Shown in pieces: positions 1 to 64,000 of a stretch of 64,000 nucleotides of DNA. Source of the stretch: Tachypleus tridentatus (Eukaryota > Arthropoda > Merostomata > Xiphosura > Limulidae); NCBI RefSeq assembly GCF_004210375.1, contig NC_134831.1, positions 47,092,035-47,156,034 on the forward strand, given 5' to 3'. Within the stretch, counting starts at the first letter, position 1; every line of letters starts with the position of its first letter. A program made the position numbers and the translations under genes. The notes beneath the pieces are model-generated. The model did no database searches. It saw nothing but the letters and a program-made list of their open reading frames with translations, and was not told the origin of the DNA.

Positions 1-1313
1 AACTATATTGAATAGTGTAATATATTAGGTATTGAAATTTATCATGTTCAAAATTTTATAAATGAACCCATAACTTTAAATAATAACAATAGCTTTGCTA
101 TGATTGCATATGGTCTGAAAAACTTGTATAATATTGTTACAATCTTTGCATTATCCCACCATTTTTTTTTTGTTTTTATAAACCGACTACATCTGTTTTT
201 CCTCGAACTTAATTTTTTCTGAAATGTTTGAGTTTTATAAATTTTTATGTCTGATACTTTACCGTCTTCGATATAGCTTGCTGAAAAATGATAAACTATG
301 TTACATTATTTACTACATTCAGATTTTTATATACACTTGAATTTGTTCATCATTGGAAGGTTTTGAGGACAAAGCTTGTAAAGTACGTTTCTTTTATATT
401 TTGTCACAAATAAGTTTCTCCTACCATATTTTGATTACTGTTTGTTCAAATTTGCTGTAAGTTCAGAGTTCTTACTATAGATTATTGGGTTAATTATTTT
501 TGCAGTGAAATTCTGGAGCAATTTAGAAATTATTTGTGTGGGCTTCCCAGAAGTCTGTGCATACTTATATCATGGCTATCAAGAGACAGGGAATTCAGTA
601 ATGGTATATGAAGTAGACAGTTTGTGTATTTTGTACATAAGGTATGTTATCTCTGTAATGCTATGGTTATTTCACAGTATCGGTTAAATTGTTTAATATT
701 TATGTATTTTTTATTATTATGAGAATTATTTAGTCACATATGTACACTTCTTTTTCAGACATTGTATCTTATAGTAACAAAAGATAAGCCAGACATTAAA
801 GAAAAGCAATAATATGTTTACAGTCTTTCAAGATTTCCAGGACAAGTGTTTAAAAGTGATGTAGATAAATAATACACAGCCTCTTAACTGTTAAAGGTAC
901 AGTATAAATTATTATTATTTTGCTAGGCTATTTTGTTTTACTTTGAACCTATCATCTTAATGAAACACACAAAAAAAAATAATATCAGTAAATATAAAAA
1001 TTCACTGTTATGTGTAGCTGTTCATCTGACGTGCAAGTTTTAACAATTTAGGTAACTTTACAGCTGCCACAAATGTATCTGCATACGACTGACGAGCGCA
1101 CTAAGATGGATAGAGTATCTCTGGGTTTGAATACATTTTTTATTGTAAGTGCGGACTTAAATACTAAATGTAGTGTAATTTATGGGTAACATATCTTGAT
1201 TATATCCAAATTTGAGCTTGAAACTTTCTGTGCTCATGGAAAAAGTGATAAAATATTAGCATATATACCGACACGTTATTTTTTTACAGGTTTTATTTTA
1301 CTTGTTAAAAATG
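1..1313. other. AT-rich sequence without recognised genes
   Basis: Mostly low-complexity AT-rich DNA. One stretch at 506-641 is open in one frame and bordered by TTTTTGCAG and GTATGT, but no protein family was recognised in it. No tRNA, rRNA or transposon end was seen here. Confidence 0.5.
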
Positions 1314-1365
1314 TTGGGCCCCTTAGCGGCATAGCAGGATGTCTGCAGACTTTCAACGCTACAAA

Positions 1366-2344
1366 TGTATTCTCAATACATCTGGTATGGGTATTAAAAC
1401 TTTAATTAAAATAAAGTACAGAACAACGTTTTCTGTGGCGCCGCCAAGGGAGGGCTTTAGGCCCCCCCAAATGAGCCAAGCCCCCCTCAGCCCCCCAATA
1501 TTGTTACCTACATATATTTATAAAATATGGAAAACACAATCGTCGTTGTTGCTTAACAATTAACATCAAAGAGACATAGATCTGTAGAACTCAACGACTT
1601 CATTAAGACGGAAGTATGTGTCATGCGTCCCATAGCAACGTACTGAAAGCACTGAAACTCATGCGCTGTATTGCTGCTCCCTGTGTAATGCCATTCTATC
1701 TTGAGCTTTGACGAAGATTAGACAATCACGTTGATTTGAAGTTACAACAGAACAGGCGCATTGTTTTGAAGTAATATTGACTATAAACACAACATGATGA
1801 AAGAGAGTTAGCTTGATAGTGACCTTACTTTTCCTCAGAGTGTGTTAACTGCACATGGGATAATTCGTTTCTGCTATGTAAACTATGTCTTTATGTTATA
1901 TTTCTTTTGATTTGTAGCTTTACTCTTAATGGCATATTAAATGTTCAATCTAAGCTAATATTGATTTTCTTTATTATTATGTATTACCTTGGGTGGAATT
2001 TTGGTGAGCTTCCTCTTTTTACATATACGCATATTTTCATAAACAGATTATTTCTAATTTGTAATAATGAATTATTAATCAGAGTATGAGTTTCCAATGA
2101 AAACTGCATTGAAAACGCAGTTCAAAATAGCACACCTTTCTGAAATGTACCTTGGTATTTACATTATTATAATTTACCATCTATACTTCATATTGATGAT
2201 ATTTTGGGAAGCCCCTCCACAGTTTACCTCAGCCCCCCCCCCAACGAAAATATTCTGGCGCTGCCACTGAACGTTTTGACTTTCTTAGCTCATTTTCAGG
2301 TTAACTCTAACACTTTGTACTTCAAGTGAGTTTATCGTCATCAT
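1366..2344. mobile_element. short Penelope-like terminal-repeat insert, itself interrupted
   Basis: About 134 bp of non-coding element (1366-1432 plus 2278-2344), broken by a hAT MITE. It has an 11-base target duplication, AACGCTACAAA. The outer edges read TCTGGTATGGGTATTAA and CAAGTGAGTTTATCGTCATC, and the same edges recur in a 136 bp insert at 16695-16830. The interrupted middle reads ACAACGTTTTGACTTTCTTA, close to the ACGTTTCGACCTTCTT motif at both ends of the Penelope element at 38050-39260. On the minus strand this core resembles a decayed hammerhead ribozyme (CTGAAAATGA, a small stem, then AAAACGTT where GAAAC is expected). The family assignment is by motif only. Confidence 0.5.
1433..2269 (-). 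mobile_element. non-autonomous hAT transposon (MITE), copy 1
   Basis: An 837 bp element with a perfect 8 bp target duplication, AACGTTTT (1425-1432 and 2270-2277), diagnostic of the hAT superfamily. The ends are CTGTGGCGCCGCCAAGG and, inverted, CAGTGGCAGCGCCAGAATA, each followed by a C/G run. There is no transposase reading frame. The interior (for example GCGTCCCATAGCAACGTACT) matches the second copy at 9871-11006, which lies in the opposite orientation. It was mobilised in trans by some autonomous hAT; the hATs elsewhere in the window have different terminal repeats. Confidence 0.85.
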
Positions 2345-2430
2345 GAACGCTACAAAAAACCAGATTTCGTAAATGTGGTGGGCAGAGCACAGATGACCCA
2401 TTGTGTAGCTTTGTGCTCAACATCAAACAA

Positions 2431-4021
2431 TCAAAACTATTAGTGTGATTGGGAGGTCAGTCATTACTCTGTTTAGGAAATTTATTCTCACGAATGCTTT
2501 TACACAAGTTTGCCACATTTTAAAAGTTATGTTTATGTTTTCAACTACACTTTGAAAATTAAATAAAAGGTTGAGCAATTGCTAAATTTTTATTATAAAA
2601 AACGATAACGTTTCGAGTTCGGGACTTTCGTTGGATCATACAGTTTTCAACAAAGGCGCATGCTTAGAATTCTAAGAACTACGTGTATAATATTTAGAAT
2701 GTCGGCGATTGTTCGATCCTTTATTTAATATATTTTTGGTCGACTTTAACTATATTTATCTTTCAATTCTTCTTTCGTAATAGTTACGTTTTGAGTTGAA
2801 TTTTCGAGCTTTTTACGGAAGTTGTAAATTGTAAGAAATTTTCGCAAGTTCAGTACAGATCTATATATTGTTGTTATTGCTATTTAAATATAAAAATACA
2901 ACTATTGTCTAACTTCTAACAACAATTATCCATCTGATATTGTAGGCACGTCACGTTACTAAGTGTAAAGCCTCAGAAACAAGAAAAATTAACTAATCGA
3001 TCTTAAATACAAACGGTGTATTAAATGGTTTATAGAGTAATCTCTTATGAAACTGGTTTCGCTTTTCAGAAGAGCTTCTAACAAGTTTTTTATTAAGAGC
3101 AATCTGTGTATGATGGTTATCATATAAATTGTTGTTATTATTTGTTATAATATTTGCAACATTAACGAGTTTGGGTAAGTCATGAGTTTTATTTTTAAAA
3201 TTAGCTTGAGTAGTTCATGTAAACAGTATTTGATTGTGTAATTAAAGCAACAAAGATTATGTTGTCTCTCTTTACTGAATTGAATCCGTAATTTTATAGT
3301 AATATTCTTACATCTGTTGTGGAATAAATAATGAATGAGGCATACCTCTTGTATTAATTTGCATAATTCGCAATCATTCGTTTACTGTATACTTACACTA
3401 AGGTAATTGCAGCTTTTGGTCCTACAGATGTTTGTAAAGATGAGTATTTATATTGTCGGTACGTATACGAAAATAATAAATTATTCATCTTGCTACGAAC
3501 AGATTATAAATCTGACATCCTTGAATCTGCTTTCTTTTGTCAGTTATCCTGAGTATGAGAGCTGCAACCATAGATGCCCCGTAGAAGATACGTTTTTACA
3601 ATACTTAAGAAACCTTACAACCTTTTATGGGGTATTTATGGTATTGGTATGTCTTAGATCATGTCTTCTACTACTTCAGGAATTAAAGGTGAGATTTTAT
3701 CTCAAACCGTCTAATATAGGATATTTACTGACAATCCTTTAGCCAATTAAACAAAACTTTGATTTGAACACGATTAGATGATATATTTATTGGCGATTAT
3801 CGCATAAATTAAATGTCAGTGTTACCTGTTTAATTTTTTTTATAGTGATTAAATTAATTTATGCTTGTCAAGCATTTTTTCTCTAGAAGTATACAGTAAT
3901 GCGAGTGAAATATATAGGTGTGTTGGACAAAGTTTCTAACTTGGTGGTGATAAATTTGGCAATAAATGAACAGTACGCACTTCGCTTATTTTAAAATAGT
4001 ATATGTTTAAAATAAGTTACA
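2431..4021. other. AT-rich spacer, no recognised gene
   Basis: A motif at about 2605-2650 (ACGTTTCGAGTTCGGGACTT) resembles terminal-repeat motifs of Penelope-like elements but is isolated. An open stretch at 3544-3646 starts after TTTTGTCAG and ends before GTATGT; its product is not recognised. Nothing else could be assigned. Confidence 0.4.
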
Positions 4022-4032
4022 TTTATTTACAG

Positions 4033-4310
4033 TTTGTTTGTTTTGGAATTTCGCACAAAGCTACTTGAGGGCTATCTGTGCTAGCCGTCCCTAATTTAGC
4101 AGTGTAAGACTAGAGGGAAGGCAGCTAGTCATCACCACCCACCGCCAACTCTTGGGCCACTCTTTTACCAACGAATAGTGGGATTGACCGTCACATTATA
4201 ACGCCCCCCACGGCTGGGAGGGCGAGCATGTTTGGCGCGACTCGGGCGCGAACCCGCGACCCTCAGATTACGAAGTGCACGCCTTAACGCGCTAGGCCAT
4301 GCCGGGCCCT
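4033..4310 (-). repeat. tRNA-derived SINE (family 1), near full length
   Basis: On the minus strand it opens with a tRNA-like head (GGCCCGGCATGGCC, then an imperfect GGGTTCGCGCCC-type B box). A conserved body follows, and it ends with GCACAGATAGCC, GTAGCTTTGTGCG and a (CAAA)n-like tail. The 11-base direct repeat TTTATTTACAG (4022-4032 and 4311-4321) is the target duplication of a retroposition event. Further copies lie at 10000, 13997, 35532, 43174 and 63814, with fragments elsewhere. It is non-coding and dependent on a partner LINE. Confidence 0.9.
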
Positions 4311-4321
4311 TTTATTTACAG

Positions 4322-4811
4322 AAAGAACTTACATTATGTATGTCATAGTTGTATTTTAAATACTATATTATAGAGTTCTCTCTTTCTTGTCAATAAACTG
4401 CTTTAGAATCCACTTGAAAAACTGAACTATCTCTCTTTACTTTTAATTCAAACAATGACAGTGTATAACTCTCTTATTTCTTTTACCTTTATCGTTCCTT
4501 TTATCATAACAGTATCCTCACTTTTTGGCGGCTCGGCATGGCCAGGTGGATAAGCTACTCAGTGAGGACATGTTTTGTATGAGCTCCGTGTTTACACTTC
4601 TGAAGTTTTTAGAATTTAGTTTCCTTTCCTTTGAGGCTTGTTTCAAATTCTATTCTTATAGTTATTATTTTAAGTTAGATAAGCTACATCATTATTTGCT
4701 GTTAAAATTAATATTAAGATTTGTTTTTTGCGCGGACCATTATGTCTTCCCTTATAGGGGTGGAAAGTGACATAATGAGGGGTGATGAATTGTGTGACAT
4801 GAAAATCGTGT
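4322..4811. other. spacer with SINE head scrap, leading into a LINE 5' region
   Basis: A short tRNA-like SINE head fragment (GGCTCGGCATGGCCAGGTGG) lies near 4527-4550. Sequence from about 4730 onward is probably the 5' untranslated region of the LINE whose first reading frame begins at 4812; no exact 5' end or target duplication was found. Confidence 0.4.
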
Positions 4812-5739
4812 ATGAAGCGTTCTGTTTTTTTGTGTCTAGATAATATCGACTACGGGGATATATTTCGGCAAATATGTGCAGAATATGGTGATGCATCAAT
4901 ATCGGCAATCATTCCAAGATCTGGAGGATTAGAAGTTACCTTTGTTTTGCAGAGTGATGCTAATTCAGCTATGGATGATGGTGTTATTAACGGTCAGGTT
5001 TTTGAAGTACTTGGTGTCGCTAACAAAGTTGTAACGGTTTCATTCTTTGAAGTACAAGAATACATAACGGACAATCATATTAAGGGCAAATTAATCGAAC
5101 TAGGTTGCACTCTAAAGGGTCCGATTGTGTGGAAACGTATTAATGGTATCTATACAGGAATAAGACATGTACGCGTTTAGTTACCAACAGGTGTATCATC
5201 TATACGCCTTATAGATCCAGTCGGAAGGGGTGCATTCTATCAAATAAAACACAATCATCAGATAAAAGTCTGTAATAGATGTAAGGCTGATGATCATTTT
5301 TACAGCAGCTGTCCTAAACGTAAATGTCGGAAAAGTGGAGAGATCGGATATTTTGCGCGAGATTGCATAAACGCTAATAATCAAATTACTAATATCGAAA
5401 AAGAAAAGCCTTTTGAATTCACCGACACCCCCGTTGCGTCCGAAATAGAAGTGGAATCGCCTGTTTTAATTACTCGAGTTCCTAACGTATAATCATTTGT
5501 TGAGAACACGAGACAAGAAGAACTGTTGGGAGAATGTTACAGAATCAGAAATTATAATTTCTTCCAAAAATAGAAAAGAAGATAATGTTATGGGCTACGC
5601 GAATGCAACACGAAAAAGGCTATCGATTGATGAAAATAAACCACAAGAAAATACAAAAGTAAAACAAGTTCGTCTCAAGAAGAATAGCAGGAAACATAAT
5701 CAGAAAGATATTACTAACAGAACGAAGTTCTCCAGTTAA
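4812..5739 (+). pseudogene. LINE ORF1 (CCHC nucleic-acid-binding protein), degenerate
   Basis: This is the ORF1-type RNA-binding protein of an L1/Tx1-like non-LTR retrotransposon. The frame opens at 4812, is broken by a TAG at 5178-5180, and continues in the same frame to about 5490. A zinc knuckle at about 5268-5310 reads CNRCKADDHFYSSC, fitting C-x2-C-x4-H-x4-C. It is followed by a second, damaged knuckle (CRKSGEIGYFARDC, with the second Cys and the His replaced). A basic, lysine-rich stretch in another frame (5497-5739) looks like the C-terminal tail after a frameshift. The endonuclease of the same element follows directly, as expected for ORF1-ORF2 order. Confidence 0.7.
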
Positions 5740-6302
5740 AATTATACACTCTTAATGTTTACGGGTTATCTAATATGTTTAAGCTAGAAAAATTTTAACT
5801 TTACTTAAAAAGAGAAAATATGTTATTACTTGCTTACAGGAAACATTTTGGTATGATGCTTTTGTTGATAAAGTTAAATTACAGAGGGAGGGGATGTTAT
5901 CACTTACGATTCTGAATTACATAGAAAAGATGTTGCGATTTTTTATTGGCAGGGGTCCAGATATTAGTGATATTAATTGTCATATTAGTGGAGTAGGTCG
6001 TAAGATAGTTTTATCCTTTACTTACAGTGCAAAACATTTTACAGTTGTTAATATTTACGCACCATATTCTTCTGCAGAACGCTGTTCATTTTTCAATAAC
6101 TTAAAATTTGATATACCTTCTGATTTTTTTATTATAATGGGTGACTTCAATTGTGTTTTAAACGAAAGGTTAGGTGAATACCCATTTCATCACATTAATG
6201 ACAAACCCCGAACAATATTACATGAAGTTTTAAATTCATTTGATATAGTAGATCTATACCGATATAGTTTTCCAACTAACCGCGAATTCACTTGGTCTAG
6301 AA
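5740..6302 (+). pseudogene. LINE ORF2 5' part: AP-type endonuclease, cut off by a hAT insertion
   Basis: This is the N-terminal part of the apurinic-like endonuclease that nicks target DNA for LINE integration. It starts near an I-x-TLNVYGL motif (about 5745). The best preserved part, 5894-6302, carries VVNIYAPY, the catalytic IIMGDFNCVL and the later REFTWSR motif. The protein stops abruptly after TWSR because a hAT transposon begins at 6303. The missing endonuclease end and the reverse transcriptase are found on the opposite strand from 11598 downwards. The target sequence and reading frame match across the gap (see findings), so both halves come from one LINE copy. Several frameshifts make it non-functional. 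Confidence 0.85.
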
Positions 6303-8076
6303 CAGTGGTTCTTAATCTGGGTTCAATAGAACCCAAGGGGTTCGGTGAGTCAGTCTCAGGAGTTCGGCGGAGGTTAAAAGACACACACTGTGCGTGTGTC
6401 TGTTCTGTTCACCCGACTCGTATGATTCGTGACGTCATGCTCCACTTGGCCATCATTGGCTGCGGCTGATCACGTCATATGACTTGGCCTTAATATCTGT
6501 GCTTCAAGGATCTTCGTGCACATAGCAGTAGACTTGTGACTGTAGTAATCGTGCGTCATTTGTGATTTTTTTTCATAATCTTTCAATCCCTTCATACTAA
6601 CTATGTCGAGCAAAAACATACAATATGGATTCACGTGTATAACGGAACATGATGGGAGTCAGCGTCCTTAATGCATGATTTGCAATGCCAAGTTGAGCAA
6701 TTCTAGTCTAGCGCCGGCAAAACTAAGAGAACACTCCCTAAAGCTGCATGGAGATAAGAAATACAAGAACACAACGCTTGGTGAATTCAAGATAAAGAGA
6801 GCCAGATTCGATGAAAAGGCTACTTTGCCTGTTCTCGGCTTTGTACCCATCGACAAACCGATCCTCACAGCATCGTCGAAGTTGCGTACTTGATCGCAAA
6901 GTAGGGCAAACCATACACCATTGGTGAAGCACTCCCAAAACCAGCTGCGTTGAAGATAGCGAATATCATACTGGGAAAAGCTGCTGAAAATAAGTTATCC
7001 CAAATTCCTCTTTCAAATGACACCATCAGCAGCAGAATAGATGATATGAGAAATTACATCTTGGCTCAAGTAGTTGCAGATCTAATTTCAAGCCCAGCAA
7101 AATTCAGCCTTCAACTCGACGAGACCAATCTAAGCCAGCTTGTTGTATTCGTACGCGATGTGAAGAACGACGAGATAAAAGAAGATTTTTTTATTTTATA
7201 AGCTTCTTACAACAACAACTAAGGGAGCTAACGTGCATAAACTTGTGGATAACTTCTTCAGAGACAACGATCTTTCGTGGGATATGGTTTCTGCAGTTTG
7301 TTCGGACGGAGCTTCAGTCATGCTGCGATGAAACTATAGTTTTGGTGCACTGGTGAAAGCTGATGCACCACACATCATTGTAACACATTGTGTTCTGCAC
7401 AAGCATGCATTGACAACAAAACCTTGCCTTCAAAACTGGCAGAAGTATTAACAATTGTAGTGGAATGTGTGAACGTTGTGCAAAATAGTGCCCTGAAGCA
7501 CTGCATCTTCAAAAAGCTGTGTAATGAAATGGGCTCTGAATTCGAGGTACTTCTGTACCATTTGAACGTTCGGTGGTTATCCTGGGGAAGGATGCTAAAT
7601 CGTGTTTTTGCCATGCGTGTGGAATTAGCCCTGTTTTTGCGAGAGCACCAACATTGTCATGCAGATTGCTTCAAAAATCTGAGTTCATTCTCATTTTGGC
7701 GTACATGGCCAATGTCTTCAATGCTCTCAATCAACAGATGCAGGGTGGTAGAGTCAACATCATCAAAGCGGAAGAAAACCTGAAGGCTTTTCAAAAAGCT
7801 ACTGTTATGGAAACGACAAACAGAGAATGATAACTTTGCAAACTTCTTCTGCTGGACGATTGTGTAAGTAAGATCGAAGATGTGTCTGAAATCAGAGACA
7901 TTTCTGTGCCCGGGGAACTGAAGCAAACAATTGCCATGCACTTAGATGAATGCACAAAGTCTCTCGATGGATACTTACCCACCAGAGAGTCATTTCCAGC
8001 ATGGGTGAGACAGCCGTTCACGTTTAGTGTTGCAACAGCAGATATCAATGATGAATACCTCGACGAAATCATTGAT
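6303..8076 (+). pseudogene. hAT (Charlie-type, BED finger) transposon, 5' part, plus orientation
   Basis: The element begins with CAGTGGTTCTTAATCTGGG directly after the 8 bp target site GTCTAGAA (6295-6302). A transposase frame opens at 6603 with a BED-like finger (CMICNAKL...LREHSLKLHG) but has a TAA at 6669-6671 and later frameshifts. Recognisable segments are 6950-7200 (DDMRNYILAQVVADLISS, then a QLDE residue group), 7388-7783 and 7882-8079. They resemble the ZBED5/SCAND3-like transposase group. Homology to its inverted partner stops at about 8076, after the YLDEII motif. The C-terminal dimerisation region and the 3' terminal repeat are missing here and occur on the minus strand at 11599-12110. 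Confidence 0.85.
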
Positions 8077-9862
8077 TAAGTATGTTAACTTAATCAGTTT
8101 TTTAACAGGAAGATAATTTAAGTGGATAACATTTTCACCATCTGAATCACACATCTCAAAAATAAATTGTGTCGTACCTGTAACTGGTGGAATTTCTCTT
8201 TCAACCAAGTCTTTCCATTCTTCTGGAATAGCATCATATAACTTTTGTAATACTGTCTGACTTGAACAGGTATCACACTTTCAGATACATCCTGACATAA
8301 CTCGATAAGTTTTAAGGGAAGTTAAGGAGGGACAAATTCGTAAGTGAAGTCCCTTAAGCGAATTAGTCCAGCGCTAATAAAATGTATATTTTAGAATGTA
8401 CTTAATCCCATAGTGAGAACAAAACATTGAGAAACAGTGGTTGCCGGAAAACAATCTGTGTTATTTGGGAAGATTCGACGACTCCTAACGAGCGTTTTAC
8501 AAAACTCTAATACTTCATAATAAAATGTAGGAACATTCATCATTTGTCGTGGGAGAATGTCACAATACCACACATCGTGCCCAAGATTTAAATCACCATA
8601 CTTGTCTTAAAGATGGGCAAAGAGGATAAACATAGATGGAAATGTGTTATAATCTGAAGAACCATTTTAACCAATACGCCGCCTTTTCCCTCTTGACGTC
8701 TGTTAAATTGAGACCATTTTTGTCTTTCGAAGATACCAAAATTTCGTTACGCACTTTATGTACTCCACCATCCCATATAAACCGTAAAATATCATGTTTA
8801 ATTGTCAGATAAATCCTGTTTTCCATCGGCAAGACCATCAGATAATACCAAATAGTACTGGAAGCTAACGAGTTCACAACCATAACTTTGACTTTCAATG
8901 ACAGATTCCGATATCTCCAAGCAACCAATATGCGTGTTATTCTCTGACACAATACTTCCCAATTCAGATCATGTATTTCTGCCGCATTTGTATGGAACTG
9001 AATACCCAACATTTTTAAAGGGCTATTTCCAATAGCCAATTTATCCATTTTTAATTCCTGGTTATCAGCTAATGAGCCCAACCACGTACCTTTACTTTTT
9101 TTCCCAGTATATTTTGCTACCAGATGCCCGTTCATAATCATTACACGTTTCTTGTATGGCAATAAGAGAGTCAGCATCAGACACTATTATCTGAGTATCA
9201 TCAGCATGCATGTATACCAGTGAAGTTGAACAGATATTATTGTATTTGAGAGAAATACCTCGAATTTGTGGGTTATGTACCAAGGCTTCTCTGAAAGGTT
9301 CTGCACAGAGAACATACATTTATGCAGATAAAGGGCACCCCTGTCTTATCCCTCTAGAAATAGTAAATTCCTTTGTCAGATATCCATTGCATTTAACGAG
9401 ACCAGTGATGTTGGTAAAATATAATCTTATCCAGTTGCAATAATTGGTACCGAATCCCATTCTAGAAAGAACTGCAAACATGTATGAATGCTTGCAGTTT
9501 TCTAATCTAGTATTGTCGCCTCTCTCTCAGAGAGCAAAACTATTAACCCTTTTCTCATAATTGGTAGCAGCTGGTTTTGAGAGTACATCTGATTTAACTA
9601 CTTAACATAATTGTCCACAATAAGAGGCATAAAAATCTGGAAAAATTCTGTGGTGAAGCCATCGAGACCGGGAGATTTACCACTCTTCATTCCTTTCAAT
9701 GCATTTAATACTTCCTCCGATGAAATGAGAGCTTTGCAAAGTTTTCGATTGACGGAAGACAACTTTTTAGTTAATTTAAACACGAATGAAAACATAAAGT
9801 CCGGTAATAATAATATACACAGTTTAAAATATATGTTATAGCTGTACAAGGTACATAATTTT
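8077..9862 (-). pseudogene. LINE ORF2 3' part: reverse transcriptase and C-terminal region, minus strand
   Basis: Reading leftwards from 9862, the conserved entry segment GMKSGKSPGLDGFTTEFF lies at about 9650-9720. It is followed by RQGCPLS with LYVLCAEPF (about 9300-9345), the catalytic HADD (normally YADD) at about 9190-9220, and a connection region at 8647-9177 (WRYRNLSLKVKVMVVNSL). The downstream segment to about 8090 (for example FYYEVLEFCKTLV at 8490-8540) is the C-terminal region typical of Tx1/L1-like ORF2. The frame is broken many times. The 5' continuation on this strand resumes at 11598-11015 beyond a hAT MITE. Its 3' limit coincides with the junction to the plus-strand hAT at about 8076. 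Confidence 0.8.
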
Positions 9863-9870
9863 CATCATAC

Positions 9871-11006
9871 CAGTGGCGGCGCCAGAATATTTTCGTTGGG
9901 GGGGGGGGGGGGGGGGGAAGAGATAAACTGTGCAGGGTCTTCCAAAAATGCCATCAATATGAAGTATAGATGGTAAATTAAAATAATGTAACTACTACAC
10001 TGGGCTTGGCATGGCCAAGCGCGTAAGGCGTGCGACTTGTAATCGGAGGGTCGCGGGTTCGCATCCCGGTCGCGCTAAACATACTCATCCTCCCAGCCGT
10101 GGGGGTGTTATAATGTTACTGTCAATCCCACTACTCGTTGGTAAAAGAGTAGTCCAAGAGTTGGCGGTGGGTGGTGATGACTAGCTGCCTTCCCTCTAGT
10201 CTTACACTGCTAAATTAGGGACGGCTCGGTGCAGTGGGCTAACAACCTACTCACTTAAATACCTGTTGAAAAATTCGCAAGCGATTGTGGCCCTATGTTC
10301 CTTGGTGGAACCTAATGGTGATAACTAACTATAACTAACTAACTACTACATTACATTAAATTAGGCACTTTTAAATAGTCCAATGAAAATTTCAAAATTC
10401 ATTCTAAAATTGTTTAGAAATATTATTTGGTCAGTCAACATGTAAGGTTATTATCTAATCATAAGTATAACATTAACTGGATTATAAGTCACAATTTTAA
10501 GTGTATGCCACAATCATCAGTACAATTTTGGATGGCTGATACACAGTGCAAAATGATCTCACAGAGGACACAACACCGGCTAAATACTTTATAGTTTTGA
10601 CCTATATACCATACACTGATACATGCATACTATGTTTTACTTTTCAATAAAAGATAAATGAAATTAATGGGCAAATACCTGTGAAACCTTTGGTTTATCA
10701 AGTAAAATCCCTGATGATCTGTTGTAACTTGAAATCAATGTGGTTGTCCAATTTTCGTCAAACTGAAAGCAGAATGGCATTACACAAGGAGCAGCAATAC
10801 AGCGCATGAGTTTCAGTGCATTCAGTACGTTGCTATGGGACGCATGACACATACTTCCGTTTTGATGAAGACGCTGAGTTCTACAGATCTATGTCTCTTT
10901 GATGTTAATTGTTAAGCAACAATGACGATTGTGTTTTCCATATTTTATGAATATATGTAGGTAACAATATTGGGGGGAGCTCAAGCCCCCCTTGGTGCCG
11001 CCACTG
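9871..11006 (+). mobile_element. non-autonomous hAT transposon (MITE), copy 2, containing a SINE
   Basis: The ends are CAGTGGCGGCGCCAGAATAT and its near complement GGTGCCGCCACTG. An exact 8 bp target duplication, CATCATAC, lies at 9863-9870 and 11007-11014. It is the inverted-orientation sibling of the element at 1433-2269. Its length exceeds that copy because a 341 bp SINE composite sits at 10000-10340 inside it. A long G run follows the left end. It was inserted into the minus-strand LINE between endonuclease/linker and reverse transcriptase coding, so it is younger than that LINE. No coding capacity. Confidence 0.9.
10000..10340 (+). repeat. SINE family 1 copy with a foreign 3' tail
   Basis: The tRNA-like head (GGCATGGCCAAGCGCGTAAG, B box GGTTCGCATCCC) and the normal SINE body run to ACGGCT at about 10226. 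The sequence then switches from the usual GCACAGATAGCC tail to an unrelated tail (CAGTGGGCTAACAACCTACT, CCCTATGTTCCTTGGTGG) ending in a TAACTAAC-type repeat. The whole composite is bounded by the 10-base target duplication AACTACTACA (9990-9999 and 10341-10350), so it moved as one unit. Confidence 0.8.
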
Positions 11007-11014
11007 CATCATAC

Positions 11015-11598
11015 AATTTCTGAATGTATTTTTACTCTATTATTTTCTGCAGAAAAAACTACTGTGTACTCCTTTCTCCCTCTTCAAACCATTTAACCGG
11101 TGCCCGAACTAGGGCTCCTTCTATACTGGCAAGCTGTATATCGTTTATTTGTTCCTCGAAGTAATAAGCCTACTTAGGATCACGCTGAGCATCTTTCGAC
11201 AAGTAATTGTTCTCCCTACGTAACTTTGACTTTAGTCATGCAAGATCATACTTACGGTTTTGAGCTTCTAGTTTTGCATACTTATGGGTAACAAATATCA
11301 CTAAATAACTGTTCATACAAAGTAACTAAGTCATTTTTATAAGTTTATCTGCATTTACCTCTTTCAATCAGTAATTCAATATTTCTAGTATGGTTCACAT
11401 GATCTACTAACTTATTAATAAACAACCACACACCAGGCCCTCGCAGAGCAGGAGAAAAACTAACTGTACATTCAACTGTATTATGATCACTGTAAGGAAA
11501 TGGAACATGACTAATTTTCGTAAAACGGGATACTTTTTTGAGACACCAGTATTTTATCTATATGAGACTGATACAAATTACCACAGATTATTCTAGAC
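11015..11598 (-). pseudogene. LINE ORF2 middle part: end of endonuclease and linker, minus strand
   Basis: Reading leftwards from 11598, the first codons after the GTCTAGAA site continue the endonuclease (SHIDKILVSQK). After a frameshift comes PYSDHNTVECTVSF, containing the conserved SDH motif at the end of AP-type endonucleases. At about 11095-11160 the linker to the reverse transcriptase reads KWFEEGERST, characteristic of L1/Tx1 ORF2. It joins, across the MITE at 9871-11006, to the reverse transcriptase at 9862-8077. Confidence 0.8.
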
Positions 11599-13220
11599 TA
11601 GTGGTTCTTAACTTTGTTGGAGGTACTGAACTCCAGAAGTTTCGTACTTGCATTCACTGAACCCTTTGTAATTGGAAAAATAAAATATGATTTTTTCAAA
11701 TTCAAAACATAAGGAGATATTCTACTAGTGCACAAAATGAACCATTCATCAGTTACACACAATATCGCTGTGTTCAAAGAACAAAACATGAATTTCAGAC
11801 AAAAAAACATAACTCAATGAATATTTACTGCAAATCAATGTGACTTTTGCTGTTGCCTTTCAGAGACAAGTTCAGAAATGTGTGGCTTCACCTTAACAAG
11901 TGCCACTCTCATATCATTTTCGCTACAAAGTATGTTCCTTTTCTTCGTTTTTGTGTCTACCATCCTCGAAAAGGATTGCTCGCAAAGATACGTTGTAACA
12001 AACGGTATGAGCATTTCAAGGGCTTTCTTAGCAATAAGCAAGTACGCTACGATTTGGTGACACCAAAACGTTGAGAGCATTGTTGTTCTTTAGCTGGCTC
12101 TGCTAAAGTTCAATGATTTCGTCGAGGTATTCATCATTGACATCTGCTGTCACAACACTAAACGTGAACGGCTGTCTCACCCATGCTGGAAATGGCTCTC
12201 TGGTGGGTAAGTATTCGTAGAGAGATTTTGCGCGTTCATCTAAGTGCATGTCAATTGTTTGCTTCAGTTCTCCGGGTACAGAAATGTCTCCGATTTCAGA
12301 TACATCTTCGATCTTACTTGCACAGTCGTCCAGCAGGGGAAAGTTTGCGAAGCTATCATTTTCTGTTCGTCGTTTCCATAACAGTAGCTTTTTTTGAAAA
12401 GCCTTCAGGTTTTCTTCCGCTTCGATGATGTTGACTCTACCGCCCTGCATCTGTTGATTGAGTGATTGAGAGCATTGAAGATATCGGCCCTTTATGCCAA
12501 ATTGAGAATGAACTCAGATTTTTGGAAGCAATCTGCATGACAATGTTGGTGCTCTCGCAAAAACAGGGCTAATTCCACACGCATGGCAAAAACACGATTC
12601 AGCACCCTTCTCCAGAATAACCACCGAACGTTAGAATGGTACAGAAGTACCTCGAATTCAGAGCCCATTTCATTACACAGCTCTTTGAAGATGCAGTGCT
12701 TCAGGGCACTATTTTGCACAACGTTCACACATTCCACTACAATTTTTAATACTTCTGCCAGTTTTGAAGGCAAGGTTTTGTTGCCAACACATGCCTGTGC
12801 AGAACACAATGTGTTACAATGATGTGTGGTGCATCAGCTTTCACCAGTGCACCAAAATCAGTTTCATCCCAGCATGACTGGAGCTCCGTCCGAACAAACT
12901 GCAGAAACCATATCCCACGAAAGATCGTTGTCTCTGAAGAAGTCATCCACAAGTTTATTCACGTTAGCTCCCTTAGTTGTTGTTGTAAGAAGCTTATAAA
13001 ATAAAATAAAATCTTTTTTTATCTCGTCATTCTTCACATAGCACACGAATAGAACAAGCTGGCTTAGATTGGAAACGTCGGTGGTCTCGAGTTGAAGGCT
13101 GAATTTTGCTGGGCTTGAAATCAGATCAGCAACTACTTGAGCCAAGGTGTCATTGCTCATGTCATCTATTCTGCTGCTGATGGTGTCATTTAAAAGCCTC
13201 ATTGGGATAAATGCTTTGTC
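11599..13220 (-). pseudogene. hAT (Charlie-type) transposon, 3' part, minus orientation
   Basis: On the minus strand it starts inside the transposase (LLNDTISSRIDDMSNDTLA at about 13190) and runs through the same segments as 6985-8076. It then continues into the part missing from the plus copy, 12080-11835, with AKKALEMLIPF and CEQSFSRMVDTKTKKRN, the hAT C-terminal dimerisation motif. The 3' terminal repeat (complement of TAGTGGTTCTTAACTTTG) ends at 11599 beside TTCTAGAC (11591-11598), the reverse complement of the site flanking the plus copy. Frameshifts are present. The 5' terminal repeat and BED finger are absent. Confidence 0.85.
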
Positions 13221-13260
13221 CACTGAGGGGATCGAACTTCTGATTTCAGTGCTACAAATT
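13221..13260 (-). repeat. SINE family 2 fragment
   Basis: The complement contains a B-box-like GTTCGATCCCC preceded by GTAGCACTGAAATCAGAA, matching the head of the 40044 SINE copy. It marks the right edge of the rearranged LINE/hAT block. Confidence 0.45.
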
Positions 13261-13723
13261 GAAAAACGTACATCTATTTAATCAGGAGTCGTTTAATTAG
13301 AAACACCTTAAGAAATAACCAGTCTATTTTCTTGTGATATCAATATTGTTGGATAACTATTAATATCTGCTTTATCTCTTACACCTATGCAGCACAAATG
13401 ATATATTTTATAATGAATTATGTTTCAAGTTAAATTGTGTAACCCTCAGGTGGTTCGTAACTTTAATGGTCTAATTTAGAGCATTCTATACAGGTTTTTA
13501 TTTTTCATAATCTCTGATTATATAATTCAAAAGCTGCTCTTTGTTTCCATCACTGGTATCAGAGTATTGAATTCACAGTTACTCTCTAAATGTACATATA
13601 TCATTGAGTTAGAATTATTACTTCATAGTTGTAATATTAATGACTACATTTCTTTACCAGTGTGCAAAACCTATTGAAAAAGAGGGAGTAAATAACGTTT
13701 CACTTCTTTGAGTTGATTGAAAG

Positions 13724-13854
13724 GACATCGGAAACAATAACAATTCATTGTTCAAGACAGATATAACAAATGAGGAAATTATGCGAAAGTTAAGAACTAT
13801 TGTTTCTGAAGAAAATCCTAAAAAAATATACCAAGATAAAAAAAATTGTCATGG
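13724..13854 (+). pseudogene. PAK-like kinase exon: linker before the kinase domain
   Basis: This exon encodes NEEIMRKLRTIVS then NPKKIYQDKK, matching the segment just before the kinase domain of group I p21-activated kinases, whose family pattern is EEI-x-KLR-x-IVS and DPKKKY. It ends CATGG before a consensus GTAAGT donor (13855-13860). That leaves a phase 2 split codon completed by the next exon to give HGASGTVY. The 5' border is uncertain: an AG at 13722-13723 keeps the frame open, and an alternative lies at 13759-13760. The expected KIGQG of the glycine loop reads KNCHG, so the first glycine is lost. Confidence 0.75.
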
Positions 13855-13996
13855 GTAAGTTTAAAAATAACATGTACCTTAGCAGCTTTTTTCATTTAAA
13901 CTTAAAGAAAAGTATGGAAAACTGAATTGGGTAATTACATTTATTAATATTTGAATTCAAGTTTGAGGTTCTGTATTTGAGTTCGACAGAAGTCTG

Positions 13997-14260
13997 TTTG
14001 TTTGTTTGTTTTTGGAATTTCGCACAAAGCTACTCGAGGGCTATCTGTGCTAGCCGTCCCTAATTTAGCAATGTAAGACTAGAGGGAAGGCAGCTGGTCA
14101 TCACCACCCACCGCCAACTCTTGGGCTACTCTTTTACCAACGAATAGTGGGATTGACCGTCACATTATACACCCTCACGGCTGGGAGGGCGAGCATGTTT
14201 AGCGACCCGCGACCCTCGGATTACGAGTCGCACGCCTTACGCGCTTGGCCATGCCAGGCC
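13997..14260 (-). repeat. tRNA-derived SINE (family 1) in a PAK intron
   Basis: On the minus strand it has the complete head, body and GCACAGATAGCC...GTAGCTTTGTGCG tail with a (CAAA)n end. The target duplication CGACA[G/A]AAGTCTG occurs at 13984-13996 and 14261-14273, with one mismatch. It lies in the first intron between recognised PAK exons. Confidence 0.9.
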
Positions 14261-14273
14261 CGACAAAAGTCTG

Positions 14274-15229
14274 AATTTAAAGTATGAACGCTAACAATTT
14301 TGTGGAAGGTTGCAGAATGGTATTGCAACTTAAAGTTAAATTTGTACTCGGTAATAAAATATTCAAATTAAAACTTTATTTTTGGAACATAGTACTAATC
14401 TATAATTAATTAGTTGGTATTATTTTGCCTTAACCATATCACTTCATTAATCAGTTATTTATTTATTTTTTTAACTATATGTTAAAGTATGACATTTTTT
14501 TTAAATTCTTGTTGTAGGTTCATTTTTTGAAAACTTTTCAGTTGAAGGAATATATAACGTTAAGCTAATTATTTTGTATATTTCACATAACAAATTCCTT
14601 CTATCTCCTTCAAATTCCTTTACACAGCAGACCACAAAATTATGTATCATTATTCTGCTAAAATTCAAAGCAAGGGTTTATTAAATATCATTATACAGGC
14701 TACTCAAGTACGGCAACTTCATAATACTTCAAACTTTGATAATATTTCACTTCCTTCTTTTGTGTTTGGATAAAAAAATCACTTGGGATGTAAACATGTT
14801 AGTATGCATAAGAAATGTGTAATAGTCCAAACTGAAAGCTACCAGTTGATTTATTATTTTATTATTATAATGATTTAATTATTACAAACTGTAAATGTAT
14901 ACCTATCTTTTTTCATTGCTTTGACTCTTTTCATAATATTATTACACTATATGTGATACAAAGGATAGTTGTATAGGCTGATTAACTCATTGGTATTGAA
15001 AATATGATTGACTTTAAAATATACAAATGTTCAACATTAGAAATATCTTGCCCTTTTCTGATATATGAAGGAAATAAATTTAGTTAAAAGTGAGCAGTGT
15101 GATTCATTTTATCCAAATACAGCTAATACATTTTTCATCAACAAAACTTTGCATTACAAAAATAACTAGTCCCAGCAAAAATAGTTGCATTGTTCAAAAA
15201 GTGTTATAAATTATTCGATATTTCGATGT
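14274..15229. other. intronic AT-rich sequence
   Basis: No gene, RNA or clear repeat was identified. The position between two PAK-like exons makes it intronic sequence by inference. Confidence 0.4.
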
Positions 15230-15570
15230 AAAAGGGGTTGGTTGATTTAGTGTTTTACGGCACAGAGCAGCTTGGCTATCTGCACCAAACGTCCGGTAAT
15301 AAGGTAAAAGTAAATTCAGTAAAATTCATAAAAGGAAATTAAGGTAGAACAAAACAAAGTAAAAAAAATAAATAAATAGCATAAAACCAATGTTTACATC
15401 TAGTCTACAACGTCAAGAGTAAAAACTACAGTAATTCAAGTTGTAAAGGACTTTCTGTAGAGACTGTAATAATCATAACTCGCCAGGAAGACTAACAGGT
15501 AAGTATAAAAACCACAGTCACCTGAAGTTGGCCTTTCCAGTCCTGGTTTCGAGTTACTTAATGTTATGGC
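15230..15570 (-). mobile_element. 3' end fragment of an RNase H-type LINE
   Basis: It shares CACCTGAAGTTGGCCTTTCC and the neighbouring CCAGGAAGACT with the LINE 3' regions at 25480-26111 and 46680-47304. Its outer end on the minus strand reads GCAGATAGCC then GCTCTGTGCCGTAAAACAC. It is non-coding and heavily diverged. Confidence 0.55.
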
Positions 15571-16038
15571 CAGTTTCTAATTCCAAAAGGGGAAATTGTG
15601 AAATTATGAGGAATACAATTATAAAAATTACAGCATAGAAAGACATCATTTCCACGTGAACTTTTACAGTACATTTGACCACACACAGGGTTACAACGTT
15701 TGTAGAGCAAAGTAAGCCATAATGTAATTAGCGTTGTTATGTTTAAAAGCATACATTCATTACAAAAAAGGTTTAATTCATGCATGTAGACTTAGCTGAA
15801 TTACTGTATTAAAGGTTTAAAACTAACATTATATAATGAATGCATTTTGAATGCAACAGAAGAACAGAATTACTGTATAATAGTGTTCCACATAACAAAA
15901 ATATAAGGTTAGAAACATGTAATAACCCATTATTTTTTGTAAAGGCACAATAATTTTATTGCAAGAATATGGTAACGTCTTTGTACCACTTAACCAACAC
16001 ACCAGAGATTTTAATGATATTTTCTTTTATTGTTTCAG

Positions 16039-16213
16039 TGCTTCAGGAACTGTTTATAAGGCAATAGAAATAGGTACTGGGATTAAGCAAATAAATTTAT
16101 CCCAGAAACCTGAAAATGAACTCTTCATTATTGAAATCCTGGAATTATGGAAACATAAACGCCAAGACCTAATGAACTACTTTGATGCTTATTTTGTGGG
16201 TAATGAACTCTGG
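16039..16213 (+). pseudogene. PAK-like kinase exon: glycine loop to hinge
   Basis: The exon follows TTTATTGTTTCAG and encodes ASGTVYKAIEIGTG, IKQINLSQKP, FIIEILELWKH and NYFDAYFVGNELW. This parallels the N-lobe of PAK kinases (ASGTVYTA, VAIKQMNL, NEILVM, NYLDSYLVGDELW). Relative to the family it lacks four residues immediately before the IKQ (the QEVA of TGQEVAIK), so the strand carrying the catalytic lysine is shortened though the lysine itself remains. The alpha-C glutamate (EIL) is kept. The donor is GTGTTC at 16214, a weak GT site. All 58 codons are open and in phase with both neighbouring exons. It may be a diverged paralogue or a unitary/duplicated pseudogene; it has introns, so it is not a processed copy. 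Confidence 0.85.
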
Positions 16214-16694
16214 GTGTTCATATTTTACTTTCTATTTTATTTATAATTTGACATGTTATAATGTGTAAGTTAAGATACTGTCTTTGTTAAATTAATTTGT
16301 TTAATTTTAAGCAACATGACAGGTTTAAGAAAACTTTTACATGTCACTTTCACAAATCTGTGTTTTTCTTAATTTTGATTATAAATAATAGTTTTAGTGC
16401 AAGGATTGTGAGTTGCAGTCACGTTTACTTCAGATACAATAATTTTTAATTCATTACATATGTATATTTGAAATGACTATATCCTTGTATACTGTGCTCC
16501 TACAACTACATTATCTCTCACCAGCATATGGTTTATCTGTAACACTCTTTAGTTTATACCATTGATTTGTTCATCTTCCCTGTATGTTAGGTTAACATAA
16601 TTTTATGTATAGTTGTTGAAAAGTTGAGTTTGTTTAATTGTTAGTAGCTCACATGATACATTCAAATACAGCATATTAGGAAAAGCTATAAGCA

Positions 16695-16830
16695 ATAAAA
16701 ATGTTTCTCAGAATGGATGTTATGGGTATTAACACTTTTATTGACTTTTATTTATCAATAAAAGTGTTAATACCTATACCAGCTGCTCTGAGATACATTT
16801 TTTATTTCAAGTGGGTTTATCGTTATCAAG
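16695..16830. mobile_element. 136 bp Penelope-like short insert with a 20-bp hairpin
   Basis: It is bounded by the 11-base direct repeat AGCTATAAGCA (16684-16694 and 16831-16841). Inside, GGTATTAACACTTTTATTGA (16725-16744) is perfectly complementary to 16755-16774, with a 10-base loop. The right edge CAAGTGGGTTTATCGTTATC matches the right edge of the insert at 1366-2344, and the sizes agree (about 134 and 136 bp). It lies in the intron between PAK-like exons. Confidence 0.6.
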
Positions 16831-17325
16831 AGCTATAAGCATTGTTTAGTATGTGATACAATAAATACTAAATAATCAATTTCTTACATAAAATACAATC
16901 CTACTTAATTTTTTATAACTGTTAGGAACCAGATCAGAGATTTAGTCACCAATTATATAAAAGAATGTACTTGAAAATTCTTTATCAGTTTTAAAAATGA
17001 GAATTAGAAACAGAAAGTGTTCCTAGGTAATTAGTTCTTCTTCAACATTGTTAAGATTGAATTTGTAATTTTTTTTTTCCTGTGAACCACACATCTTTAT
17101 AAATAATAAAATTCTAACTTTTAAAGAATTCTAGAGAACTGTTGTTACTCTATTTCTTACTTTGCAAATAAATTGTTTGAAATATTTTGGTATGAATATT
17201 TTTTTTAGAAAAATGATTACTGACAGAATCCTAAATCAGGAAGTAAAAATTATTCTGTTTTATTAGTATGTATGATTTTATTAAAGAACAAAATGTAAGT
17301 TAAAATTTAAACTTTGTTTGTTTAG

Positions 17326-17418
17326 GTTGTAATGAAGTATTTATTAGGTGGGTCTTTGACTGATGTTGTGACCAAAGTTTGTATGAATGAAGGTGAAATA
17401 TCAGCAGTTTGTAGAAAA
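17326..17418 (+). pseudogene. PAK-like kinase exon: hinge and alpha-D/E region
   Basis: The exon follows TTTGTTTAG and ends before a consensus GTATGT donor. Its 31 codons read [18 protein letters not shown] then [12 protein letters not shown], closely matching the family's [18 protein letters not shown] and MDEGQIAAVCRE. Phase 0 at its start agrees with the preceding exon. The next exons, carrying the HRDIKSDN catalytic loop and DFG, were searched for by eye up to 24 kb and not found. The locus is therefore truncated or has a very long intron. Confidence 0.88.
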
Positions 17419-18018
17419 GTATGTTGGATTGATTGTTCTCAATAGATATGTTTTACAGAAGAGATCTGGTGATTGTATTTTACTGAAAACTGTAGAATGA
17501 TTATTTAATTTCCTTGCCAGAACTCTGTCACCTAAGTAATAAAAATGGGTGCTTCCACTAACTTTCACTTTAGAGTGATAAAGAATAATTATATATAACA
17601 TTTCAGCCAGTAATAGTGTAATTACATCTAAACTTGATGAAGTTATCACATAGTGTAAACTCTGTGTAGTTACTTCTTGATTTACAAGAAGTTTCACCTC
17701 CAATGCATTTTCTGGAAACACACTTTCATCGAGGCTACAAATTTTTTTATTAATTTACCATTTACCATACTGATGTTCCATCTTCCCTAATATCTCACCA
17801 ACACTTCCTTGATTTCTTGATGAAATAATTTCCCTTGTTCTTCCCTAAAGGCACCAAGATTTTAAGGGAAATAGTCAATATGTGAGTGTAAAAAATGAAC
17901 TTTCAAGCTCATAATCCAACCCATCTATTTGAATTTATCAAGCATGTTACTGACATAATTTTGTTTGCTGTTATTTCCTAGAAATTTGTCAATAACATTT
18001 TTATAGGTAATCCATGCC
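17419..18018. other. AT-rich sequence after the last PAK-like exon
   Basis: No further kinase motif or transposon end was recognised. Confidence 0.4.
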
Positions 18019-18136
18019 TTTTTTTCATCACAACAGGATGACAACTGGAATGATTTGTGAAGATCCATAGATTAGTCTTTTTTTCATCACAACAGGATGA
18101 CAACTGGAATGATTTGTGAAGATCCATAGATTAGTC
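18019..18136. repeat. 59-bp direct tandem duplication
   Basis: The unit starting TTTTTTTCATCACAACAGGA and ending AGATCCATAGATTAGTC occurs twice with no difference seen, about 18019-18077 and 18078-18136. It lies just upstream of the dead reverse transcriptase. Confidence 0.85.
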
Positions 18137-19760
18137 TCTCCTTTACCCCACACTATTCTGGTGGAAGGTAAAATCTATCACTAACACTCAATCCAATATT
18201 AGCTTATCCAAAATCAAATGCAATAACACTACAGCCACTACAGATAAGAAACAAGCCCATTTATTTGCTGATTACTTAAACAGTTTTGTCACACTGAATA
18301 TCCTGTCATTCCAATTAATACACTCACTCATGTTAACCAATTCGTAAACACCAACCTGGCCCTCTTCACATCATGGTTCCCTGTTGAAAATAATCAATTC
18401 AACTAACCCTGCGAGATATATACATGCCCAATATCTTTAATGGAAATTAAACTGCTGGTAAAGAAAGTTAAACGTAAGGGACCTGGTGAAGATGGCATTA
18501 TTGATATTGTACTAATAAACCTCTCTGACTTTAATCTAAATCATTTAGTATCAATATTTAATCTCTCCATTTTATCTGGACACTACTTTAAAGCTTGGAA
18601 ATCAGTTACTATTAAGGTAATATTTAAGAAAGATAACGACCTTATCAACCCCTGTAACAACAGATTGATTAGTCTACTCAACACCCACGGCAAACTTATG
18701 GAAAAAGCGATAACTGAAAACATTAATTTTTAACTGCAATCCAATAAAATTCTAAGTAACAACCAAAATGCTGGTAGAAGAAACAGGCAAACAATAGACT
18801 ATCTCATTAGGCTTACAGAATCTGTTTTCCATGGCTTTAATTGCAAACAATCCACAGTAGCCACTTTTATCAACATTCAAAAAGCTTTTGATTCAGTTTG
18901 ACACAATGGCCTTGGGTGTAAAACACACACTATTGGTTTATCACCCCAATTAATCCAATAGATATCAAGTTTTATCACCAATCATTCAGCTAAGGTCAAA
19001 ATTCACAAATCAGTGTCCAACCCTTTCAGCTTAATTACCAGAGTACCCCATGGATCAGTACTTAGCCCAGTCCTTTACATCTGTATTAAAGATATAACCT
19101 TTCCTCCTCAACACATTAATAATATTACAATGTGTTGACAACACAGCCATATGGGGCACTTCCAATAACCCACATGCTGCAACAGACAAGTCCAAATGAT
19201 GCTCAACACTGTATCATTATGATGTAACAAGTGGCGTGTTGCCCTGAATCCTACTGAAACACAAGCCATACTATTCCGTCAAAAAAGTAAACAAAGTAAG
19301 GAAATAAGTTAAGGACATTAAATTATGCCTCAACAATATTAACATCAACTTTACCAAAACCATTAAATTTTTAAGTCTAACATTTTTTGCAGAAATTATC
19401 ATGGAAGAAACACTTCAACATTATAAGTAAAACCAGTACTAGAATCAACTTTCTAAAATGCATTAGTGAACCAAGCAAAGGCTGCACAGCTGAAACCATT
19501 CTAACTATCTATAAACCACACAACAGAGCCCTTTTTGAGTATGGCAGTACTGCTACTTGTGACATGACTGATCATCTTTATTCAACACTACAGAACCTCC
19601 AAAATACGGTTATCAAAATTGCATTCAGACTACCAAACTACCATCCATTGATCTATCTTGACTCACTGATTGAACTACCTCTTCTGCAGGGCTGATTTAT
19701 TAAACTTGCCTCCAAATATTACAAACATACACAGAGTTAAACAACATGTTTAGCAAAAAA
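18137..19760 (+). pseudogene. non-LTR retrotransposon reverse transcriptase, degenerate
   Basis: Plus-strand pieces are 18440-18733 (VKRKGPGEDGI, then FKAWKSVTIKVIFKK), about 18880-18905 (FINIQKAFDSVWHNGL), about 19030-19150 (VPHGSVLSPVLY, and CVDNTAIW where FADD is expected) and 19387-19695 (LSWKKHFN, LFEYGSTATCD). These follow the order of Jockey/CR1-like reverse transcriptases from fingers to connection. The polymerase DD is damaged and stops are frequent. An A run at 19757-19768 may be the 3' tail. Confidence 0.75.
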
Positions 19761-19769
19761 AAAAAAAAC

Positions 19770-20839
19770 AATCTTCTTCTGAGCTAAATATATCTTCCCT
19801 TTCAATGTGATATATAACCACACTACTATTATTACATACTAATAATCATTCTCCTGTTTACAGCTCTGGGTACTGGAGAGGTAGAATATTAGGTAACTGC
19901 CCAGTGAAAGTGGTTTTCTTTGGGTACTTCAGTTTCCCCCACAATCAATTTCTTTGCCATTGGATTTATAGATCCCCAGCACCACGACAATATAAGGATC
20001 TCTTTTTCTTCCTACTCTGTTTCTCATTTACTGTTATTATTATTTCACTTGACCTTAATCTGTGGGGCTGAAAAGAAGCAAATGTTTCTGATGTTCACCT
20101 GGTTGTTCTGCAAGACCCTTCATAGCTTGAGAGATATTAAACCAAAATTACTGCCAAGTAGGACTGAATTGGATTTTTTCATCTTTCCTCACTATCTCCT
20201 CAAACTGTTTATTGGAAGTGAATCTTCTGCTCTGAAGCCCAACAGAAATCACTTCTTTAAGATTCACTTTTAAAAGAGCTTGAAATTGCCCACATAGATG
20301 CTTGAAACAGAATTTCCAAAAGTTTTATCTAGTTGTATAATTGGTTGGAGGAGAGTAGAATCTGACTCTGTGTTGTTCCTGTTCATTTTCAATGTTCTCA
20401 ACTACATTGTCAATCAATGAATCCTCAGCTTTTGTCACAGAATGAATTTCATGTTCATTCCTCCTGTAACTCTTTGCTGGCTTTCCTCAGACTAACATCT
20501 TCAACATTTTAAATTATCCCAGAAAATTTACTGTTATATTCCATCTTGGCTTGATCACTGATAGGTGTAAATTATTTTTCTCAAAAGTGATATGAATCTA
20601 GATGATGGATCTCAGAGTTTTGCACAAGAAGTGGATGATATGGATCATGGAGTATGATTTCAATTTTTCTGCAAGTCCATTGGCAGATGGTCCTGAGTTC
20701 ATTTGAACTTCCACACCACCAACATCTGTGTTTCCAAGATCCACGATTACTGCTTAGTAGGTGTTCCTCAGAGAGGAATCAGTCTCCTGTGAGACGGCCA
20801 TCTGGTGCGAGATGCCTCTTTTAACCTCTTTGTGTTGCT
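19770..20839. other. unassigned sequence
   Basis: There is one open stretch (19920-20273) without recognisable domains. Nothing else could be supported. Confidence 0.35.
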
Positions 20840-21560
20840 ACTGTCAAGTCAAGTTTGACATTTTTCAAGGTATCTTGTACAGTTTCCAAACACTTTATAG
20901 AATCTGTACACACTTCTGAAGACTGCATCAGTATTTAGGAATTCTTTGATGTTTTCAAAACGGTTTTTTGCAGCAAGGACTAAGTGATGGTTGTGGCAGT
21001 ATACATTGATCAACTCAGGTTTCAGGGTATTCAGTTTTGTTGCAATGCCAGTTTTGAGTTCCACCATCATATTACATCTATTACTACCAAAGTTTATAAA
21101 TTAGTCCAATTTTACAGCTTCCTCAAAATTCTTTTTGTCTCTCATTTCCCATTGTCCACTTGCATATATTTTAGAAAGTCTACATTCACTTCACTATCAC
21201 CATCAACTTACTTCACACAGAGGGTCAGGAATTTCTCGTTGGCACTTTTGTTGGCCTCATCAGTTATTATCGCATAGGCTGGACTTGCACTAACATGCTA
21301 CTTCAAAGATTCTTTAATATTGGTAGACATGGCTGCCATCAACTCATCAACACTAGTTTAACTGCTGAAGATAGCATGCTTGCCTTGACTTAGGCATGCA
21401 GGAATGGGGCTTTATGAATTTTGTTTTTGCAAAGTTAATCAATTCTTTGTAGACTGATATGTGTGAAATGCTATATTTCACCAGAAAGTGTAATAGTTTG
21501 CTCGCACATACAACAGCATCAAATTCATGGAGCTTAGGGGAATTCTGTCTCATAATGGTT
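20840..21560 (-). pseudogene. hAT-like transposase remnant
   Basis: Minus-strand segments include 21353-21553 and 20849-21070 (VYCHNHHLVLAAKNRFENI, matching the CH-x-LALA pattern of hAT/ZNF862-like transposases). Between them AYAIITDEANKS (about 21250) resembles the catalytic-aspartate region. No terminal repeats or target duplication were found, and the frame is interrupted. Confidence 0.6.
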
Positions 21561-22725
21561 TTTGTATGTTGAGCTGAGTGCCACTTTTTGTGCTGTTAAG
21601 ATAGTTGATGATCTATGTTTTCAAGTTTTAAACTTTTGCACCCTTATTTATCCACACACTACTACTATTCAAACCAAATGTGTTATGTTTATGACACAGT
21701 TTACAAAACATTACAACCATCTTCGGAGATGATCTGGACAGATGACTCAGATGAAGGTACTCACAGCTGGGTTTCTGTCACTGCAAATAGATAAGAATAT
21801 TGTAATGTTAATTGCAGTCAAATTGGATTATTTTATTACAAAAAATATGGCTCATTCAAAATTGAAGCTTCCCACTTACATGAAGTAAAATGTCATAAAA
21901 AAATAGAAAAGATGTACAAATGTTGAACTTTCAAAGACATTTAGGCACAGTAAACCATACACAGACTACTTTTCTCCAGACAGAACTGTTATGTTTTTCA
22001 AACATAATTAGGAAATGAAATAGAAATGTTTGCCAACCATTAAAAAGAAACAACAAACAAAATTTTTTTGGATAGCCTAAGTTTTATCTCAGTGACTAAA
22101 ATATATTTTACTTAGTCTATGACAACTAGACGTATTACTATAGAGTTTACATTGCAAATTATTTTTATGTGTCTTGTTCATGCAAATCTAGGTAAAAATG
22201 GTCCATGAAAACTTATTTATTTTGTCAAATACTAAAATAGTTGTCACTATGAAACTTTATTGATTTAAAAGATGGTTCATGTATGATTCTGCCAGAGCAA
22301 AACAGCAACAACAAATGAAAAATAATATAGGTTCACATGTTTTTCCTATGCGAAAGAATTTGATGCAATGGTTTGATTTGAAAATCTTAGCCCACTAATT
22401 TTCAAGCTGCTTTAACTTTTTTTTAACAGATGGCATAATGCCTTACCAATATGTACAATTTTTATGAAACTAAGAAACAGTATGATGTTGTCAAAGTGAA
22501 TTTCTTTTATTACAGTTAGCACACAGTATGGTCTATTGGTGGTCAGGTAACCAGAACTTCAGGCAATTTCATTTTTAACACAGCTGATGTCTTCAGTTTT
22601 GCTTTCACGGTTCGTGAACACTTTCAAATTCCATTTGTAACCAGAAGATGAGCTAGGGATGTCTGAATGTTTTTACTTCTTTCTTGTGTTAAATAAAAGT
22701 TTTCTGTATTCATGCCAGCCAATTA
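21561..22725. other. AT-rich spacer, nothing recognised
   Basis: No coding similarity, RNA gene or repeat border was identified. Confidence 0.35.
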
Positions 22726-22726
22726 T

Positions 22727-22776
<50 letters not shown>
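22726..22776. repeat. (CT)n(TA)n microsatellite
   Basis: A run of TC dinucleotides passes directly into a run of TA dinucleotides. A SINE family 1 tail fragment (GCAGATAGCTCTCATGTAGC) follows at about 22812-22850. Confidence 0.9.
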
Positions 22777-22854
22777 ATCAACTCATTTCTAGTGGATTAG
22801 AAGGACAAAGTGCAGATAGCTCTCATGTAGCTTTGTGTGAAATTCAAAATAAAC

Positions 22855-23989
22855 CATTAGAAAGGCAGCAGAGTATAGTGTTTGCTTAAGAGATAGGTCA
22901 AAAAGGGCAGTGGGGTGGCTCATCCAGCTATCACACTTTGTATGTAACTCTGTGAGAGATTGGTTGACACAGAGAAAGCCTTACTACTTCCTCTTCACTT
23001 ATAACTGGGTTTGCATAAGCAGTTTCTATAGGCCTTAGATAAAGATGGAGACTGTTTCAAGTACCCATATGGGCAATCCCCAGCTTTTTAAGAAGGAATT
23101 TTTGTTGGGACTCAGGGCAGGAAATTGATTTCGGATGAACAGTTCGAAAGGACAGTGAGGAAAGATGAAAAAGAAGTAGGGATTGGCTCTAAGGATGTTA
23201 TTGAAAAATTATAAATGAACAACAAGGACCCAAATTATGAAAATGTTCACAATAAAATGCTAGATAACTTTAAAGAGTCAGATTATATTATGGGCTTGAC
23301 AGTTAATTTCTTACGTATTCTGTTCGAAATGGTGCAAATTATAATAAAATTTTTGTTACAGGCATGTTTTATCAATTTTTAACACTTTTTTCATTAATTT
23401 CCAACCTGTTGTGGTCTTTTCAACTGTATGTTTTACTTACAGTAACAATGTGCTGACAGAAGGATTGATGTTGATAGCCTGGTGATATAATAATAGGGAA
23501 AAACTGTAAATTCATCTAGTTATGGTTAAAACTTCAAGGTGGTTTATACCGAGATTTACGCCCCTTCCCCAGTCGCAAAGTGGTATGTCTGCTGACTTGC
23601 AGTGCTAGATACTGGGTTTCGATACCTGTGATCAGTAAAATGCATAAAAGTCTCTGAATGGTGGAACATAAAAAAACCTTGTGGGTAACTTGGTGCTTCA
23701 CTGAAACAAAAAACAGATTTGTTATATAATGAAAAACAAGTTTGTAACACTAGTTTTGATTAAATATTACTCCATAATCTTTCTCTTCCACATATTAGGA
23801 TCCTTAAATAATCATCCAATTATATTACGTAAGAAAGAAATTTAAATGTTCAACTTTTGTGATGAAATTTATTATAGTCGCTATTTGCCCAGTTTGTGTA
23901 TAGTTAACATCTCAATAGGCTTAATACAGTTTGCAAAAGTGCCAAGTGTGCTCATAAAAAAAAAATCTTGGTAATGTAAATAACTTCAT
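22855..23989. other. spacer with a SINE family 2 head fragment
   Basis: At about 23562-23640, CCCCAGTCGCAAAGTGGTAT and GGGTTTCGATACC match the tRNA-like head of SINE family 2. No gene was recognised in the rest. Confidence 0.45.
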
Positions 23990-24013
23990 GTTATTCAGGC
24001 AAATTTTTTTCAG

Positions 24014-25480
24014 TGTGGATAACTGATAGGACTTTATACATATTGTTCGAAAAGCATTCCTCGTTAGATTGATGTTGTTCTAGCTTTGAGTAACATGGCA
24101 GGTACTTGAATTTTGTACATAATCACTTTTTCATCACTAAATTGTACTGTTTCCTTTAAAGTAAAAAAATCAAATCAAATTAAGTAGAAAAGACAGAGAT
24201 AAAAATTAGTAAATTTCATATGTACATATATTTGTTTAATTAATTTTTCTCATTATTAGCAAGTTAGATAATAACACTGTAAGAGTTAGCAGTTGATTAA
24301 TCATTCGGCAGGGTTACTGTAGATTCACTTCCGAAAATCAAGTTAGTAAATCGGTACTTACTGACAATAACGTGTGCATGTAGTCCATTTCCTGAAGCAA
24401 TACCCTTGAGAATTATTAGCCACTACTATTATTAAAGCTCTGTCAAAAAATTCACCTTTGTGGGTCTATCAAAGTCAGTTCAGTTTGACCACAGGTCAAA
24501 GTTCATAACAGGATTATTTCAGCAGGTAATGGATCAGTTAGAGATTGAGAAAACAATCTAGTGCTTATCATACAGAATCCCAAGGGTCTCTCAAATGTTT
24601 CCATCAAAAACTGAAAAATATGATTTATACACAGTGTTTGGAATTTCAGAAAATATAGGATGAAGGAGTCCATTTACATTTACTTACTGCTCGAGAAGCT
24701 CTTCAGAAGTTGCTTGGTTTTCACCTTTTTGGGCATGTATTTTGTTATTCAATATGAGGACCAGTACAACTGCCAAAAAAGAATTAGATGTGTGAAGATA
24801 TTGACATGAATCTGATTGATTATGTATCAGCTTTTAATCATAAGCTTATGCATGTAGCTGAAATTGCTAAAAGCAGAATGAAGCATATACATGATAAGCA
24901 TGGAAAGAAAAAAAATCTTTAAGCCAGGTTCTTGCCTCCTGCTTGTTCCAAGTGGTGTCTTACAATTTAGCTATTCTGGCCCTTATGAAATTGAATCAAA
25001 GGTTGCTGACTTAGATTATACTACCAAAGGTCTGGAGTGGCAGAAACAAAAACTATGTCTTATCAATATGTTGAAAGAGTACATTGAGAGACTGAAACTG
25101 TTAAGCCACTTGCCATCTTAGTCATTGCGTAGTAGTCACAAAATTGAAAATGTTGATATTTATGACAGTGATGAATGATGGGGAATCAGAATACACAATA
25201 AAATGTGTACTGAAAATGTTTTTAAACAAAGCACTTGTATTAAAAGTGCCATGCTTTTTTATTGCAACACTCAATTTTTCACACACAAAAAAAATTTTTC
25301 ATGCCTGGCATGACCAGGTGGGTTATAGCGCACGACTCCTAATCTGAGAGTCGCGGGTTGTAATCATGTTAGTATGACAAATTTCCTCATTGTAGATTAC
25401 TAATCGGACTTTATACACTTTGTTTGGAAAACATTTCTCATTAGGATGATGATGATGTTGCTTTTAGTAAGGTAGATAGG
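24014..25480 (+). pseudogene. Ty3/gypsy integrase remnant (copy A)
   Basis: Fragments of the integrase core can be read from about 24445 (TFVGLSKSVQ, then FITGLFQQVMDQLEI), then SQGSLKCFHQKLK in another frame. At 24891-25121 the C-terminal GPY/F-like module reads FSGPYEIESKVADLDY and LINMLKEYIE. The order and motifs match Ty3/gypsy pol. Stops and frameshifts are frequent. An imperfect ~85 bp direct repeat (24014-24100 and 25390-25480, sharing GGACTTTATACA) flanks it and could be LTR debris. The B copy is 45205-46690. Confidence 0.7.
25303..25372 (+). repeat. SINE family 1 head fragment (copy A)
   Basis: GCCTGGCATGACCAGGTGGG and GAGAGTCGCGGGTTG form the tRNA-like head; the body and tail are missing. 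The B equivalent is near 46495-46562. Confidence 0.6.
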
Positions 25481-26111
25481 TAGGTATTCAGTGTTTATTG
25501 GCACAAAGCTACAAGGCTATCTGTGCCAGACAAGATGTGGTACAGTATAGTTATATGGCAATTAAGGTAAAAAGTAAAATATGTAAAATTAGGAACTGCC
25601 AGGAAGACTGAAGCAAGAAGTACACCCTTGCTGACAGTCACCTGAAGTTGGCCTTTCCAGTCCTGGGTTCAAGTCAAAATAAAAATTGAAATGTGTAAAA
25701 GAAATCATGTTAAAACATTAAAATATGTAAAAGAAATCATGCTAAAACACTATATGGTCTGATAAAAAACCTTAAATTAAGTGTAAAAGACCAATGGCTT
25801 TTAAAAATGTAAAAACTTGAGTGAGATGGGCAGTATCACCTATAACATGGGCCAAAGTCAAGGGCAAACCTGCCTTACAAATATCTTTAAAATGGTGTCA
25901 TCGTTCTAGGTTGTAACAACAGCATGATAATAAAATGTGGATGATTATGATCTGAGTGCCACATAGACAGCACATTGGTGCAGCAGTACCAGATAAAAGG
26001 AAGTGGTGGGTTAAAAAACTGTGACCAATGCGAAGCCTTGACAAAACAACCTCCTCTCTTCAATACTTACAGAAGCAAGATGGCCAAAGACCTAGAGAAC
26101 GTTTGATTTGA
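25480..26111 (-). mobile_element. 3' end of RNase H-type LINE, truncated (copy A)
   Basis: On the minus strand the end of ORF2 shows a zinc-finger-like CCLCGTQIIIIHILLSC (C-x2-C...H-x4-C), then HVIGDTAHLTQVFTFLK, stop and 3' untranslated region. The 3' end carries GGCACAGATAGCC and GTAGCTTTGTGCC. In copy B the same element continues upstream through RNase H, reverse transcriptase and endonuclease to about 50545. In A it is cut at 26111, where sequence jumps to that found at 52113 in B. Confidence 0.8.
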
Positions 26112-28140
26112 TTTTAAATATCACCCACTTGTTAACTGTATTATACTAAGTGCAACACATATACAATAACACAATAAAAAATTTCGTATGATATATGGTG
26201 GCTCAAAATCTTATTATTAAAACTCCTCGGAAACATCAGAAGCTCTGCTAATCACTATTGATGGTTCAATTTTAGAGTGCATGAGCCTTGTATTTGGTAC
26301 AATGCTCATGCGTTGACTGATGGTAAGCCCAGTGGATCTGTTCATGACATTGCAGTCGTCGATAACAGAAACAATCAAAATCCTCTAAGTTGATATATGG
26401 GAGTCTGATGATATAGATTAATAGTTGTACCTTCTATTTCCCTTTTGAATATAACTTGGTATACTATTGTCATATGTCATGACACATGTTCATTAGATTT
26501 TGAAAGTTGTAGTCATCCTCCATCCAATTTAAATACCTCTGAATCTCTTTGTCCATTATGCTGTCTGTGAAGGGAGTTTTGAAGCAGTAGTTGTCTGCCC
26601 ATCCTGTATATCCATCTACAATGATCAGTCCCTTGACAACACACATCTCAGCTACTCTGAAATATTCTATATCAACATTGGCTGCTCTAGTTGTTTTGTT
26701 TCTTCTTCTTCTTCTCCTCTCGTCTTAATACAAAATTAGAGTTGTGTTCATAACTCTGCCAACATCATACCACTGTGATTAAAATAGACTTCACTCGTTT
26801 TGTGATTTGGCACATACATAACATCTTCAAGTTATCCGAATTATCATTCTTCCTTTAGTTATCATGCACTTAATTCTTTTCACGTCATTGTATCTATTTC
26901 ATTTCTGATTTATTAACTTTTTGATTCACGAAATGTTTGTCATTGATAAACTAAAGCTGGGTAATTCCTCAATTTTCCTAAACCTGTCAATTTTGCCTGC
27001 TACTTTTGCTTTATTATATTAACTTTATAATCAGCTAACATCACCGATTGGTCAAACTAAATTAATTTTGTTAACAGTCTATAGAATTAGTTTATGTCCT
27101 AATTAGATGGTTCTTAATCATTTAGCTTGACGATGTCAGTAGCCTCTGAATAAGTTAACTTTTGTTCTTTCATTCGATTTTAATTTGCACAGCCCACCTA
27201 ATGTCCACAACTTTATCAAAGCCAATTTATCTCGTTTAATATATAATATTATGCTAACTTGTTCCACTACTAAGCATAATGCTATCTTTCCTGAATTAGA
27301 TATTTTAGATTTACCTGTCATTCTGCTGAAGCTGGGAAACGAACTACATACCATTGGAACTTAATAATTAATCCTGATCTTTTAAGGGAATATTTTGGAT
27401 TTCGTTTAATAATACTTTTCAGTTATTCGATACCTATTTTGCATTTCTACTCTGAACTAACTCTGGTTCTTTCTTAGTTAATAATTCTCGCAAATCTGGA
27501 ATTTTCACATTTAATTGAAATCCAATATATTTAGTTTCGCTTTTAAAACTCGAGGATTAGGTGATACTTTGGCTATGCGCCAAATAATTTCTAGCTAATC
27601 TTAAGTATCTATTATCTGTCCTATCTACAATCTGTTATTCACGAGTATCGGAAAATGATTTTTAAAGAAGCAATCCTGTAGTTTCACCACTGAGCCACTT
27701 GAGGGCATTTGGGTGTGATAAGATGCAAAATTTAGTACACCTTTGGTGCAAAAACTGGTCTCTTTAAATCCTTGACAATAAAGATCTGTCAGAGAAACAA
27801 AAGTAAAATAAACCTATATATATATAATCATTTAAATGTATTTTTATACACTGCTTGAAATTCTTATTTGTAAATAAATTAAGCGACCCTCGTATCATGG
27901 TGGAACGAAAGAAAAAGGTAATTTAGTCACTATGCATCTTACTTCCAAGTTGTAAAATGAACATCTATTCATTTTAGCAAATGTCCAGTCCAGCCCAAGT
28001 CTCCAGACTTGCTGCCATTTTAAACCAGACCATAACACATAGCAATGAAAGTAAATTATACACTTGTTATGAGAAAGTATTGACCGAGCCATGTGATACT
28101 GACAGTAATGCTAAAAAAGTTTAAACATCATCTTATAACT
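26112..28140. other. duplicated sequence of unknown nature (copy A)
   Basis: It matches 52113-54145 closely. No domain was recognised on either strand. Given the Penelope-like N-terminal segment that follows, the nearest part may be its upstream region, but this is conjecture. Confidence 0.35.
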
Positions 28141-28149
28141 TAACATAAT

Positions 28150-28560
28150 TAGAACAATTAGCCCAAGTTTATGTCTTGTCCTTTTCCTGTAAGAATGTGA
28201 ACCTAAATATAGATTTACTATCAGTGTCAGTCAAGGACATCAGCGTAGACATGAACCTCCTAATGAATTCCATATTTAGTGTATTATATAATAATACCAA
28301 TAATAGTGACAACTCATACTCATCCTTCCCCTAATATCTTTCTGAAGAGACAAGGAAATTAAAGTTGAACAAAGATACTGTAATGAAAAAGTCAAACGAA
28401 ACGAATGAAATCGTTATCTTGGACAAAACTGTTTACAAGAGAGAGATAGAAGAAATTGTTATGGACAAGTATGTTTATGAAAAGTTAAACTTCAATCTCT
28501 TACCTAACAAGACGTCTGACTTTAACAGACAACTATGTACAATGTAAACTTGCTAATTAC
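28150..28560 (+). pseudogene. Penelope-like element N-terminal region remnant (copy A)
   Basis: The frame 28365-28547 reads NEIVILDKTVYKREIEEIV then YVYEKLNFN. This fits the pattern before the Penelope reverse transcriptase fingers (DK...VILD...Y......L.D...Y.KL). The upstream segment CKNVNLNIDLLSVSVKDI is open in the same direction. No catalytic motif is retained downstream. The copy B equivalent is 54150-54557. Confidence 0.45.
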
Positions 28561-29400
28561 CCACCAAATTATTAAATTAATCTTTAATACATACAAACAT
28601 GTATTAAATAAATACAAAGAAAGTAAAATCAGAAAAATTTTACTAAAATTATTTTTAGTTAAAATAAGGTCATTTAAGAATTTGGCACTACTCTATGCAG
28701 ATGTACACCTTGAACCGCATATAAAAGCACAACAGTCACCATAATCTTTGTATACCAATATGATACAATGTTGTGTTAATTAGTGCCTCTACCATATTGG
28801 GGACAGGAATGCTAACTTGAAGATATGTTTCATCTTACTTACTCCCAAATGGTAGTACCTTATTTTCCTTATTTTTTATTTATTTTTATTTTTCATCTTT
28901 TTTTGCATTCTTATTTTAACTTGGGAGAGCAGTCACCTTCCCACAACTGTATGCAGAGAGTGAAGGGTGATAAAGATGTGAGACGTTGTATGCTTGAGCA
29001 CCCACATCTCGCTCTCCTAATTTCTAATCATCTTATGTGAGACTAGCGAATTGGAGGTTAAGACTGATAAACGGTGTATCCCCACTGCAATGTGGATCCT
29101 ACTTCTTCAGTCACCTCCAAAACCTAAATATATTTTATAATTCCATGTTGTAGCTTGTATCCCAGAATTTTTTTTTTTTTAAATGCAACGTATTTTGTTT
29201 AATTGTGATGTACTTTGTTTTGGCTTAAAATATATGGTTATAATGTAATCAGTCAGAGGTTGGGATTTGCTGTTTTTAATGCAGTCCTTCCTCATGATTT
29301 TGTTTACTTATTTAACTTAATTTAAATGTAATTATTTAATTTCACTATACATACATACACACACACACATATATATCTAGGTTTAACAACGAACTTAAAT
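28561..29400. other. AT-rich duplicated spacer with microsatellite
   Basis: It includes a poly-T/A tract near 29169 and a (CA)n(TA)n microsatellite at about 29348-29378, which is longer in copy B (about 55358-55385). A short SINE family 2 head fragment, inverted, lies at about 29485-29540 (GGTATCAAAACCCAGTTTCT). Confidence 0.5.
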
Positions 29401-29674
29401 TCTCACTGTTCATAGCACAATTCATATTTTCTCATGTATTTATGTTTACAGCCTATTTTAAGTAAGGTTCTCTGTGCTTTGGGCACAATGGGTATCAAAA
29501 CCCAGTTTCTTAGTGATATAATCCCCAGACATACTGCTATAGAGGTTTTGCGTGAACCTATTAGTGTCACGTGACTACAACGAGGTTTGTAAACATACCG
29601 CCATATTGGGTGGCAAGTGACCCGCATGGCTGAACGAGTTAAGAATTGCTGTATTCAGTACTATTCACATGTAA

Positions 29675-30095
29675 ATGGCTGCTGCTGGCTTTTCATCACT
29701 TGTAGCACACCTGACAGGTGCTGAAAAGGCCAGGTATGAGGAAAAGGTGAAGGAACTGGGTGTAGGAGACCCGTATATGCTCCCGCCACGTGTATTTACG
29801 CCAGTAATATCCAGCCAAGACAACGTTGCTCAGAGTCAGACTGTTGCCGGAGTAGATTTGCCAAATATTACATACGGTGACATTTATATATATTTGATAA
29901 ACAGGACTTCCACCTATACAAATTAAAGTCTAAAAGGTTACAAAAGCGTACTTTGTGGCAGGATTTGTACAGAATGTCCAGATAACCAGGGCAACGTCAG
30001 ATAAAGTCATCATTACAGCAAATGTTTGCACATCATGTTATATTACATACATGTATCATGTACTCTGTATGATAGATTTAACTACATTTTAGACG
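29675..30095 (+). pseudogene. YqaJ-family protein N-terminus (copy A), broken
   Basis: The start MAAAGFSSLVAHLTGAEKAR is followed by LPNITYGDIYIYLIN and a YT-x-ESLKGYKS-like segment. This is the pattern preceding the catalytic domain of YqaJ/SWIM-type proteins in animal transposons. In A a G-to-T change makes a TAA at 29924-29926. After KGYKS a frameshift leads to YFVAGFVQNVQI and KVIITANV, which continue the family pattern in the next frame. The nuclease domain itself is deleted. Confidence 0.55.
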
Positions 30096-30503
30096 AAGAC
30101 TAGATACTGAAGTAAAGTAGGGCCCCCGTTTTAATAAATGGTTCAATATTATTGTACTACATTTGCAAAAGTAGCATCTTCAAAACAGTTCGCTTTTGCT
30201 ATACTTTTATAGTGGAGGACTTCATTCCGCAACTGTTGGCATTCAGATTCAAGTCTAGCTAAGTCTGTGAATGATATTTCCATCTGCATACATGTCTCAG
30301 TTGTATATTGTTATGTACTCAAGTCAAAAGTATCACATGTAGCTTCAAGTTCATCAGCAGAATCAGTACAGCTGCTATCAGTGGCAGTAGTGCCAGCAGA
30401 TTCTATGAAAGCAAGGTCAAGCAGCCCAGCAGCAGCTTCATGTCTCTTTTGTTGTTCTTTTCTCCTTTTGGTCACTTCTTTCCTGTTTTCATATTTACAC
30501 AAT

Positions 30504-31230
30504 TCAGCAGCTTTCCTTCTCTTCAGGGGGAGAATGTGTAAAATGAAATATGGAAGGTACATAGTCAGGTGATAGGGGATCATCACTCTTCGTCCCTGAA
30601 ACAGAGTACAATAATTTAGTTAAGATATAGATCTACAGGCATCATCAGATAATATTTATATATATAACAGATACACTGTACACTTTTAACTGAATATATA
30701 TATATAACTGAATATGCTGAACATTGTTTAACAACTGAATGTACAGCCAACAAAGTAATTATTTGCACACTTTTTAATCTTGTGCCAGTTGTGGTTTTCT
30801 GATGAATCACTTAAATTGATCCTTTAAGAGATATTAACATTTTGTCTTAATGTACAAATTGCTATATAACCTATTCATCATGAATGATATTGTTCCTTCA
30901 GTAAATTTACTATTCAGTTATTTAAAAGTAAAAGAAAAGTGTGAAAAAAAAAAATTCTTTGACTGGTGCTGCAGTGTGTTCTGCTATACATATATCATGC
31001 ATGTAAGTTTCAATTTATTCAGCCTGGCTATAGATGAATTATACATACCTGACACAAAATGTTTACTACAAAGTCTGGTGTGCTCTGTGGGTGTCCAGTT
31101 TTTCCTATTGACAGCTGCAATCCATTGTCTTCTTCGGTCGGGATCTTTAGGAAATCTGTAGTATGACACATTTTCCACCTGTCCATGTCGATTTGAACAG
31201 TTACATGCACAACACGAGTGTACGTACCAT
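30504..31230 (-). pseudogene. THAP-domain transposase gene remnant (copy A)
   Basis: Exon 1 (31230-31049) starts ATGGTA, but a 4-base duplication (GTAC) shifts the frame, so the first CxxC pair is lost. The remainder reads YYRFPKDPDRRRQW, WTPTEHTRLCSKHFVSG, the W and C-x2-H part of a THAP zinc finger. The donor is CAG/GTATGT. Exon 2 (30595-30504) follows TGTTTCAG and continues in phase as TKSDDPLSPDYVPSIF, then stops at TGA 30504-30506. Beyond it, another frame (30311-30500) encodes KRRKAAELCKYENRKEVTKR, the coiled-coil expected next, so a shared frameshift separates the two. Confidence 0.75.
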
Positions 31231-31828
31231 CGCGCACTTTTGACTATGAATCACCCTTGTGTTGGAATATAAACACGCCGAGCGTGCCACCCGTCATGGC
31301 GGTCAGCAGTAACTAGGTCAAGAGTGACGTCACACGCAAAACCTCTATATCAGGGGTGTGCAACAGGCGGCCCGCGGGCCACAACCCGGCCCGCCAAGCC
31401 ATTTAGTGTGGCCCTAGTTGTTGTAATCTAACCATGTGGCCTGATCTGTAATCCAACGCAAATGGAATATTTTTTAAAAGCATCGATCTTACGGGATTCC
31501 CAGGCTTCGACTCGACAAACTTCTAAAATTATCTTTGCTAGAGAGGAGCAGGCCGAATTCGATTGGTCGGCCTCCTTAGGGCATGAATAGGTGACGTGCA
31601 CTAGCACTATTGTCTACGACTCAACGTCATGTCCTGAACCTCGCCTTCGCCCGCTGGCGACAATTTTCCCTAACCTCTGCTGTCCGTCATTCATTATTGG
31701 TGAAAATTTTATTACCTTTTACAGTTACTACAAGAGATTGAAGGTAAATTGATTATTATTTAGCATATTGTTGTGACTTTACTGAATTTATTAAAATTTT
31801 TGCTTTCAGATGCATCTGATTCTATGTA

Positions 31829-32260
31829 CAGTGTGACCTCGTTATTCGCGGGGTTACGTTCTTTACCCTCCGCGAATAGCGAAAACCGCGAATATTGGAC
31901 GCAGTTTTAAAACGTATATGTATGCGATTACATACTATATGAAATGCTTCCCAAACACTAATGATACTTATACTCATTGATGCAGTAATAATGTAGCAAT
32001 ATTGCATACTGTTATGTATTTCACTAAATTGTACCGTGCGTTACCGGGCTGTGCTTTGCCGTTTGCGTTGTTGGGGAAGCTGAGGCAGTCAGCCAATAGC
32101 AGTCAATCTCGTTTGGTGAAGACGACAATTGATAAAACGGCTTGATTGAGTAAATACAACAGAAATCTCCTCGAAAAGCCCTTTCAGTCTCTGTGACCTA
32201 CAAAACGCAGTTCGCGCATAATCCGCGAATGGCGAACCGCGAATAGGCGAGGTCACACTG
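31829..32260. mobile_element. pogo/Tigger-like MITE nested in the hAT
   Basis: A 432 bp element with inverted ends CAGTGTGACCTCGTTATTCG and CGAATAGGCGAGGTCACACTG-type complement, flanked by TA on both sides (31827-31828, 32261-32262). There is no reading frame of note. CAG-starting ends and TA targets are typical of the Tc1/mariner pogo branch. It lies in the 5' non-coding part of the host hAT. Confidence 0.85.
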
Positions 32261-32429
32261 TATTTTGCTATTCTCAATTAATTTAAGTACCGGAAGGCTA
32301 TGATCGGGATGCCAATTTAGAAACATGTGTTTCTGTCCATAAGAGGTTCCATGTGTAAATAAATTCTATGTTTTTTCTACTTTGCTATTTTCGTGAGAAT
32401 AATTTTGTTTTGATTTCAGGGCTAGTAAA

Positions 32430-34215
32430 ATGTCAGCAGTTAAGAAACGAAAAATTGATGATGAGGAAGGTTATTCAACAGTGAATGGTGCACAAAATAT
32501 CTTGTTGTCCCATATAATCAAGGTGTTGTCTGCCTCGTCTGTCAAACTACAATTGCAGTCATGAAAGAGTACAATATTAAGCGACATTACGCAACTAAGC
32601 ACTCCTCCCAGTTTGATGAAATTGTTGGTCAGGCACGAAAGGACAAAATTGAACATTTAAAACATCCATTGAAAAGCAACAAGGTGTTTTACCACTTTCA
32701 AGAAAAATTCAGAACTGGTGACAAAACTGAGTTTTAAGCTTTGTGAATGTATGGCAGAAAAGGAAAGCCTTTCAGTGATGGAGAATTTATTAAAATTGTT
32801 TAACAATATTCACAGAATATGCATGTCCAGAGAAAAAATATTTGGTGGAGCAAACTAGCCTTTCCCGCTTTACTGTCTCACGCAGGACAAAAGATCTTTC
32901 AGAGGACATCAAAGAAACTTTGAAAGAGAGATTGAATTCGTGTGAAGCTTTCAGTCTGGCTTTGGATGAAAGCACTGATATCAATGACACATCCCAACTT
33001 GTCATTTTCATCAGAGCTGTTACTGCAGGCTTTGATGTTTTCGAAGAGTTTTTAGATATGGCAAGCCTTTCCTCCACAACCACAGGACAGGATATTTGTG
33101 AACAAGTGCTTAAGGTTGTAGAAAAGTTTGAACTGAATCCTTATAAATTATGTGGTGTTACAACAGATGGTGCTCCTTCCATGACAGGTAGGACAAATGG
33201 ATTCACCAAGAAATTTCTAACTGCAATTGGAGCACAAGACGTAGTTGTAAGCCATTGCATTATTCACCAAGAGAGCTTGTGCACCAAAGTTCTGGATTTT
33301 GCAGAAGTCATGAAAAATGTCGTCCAATGCGTAAATTATATTCGAACACGAGGATTAAATCATCGACAATTTAAAACTTTTTAGATGAGCTGGACAGTGA
33401 ATATTCAGATGTTTTGTACTTCTCTGCTGTACGTTGGCTTAGTAGAGCTGCTACTTTGAAGAGATTCTGGAATCTGCGAGAGGAGATTAAGTTCTTCATG
33501 GAGAGCAAACGTCAGAATGTGGACTTCTTGAGCAATGAGAACTGGCTGAATGACTTAGCATTCCTCACAGACATTACACAGCATCTGTCTGATTTAAACT
33601 TAAAACTACAAGGGAAAAGTCAACTTGTGAATAAGTTGTTTGAGCATATTTGTGCTTTTGAGAAGAAATTGGAACTTTTCAGGTTCAGTTGAGAAGAGCC
33701 ATATTGACCCATTTTACATGTCTTGCAACCAGGAAACTGGAATTTCTAATCTGGATTGCACCAAATATGGAACCAGTGTACAAAAGCTGCGTGATGAGTT
33801 TGCAAACAGATTTCCAGATTTCAGACAAACTGAAATTAGATTGAAATTGTTCGCTCAACCTTTTGATTTGGCAGTGGTAGACAGTCCTGATGATTGCCAA
33901 ATGGAACTCATTGAACTGCAGGCTGACATGGACACTAAAAGGAAATTCTCTGAAAACAGTTTGCTAGACTTTTACAAACTCTGTGTACGTTAAAAGTTTC
34001 CCAATTTGTCCCGTCATGCACAAAGAATTGCCTCCCTTTTTGGTAGCACCTACTGCTGTGAGCAATTTTTCTCCAAAATGAAGCTCATCAAAACCAAATG
34101 TAGAAGTCAGCTGACTGATGAACATTTGACCAGTCAGTTAAGAGTGGCAACCACTTCTGTCAAAGCTGATATTGACAAGCTCTGCAAGGACTCTAAATTT
34201 CAAGTGTCGCACTAA
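32430..34215 (+). pseudogene. hAT transposase (BED finger, GTF2IRD2/ZBED-like), frameshifted
   Basis: ATG at 32430 begins MSAVKKRKIDDEEGY, but the BED finger is in another frame (from about 32531: CLVCQTTIAVMKEYN, KRHYATKHSSQFDE, C-x2-C and H-x4-H). The RNase H-like catalytic part spans 32842-33384 (SLALDESTDINDTSQL, CGVTTDGAPSMTG, VSHCIIHQESLC), followed by 33414-33692 and 33640-33993. The dimerisation end is 34006-34215 (GSTYCCEQFFSKMK, SQLTDEHLTSQLRVA). At least three frame breaks are needed to join the parts, so this copy cannot make the enzyme, although the insertion is younger than the A/B split. Confidence 0.85.
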
Positions 34216-34384
34216 AATAATCACTCATGCAAAAATATAAAATATTATTGCTTGCATTTTGAGAATTTTTTTTAAATTTATTGTGCATGTACACGAATAA
34301 GCTTGTTTTTTAAGTGGCCCCTTGATTGATGAAGTTGGTTATATGGCCCACCGACGAAAAATGTTGCACACCCCTGCTCTATAT

Positions 34385-34954
34385 GAACTTAAAAGTTCGT
34401 TTTCAGACCAGTATATTTAGAAAATCTTCATAATACTTCAATTGTAACAATGTATAAACTAAAGTTATAAGAATATATATTAACCATATATTCCAATATA
34501 TATCTACTGTTAAATTCAATAGGATTCCAGTTTTAAGAAAAATGTCAGATAATCCCAAATGAAAATCAAGCATCAAACATGTCTTGCCGGGGAAACAAGC
34601 GGCAATTACAATTACAGTCTTAAAGAAACAATAGAGGGTATATAAATGAACTGAAAAACAAAATTTGCCAACCACTTGATTTTTCATTAAATAGATGAAT
34701 TTTAATTGGTTATAGAATGAAATCAACACATGCTATATCTACCTAGTCAACTACATCATACTTTGTTTAAAATACTTTAGTACGAATCGATTAAAACTTT
34801 TTTTCGCAACTAAAAAGAAAATCTTTTGGCCAAACAGCGTTCAAAATTAACTGTTCTTATTAGTAAGTTAAACATCTTCCAGGGACTTCTGAAAAGCTAT
34901 TTCTCACCAGTATGGCATAAAAAAGAAACCTTTAAACCACTTAACATACAGGAA
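34385..34954. other. duplicated spacer (copy A)
   Basis: It matches 57356-57871 up to 34898. No gene was recognised. Confidence 0.4.
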
Positions 34955-35375
34955 ATGAACCAACACTTCAGTTGCTCAACAATTAACTGTTTGTTTAACA
35001 TGTAAAATCTGAGTCATTACCTTGGTTCATGATGGTAAATCATTTGCCTGACGTACTGGAAGAGTGCCAATATTTCACTTTCTCAAATTATGTTGTTTGA
35101 TTAACGTGTCTAACTTAAGTCATCATACCAACTTATGGTGGTAAACCGTTTGTTTAATGTATATGGAGTAAGCCAACACCTTAGTCGCTTGTGATAAGCA
35201 GTTTGTATAACGTGTAGAAATAAAGCTGTTATCCTACCTGGTTCGTAATGGTGAATGAAGTGAGTCAACACCTTAGTCGCTAATGATGAGCAGCTTGAAT
35301 AACGTGTAGAAACTGAGCTATTATCCTACCTAATTCGTGATGGTGAAACGTTTTTATAACGTATGAGTAAGTCAA
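34955..35375 (+). repeat. decayed minisatellite, about four ~100 bp units
   Basis: Recurring blocks are CAACACCTTAGTCGCT (35174, 35269, with a diverged version at 34959), GTATAACGTGTAGAAA (35212, 35308) and TGGTGGTAAACCGTTT (35144, with relatives at 35029 and 35341). Spacing is about 95-105 bases. It is present only in copy A, because B has deleted it. Confidence 0.65.
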
Positions 35376-35531
35376 GTTTGATGAACACTTAAAAAATTAT
35401 GTTACTAAACCAGTTTTTAATTTGACATATATGAGTTTGCACAACGATAAATGCACAACATTTAAATTACCTGTACAAACTACATGTTGCAGGTTACTGC
35501 TTTTATAAATATACATTTCATTACAAATGAG

Positions 35532-35770
35532 CCTAGCATGGCCAGGTGGTTAATCCGAGGGTCGCGAGGTCGAATCCCCGTCACACCAAACATGCTTGTC
35601 CTTTCAGCCGTGGGGACGTTATAATGTTACAGTCAATCCCACTATTCGTTGGTAAAAGAGTAGTTGGCAGTGGGTGATGATGATTAGCTGCAATCCCTCT
35701 AATCTTACACTGATAAATTAGGGACGGCTAGCGCAAATAGCCCTCATGTAGCTTTGCGTGAAATTCAAAA
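35532..35770 (+). repeat. tRNA-derived SINE (family 1), copy A only
   Basis: The head CCTAGCATGGCCAGGTGG has lost part of the tRNA-like region; the body and tail (GCGCAAATAGCCCTCATGTA) are present. The target duplication ACAAATGAG lies at 35523-35531 and 35771-35779. It falls within the segment deleted from B. Confidence 0.85.
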
Positions 35771-35779
35771 ACAAATGAG

Positions 35780-36645
35780 AAAAACCCTAAATTCCAGTTA
35801 AATTTCTGTATAAAATAGTTTTTTTATCTATAAGTCTAAACCTTTTCAGTTTATAAATGTTTATGTGTAGTACACATTTAGAAGAATTAAATAAATAAAA
35901 ATGATATCATCCTTGATTATGTTTGGTTTTAACCTAATTTCGCACCTACTAAACAGTATTTCATATACAGTCTCTTTGTTGTTAATGTTTAACAATGAAT
36001 AATTTACCTCATAGCCAGGACTTACTAAATTGGGCGAGTCTAACCAACCAATTTTAATAAAAAGGTTGTCTGACTCTACAATTATTGATTGGGCTTTCAA
36101 GCCCATTATTTTAAACTGTTTGTACATAACTTTGCTTGTGGGTCCATGGTATTGGCGATTATAGGGTTAAAAATGTATCATTAATACTGTACATAATTTT
36201 AAAATTACTGCCACAGTTTCCCTCTTGTAATAAGGAAAATTAGTGATAAAACCTAATACATTTTGTTTATTTTTTCCAATGAGTATTGTAAAAGTTTATT
36301 AATATGACGGACCATGTGGATCCCCCCCCCAACGGAGTATTTAAAATAGTGAACAGTCAAGACTGTTTCAATCCTCACTTTAAAAATGGCCCCAAATTTA
36401 AAACATTCACATTAATCGAAGCTCAGTACTTTTCCTGATCATTACTATACTGAACAATGTGTCTATTCAGTTCTCAGAGTAGAGATAAGAGGCTCCAGAA
36501 ATTATGTGGGGAGCATATCCGGTTTTCGCTAGTCAAAAAGCCCTAAGGGTGCATGACAAAGTTACAAAAAAGTAGGTATAGAACTGTTGACACGAAAGGC
36601 AAAAGGCGAACACATCGACAAGTAAAGGCTTCTAGAAATGACTTA
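35780..36645. other. spacer; possible older Tc1 N-terminal scrap at its end
   Basis: At about 36570-36640 one plus frame reads RTVDTKGKRRTHRQVKASRND, reminiscent of the Tc1 linker (TV-x-RK-x-GS-x-R), and it lies just outside the Tc1 terminal repeat at 36646. This may be an older element into which the next one jumped. A C run occurs at about 36320. Confidence 0.3.
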
Positions 36646-37634
36646 CACCCTTGTGCAAATTAATTGACACAAATGGTCATTTTACAATATTTTAAGCATG
36701 GCGGCCAGTGTAGGCTCGCTGGACCCGCTGATTTCCTTTAACAGTCATTTTTTCACACAGACGGCGTCATTAGCTGTGTTTTGCAGTAGAGTCAATCTAT
36801 TTTTGGGATATATGACGAAATTTTGGGGATTATTACGTCATTCGAAATTGTGTTAGAAGGGCAAGGAGACCAGTCAAAAAACAACTTCTTACCAAGTCAA
36901 TGAAGAAAAAACGGTATCAAAGGGGTCTGAAATACAAGAACTGGACGCAAGAACAATGGAGGAAGGTGTTATTCAGTGACGAGAGTCATTTCTTTATACA
37001 GGGTCAAAGAAGTCTGCATGTTCACAGATCTCCAGGTGAGAAACTTCGAAAATCTCACATCAATCAGTTCGTAAAACATCCCTTGAAGATGTTTTGAGGC
37101 TATTTCAGCTATTATGGCGTCGGAGGCTTACATATCGTAGAAGGTATGATGCGTGGACAACAGTATATCGAAGTTTTGCAAAGAAGAGTCGTTCCAGAAT
37201 TGAAAAAGAGATTTCCAGATAGATCTGGCATTTTTCAGCAAGATCTGGCTCTGTGCCACACATCAAAACTTGTGAAGAATTTTATGACTACAACGCAAAT
37301 AAAGGTGCTGGACTGGCCTGGAAACTCTCCGGACTTAAATCCTATTGAAAATCTTTGGGCGATTTGTAAAGAAAGACTTCGGGGAAAAGACTGTATGACG
37401 AAAGATAAGTTAATTGAGGCCATAATTGAGGTGTGGTACCGTAATCCAAAAATTAGTAAAGATTGCAGTCAACTCGTGGACTCGATGCCAAAGCGTATTA
37501 ATGATCTTCTGAAAAATAAAGGTGGTCATATCATGTATTAATTTGTGAGTAAATTTTGGATTCTCAGAAATAAAACGAAAAAATTTGAAAAATCGTAATT
37601 TTCCATCTTGTTTCAATTAATTTGCACAAGGGTG
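36646..37634 (+). mobile_element. Tc1-like DNA transposon (copy A)
   Basis: The terminal inverted repeats begin CACCCTTGTGCAAATTAATT and end in the complement, with TA on each side (36644-36645 and 37635-37636), the hallmark of Tc1/mariner. It is 989 bp long, shorter than the usual ~1.6 kb because the N-terminal DNA-binding part of the transposase is deleted. Copy B retains only the last ~380 bp. Confidence 0.93.
36870..37541 (+). pseudogene. Tc1 transposase, N-terminally deleted, one nonsense codon (copy A)
   Basis: The frame contains KNWTQEQWRKVLFSDESHFF (first catalytic Asp), QQDLALCHTSK (second Asp) and DWPGNSPDLNPIENLW (Glu). The second Asp and the Glu are separated by 34 residues, giving DD34E. 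The frame is open from 36900 to 37541 except for TGA at 37095-37097, where the family has TGG (Trp) before the GYFSYYGVG motif. The helix-turn-helix region is missing, so it cannot act alone. Confidence 0.92.
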
Positions 37635-37732
37635 TATTCCGTTCACATTCGAACGCCAAACATCATGTCACTCTCAGAGGTGCATCTAGAATTACTTTAA
37701 AGTCTGATACAGATCAAAATAAGGAACTACTA

Positions 37733-37810
37733 GAGGGTGTTTGGAAAGTCACTGTGCACTTACATATGTATATGATTACAAAGCTGCACAGATACTTTCC
37801 GAACACCCTG
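37733..37810. mobile_element. 78-bp palindromic mariner-type MITE (copy A)
   Basis: The left half GAGGGTGTTTGGAAAGTCAC is complementary to the right half (complement CAGGGTGTTCGGAAAGTATC), flanked by TA (37731-37732 and 37811-37812). It is also present in B at 58354-58431. Confidence 0.75.
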
Positions 37811-38049
37811 TATTATAAACATATTGGAAACCTGTCACTAAAAAAATGAAGATAAAATAGTTCATAGACAAGTTAAATTTGTTAATATTGCAGCAAAATC
37901 TCTTTGTTATAGTATTTCTTGTGGTAATATTAGCTGCATTTCCTCAATAATATTTTAATGTGCTGTACAGAAATTTATTCAATAAAACTACCAGCTTACA
38001 GATCTTATAGCAAATTGAATAAACACCTTCAAATGCTTTTTGTTGTTTA

Positions 38050-39260
38050 ATCCGTAATGACGAAAAACTCAATTGTAAAGAAAAATATATATGTAAAAAC
38101 GGCTGGCATGGGTTGAGATTTTTTTTTTTTTATGTAGAGGAGCGAACGTTTCGACCTTCTTCTGGTACAGATATGTAGACAACATGATTGCGGGATTCAC
38201 ATCTACAGAACACACGCTTTTTTTTTTTTTTCAATCACATTAACCCAAAACATCTCAACATTAACTTCACATGTGAACAGGATGAAAGCAAATAACATTT
38301 CTTTACCTCAAAATTACAAGAACTGATACACAATTTAAAACAGAATTCCACAGGAACTCACCCACACTGGACTATACATTTCTTGGGACTCAGCACATGA
38401 AACAAAACAAAAACTCAACATACTAAGAAACCAAATAAACACAGCCATAAAACTATGCTCACCAGATAAAATTAACGACGAATTAGTTAAAATAAAATAC
38501 TTCATCAACATCAATAAGTTTCCTCCACAAACCGTAGAAAACATTATATGCATACACCTAGACAAAAAGCAAAATCAACTAACAAAAGTAAACATATCCC
38601 ATGAATTAAAAAATCAAGAAACCATATACTGCTGCATACCATATATTCCCGACATCAGCAGAAAAATAACCAACATTTGGCAAAAACTAATAACAAAATA
38701 TGACATTCCAGTTAATATCAAATTTATTCAAAAACCAGGCACAAAACTGAGGTCTATACTATGTAAAAACTACACTGACAAACATCACACCAACATTATT
38801 TATAAAATACAATGTGATAACTGCTACGACTTCTATGTTGGAGAAACAAGTAGAAAATGGAAACCAGATTTAAAAAGTCACATTCACATGTTTTCAAACA
38901 CTGCAAATCAAATAAACACAACATAATCATAAAAAATACCTAAATACTAAATAAAGAAGCAAACATAAGCAAACGCAAAATTAAAGAAGCCTTACTCATA
39001 CAACAACTCAAGGCAAAAATAAACCAATACAAAGGAACACCTTTATACCTATATTAATAAATATAATCAAACATCTAAGCATACCCTCTACATTCGTACA
39101 ATCAAGTATACAATCCCCTTCAAACATGTGGTTAGCTATTGGTCAGTTACCTCTTTCTTTCTTTGTGAACCTCATGATGACAGAAGAAGGTCGAAACGTT
39201 GTTCACTCCTCTACATAAAAAAAAATTCTCAATTCATACCAGCCGTTTTTACATATATAC
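38050..39260 (+). mobile_element. Penelope-like retroelement with GIY-YIG domain (copy A)
   Basis: The 12-base target duplication TTTTGTTGTTTA lies at 38038-38049 and 39261-39272. The ends carry a ~90 bp inverted repeat (ATGTAAAAACGGCTGGCATG on the left; its complement near 39240-39259), each including ACGTTTCGACCTTCTTCTG, the motif of Penelope terminal repeats. Between them, from about 38238, lie the end of the reverse transcriptase and the GIY-YIG endonuclease. Only about 0.7 kb of coding remains, so the element is 5' truncated. Confidence 0.85.
38238..38930 (+). pseudogene. Penelope pol C-terminus: RT end plus GIY-YIG (copy A)
   Basis: Readable segments are NINFTCEQDESK (palm end), SWDSAHETKQKLNILRNQ, IPYIPDISRKITNIW, KPGTKLRSILCKNYTD, and NIIYKIQCDNCYDFYVGETS. 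The last matches the Penelope GIY-YIG signature (YKI-x-C-x2-C...YVGETSR). Copy A lacks one A after ETSR (about 38855), shifting the frame, whereas copy B (59460-59500) keeps RKMETRFKSHSH in frame. Earlier frameshifts near 38345 occur in both. Confidence 0.85.
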
Positions 39261-39272
39261 TTTTGTTGTTTA

Positions 39273-40031
39273 CTTTGTTCAAATTCTGAAAGAAAAAAAA
39301 ACATTTTCAAAACAATAATTTTTATTATAGCATCAATAGCACACATCAATTTTGACACCTATTCTTCTAAACTATAGGTACAAAAAGAAATACAATATTT
39401 TTTGGGTTGGTTGTCTTTCTAAGTTGACCACAAAGCTACACAATGGGCTATCTGTGCTCTGAATTACCCATCACAAGTATCAAAACTTAGTTTCTAGCGG
39501 TGTAAGTCCGCAGACATTCCGCTTTGCCAAAGGCACGATCTTCACATGAATCGCCAGTTTTGCCAAATTAACAACAAAAAAGAACCTGGCAAAACATTTT
39601 AATGATGACAAAATGCTAGAAACACAAATTAAATTTTAATATTTAATTCTAAAATTCTCAATAAATATCCTTAAAATGCTTATTAATATAACGTAATGAA
39701 AATAAGTTTGAGATTTTTTTTTCTCATTCTCATACTATAAATTAAAAGAAGAAATCAAACTGTATTTGATATTCAACGAATAAACACAATAGCTCAAATA
39801 CACGTGAAACATTATATTTTAATATTGAAAGTCTTCTAGAGATGATCTATGTATAACTGTATCGTCCCTTTACTTCTATTGCATTGTTTTTTAGCATTGC
39901 TTTGCATATTTTATTTTACATTTAGGAAATGTTTTTATTACTTTCAAATGGATAAAGAAAACTTTGTAGTTTCAGGTAAAGAAAGAAAAGTGAATTAATT
40001 AAAAAGAAAATGACAACAAAAGTAAAATATT
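39273..40031. other. duplicated spacer with SINE family 2 fragment (copy A)
   Basis: At about 39405-39545 an inverted, diverged SINE family 2 copy is readable (CACAAAGCTACACAATGGGC, GTGTAAGTCCGCAGACATTC). The rest is AT-rich with no gene. Confidence 0.5.
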
Positions 40032-40043
40032 AAAATGAAAAAT

Positions 40044-40160
40044 AGGCCCCTTTCTAGTACAGCGGTAAGTCTACAGATTTATAACGCTAAAATCAGGGGT
40101 TCGATTCCCCTCGGTGGGCTCAGCAGATAGCCCCATGTGGCTTTGCTGTAAGAAAAACAC
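40044..40160 (+). repeat. SINE family 2, full length (copy A)
   Basis: The tRNA-like head has an A-box region AGTACAGCGGTAAGTC and a B box GGTTCGATTCC. The tail is CAGATAGCCCCATGTGGCTT then GCTGTAAG. The 12-base target duplication AAAATGAAAAAT lies at 40032-40043 and 40161-40172. The B counterpart is 60661-60777. Confidence 0.9.
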
Positions 40161-40172
40161 AAAATGAAAAAT

Positions 40173-40790
40173 CAAAATTACATTTTTGTCAGTCGTATGA
40201 AGTCCATTTTTATTCAATATTTCCGCTACTTGTAACCACGTATAAATTAATGTATACTAATAAGTACGAATCAGTGGTGCTATTCAGAACATATTTTGAG
40301 TTACATATAAATATATCACTATTCTAACTGATACTGACTTGATACTTTGTTATTTGGCTACGTGATTATTATTAATTCCCTATTTAAAGTTAACTGGTGG
40401 GTTAGAGGTAAATTCATGAATGGACTTAACAAAGCTAAAATCTGTGGATCGATTCCTCGAGGTGAACGGAGAACAAATAGCAGTTTTTCACTAAACATAC
40501 AACTGAATTTTGGTATTTTTATTGGGGCAGATACTCCTAATCTATGGATCATTGATTCATATCTTGTCATCGAACATGCTTTTTCGACCATAAGGTCGTT
40601 AAAAATGACAGCGAACCCTACTTTTCTATGGTAAAGAGAAGCCCACGAGTTGTTAGTGGATGAAGTTGACTGATTATCTTTCCTTTATCTGTTATGAACC
40701 ACAAAGGGAAGTCATATTTTAACATTGCATACCGGCAAAATGTGAGCCATATGAAGTTGTTAGATACGAGACGTGATATAAAAAGTTGAA
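40173..40790. other. duplicated sequence, open frame without known domain
   Basis: A 95-codon open stretch (40347-40634) exists in A and its counterpart is frame-altered in B (60964-61284). No motif was recognised and the two copies do not conserve the end, so no gene is claimed. Confidence 0.35.
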
Positions 40791-40794
40791 GTTG

Positions 40795-43690
40795 AACACC
40801 TGGTCAGATTAACAGAAACAATTACTGACAATTTCAATAGAAATGAATGCACTGTCGATATTTTCTCGGTGTCGACAAAGCATTCGACACTGTCTGGCAC
40901 TGTGGTCTTAGGTTCCGCTTCACTGAGATAGGCCTACCACCTAGAATTATTCGCTGGCTATCCAACTTTTTGGAAAACGTAAGATATATGTTAGAGAAAC
41001 ATAATCTAAGTTCTTTACTTAGGAGGGGTTGTTAGCCTTGAGCTATTCATCATGTGTGTAAGAAATATGTCCCTGAAAGACCCACATTTAGTACTTTCAT
41101 TACAATTTATGGAGAATGTTGCAGTCTGAAAAATGCCCTCACCTCATCTATAGCAGCCAAAATTCTAGAGCCACTAAAAATACAGTAGAATACTGTCAAA
41201 AATATCAAATAAATACCTACAAAAAATCAAACGCTAGTATTTTCAAAACAAACAAGACACAAAACTAACCCACCAAAATATTATATGTATGAAACACTTC
41301 TCCAGACCATATCTTCTGTAAAATGTTTAGACCTAGCCTACAGTTCTAAATTAACGTGGATTAACCATATCGACAATATACTTAAGTTTGGAAATGACTA
41401 AGTTATGCAAGAAGTCTAACAGGCAAAACTATGGAACCACACTTGATGATATTATCAAAACAAAGAAACGCCCAATCATAGAACAGCCATGTCTGGCTGG
41501 ATAAACATACCACAGAAAGAGATAAATAAATTACAAACAATAAAGAACTGATTACTTAACAGCATCCTACAAAGTACGATGCAGCACATCATCCAAATTC
41601 ATGCACAATTACTCAAACATTTAACTATCGTCAAGAGATTCTTGCATAATTCTCCAAATTACTTTATATGAAAAATATGCACAAAAATGACCTACTGTTA
41701 ACTTGGCCGCTACTACATACATTATGGAAATAGACCTATACACCTCTAGCCATTAAACATATATTTTAGCAAAAAAGAGTTAATCATGCCACCAAATGCT
41801 AGTCTAAACAACCTAGTTTTAACCGAAGTTGAAAACATTCAAAATAATTTTATATGTAAAATGCTCTTAAATTAGATTAGAACTGGTGAAATATGGATTA
41901 TATCCTGCACTGATCGTGAAGTACAGGACTATGTACTATCGAACATTAGTGAAGGTGCATACAACACATGAATGTAACTGCCAATACCAACATGGTCTTT
42001 GCCTTAAAAGGGATCGAAGTAAGTGCGGTTTCCTCTGCCCCTCATGTTGTATCTACACACATTCTGCAACAACTGTATTACACGGTAGAGGAAGGAGAAA
42101 TAAGTAAATGAACCTGACCTTTACTGGTCTCTAAAGACCTAAATCCCGACAAAAAGAAAGTGACAACTGCTAACGCACTAAAGACAGTAGACATTACAAC
42201 AACGCCATAGTAAATACAAACTTAATTAAAGCAGAATACCTTAAATACAAAACGCATCATGAACGAAACATAAGATCAACACACCATTTGACACTGTATA
42301 GCACAACGATTTCAGGTTCCACATGTCAGAAATGGAAGAACCGTGCAGTATTATTCTGTCTCTTAAACATTTTGGAAAACAGAAAATGTAGAATAAATAT
42401 TCATAAAACCTTCTCAGACATATTTACTCTGGAGGCAGGAACAGATAGTTAACCCTATTCCATTCTTGATGTAACTTAACAACATGTCTTTCAAACATCC
42501 AAATCACGAAGACTTTTCACAGTTTGCTGACGATGTATAAGTCTTGAAAAGTGCCTCATCCCATCTATACAGTCCAAACAAACCAGAATAACTGAATATT
42601 TCCAAAATACAGCAATAAAATTAAAATAGTGGTCTTTACAAAATTAACGTAAAAAAACCACTATAATCTATCAAAACTATATGAGAACGGAGCACTTCCA
42701 TATACTGCTATATATGCTAAATTCTCTGGCCTTACATATGATCCAAAACTAACATAAATAAATAATTTCAACTACATCAAAATATGGCAATGTCCAAACT
42801 ATGTTGGAGGTTAGCTGGTAAAAACAGTGAAGCAACTGCTGCCAATATAGTAAAAATATATAAAATATATACGACTTTTAACAGGTGATCCAACTCCAGC
42901 ATCGATAAATGTTGCACCAAAACTAGTACAAATAAAAACTACAAAAATACATAATTTAAATGTTCTCATCTTAACTTAAAATATGTGTGAATGCAATAAT
43001 ACCATTGGAATTATTAGCGAAGCATAGAACTTTATACAAACAAAGTGTTTGTTACCATAATTACCGACATGGACATGGTCTTGAAAGAGGTCAGAGTGAG
43101 TGCACAAAGTTAGCTCTGATCGTCTTATACTTATTATTAAAACATTATTCAGGAATCTACGACATGTACAGGAGGGTTTGGTTTGTTCTGAATTTCGCAC
43201 AAAGCTGCAGAAAGGCTATTTGCACCAGCCGTCCCTAATTTAGCAGAGGGAAGGCAGCTACTCATCACCATCCACCGCCAACTTTACCAACGAATAGTGG
43301 GATTAACCATCACATTATAAGGACCTCAAGGTTTAAAAGGCGAGCATGTTTGGTGTGATGTAGATTCGAAACTACGACCCTCAGATTACGAGTCGAGTGC
43401 CTCAACTGCTTGCCAGTGTCAGGCCATGTACAGGAAGAAGGAAAAGCACCCGACCCTCCCAGGTTTTCAACGACCAAATACCGACGCTGAGAGACGAAGA
43501 CATGTCCATAATACTCTGACCCTGATGTGATATTCAAAGTCATATTCATCTGAAAAACTACCATCTACCCTAGAGGAGGGGTAATAATTTAAACTTGACC
43601 TTCCTGATCTATAAAACCTAAACCGTAATCAAGCGAACAGCAGCAGTAACAAACAGCATAGTTACTCTAGCCTTTTTGAACTTGTTGTCT
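40795..43690 (+). pseudogene. two successive non-LTR reverse transcriptase remnants (copy A)
   Basis: The first, 40795-42190, contains GVDKAFDTVWHCGL (palm motif A), IGLPPRIIRWLSNFLEN, and a C-terminal connection region near 41490-41650. The second, about 42195-43690, repeats the order in more decayed form (TPFDTV near 42290, HFGKQKM near 42360, YRHGHGLERG near 43070) and is split by a SINE at 43174. Both resemble Jockey/CR1-like LINEs. Stops occur throughout. In B the pair spans 61410 to the window end. Confidence 0.65.
43174..43424 (-). repeat. tRNA-derived SINE (family 1) (copy A)
   Basis: The minus-strand copy with body and tail (GTGCAAATAGCCTTTCTGCA) has a target duplication CATGTACAGGA at 43163-43173 and 43425-43435. 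The same insertion is present in copy B, so it predates the duplication. Confidence 0.88.
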
Positions 43691-45182
43691 ACCATTTTAG
43701 TAACCAGAGTTTTTGGTAGGAACGTCATTTCGCAAAAGGATTGCAGAGATATTTTGTTGTCATTTGAATTTAAGCAACAAGTAGCATAATGGATATCAAT
43801 ACGCTATTTTAGCATTATAAGTTCGCAGACTTATGGCTGACAAAGTGAAAGCACTTAAAGACCCCAATTCAGTTGGAGACTTTATGGCTTTATTTAAGTA
43901 TATGTGTCAATCTTGCATGACTAGAAATGTTCAACAACAATTGGTATTTGTTCCACGACTTTAAGGATAGCACCCCTGTAGGCAACCCGAAATGACATCC
44001 CTGGTTAAGGCCTCGTAGTTCTGTTGATTGGTATCTTTCTTCCATTTTTTCAGAAGAACAAACAAGGAACTAAGCTTAGATACTAGCAGTTGCCCATGAA
44101 GTATGTTTAAAGACTTACAGATTCGGCTGACTTACAGTTAATGTTGATTCAACGAGTCATTACATTAAACTCGACTGTAACAATAATGCACTACAAATAG
44201 TACGTATAAAACACACCATATACATTTTGTTAAAACACTGGATGCTTGACAGCAAAGTAACTATTTTATGTACATACCCATAATTAAAATGTCCCGAGAG
44301 CCTCCAGACGTTTGTAAAAATCGCGATTTAATTTCTACTTAAAACTTTTTAAAATCTGAAATATAAGGCCAATTTCTAATACTCATAATTTTTGTTAGCC
44401 ATTCTCATTTGCAAGTCAACAATGAAAAATATTTAATGAGTCTTTTTTTCTTATATCGAGAACGTCCATGTATTCTTTGTTGATTTATGTGTTAGAATAT
44501 TAAAATGACTTTACTTACTATATAGTTTTATCAAACACTGTTCACTATTAACAAAGAAAAAGGGGTGGAAAGTTTGAAAGTCAATTCAATAAATAGATCT
44601 AGCCAAAGGCCTGTGATATATTTTTATAGATCCTTTAAGTCTAACTTCATCCTTCTTATTATACATTACAGATGGTCCACACTCCATTCACATACAAGAA
44701 TACAAACATAAATTAAACTTACTTCATTTTTTTTAGCAAGCATGTACGTCATTTAAAAATCATATGATTTATTAAAAAGTAAATTATATATCAACTAGAC
44801 GTCCTTTGCTGGGTTTGTTTTGAATTTCGAGCAAACCTGCATGTGAAGGATCTGAACTACCTGTCCCAAATTTAGCAATGAAAGACTTGTGGAAGCTTGT
44901 CCCTACTAAATCTAGGTTAAAGTAGTTATTCTCATTAAAAGACGAGTTATATCTGTTACTATTACAATGGAATCTCTTTCTAGAAGATGGGTTATGCATA
45001 ATTTACAACAATTTTATGTCTTAGAATACTTCTTAAACTTTATGATAATACAAGTGTTTTATCATTAAAATTCTCTCAGAAAAATTATCTTGTTTATTAT
45101 TATTTTTCGAATATCTAACATTATCCAGTTTATCAATCATATCTGAATTTGCCGTAATGATATATTATCATGCCGTAATTTT
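43691..45182. other. spacer between the two repeat copies
   Basis: AT-rich, with a diverged minus-strand SINE family 1 tail at about 44810-44895 (GGTTTGTTTTGAATTTCGAG). If the large repeat is a true tandem duplication, its novel junction is at 45182/45183. Confidence 0.4.
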
Positions 45183-45204
45183 GTTATTCAGGCAAATTTT
45201 TTTC

Positions 45205-46690
45205 AGTGTGGATAACTGATAGGACTTTATACATATTGTTCGAAAAGCATTCCTTGTTAGATTGATGTTGTTCTAGCTTTGAGTAACATGGCAGGTACCT
45301 GAATTTTGTACATAATCACTTTTTCATCACTAAATTGTACTGTTTCCTTTAAAGTAAAAAAATCAAATCAAATTAAGTAGAAAAGACAGAGATAAAAATT
45401 AGTAAATTTCATATGTACATATATTTGTTTAATTAATTTTTCTCATTATTAGCAAGTTAGATAATAACACTGTAAGAGTTAGCAGTTGATTAATCATTCG
45501 GCAGGGTTACTGTAGATTCACTTCCGAAAATCAAGTTAGTAAATCGGTACTTACTGACAATAACGTGTGCATGTAGTCCATTTCCTGAAGCAATACCCTT
45601 GAGAATTATTAGCCACTACTATTATTAAAGCTCTGTCAAAAAATTCACCTTTGTGGGTCTATCAAAGTCAGTTCAGTTTGACCACAGGCCAAAGTTCATA
45701 ACAGGATTATTTCAGCAGGTAATGGATCAGTTAGAGATTGAGAAAACAATCTAGTGCTTATCATACAGAATCCCAAGGGTCTCTCAAATGTTTCCATCAA
45801 AAACTGAAAAATATGATTTATACATAGTGTTTGGAATTTCAGAAAATATAGGATGAAGGAGTCCATTTACATTTACTTACTGCCCGAGAAGCTCTTCAGA
45901 AGTTGCTTGGTTTTCACCTTTTTGGGCATGTATTTTGTTATTCAATATGAGGACCAGTACAACTGCCAAAAAAGAATTAGATGTGTGAAGATATTGACAT
46001 GAATCTGATTGATTATGTATCAGCTTTTAATCATAAGCTTATGCATGTAGCTGAAATTGCTAAAAGCAGAATGAAGCATATACATGATAAGCATGGAAAG
46101 AAAAAAAATCTTTAAGCCAGGTTCTTGCCTCCTGCTTGTTCCAAGTGGTGTCTTACAATCTAGCTATTCTGACCCTTATGAAATTGAATCAAAGGTTGCT
46201 GACTTAGATTATACTACCAAAGGTCTGGAGTGGCAGAAACAAAAACTATGTCTTATCAATATGTTGAAAGAGTACATTGAGAGACTGAAACTGTTAAGCC
46301 ACTTGCCATCTTAGTCATTGCGTAGTAGTCACAAAATTGAAAATGTTGATATTTATGACAGTGATGAATGATGGGGAATCAGAATACACAATAAAATGTG
46401 TACTGAAAATGTTTTTAAACAAAGCACTTGTATTAAAAGTGCCATGCTTTTTTATTGCAACACTCAATTTTTCACACACAAAAAAATTTTTCATGCCTGG
46501 CATGACCAGGTGGGTTAAGGCGTTATGACTCCTAATCTGAGAGTCGCGGGTTGTAATCATGTTAGTATGACAAATTTCCTCATTGTAGATTACTAATCGG
46601 ACTTTATACACTTTGTTTGGAAAACATTTCTCATTAGGATGATGATGATGTTGCTTTGAGTAAGGTAGATAGGTAGGTATTCAGTGTTTA
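45205..46690 (+). pseudogene. Ty3/gypsy integrase remnant (copy B)
   Basis: Counterpart of 24014-25480. The C-terminal module at 46084-46314 differs from A in two residues (QSSYSDPYEIE instead of QFSYSGPYEIE), so the GPY motif is damaged in B. Otherwise the same breaks are present. Confidence 0.7.
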
Positions 46691-47380
46691 TTGGCACAAA
46701 GCTACAAGGCTATCTGTGCCAGACAAGATGTGGTACAGTATAGATATATGGCAATTAAGGTAAAAAGTAAAATATGTAAAATTAGGAACTGCCAGGAAGA
46801 CTGAAGCAAGAAGTACACCCTTGCTGACAGTCACCTGAAGTTGGCCTTTCCAGTCCTGGGTTCAAGTCAAAATAAAAATTGAAATGTGTAAAAGAAATCG
46901 TGTTAAAACATTAAAATATGTAAAAGAAATCATGCTAAAACACTATATGGTCTGATAAAAAACCTTAAATTAAGTGTAAAAGACCAATGGCTTTTAAAAA
47001 TGTAAAAACTTGAGTGAGATGGGCAGTATCACCTATAACATGGGCCAAAGTTAAGGGCAAACCTGCCTTACAAATATCTTTAAAATGGTGTCATCGTTCT
47101 AGGTTGTAACAACAGCATGATAATAAAATGTGGATGATTATGATCTGAGTGCCACATAGACAGCACATTGGTGCAGCAGTACCAGATAAAAGGAAGTGGT
47201 GGGTTAAAAAACTGTGACCAATGCGAAGCCTTGACAAAACAACCTCCTCTCTTCAATACTTACAGAAGCAAGATGGCCAAAGACCTAGAGAACGTTTGAT
47301 TTGAAAAAGCTTGTTGTTGTGTTGCTCATTCCAGGAAGCCTGCCTTCTAGTGTACAGTCTGGATTTGATAACTGGACCAT

Positions 47381-48157
47381 TCATGTATGGAATGGGTACT
47401 GGGATGATAGATCCAGAACAGACAAACCCACAAATACCAACATGATCTGGTACCCAAAAGAATTGACGGAGACAGATGAGAGAGAAAGATGGGTCAGTTT
47501 GTTTTCAATATTGATGAGAAGAGGGTGGTGACTATCATGGAATGATTCCAGGGCCAATAGACAGTTGGGTGAGCCCGTATATATTGTACAATTTGTATAT
47601 TGCATTAGTTCAATATGATTTAGGACAAGAGAGATAGCATACAATTCGGCAGTGAAAACAGAAACTGTACGGGGTAGTCTGTGTGCCACAGAGCCCACTG
47701 AGAAACCCCAATTTGAAACCATCTGTATATGTAGGAATGGATGGATCATATGCAAGATGTTCAGCAAAGAAAGAGCAATATTTCCAATTGAGTGTATCTG
47801 CTTTCTTCAGATGGCTCAAAGATAGGTTACAATTGGGGACAGTAATTTGCCATGGTGGAATAGGCTGATTTGAAGAAACTGCAATGTAATTCAAGGATAA
47901 ATGCAATTCTTCTAATTGTACCTAGATACAGAGACTAAAAGGAGTAATGGCAGATTTCCTGATTTGGAACCATCTGTATATGTAGGAATGGATGGATCAT
48001 ATGCAAGATGTTCAGCAAAGAAAGAGCAATATTTCCAATTGAGTGTATCTGCTTTCTTCAGATGGCTCAAAGATAGGTTACAATTGGGGACAGTAATTTG
48101 CCATGGTGGAATAGGCTGATTTGAAGAAACTGCAATGTAATTCAAGGATAAATGCAA
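47381..48157 (-). pseudogene. RNase H domain of the LINE with a damaged active site
   Basis: Segments are PTYTDGSKSG (first catalytic Asp), VFTAELYAISLVLNHI (Glu) and IYTGSPNCLLALESF, where the family has TDS, so the second Asp is Gly. The first segment occurs twice because of a 251 bp tandem duplication, in the second instance as YTDGFKLG. RNase H removes the RNA strand during LINE reverse transcription. Confidence 0.75.
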
Positions 48158-48212
48158 TTCTTCTAATTGTACCTAGATACAGAGACTAAAAGGAGTAATG
48201 GCAGATTTCCTG
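47711..48212. repeat. 251-bp tandem duplication inside the LINE RNase H
   Basis: 47711-47961 and 47962-48212 are near-identical (ATTTG[A/G]AACCATCTGTATAT at the unit start; each encodes YIAVSSNQPIPPWQ on the minus strand). It interrupts the domain, inserting one extra copy of its N-terminal part. Confidence 0.92.
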
Positions 48213-49766
48213 TTATTAAAAAGTGTGGTCTCTTGTGGTTGGAAAACACAACTCCAGGTAGGATACTGTGGTAAGGATTGAAGTTTGGAAGCACACATTA
48301 GAGACAGTTGCAAACGGCGAATATATAGAGGGGGTTCATGAGATTCCACATACAGACTTTGCACGGGAGAAGTACGAAAAGCTCCATTGCAAAGCTGAAG
48401 CCCCTGGTGATGGACAGGATCCAACATTTTCAGTGCTGAGGTTCTGGAAGAACCATAAACCACGGACCCATAGTCAAGTTTGGATCGGACGAGGGCACAA
48501 TAAATTTTGAGCATGGAGTATCGATCTGCTCCCCAAGAAGTAGAAGAGAGGACACAGAGAATGTTCCATGCTTTTAGACATTTGATACGAAGTTGCTTGA
48601 TATACGATATAAAATTTAATTTACAATCAAATATAAGACCTAAGAACTTTGCCTCAGGGATGACAGGAAGTACATCATCATCAAGACGGAGTTCTGGATC
48701 TGGATGAATTCCCCATTTGTGGTAGAAATTTATACAAATGGTTTTAGAGAGTGAAAGTTTAAAACCATTTGTCGTGGTCCACTTCAGTATCTGACTGATT
48801 GCAGTTTGTAGCTGCCATTCAATAAACCTCATGTTTGATGACTGACATGAGATGTGAAAGTCATCAACAAAAAGACCGTTTGCAACTGTAGGGGGTAGCT
48901 GTTCACTGATGGCATTAATTTTTATAATGAAAAGTGTGACACTCAGAATACAGCCCTGAGGGACTCCAAGTTCCCATGGGGAAAATGAGAAAATGTTGAG
49001 CCCACACGGACTTGGAATCGGCGCTTCATTAAGAATTGCTGGATGAAAAGGGATAGGTTGTCATGCAATCCATACGAGTGAAGGTCTCATATGATGCCAT
49101 ATCTCCATGTTGTATCATAAGCTTTTTCTAATTAAAAAAAAGAGTAACAAGATGTTGTTGCCTTAAAAAGGCTTCTCCAATTGATGTTTCAAGGTGAATT
49201 AAGTGGTCTATCATAGAGCGTTGTCTTCAGAACCCACACTGAATAGATGAGAGGAGGTTGTTTGAATCAAGAAACCAAACGAGGCGGGCATTGATTGTCC
49301 TCTCTTAAGATCTTACTGAGACAACTTGTCAAAGGAATGGGATGGTAATTCCAAGGAATTGTTGGATCCTTCCCAGGTTTCAGAATAGGGAGTACGATAG
49401 CTTGTCTGGATAGACATTTTCCTGCCATATCCGATTAAACATAGCTAGGAGAATAGTAAGAGAGTTTTGGGAAAGGTAGCATAACATCTCATAATGTCTC
49501 ATATTATCAGGTCTGACTGATGTATTGCCAGAATGATGAATTGCAAGTTTGAGTTCCATCAGTGTAAGAGGGAGAATGTAGTCATAGGAAAGAGGCAGAT
49601 GCTTTGCCTGTGTTTTAATGGCTAAAAAGGAAGGGGATAAGTTCGAAGAGCTAGATACACAAGAGAAGAAGACCCCAAGAGTTTTGGCAATGCTCTGTGC
49701 ATCTGCAACTTCATGGCCATCAGATATTAAGATAGAGAGAGGGGCAGAAGTATATCTTCCACTCAT
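48173..49766 (-). pseudogene. reverse transcriptase and connection of the LINE (copy B)
   Basis: 49766-49380 gives the N-terminal fingers (PLSILISDGHEVAD, LAIHHSGNTSVRPDN). The middle is frameshifted, and 48832-48173 is open for 219 codons from just after the catalytic aspartates (WTTTNGFKLSLSKT, AKFLGLIFDCKLNF, RSKLDYGSVVYGSS). This is the best-preserved LINE frame in the window. Several breaks in the palm prevent function. Confidence 0.85.
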
Positions 49767-50545
49767 CCTCCGGATCTTATCCCATATAACTTTTGTGCTG
49801 GTGGTTTAGAAATGCTGGAGGTGTACATAATCCAAGATTCCTTCTGGCTTTGATGTCTAACTTGCCAAGCGTATGCACAGGCTTGCTGAAATGCAATGTG
49901 GTTTGAGAGTGTAGAGTGCCTTCGAAATTTATCCCAAGCACGTTTCTCAGTTTTTCATGTTATAGAACAGGCAGAATTCCACCAAGGGCAGGGATGCCGT
50001 GGGGAACATGTCAAAGTTTTAGGGATGCAACAAATAGCAGCTTGTATAATACTGTTGGTTACTGTTGCTATACAATCATCTATGAATGATTTATATAAGA
50101 TAGCAGGATCAAGTTCCGAGAGAGTAGTGAAAGAAGGTCAGTTGGCCTGGACCAACTTCCACCGAGGTACATGGGTCGGGTGGTACTGATCACGGCTAAT
50201 CACTCGTAAGATGATGGGAAAATGATCACTACCTCGTGGATATTGATGTCAAGCTCCCAGGAAAAGGGAGTGAGTAGCAAAGGGGAACAGACAGAAAGAT
50301 CTATAGCTGTAAATGACTGACTAGGTGCATGAAAATATGTGTAAGAACCAGGTTATGGTTCAGGAGCATATGCTCTATGGTACACCCTCTCATATCAATA
50401 CGGGAGCCACCCCAGAGGAGATTATGCCCATTGAAATCTCCCAAAAAAGGGGCATGTCTATATATATGTGACCATCCATCAAGTGGAAAGAACTTACAAA
50501 TCTGGGAATTTGCACCTATACTAAGCGACCATGAGGGTTTACATT

Positions 50546-51588
50546 AATTGTAAGTTAATGAAAAACGCTCACAGTAAATAAATGGTTTCTTATATTACAA
50601 ATATAAATCACAAACAGACGGACATGCAGGTGTGAGCATATGCACATTTGTATCTGTGTATGTTTAACCATTATAGCCTAAAGAGAAAGTAACCTATGAT
50701 TAGAAACTTTGCATTCATACAAAGTTGGCTCTAAGGTTGTGCACCTGACTATTTATATTTGTCTACATGAATGTGTATTTTTTATGCAAAAAACAACATA
50801 GAAATGAAATATTTTCACTATAGCTCTAAGACGAAAGAACTTTGAAACATGACATTTTGCAACCATAGTAGGTGGAGCATATTGGTGTAAACCTGTATAT
50901 AATTTATTTTATCCATGTGCATTTTCTCATGCACATATTTTTAATGAAGCAAGGCAAGGAAGAACAACAGAGAAAAGAAGCATTTCCTTTCATTACAAAT
51001 AAAATCTCATACACTCCTGTGCACAGCAGTATCTAGGTGTAATTAATATTCCAGGTGCTTGCATACATGTACGTAAGTTTAGTTAGGCAAGGTAGCAAAA
51101 ACACGTGAAAAATAATGTCACTGCCATAGTTCCAAGAGTAAAGAAACTACAAACCTGAAATTTTGCATCTGTGATAAATGGACTATGAAATAATTTTGCA
51201 CCTCTACTAAGGGGACCATCAGGGTGTGCACCTAGGTATTACCTGTGGGTGTGAATGCACATCGTTTATGCAATATGCAAATAAAAAAAGATATCTAATC
51301 ATAGCTCCAAGAGAAAATAGTCAATCAAGATAAATAGCAATTCACCTTACATTAAAGTTGTGAAAGTGTTTTAGTCTCTCGGTACGTTGGATAGATTCAA
51401 CATATTGAACGGAATTTCAGCAATCAGGAGCAACCTAATACAATGCAAAAAATCTACTGGGAGAATTTTTACTTTTTTGGCCCTGAAAAACTGACTTTTC
51501 TGCTTCAAACACTACATAAAATGCTCAGTATTCCCAATTGCTTCATTCCTCCTTTGTTTAAAGAATTATTTATTTTGTAAAAATTCCC
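50546..51588. other. sequence unique to copy B, weakly repetitive
   Basis: Phrases such as CTAAGCGACCATGAGGGTTT (50521) and CTAAGGGGACCATCAGGGTG (51218), and TGCACCT beside each, hint at an old dispersed duplication. No gene or transposon end was recognised. Confidence 0.35.
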
Positions 51589-51589
51589 C

Positions 51590-51705
51590 AACCCCCGCTG
51601 GTACAGCGGTAAGTCTACGGATTGGCAGTGCTAAAATCAGGGGTTCGATTCTCTTCGGTGAACTCAGCAGATAGCCTGATGTGGGTTTGCTATAAGAAAA
51701 ACACC
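51590..51705 (+). repeat. SINE family 2 (copy B only region)
   Basis: The head CTGGTACAGCGGTAAGTCTA, B box GGTTCGATTC, and tail CAGATAGCCTGATGTGGGTT are followed by an A run at 51722-51736. No clear target duplication was found. Confidence 0.8.
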
Positions 51706-51736
51706 TACACCCACACTTTGTAAAAAAAAAAAAAAA

Positions 51737-52112
51737 ATCCACCATCTGACTTTGCTGCTTCTATTTCTCTTCTATGTTGACCAATGCTTATTGTAATTGT
51801 TTCGTAGTAATTCATTTATAGATTACTCAGTATACTAATGCTTCTTAACATGTATCAACACATTCAGTGATTAATGATATTAATAACAAATAATACATCT
51901 TAATAGTTAATACTATATGGAATATGCAATATTCACTACACATCCTGGACTGTACAATATTCAAAATAAAAAAAATATACCATATCAAGTAAATATTATT
52001 CATGTAATAAAAGGTTACCATATTTAATATCCTTATTAATATTTGTTTATACACAAGTACACACACACATATACATATATATCATTACATTTATAATACG
52101 CGAATATCCAAG
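51737..52112. other. AT-rich end of the block unique to copy B
   Basis: A CA/TA microsatellite lies at about 52061-52083. Nothing coding. Confidence 0.4.
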
Positions 52113-54145
52113 TTTTAAATATCACCCACTTGTTAACTGTATTATACTAAGTGCAACACATATACAATAACACAATAAAAAATTTCGTATGATATATGGT
52201 GGCTCAAAATCTTATTATTAAAACTCCTCGGAAACATCAGAAGCTCTGCTAATCACTATTGATGGTTCAATTTTAGAGTGCATGAGCCTTGTATTTGGTA
52301 CAATGCTCATGCGTTGACTGATGGTAAGCCCAGTGGATCTGTTCATGACATTGCAGTCGTCGATAACAGAAACAATCAAAATCCTCTAAGTTGATATATG
52401 GGAGTCTGATGATATAGATTAATAGTTGTACCTTCTATTTCCCTTTTGAATATAACTTGGTATACTATTGTCATATGTCATGACACATGTTCATTAGATT
52501 TTGAAAGTTGTAGTCATCCTCCATCCAATTTACATACCTCTGAATCTCTTTGTCCATTATGCTGTCTGTGAAGGGAGTTTTGAAGCAGTAGTTGTCTGCC
52601 CATCCTGTATATCCATCTACAATGATCAGTCCCTTGACAACACACATCTCAGCTACTCTGAAATATTCTATATCAACATTGGCTGCTCTAGTTGTTTTGT
52701 TTCTTCTTCTTCTTCTCCTCTCGTCTTAATACAAAATTAGAGTTGTGTTCATAACTCTGCCAACATCATACCACTGTGATTAAAATAGACTTCACTCGTT
52801 TTGTGATTTGGCACATACATAACATCTTCAAGTTATCCGAATTATCATTCTTCCTTTAGTTATCATGCACTTAATTCTTTTCACGTCATTGTATCTATTT
52901 CATTTCTGATTTATTAACTTTTTGATTCACGAAATGTTTGTCATTGATAAACTAAAGCTGGGTAATTCCTCAATTTTCCTAAACCTGTCAATTTTGCCTG
53001 CTACTTTTGCTTTATTATATTAACTTTATAATCAGCTAACATCACCGATTGGTCAAACTAAATTAATTTTGTTAACAGTCTATAGAATTAGTATATGTCC
53101 TAATTAGATGGTTCTTAATCATTTAGCTTGACGATGTCAGTAGCCTCTGAATAAGTTAACTTTTGTTCTTTCATTCGATTTTAATTTGCACAGCCCACCT
53201 AATGTCCACAACTTTATCAAAGCCAATTTATCTCGTTTAATATATAATATTATGCTAACTTGTTCCACTACTAAGCATAATGCTATCTTTCCTGAATTAG
53301 ATATTTTAGATTTACCTGTCATTCTGCTGAAGCTGGTAAACGAACTACATACCATTGGAACTTAATAATTAATCCTGATCTTTTAAGGGAATATTTTGGA
53401 TTTCGTTTAATAATACTTTTCAGTTATTCGATACCTATTTTGCATTTCTACTCTGAACTAACTCTGGTTCTTTCTTAGTTAATAATTCTCGCAAATCTGG
53501 AATTTTCACATTTAATTGAAATCCAATATATTTAGTTTCGCTTTTAAAACTCGAGGATTAGGTGATACTTTGGCTATGCGCCAAATAATTTCTAGCTAAT
53601 CTTAAGTATCTATTATCTGTCCTATCTACAATCTGTTATTCACGAGTATCGGAAAATGATTTTTAAAGAAGCAATCCTGTAGTTTCACCACTGAGCCACT
53701 TGAGGGCATTTGGGTGTGATAAGATGCAAAATTTAGTACACCTTTGGTGCAAAACTGGTCTCTTTAAATCCTTGACAATAAAGATCTGTCAGAGAAACAA
53801 AAGTAAAATAAACCTATATATATATAATCATTTAAATGTATTTTTATACACTGCTTGAAATTCTTATTTGTAAATAAATTAAGCGACCCTCGTATCATGG
53901 TGGAACGAAAGAAAAAAGGTAATTTAGTCACTATGCATCTTACTTCCAAGTTGTAAAATGAACATCTATTCATTTTAGCAAATGTCCAGTCCAGCCCAAG
54001 TCTCCAGACTTGCTGCCATTTTAAACCAGACCATAACACATAGCAATGAAAGTAAATTATACACTTGTTATGAGAAAGTATTGACCGAGCCATGTGATAC
54101 TGACAGTAATGCTAAAAAAGTTTAAACATCATCTTATAACTTAAC
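52113..54145. other. duplicated sequence of unknown nature (copy B)
   Basis: Counterpart of 26112-28140 with only scattered differences; nothing was recognised in either copy. Confidence 0.35.
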
Positions 54146-54149
54146 ATAA

Positions 54150-54557
54150 TTAGAACAATTAGCCCAAGTTTATGTCTTGTCCTTTTCCTGTAAGAATGTG
54201 AACCTAAATATAGATTTACTATCAGTGTCAGTCAAGGACATCAGCGTAGACATGAACCTCCTAATGAATTCCATATTTAGTGTATTATATAATAATACCA
54301 ATAATAGTGACAACTCATACTCATCCTTCCCCTAATATCTTTCTGAAGAGACAAGGAAATTAAAGTTGAACAAAGATACTGTAATGAAAAAGTCAAACGA
54401 AACGAATGAAATCGTTATCTTGGACAAAACTGTTTACAAGAGAGAGATAGAAGAAATTGTTATGGACAAGTATGTTTATGAAAAGTTAAACTTCAATCTC
54501 TTACCTAACAAGACGTCTGACTTTAACAGACAACTATGTACAATGTATACTTGCTAA
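54150..54557 (+). pseudogene. Penelope-like N-terminal region remnant (copy B)
   Basis: Same frame as 28150-28560 (NEIVILDKTVYKREIEEIV). In B it ends at TAA/TAG three codons later owing to a T-for-A difference. Confidence 0.45.
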
Positions 54558-55683
54558 TTACCCACCAAATTATTAAATTAATCTTTAATACATACAAACA
54601 TGTATTAAATAAATACAAAGAAAGTAAAAATCAGAAAAATTTTACTAAAAATTATTTTTAGTTAAAATAAGGTCATTTAAGAATTTGGCACTACTCTATG
54701 CAGATGTACACCTTGAACCGCATATAAAAGCACAACAGTCACCATAATCTTTGTATACCAATATGATACAATGTTGTGTTAATTAGTGCCTCTACCATAT
54801 TGGGGACAGGAATGCTAACTTGAACATATGTTTCATCTTACTTACTCCCAAATGGTAGTACCTTATTTTCCTTATTTTTTATTTATTTTTATTTTTCATC
54901 TTTTTTTGCATTCTTATTTTAACTTGGGAGAGCAGTCACCTTCCCACAACTGTATGCAGAGAGTGAAGGGTGATAAAGATGTGAGACGTTGTATGCTTGA
55001 GCACCCACATCTCGCTCTCCTAATTTCTAATCATCTTATGTGAGACTAGCGAATTGGAGGTTAAGACTGATAAACGGTGTATCCCCACTGCAATGTGGGT
55101 CCTACTTCTTCAGTCCCCTCCAAAACCTACAATATATTTTATAATTCCATGTTGTAGCTTGTATCCCAGAATTTTTTTTTTTTAAATGCAACGTATTTTG
55201 TTTAATTGTGATGTACTTTGTTTTGGCTTAAAATATATGTTTATAATGTAATCAGTCAGAGGTTGGGATTTGCTGTTTTTAATGCAGTCCTTCCTCATGA
55301 TTTTGTTTACTTATTTAACTTAATTTAAATGTAATTATTTAATTTCACTATACATACATACACACACACACACACACATATATATCTAGGTTTAACAACG
55401 AACTTAAATTCTCACTGTTCATAGCACAATTCATATTTTCTCATGTATTTATGCTTACAGCCTATTTTAAGTAAGGTTCTCTGTGCTTTGGGCACAATGG
55501 GTATCAAAACCCAGTTTCTTAGTGATATAATCCCCAGACATACTGCTATAGAGGTCTTGCGTGAACCTATTAGTGTCACGTGACTACAACGAGGTTTGTA
55601 AACATACCGCCATATTGGGTGGCAAGTGACCCGCATGACTGAACGAGTTAACAACTGCTGTATTCAGTACTATTCACATGTAA

Positions 55684-56100
55684 ATGGCTGCCGCTGGCTT
55701 TTCATCACTTGTAGCACACCTGACAGGTGCTGAAAAGGCCAGGTATGAGAAAAAAGTGAAGGAACTGGGTGTAGGAGACCCGTATATGCTCCCGCCATGT
55801 GTATTTGCGCCAGTAATATCCAGCCAAAACAACGTTGCTCAGAGTCAGACTGTTGCCGGAGTAGATTTGCCAAATATTACATACGGTGACATTTATATAT
55901 ATTTGATAAACAGGACTTCCACCTATACAAATGAAAGTCTAAAAGGTTACAAAAGCGTACTTTGTGGCAGGATTTGTACAGAATGTCCAGATAACCAGGG
56001 CAACGTCAGATAAAGTCATCATTACAGCAAATGTTTGCACATCATGTTATATTACATACATGTATCATGTACTCTGTATGATAGATTTAACTACATTTTA
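55684..56100 (+). pseudogene. YqaJ-family protein N-terminus (copy B)
   Basis: It is open for 109 codons from MAAAGFSSLVAHLTGAEKAR through YTNESLKGYKS; it has GAA where A has a stop. The family pattern then moves to the next frame (YFVAGFVQNVQ) as in A, so a shared frameshift follows KGYKS. The catalytic nuclease part is absent. Confidence 0.55.
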
Positions 56101-56512
56101 GACGAAGACTAGATACTGAAGTAAAGTAGGGCCCCCGTTTTAATAAATGGTTCAATATTATTGTACTACATTTGCAAAAGTAGCATCTTCAAAACAGTTC
56201 GCTTTTGCTATACTTTTATAGTGGAGGACTTCATTCCGCAACTGTTGGCATTCAGATTCAAGTCTAGCTAAGTCTGTGAATGATATTTCCATCTGCATAC
56301 ATGTCTCAGTTGTATATTGTTATGTACTCAAGTCAAAAGTATCACATGTAGCTTCAAGTTCATCAGCAGAATCAGTACAGCTGCTATCAGTGGCAGTAGT
56401 GCCAGCAGATTCTATGAAAGCAAGGTCAAGCAGCCCAGCAGCAGCTTCATGTCTCTTTTGTTGTTCTTTTCTCCTTTTGGTCACTTCTTTCCTGTTTTCA
56501 TATTTACACAAT

Positions 56513-57235
56513 TCAGCAGCTTTCCTTCTCTTCAGGGAAGAACGTAAAATGAAATATGGAAGGTACATAGTCAGGTGATAGGGGATCATCACTCTTCGTC
56601 CCTGAAACAGAGTACAATAATTTAGTTAAGATATAGATCTACAGGCATCATCAGATAATATTTATATATATAACAGATACACTGTACACTTTAACTGAAT
56701 ATATATATATATATATAACTGAATAAGCTGAACATTGTTTAACAACTGAATGTACAGCCAACAAAGTAATTATTTGCACACTTTTTAATCTTGTGCCAGT
56801 TGTGGTTTTCTGATGAATCACTTAAATTGGTCCTTTAAGAGATATTAACATTTTGTCTTAATGTACAAATGGCTATATAACCTATTTATCATGAATGATA
56901 TCGTTCCTTCAGTAAATTTACTATTCAGTTATTTAAAAGTAAAAGAAAAGTGTGCAAAAAAATTTCTTTGACTGGTGCTGCAGTGTGTTCTGCTATACAT
57001 ATATCATGCGTGTAAGTTTCAATTTATTCAGCCTGGCTATAGATGAATTATACATACCTGACACAAAATGTTTACTACAATGTCTGGTGTGCTCTGTGGG
57101 TGCCCAGTTTTTCCTATTGACAGCTGCAATCCATTGTCTTCTTCGGTCGGGATCTTTAGGAAATCTGTAGTATGACACATTTTCCACCTGTCCATGTCGA
57201 TTTGAACAGTTAAATGCACAACACGAGTGTACCAT
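56513..57235 (-). CDS. two-exon THAP-domain protein, 88 residues (copy B)
   Basis: Exon 1 (57235-57058) starts MVHSCCAFNCSNR and continues VENVSYYRFPKDPDRRRQW to HTRHCSKHFVS. This is a complete C2CH THAP finger, C-x4-C near the start, the invariant Trp and C-x2-H at the end. Donor CAG/GTATGT (phase 1) joins an acceptor TTTCAG at 56604-56602. Exon 2 (56601-56513) encodes TKSDDPLSPDYVPSIFHF and stops at TGA 56513-56515. The coiled coil that normally follows (KRRKAAELCKYENRK) is in another frame beyond. The DNA-binding domain of the ISL2EU-like transposase is thus intact without catalytic core. It could be a relic or a DNA-binding-only protein; expression is unknown. Confidence 0.6.
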
Positions 57236-57355
57236 CGCGCACTTTTGACTATGAATCACCCTTGTGTTGGAATATAAACACGCCGAGCGTGCCACCCATC
57301 ATAGCGGTTAGCAGTAACTAGGTAAAGAGTGACGTCACACGCAAAACCTCTATAT

Positions 57356-57871
57356 GAACTTAAAAGTTCGTTTTCAGACCAGTATATTTAGAAAATCTTC
57401 ATAATACTTCAATTGTAACAATGTATAAACTAAAGTTATAAGAATATATATTAACCATATATTCCAATATATATCTACTGTTAAATTCAATAGGATTCCA
57501 GTTTTAAGAAAAATATCAGATAATCCCAAATGAAAATCAAGCATCAAACATGTCTTGCCGGGGGGAAACAAGCGGCAATTACAATTACAGTCTTAAAGAA
57601 ACAATAGAGGGTATATAAATGAACTGAAAAACAAAATTTGCCAACCACTTGATTTTTCATTAAATAGATGAATTTTAATTGGTTATAGAATGAAATCAAC
57701 ACATGCTATATCTACCTAGTCAACTACATCATACTTTGTTTAAAATACTTTAGTACGAATCGATTAAAACTTTTTTTCGCAACTAAAAAGAAAATCATTT
57801 GGCCAAACAGCGTTCAAAATTAACTGTTCTTATTAGTAAGTTAAACATCTTCCAGGGACTTCTAAAAAGCT
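57356..57871. other. duplicated spacer (copy B) ending at a deletion junction
   Basis: It matches A 34385-34898. At 57871/57872 it jumps to the Tc1 transposase, with a two-base overlap CT between the deletion ends. Confidence 0.6.
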
Positions 57872-58255
57872 GTGCCACACATCAAAACTTGTGAAGAATT
57901 TTATGACTACAACGCAAATAAAGGTGCTGGACTGGCCTGGAAACTTTCCGGACTTAAATCCTATTGAAAATCTTTGGGCGATTTGTAAAGAAAGACTTCG
58001 GGGAAAAGACTGTATGACGAAAGATAAGTTAATTGAGGCCATAATTGAGGTGTGGTACCGTAATCCAAAAATTAGTAAAGATTGCAGTCAACCCGTGGAC
58101 TCGATGCCAAAGCGTATTAATGATCTTCTGAAAAATAAAGGTGGTCATATCATGTATTAATTTGTGAGTAAATTTTGGATTCTCAGAAATAAAACGAAAA
58201 AATTTGAAAAAAATCGTAATTTTCCATCTTGTTTCAATTAATTTGCACAAGGGTG
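57872..58255 (+). pseudogene. Tc1 transposon 3' end with transposase C-terminus (copy B)
   Basis: Only the segment from CHTSKL onward remains (57891-58160: LDWPGNFPDLNPIENLW to the stop), followed by the 3' terminal repeat ending at 58255 beside TA. An N-to-F-adjacent change (GNSPD to GNFPD) is seen relative to A. The 5' terminal repeat is gone, so it cannot be mobilised. Confidence 0.92.
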
Positions 58256-58353
58256 TATTCCGTTCACATTCGAACGCCAAACATCATGTCACTCTCAGAG
58301 GTGCATCTAGAATTACTTTAAAGTCTGATACAGATCAAAATAAGGAACTACTA

Positions 58354-58431
58354 GAGGGTGTTTGGAAAGTCACTGTGCACTTACATATGTATATGATTAC
58401 AAAACTGCACAGATACTTTCCTAACACCCTG
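58354..58431. mobile_element. 78-bp palindromic mariner-type MITE (copy B)
   Basis: Counterpart of 37733-37810 with TA flanks; one arm has CTAACACCCTG instead of CGAACACCCTG. Confidence 0.7.
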
Positions 58432-58670
58432 TATTATAAACATATTGGAAACCTGTCACTAAAAAAATTAAGATAAAATAGTTCATAGACAAGTTAAATT
58501 TGTTAATATTGCAGCAAAATCTCTTTGTTATAGTATTTCTTGTGGTAATATTAGCTGCATTTCCTTAATAATATTTTAATGTGCTGTACAGAAATTTATT
58601 CAATAAAACTACCAGCTTACAGATCTCATAGCAAATTGAATAAACACCTTCAAATGCCTTTTGTTGTTTA

Positions 58671-59881
58671 ATCCGTAATGACGAAAAACTCAATTGTAAA
58701 GAAAAATATATATGTAAAAACGGCTGGCATGGGTTGAGATTTTTTTTTTTTTATGTAGAGGAGCGAACAACGTTTCGACCTTCTTCTGGTACAGATATGT
58801 AGACAACATGATTGCGAGATTCACATCTACAGAACACACGCTTTTTTTTTCAATCACACTAACCCAATACATCTCAACATTAACTTCACATGTGAACAGG
58901 ATGAAAGCAAATAACATTTCTTAACCTCAAAATTACAAGAACTGATACACAATTTAAAACAGAATTCCACAGGAACTCACCCACACTGGACTATACATTC
59001 CTTGGGACTCAGCACATGAAACAAAACAAAAACTCAACATACTAAGAAACCAAATAAACACAGCCATAAAACTATGCTCACCAGATAAAATTAACGACGA
59101 ATTAGATAAAATAAAATACTTCATCAACATCAATAAGTTCCCTCCACAAACCGTAGAAAACATTATACGCATACACCTAGACAAAAAGCAAAATCAACTA
59201 ACAAAAGTAAACATATCCCATGAATTAAAAAATCAAGAAACCATATACTGCTGTATACCATATATTCCCGACATCAGCAGACAAATAACCAACATTTGGC
59301 AAAAACTAATAACAAAATATGACATTCCAATTAATACCAAATTTATTCAAAAACCCGGCACAAAACTGAGGTCTATACTATGTAAAAACTACACTGACAA
59401 ACACCACACCAACATTATTTATAAAATACAATGTGATAACTGCTACGACTTCTATGTTGGAGAAACAAGTAGAAAAATGGAAACCAGATTTAAAAAGTCA
59501 CATTCACATGTTTTCAAACACTGCAAATCAAATAAACACAACATAATCATAAAAAACACATAAATACTAAATAAAGAAGCAAACATAAGCAAACGCAAAA
59601 TTAAAGAAGCCTTACTCACACAACAACTCAAGCCAAAAATAAACCAATACAAAGGAACACCTTTATACCTATATTAATAAATATAATCAAACATCTAAGC
59701 ATACCCTCTACATTCGTACAATCAAGTATACAATCCCCTTCAAACATGTGGTTAGCTATTGGTCAGTTACCTCTTTCTTTCTTTGTGAACCTTATGATGA
59801 CAGAAGAAGGTCGAAACGTTGTTCACTCCTCTACATAAAAAAAAAATTCTCAGCCCATACCAGCCGTTTTTACATATATAC
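58671..59881 (+). mobile_element. Penelope-like retroelement with GIY-YIG domain (copy B)
   Basis: Counterpart of 38050-39260 with the same target duplication TTTTGTTGTTTA (58659-58670 and 59882-59893). The inverted terminal repeats are slightly fuller: GCGAACAACGTTTCGACC is complete here, whereas A lacks AAC. The GIY-YIG frame continues past YVGETSRKMETRFKSHSH. Confidence 0.85.
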
Positions 59882-60660
59882 TTTTGTTGTTTACTTTGTT
59901 CAAATTCTGAAAAAAAAAACCATTTTCAAAACAATAATTTTTATTATAGCATCAATAGCACACATCAGTTTTGACACCTATTCTTCTAAACTATAGGTAC
60001 AAAAAGAAATACAATATTTTTTTGGTTGGTTGTCTTTCTAAGTTGACCACAAAGCTACACAATGGGCTATCTGTGCTCTGAATTACCCATCACAAGTATC
60101 AAAACTTAGTTTCTAGCGGTGTAAGTCCGCAGACATACCGCTTTGCCAAAGGCACGATCTTCACATGAATCGCCAGTTTTGCCAAATTACAACAAAAAAG
60201 AACCTGGCAAAACATTTTAATGATGACAAGAGGTAAGAAATACAAATTAAATTTTAATATTTAATTCTAAAATTCTCAATAAATATCCTTAAAATGCTTA
60301 TTAATATAACGTAATGAAAATAAGTTTGAGATTTTTTTTCTCATTTTCATACTATAAATTAAAAGAAGAAATCAAACTGTATTTGATATTCAACGAATAA
60401 ACACAATAGCTCAAATACACGTGAAACATTATATTTTAATATTGAAAGTCTTCTAGAGATGATCTATGTATAACTGTATCGTCCCTTTACTTCTATTGCA
60501 TTGTTTTTTAGCATTGCTTTGCATATTTTATTTTACATTTAAGAAATGTTTTTATTACTTTCAAATGGATAAAGAAAACTTTGTAGTTTCAGGTAAAGAA
60601 AGAAAAGTGAATTAATTAAAAAGAAAATGACAACAAAAGTAAAATATTAAAATGAAAAAT

Positions 60661-60777
60661 AGGCCCCTTTCTAGTACAGCGGTAAGTCTACAGATTTATA
60701 ACGCTAAAATCAGGGGTTCGATTCCCCTCGGTGGGCTCAGCAGATAGCCCCATGTGGCTTTGCTGTAAGAAAAACAC
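60661..60777 (+). repeat. SINE family 2, full length (copy B)
   Basis: Identical in structure to 40044-40160 with the same AAAATGAAAAAT target duplication (60649-60660, 60778-60789). Confidence 0.9.
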
Positions 60778-61409
60778 AAAATGAAAAATCAAAATTACAT
60801 TTTTGTCAGTCGTATGAAGTCCATTTTTACTCAATATTTCCGCTACTTGTAACCACGTATAAATTAATGTATACTAATAAGTACGAATCAGTGGTGCTAT
60901 TCAGAACATATTTTGAGTTACATATAAATATATCACTATTCTAACTGATACTGACTTGATACTTTGTTATTTGGGTATGTGATTATTATTAATTCCCTAT
61001 TTAAAGATAACTGGTGGGTTAGAGGTAAATTCATGAATGGACTTAACAAAGCTAAAATCTGTGGATCGATTCCTCGAGGTGAACGGAGAACAAATAGCAG
61101 TTTTTCACTAAACATACAACTGAATTTTGGTATTTTTATTGGGGCAGATACTCCTAATCTATGGATCATTGATTCATATCTTGTCATCGAACATACTTGC
61201 TTTTTCGACCATAAGGTCGTTAAAAATGACAGCGAACCCTACTTTTCTATGGTAAAGAGTAGCCCAAGAGTTGTTAGTGGATGATGTTGACTGATTATCT
61301 TTCCTTTATCTGTTATGAACCGCAAAGGGAAGTCATATTTTAACATTGCATACCGGCAAAATGTGAGCCATATGAAGTTGTTAGATACGAGACGTGATAT
61401 AAAAAGTTG

Positions 61410-64000
61410 AAGTTGAACACCTGGTCAGATTAACAGAAACAATTACTGACAATTCCAATAGAAATGAATGCACTGTCGATATTTTCTCGGTGTCGACAAA
61501 GCATTCGACACTGTCTGGCACTGTGGTCTTAGGTTCCGCTTCACTGAGATAGGCCTACCACCTAGAATTATTCGCTGGCTACCCAACTTTTTGGAAAACG
61601 TAAGATATATGTTAGAGGAACATAATCTAAGTTCTTTACTCTAGAGGTATATACCTCACAAGGAGGGGTTGTTAGCCTTGAGCTATTCATCATGTGTGTA
61701 AGAAATATGTCCCTGAAAGACCCACATTTAGTACTTTCATTACAATTCATGGAGAATGTTGCAGTCTGAAAAAATGCCCTCACCTCATCTATAGCAGCCA
61801 AAATTCTAGAGCCACTAAAAATACAGTAGAATACTGTCAAAAATATCAAATAAATACCTACAAAAAATCAAACGCTAGTATTTTCAAAACAAACAAGACA
61901 CAAAACTAACCCACCAAAATATTATATGTATGAAACACTTCTCCAGACCATATCTTCTGTAAAATGTTTAGACCTAGCCTACAGTTCTAAATTAACGTGG
62001 ATTAACCATATCGACAATATACTTAAGTTTGGAAATGACTAAGTTATGCAAGAAGTCTAACAGGCAAAACTATGGAACCACACTTGATGATATTATCAAA
62101 ACAAAGAAACGCCCAATCATAGAACAGGCATGTCTGGCTGGATAAACATACCACAGAAAGAGATAAATAAATTACAAACAATAAAGAACTGATTACTTAA
62201 CAGCATCCTACAAAGTACGATGCAGCACATCATCCAAATTCATGCACAATTACTCAAACATTTAACTATCGTCAAGAGATTCTTGCATAATTCTCCAAAT
62301 TACTTTATATGAAAAATATGCACAAAAATGACCTACTGTTAACTTGGCCGCTACTACATACATGATGGAAATAGACCTATACACCTTTCGCCATTTAACA
62401 CATATTTTAGCAAAAAGAGTTAATCATGCCACCAAATGCTAGTCTAAACAACCTAGTTTTAACCGAAGTTGAAAACATTCAAAATAATTTTATATGTAAA
62501 ATGCTCTTAAATTAGATTAGAACTGGTGAAATATGGATTATATCCTTCACTGATCGTGAAGTACAGGACTATGTACTATCGAACATTAGTGAAGGTGCAT
62601 ACAACACATGAATGTAACTGCCAATACCAACATGGTCTTTGCCTTAAAGGGATCGAAGTAAGTGCGGTTTCCTCTGCCCCTCATGTTGTATCTACACACA
62701 TTCTGCAACAACTGTATTACACGGTAGAGGAAGGAGAAATAAGTAAATGAACCTGACCTTTACTGGTCTCTAAAGACCTAAATCCCGACAAAAAGAAAGT
62801 GACAACTGCTAACGCACTAAAGACAGTAGACATTACAACAACGCCATAGTAAATACAAACTTAATTAAAGCAGAATACCTTAAATACAAAACGCATCATG
62901 AACGAAACATAAGATCAACACACCATTTGACACTGTATAGCACAACGATTTCAGGTTCCACATGTCAGAAATGGAAGAACCGTGCAGTATTATTCTGTCT
63001 CTTAAACATTTTGGAAAACAGAAAATGTAGAATAAATATTCATAAAACCTTCTCAGACTTATTTACTCTGGAGGCAGGAACAGATAGTTAACCCTATTCC
63101 ATTCTTCATGTAACTTAACAACATGTCTTTCAAACATCCAAATCACGAAGACTTTTCACAGTTTGCTGACGATGTAGAAGTCTTGAAAAGTGCCTCATCC
63201 CATCTATACAGTCCAAACAAACCAGAATAACTGAATATTTCCAAAATACAGCAATAAAATTAAAATAGTGGTCTTTACAAAATTAACGTAAAAATACCAC
63301 TATAATCTATCAAAACTATATGAGAACGGAGCACTTCCATATACTGCTATATATGCTAAATTCTCTGGCCTTACATATGATTCAAAACTAACATAAATAA
63401 ATAATTTCAACTACATCAAAATATGGCAATGTCCAAACTATGTTGGAGGTTAGCTGGTAAAAACAGTGAAGCAACTGCTGCCAATATAGTAAAAATATAT
63501 AAAATATATACGACTTTTAACAGGTGATCCAACTCCAGCATCGATAAATGTTGCACCAAAACTAGTACAAATAAAAACTACAAAAAATACATAATTTAAA
63601 TGTTCTCATCTTAACTTAAAATATGTGTGAATGCAATAATACCATTGGAATTATTAGCGAAGCATAGAACTTTATACAAACAAAGTGTTTGTTACCATAA
63701 TTACCGACATGGACATGGTCTTGAAAGAGGTCAGAGTGAGTGCACAAAGTTAGCTCTGATCGTCTTATACTTATTATTAAAACATTATTCAGGAATCTAC
63801 GACATGTACAGGAGGGTTTGGTTTGTTCTGAATTTCGCAAAAAGCTGCAGAAAGGCTATTTGCACCAGCCGTCCCTAATTTAGCAGAGGGAAGGCAGCTA
63901 CTCATCACCATCCACCGCCAACTTTTACCAACGAATAGTGGGATTAACCATCACATTATAAGAACCTCAAGGTTTAAAAGGCGAGCATGTTTGGTGTGAT
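61410..64000 (+). pseudogene. two successive non-LTR reverse transcriptase remnants (copy B)
   Basis: Counterpart of 40795-43690 with the same broken motifs. B has about 20 extra bases near 61643 containing the palindrome GAGGTATATACCTC. Confidence 0.6.
63814..64000 (-). repeat. tRNA-derived SINE (family 1), cut by the window end (copy B)
   Basis: Same insertion as A 43174-43424, with the left target duplication CATGTACAGGA at 63803-63813. The head lies beyond the window. Confidence 0.88.

Follow-up and report, generated by a model that had tools for sequence, protein, structure and literature searches.

A probable inversion-type rearrangement that split a hAT transposon nested in an L1-like LINE in Tachypleus tridentatus

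How did one hAT transposon and the LINE that hosts it come to lie in two parts on opposite strands? In the window – the whole 64-kb stretch of DNA analysed – an L1-like LINE hosts a hAT at GTCTAGAA, and this nested pair now lies split: the 5' part of the LINE and then the 5' part of the hAT are read on the + strand (4559–8075), and the 3' part of the hAT and then the 3' part of the LINE on the − strand (13196–8080). We consider that the locus is probably best read as a single hAT insertion that an inversion-type rearrangement later broke up. The features are:

4559–6302, +: 5' part of the LINE through the endonuclease, up to the hAT target site (similarity to relatives)
6295–6302, +: target-site copy GTCTAGAA adjoining the hAT 5' end; single in uninterrupted LINE loci
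6303–8075, +: 5' part of the hAT (hA), cut inside the element (aligned to hAT loci L006, L007 and L008)
7010–8075, +: inverted-duplication arm 1 (alignments)
8076–8079, unstranded: junction 1, TTAA, four bases matched by neither the hAT nor the LINE relative
8080–11598, −: 3' part of the LINE (reverse transcriptase side), missing ~750 bp at its end and a further ~235 bp near 9490–9495
9871–11006, unstranded: separate hAT-like non-autonomous element inside the LINE, with the target-site duplication (TSD) CATCATAC at 9863–9870 and 11007–11014
11591–11598, −: target-site copy GTCTAGAA adjoining the hAT 3' end
11599–13196, −: 3' part of the hAT (hB), cut inside the element (alignment to hAT loci, weak Dimer_Tnp_hAT)
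12110–13196, −: inverted-duplication arm 2 (alignments)
13193–14000, +: junction 2 and the dispersed repeat after it; AAAG at 13193–13196 fits both sides

The separate element at 9871–11006 is labelled hAT-like by eye, from its ends and TSD length, and a SINE-like repeat lies within it, near 10002–10226. A tRNA scan of the window returned nothing. The hAT and LINE copies here are decayed, and we propose no present function for them.

The assignment of the host to the L1-like LINEs draws on its relatives for both enzymatic domains. The Exo_endo_phos match at 5783–6301 (E 3.9e-5) scores 24.0 bits in the window against a cut-off of 24.5, and relative L042 scores 36.2 bits, above the cut-off; counting this relative, the element has the endonuclease of the Exo_endo_phos family. 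A zinc knuckle at 5181–5489 is below cut-off. RVT_1 is found with E 1.3e-20 in relative L016, as compared to E 0.069 in the window copy, and the L016 piece has as its best solved relatives the reverse transcriptase 8c8j and L1 ORF2 entries (E ~1e-26), with R2 entries weaker; it is through L016 that the reverse transcriptase is recognised as L1 ORF2-related. Similarity to the LINE begins at 4558–4561 in eight of the nine loci that reach this end (L041–L049) and at 4584 in L044; the sequence-only reading had placed the beginning at 4812, whereas the similarity to LINE relatives sets in at 4559. At its other extremity the LINE ends ~750 bp before the relatives do, a shortfall that had previously gone unnoticed. 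In 14 of the 15 LINE loci listed (L051–L068 left out), the sequence of the relatives runs straight through the hAT site with no hAT in it, and the eight bases at the empty site are exactly GTCTAGAA in four of these 14 uninterrupted loci and altered in the others. In L028 and L031 the LINE match runs into the hAT end; both loci have the uninterrupted junction, and we regard this as chance similarity.

The hAT has its 5' end at 6303 on the + strand and its 3' end at 11599 on the − strand, with terminal inverted repeats (CAGTGGTTCTTAA at 6303 and TAGTGGTTCTTAA at 11599) that face each other within the element; ends like these are also found in L006–L008. Directly outside them, GTCTAGAA stands on both sides of the split element as the 8-bp TSD of a hAT. 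This sequence or its complement occurs twice in the 64-kb window, at 6295–6302 and 11591–11598, each time exactly at a hAT end; by our own arithmetic, chance alone would place about two copies of an 8-mer on the two strands of 64 kb, so it is the position of GTCTAGAA and not its count that carries weight. Protein evidence for the family consists of Dimer_Tnp_hAT at 11835–12086 in the window (E 0.015) and DUF4371 in L093 (E 0.016), both below the curated cut-offs, and a profile search of other pieces of L004 and L093 yielded no hAT domain. An end-motif scan of the whole window returned the two hAT ends and one 13-mer with two mismatches at 13790 that does not extend; each hAT end is therefore present once, as the sequence-only reading had it, and the second full hAT end that would speak against this was sought in the window and not found. 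Ectopic recombination between two complete hATs is ruled out because each end occurs once, and alternative hAT transposition because both ends remain at the target.

Could the arrangement be an artefact of assembly, fusing two nested-transposon loci? A second copy of the structure, 97–99% identical and on the opposite strand, lies at C7:36.28–36.29 Mb, ~11 Mb from the window on the same contig, and covers window positions 4000–14707. This near-identical inverted copy may be the other haplotype, and could thus be a misplaced one, as an assembly error would have it; however, the second copy carries the same junctions with 1–3% differences, which makes an assembly slip very improbable.

The two LINE:hAT junctions speak for one hAT having landed in one LINE. 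The 5' junction is spanned by two of the 40 matches listed (40 of 753 candidates scored) and the 3' junction by two of the 46 listed (40 of 1032 candidates scored), and among the matches listed both junctions occur solely in the window and in the C7:36.28 Mb copy. A single insertion is supported because the 8-bp duplication flanks the element and, among the matches listed, its junctions are seen only here and in the near-identical copy; on this point the earlier claim of one hAT in one LINE with an 8-bp duplication is borne out. The competing account supposes two separate insertions by hATs of one family, both at the same hot 8-mer but in two oppositely oriented LINE copies, with later truncation and joining. 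The 8-mer does fit the target sites of six other hAT copies, which have exact 8-bp duplications in L007 and L090 and imperfect ones in L004, L006, L008 and L018/L041, and in all six a central TA is present on one side or both (by eye). Furthermore, in L024, another LINE copy, a different hAT-like end sits at the same eight bases (its other end was not identified within the 376 bases examined): the GTCTAGAA target is reused by hAT-like elements. Since such sites are reused, a shared 8-bp target is weak proof of a single event. Two insertions would, however, have to agree in family, in site and in their orientation with respect to the LINE, and the two LINE parts, as compared with relatives, are complementary: they do not overlap, and one continues the other. 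We judge two insertions improbable. The earlier preference for an inversion over two insertions thus survives in so far as a single insertion is favoured, but the shared target and the likeness of the arms are weaker arguments for it than had been supposed.

About 1.07 kb of the hAT forms the inverted arms, and the reversed segment has the inverted duplication at both of its ends (7010–8075 and 13196–12110); both the inversion of the 3' half and the inverted duplication at the break, as first described, are seen in the structure. The alignment of the arms that the sequence-only reading had called for gives 1,078 aligned bases at 93.9% identity (local alignment; 93.1% in the multiple alignment). 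The arms, originally set at 6985–8076 and 13220–12111, are real, but their limits shrink to about 7010–8075 and 13196–12110, since the + strand sequence from 13193 onward is better matched by another repeat; this also disposes of the bases just before 13210 as hAT. Each arm is 91.5–92.8% identical to four unlinked hAT copies, themselves among the best matches of arm 1 in a first search with 1,132 candidates, as compared to 93.1% between the arms. The arms thus differ from each other nearly as much as unlinked copies do, as two insertions would allow; if they do stem from one duplication, that event is old, and a recent duplication is ruled out.

How the arms are related depends on whether one linked copy is considered. 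About 33 kb upstream lies L090, a separate hAT that inserted independently and has a TSD of its own, TTTTAGAC. Without it, the arms are sisters (support 100/98 in a tree that includes L094) and have 13 private columns in common, exceeding each of the 20 other pairs (0–5 columns, seven rows), which argues against two insertions. Once L090 is added, it becomes the partner of arm 2 (support 96/96 in one tree and 93/93 in another), the private columns common to both arms drop to three, as compared to four for arm 1 with the unlinked L008 and 11 for arm 2 with L090, and the excess that spoke for a single insertion is gone. By region, the arms as a pair are rejected at 7561–8031 (p-AU 0.006), weakly recovered at 7257–7560 (76/80), and not rejected at 7010–7256 (p-AU 0.195) or over the whole overlap (p-AU 0.078); at 7651–8005, neither arm is among the 40 matches listed for the other. 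L094, a partial match to the arms (488 aligned columns), was omitted from the private-column counts and the regional tree tests.

One explanation is that L090 and both arms form a local family that arose by short-range transposition, in which case their common private bases are uninformative on one versus two insertions. L090 is an independent insertion nearby, it has eight private substitutions in common with both arms, and in the 5' flank it shares five private columns with hA, the highest of 15 pairs (others 0–3). In the 3' flank, however, just one private column is common to L090 and hB (range over pairs 0–3), the identity of L090 falls from 98.7% to 86.8% at ~8030, and the arm nearest to L090 switches along the overlap, as patches of gene conversion would give. 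We therefore hold a local family to be rather unlikely. Gene conversion into L090 may instead lie behind its pairing with arm 2. That both arms were donors, leaving an L090 that is arm-1-like at ~7045–7255, ordinary at 7349–7475 and arm-2-like at ~7581–8031, is a possibility to which we give slightly less than even credence.

What kind of break would produce such arms? Junction 1 (8076–8079) has four odd bases and junction 2 (13193–13196) a 4-base match, as judged by alignment to one hAT copy (L007) and one LINE copy (L011). The sequence-only reading invoked a staggered-break inversion, a sub-case of the single insertion in which breaks flank a 1.07-kb segment, the ends are filled in and the piece is flipped. 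The observed order, L-d-R(inverted)-d(inverted), agrees with the staggered-break model as given in PMC7584159 and in a figure legend of PMC12368964. A clean event of this kind should keep the LINE remainder in + orientation after arm 2, but the original sequence does not continue past the far breakpoint: another dispersed repeat follows instead, and queries drawn from three relatives failed to find the last ~750 bp of the LINE anywhere in the window at E 1e-5. The clean version is thus not supported, and a separate far-breakpoint deletion is needed; moreover, PMC7584159 holds that repair alone can leave inverted duplications as its footprint at an inversion. With the added deletion, staggered breaks remain a doubtful, if possible, mechanism. 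A search for the source of the repeat at 13193 and for the original far breakpoint found neither.

Under the preferred reading, the hAT would have inserted once at GTCTAGAA in the L1-like LINE, and a later break within the hAT would have been wrongly repaired, with the piece running from the hAT interior through its 3' end to the LINE 3' part rejoined in reverse, leaving ~1.07 kb of hAT flanking it on both sides. The last ~750 bp of the LINE, and whatever preceded the repeat now at 13193, would have been lost. For the repair itself we slightly favour template switching, with backward copying followed by a join at a short match, over staggered breaks whose ends were filled in. The arms would then have decayed independently, perhaps passing gene-conversion patches to the linked hAT ~33 kb upstream. 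The grouping of arm 2 with L090, the low arm identity and the reuse of the same eight bases in L024 count against this reading.

Two LINE-driven origins were also considered. Twin priming would place an inverted 5' portion of the LINE before its sense 3' portion and keep the LINE tail next to the target; the structure here rules it out, as the side towards the tail is attached within the hAT and the tail is absent. That the LINE had entered the hAT at 8080 with its 3' end came into question as the LINE matches stop there, and was rejected because relatives continue past this point.

The event is of a known kind. Drosophila inversions flanked by inverted duplications are described in PMC7584159 (D. 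subobscura O7, for example) and PMC5080602; according to the former, a reversed segment likewise has one breakpoint's piece inverted at its ends, and staggered breaks are set beside template-switching repair as a second possible route. Unlike in those accounts, the reversed piece here is ~5 kb and wholly transposon sequence, and the far breakpoint has lost at least ~750 bp. PMC12368964 attributes Atlantic cod inversions to paired transposons and ectopic recombination and, as here, reports hAT-related sequence at breakpoints in an inverted arrangement. The rule given there, that transposon-annotated inverted duplications are a sign of ectopic recombination, on its face applies to our locus; however, the two hAT parts are each broken internally and neither end is present twice, which two complete copies recombining would not be expected to give. 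The Ac/Ds rearrangements by alternative transposition (PMC3470690, PMC8225341) also combine hAT elements and inversions, but these reactions use transposon termini, whereas here both ends are still at the target and the breaks are internal.

Read in this way, the locus records DNA repair gone wrong, clearly but in an ordinary form. It is well marked as an inversion-type event: no related genome is needed to recover the original order to the base, which follows from the target duplication together with the directions in which the two nested transposons are read. The locus also cautions that inverted transposon arms can arise without two insertions, and that a linked copy may alter the apparent relationship of such arms.

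The window (C7:47092035-47156034) belongs to a 2.17-Gb genome in which Coagulin (PF02035) has 19 match positions, as against none in 14 control genomes; as this domain is not known outside horseshoe crabs, the source is very probably one of them. The LINE and the hAT inserted in it lie in the window as two oppositely oriented halves (hA, the 5' part of the hAT, on the forward strand; hB, its 3' part, on the reverse strand), and part of the hAT interior is present twice, as inverted arms (arm 1, 7010-8075, +; arm 2, 13196-12110, -):

4559-6302, +: LINE, 5' part, by similarity to LINE relatives
6295-6302 and 11591-11598: target-site copies GTCTAGAA, adjoining the hAT 5' end and 3' end, respectively
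6303-8075, +: hAT, 5' end to internal cut, by alignment to hAT copies
~13196 to 11599, -: hAT, internal cut to 3' end, by alignment to hAT copies
11598 to 8080, -: LINE, resumed part, by alignment to LINE relatives
9871-11006: 1.1-kb hAT-like non-autonomous element within the LINE, ends CAGTGGCGGC, target-site duplication CATCATAC

As the sequence-only reading had it, the same 8 bases stand beside each hAT end and each end is present once in the window; a scan of the whole 64 kb returned no further GTCTAGAA on either strand. Judged by the reverse transcriptase of its better preserved relative L016, the LINE is L1-like; it lacks ~235 bp near 9490 as compared to relatives. The split element is recognised as a hAT from its termini and from target duplications of 8 bp, and matches to hAT transposase domains were below cut-off only. 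The empty site of the 9871-11006 element is seen in the LINE relative L011. An abundant SINE-like repeat has three window copies (4032-4309, 10002-10226 and 13996-14261), and many of the other loci compared carry it too.

A single hAT insertion into the LINE, as proposed from sequence alone, is what the junctions argue for. Among the matches listed, where a junction-spanning match is expected at the top, the 5' junction was spanned by two of 40 (best 40 of 753 candidates), the window itself and, at C7:36.29 Mb, a near-identical copy of it, and the 3' junction by the same two of 46 (best 40 of 1032 candidates). The L031 locus, considered as a third 3'-junction match, is a chance similarity: by alignment, the LINE is intact there. 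Together with these counts, the two LINE parts, which continue each other with zero overlap when aligned to relatives, and the single hAT ends favour one insertion. The argument is, however, weakened by the attractiveness of the target. While the LINE is uninterrupted at the insertion point in 14 of the 15 relative loci displayed (four of the 14 with exact GTCTAGAA), the fifteenth, L024, has the hAT-like end of another element (CACACCCCTG) precisely at GTCTAGAA (L024:1-280, judged by eye, one side seen); going by that end, one LINE target has been reused by two different elements. Furthermore, TA occupies the target-site centre, on at least one side, in all six other hAT copies inspected, in agreement with the nnnTAnnn consensus given for TcBuster in PMC3499496 and not far from the nTnnnnAn given for Hermes in PMC10368747. 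A further LINE copy (L018 and L041, C10:130.92 Mb) has the same hAT family at another LINE site, with target ATCTATAT/ATCTATAG.

The arms are 93.1% identical, as compared to 92.3-92.8% (arm 1) and 91.5-92.8% (arm 2) for four unlinked hAT copies, which were chosen from among the best matches of arm 1; if the arms are copies of one segment, the duplication is thus old. After the near-identical copy, arm 2 is the top match of arm 1 by a narrow margin (1551 vs 1547 bits). With L090, a hAT at C7:47.064 Mb, left out, the arms have 13 private columns in seven complete rows (0-5 for the other 20 pairs) and are sisters in an eight-row tree (support 100/98).

L090 is an independent insertion (target-site duplication TTTTAGAC) ~33 kb upstream of hA, and its inclusion changes the comparison. 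Arm 2 and L090 now pair in trees (96/96 in one, 93/93 in another) and have 11 private columns, against 4 for arm 1 and L090 and a mere 3 for the arm pair, which does not exceed the 4 of arm 1 with the unlinked L008. The arm pair is not rejected over the whole overlap (p-AU 0.078). In part-by-part trees and tests of eight rows, 7010-7256 joins arm 1 and L090 (84/85; all three 97/93) without rejecting the arm pair (p-AU 0.195); 7257-7560 places the arms together weakly (76/80) and L090 among ordinary copies; 7561-8031 joins arm 2 and L090 (100/99) and rejects the arm pair (p-AU 0.006). In a similarity search with 7186-7255, among the best 40 of 373 candidates and after window and copy, L090 ranks first (99%), followed by arm 2 and its copy (96%) and others at 91% at most, with no second copy of L090 listed. 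Searches with two further stretches agree with the trees: for 7325-7500, arm 2 comes directly behind L006 and its close copy, with L090 lower; for 7651-8005, the 40 matches listed for each arm do not include the other arm. Private substitutions, scored against those other rows that have a base at the position (6 to 26 of them), number 8 for both arms plus L090, 3 for the arms alone, 11 for arm 2 plus L090 (10 of them in 7581-7990) and 3 for arm 1 plus L090 (in 7045-7157).

These alternating affinities lead us to suggest, tentatively, that L090 may have received gene-conversion patches from both arms, in which case the arms remain sisters; conversion between the two arms themselves is also possible. 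Outside the overlap the evidence on L090 is mixed. On the 3' side it is ordinary, with 1 private column with hB (other pairs 0-3) and identity to hB falling from 98.7% to 86.8% at ~8030; on the 5' side it has 5 with hA, more than any of the other 14 pairs (0-3), and 2 of the 5 lie beyond 6600. L090 and the arms could also form a local family, spread by short-range transposition, which seems less likely.

The sequence-only reading explained the structure by a staggered-break inversion. Its inverted 3' half with inverted arms stands, but plain inversion would place the remaining LINE after arm 2, and it was not found there. LINE relatives extend ~750 bp past the cut point, and with this end from three relatives as queries, the window matches at E 1e-5 were SINE-like repeats only; hence sequence was lost at least once, together with the inversion or later. 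At 13193-13196 arm 2 gives way to another dispersed repeat, AAAG fitting both sides, while at ~8076-8079 four bases, TTAA, match neither hAT nor LINE relative; both details are uncertain at 7-10% divergence. These junction marks and the LINE loss are compatible both with staggered breaks plus a deletion, which we consider possible, and with template-switching repair, to which we lean slightly since one event would cover duplication, deletion and short-match joining. PMC5080602 reads inverted duplications at breakpoints as a staggered-break mark; PMC7584159 holds the two staggered-break models to be inseparable by the inverted-duplication pattern, and the inverted duplications of its own case to be explicable by repair alone; PMC12368964 lists staggered breaks with end joining among inversion sources, expecting end joining to give non-repetitive inverted duplications and inferring ectopic recombination from those annotated as transposons.

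Window 4000-14707 recurs on the opposite strand at C7:36.28-36.29 Mb, 97-99% identical and with the same junctions; this copy may have arisen by real duplication or be a haplotype placed wrongly in the assembly. Further same-contig LINE locus pairs have near-equal match scores (C8:129.1/130.7, C9:64.4/71.0 and C8:85.1/91.3 Mb); such pairs, C7:36.28-36.29/47.10 Mb included, could reflect either haplotype misplacement or segmental duplication. Four pairs of direct duplications (0.5-6.1 kb, 98-99% identical, order kept) lie in the right half of the window and mark a recent local segmental duplication:

23989-26111 / 45182-47304: direct duplication pair 1
26112-31350 / 52113-57355: direct duplication pair 2
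34377-34898 / 57348-57871: direct duplication pair 3
37251-43359 / 57870-64000: direct duplication pair 4

Overall, the observation made from sequence alone is borne out and its interpretation supported in part. Literature searches listed related work in Drosophila, cod, maize and rice, with no description of this locus among the work listed. What the window preserves is a nested transposon, now decayed, that was broken in an old event of inversion type, with inverted duplication and a loss at the far end; it belongs to a known kind of rearrangement.
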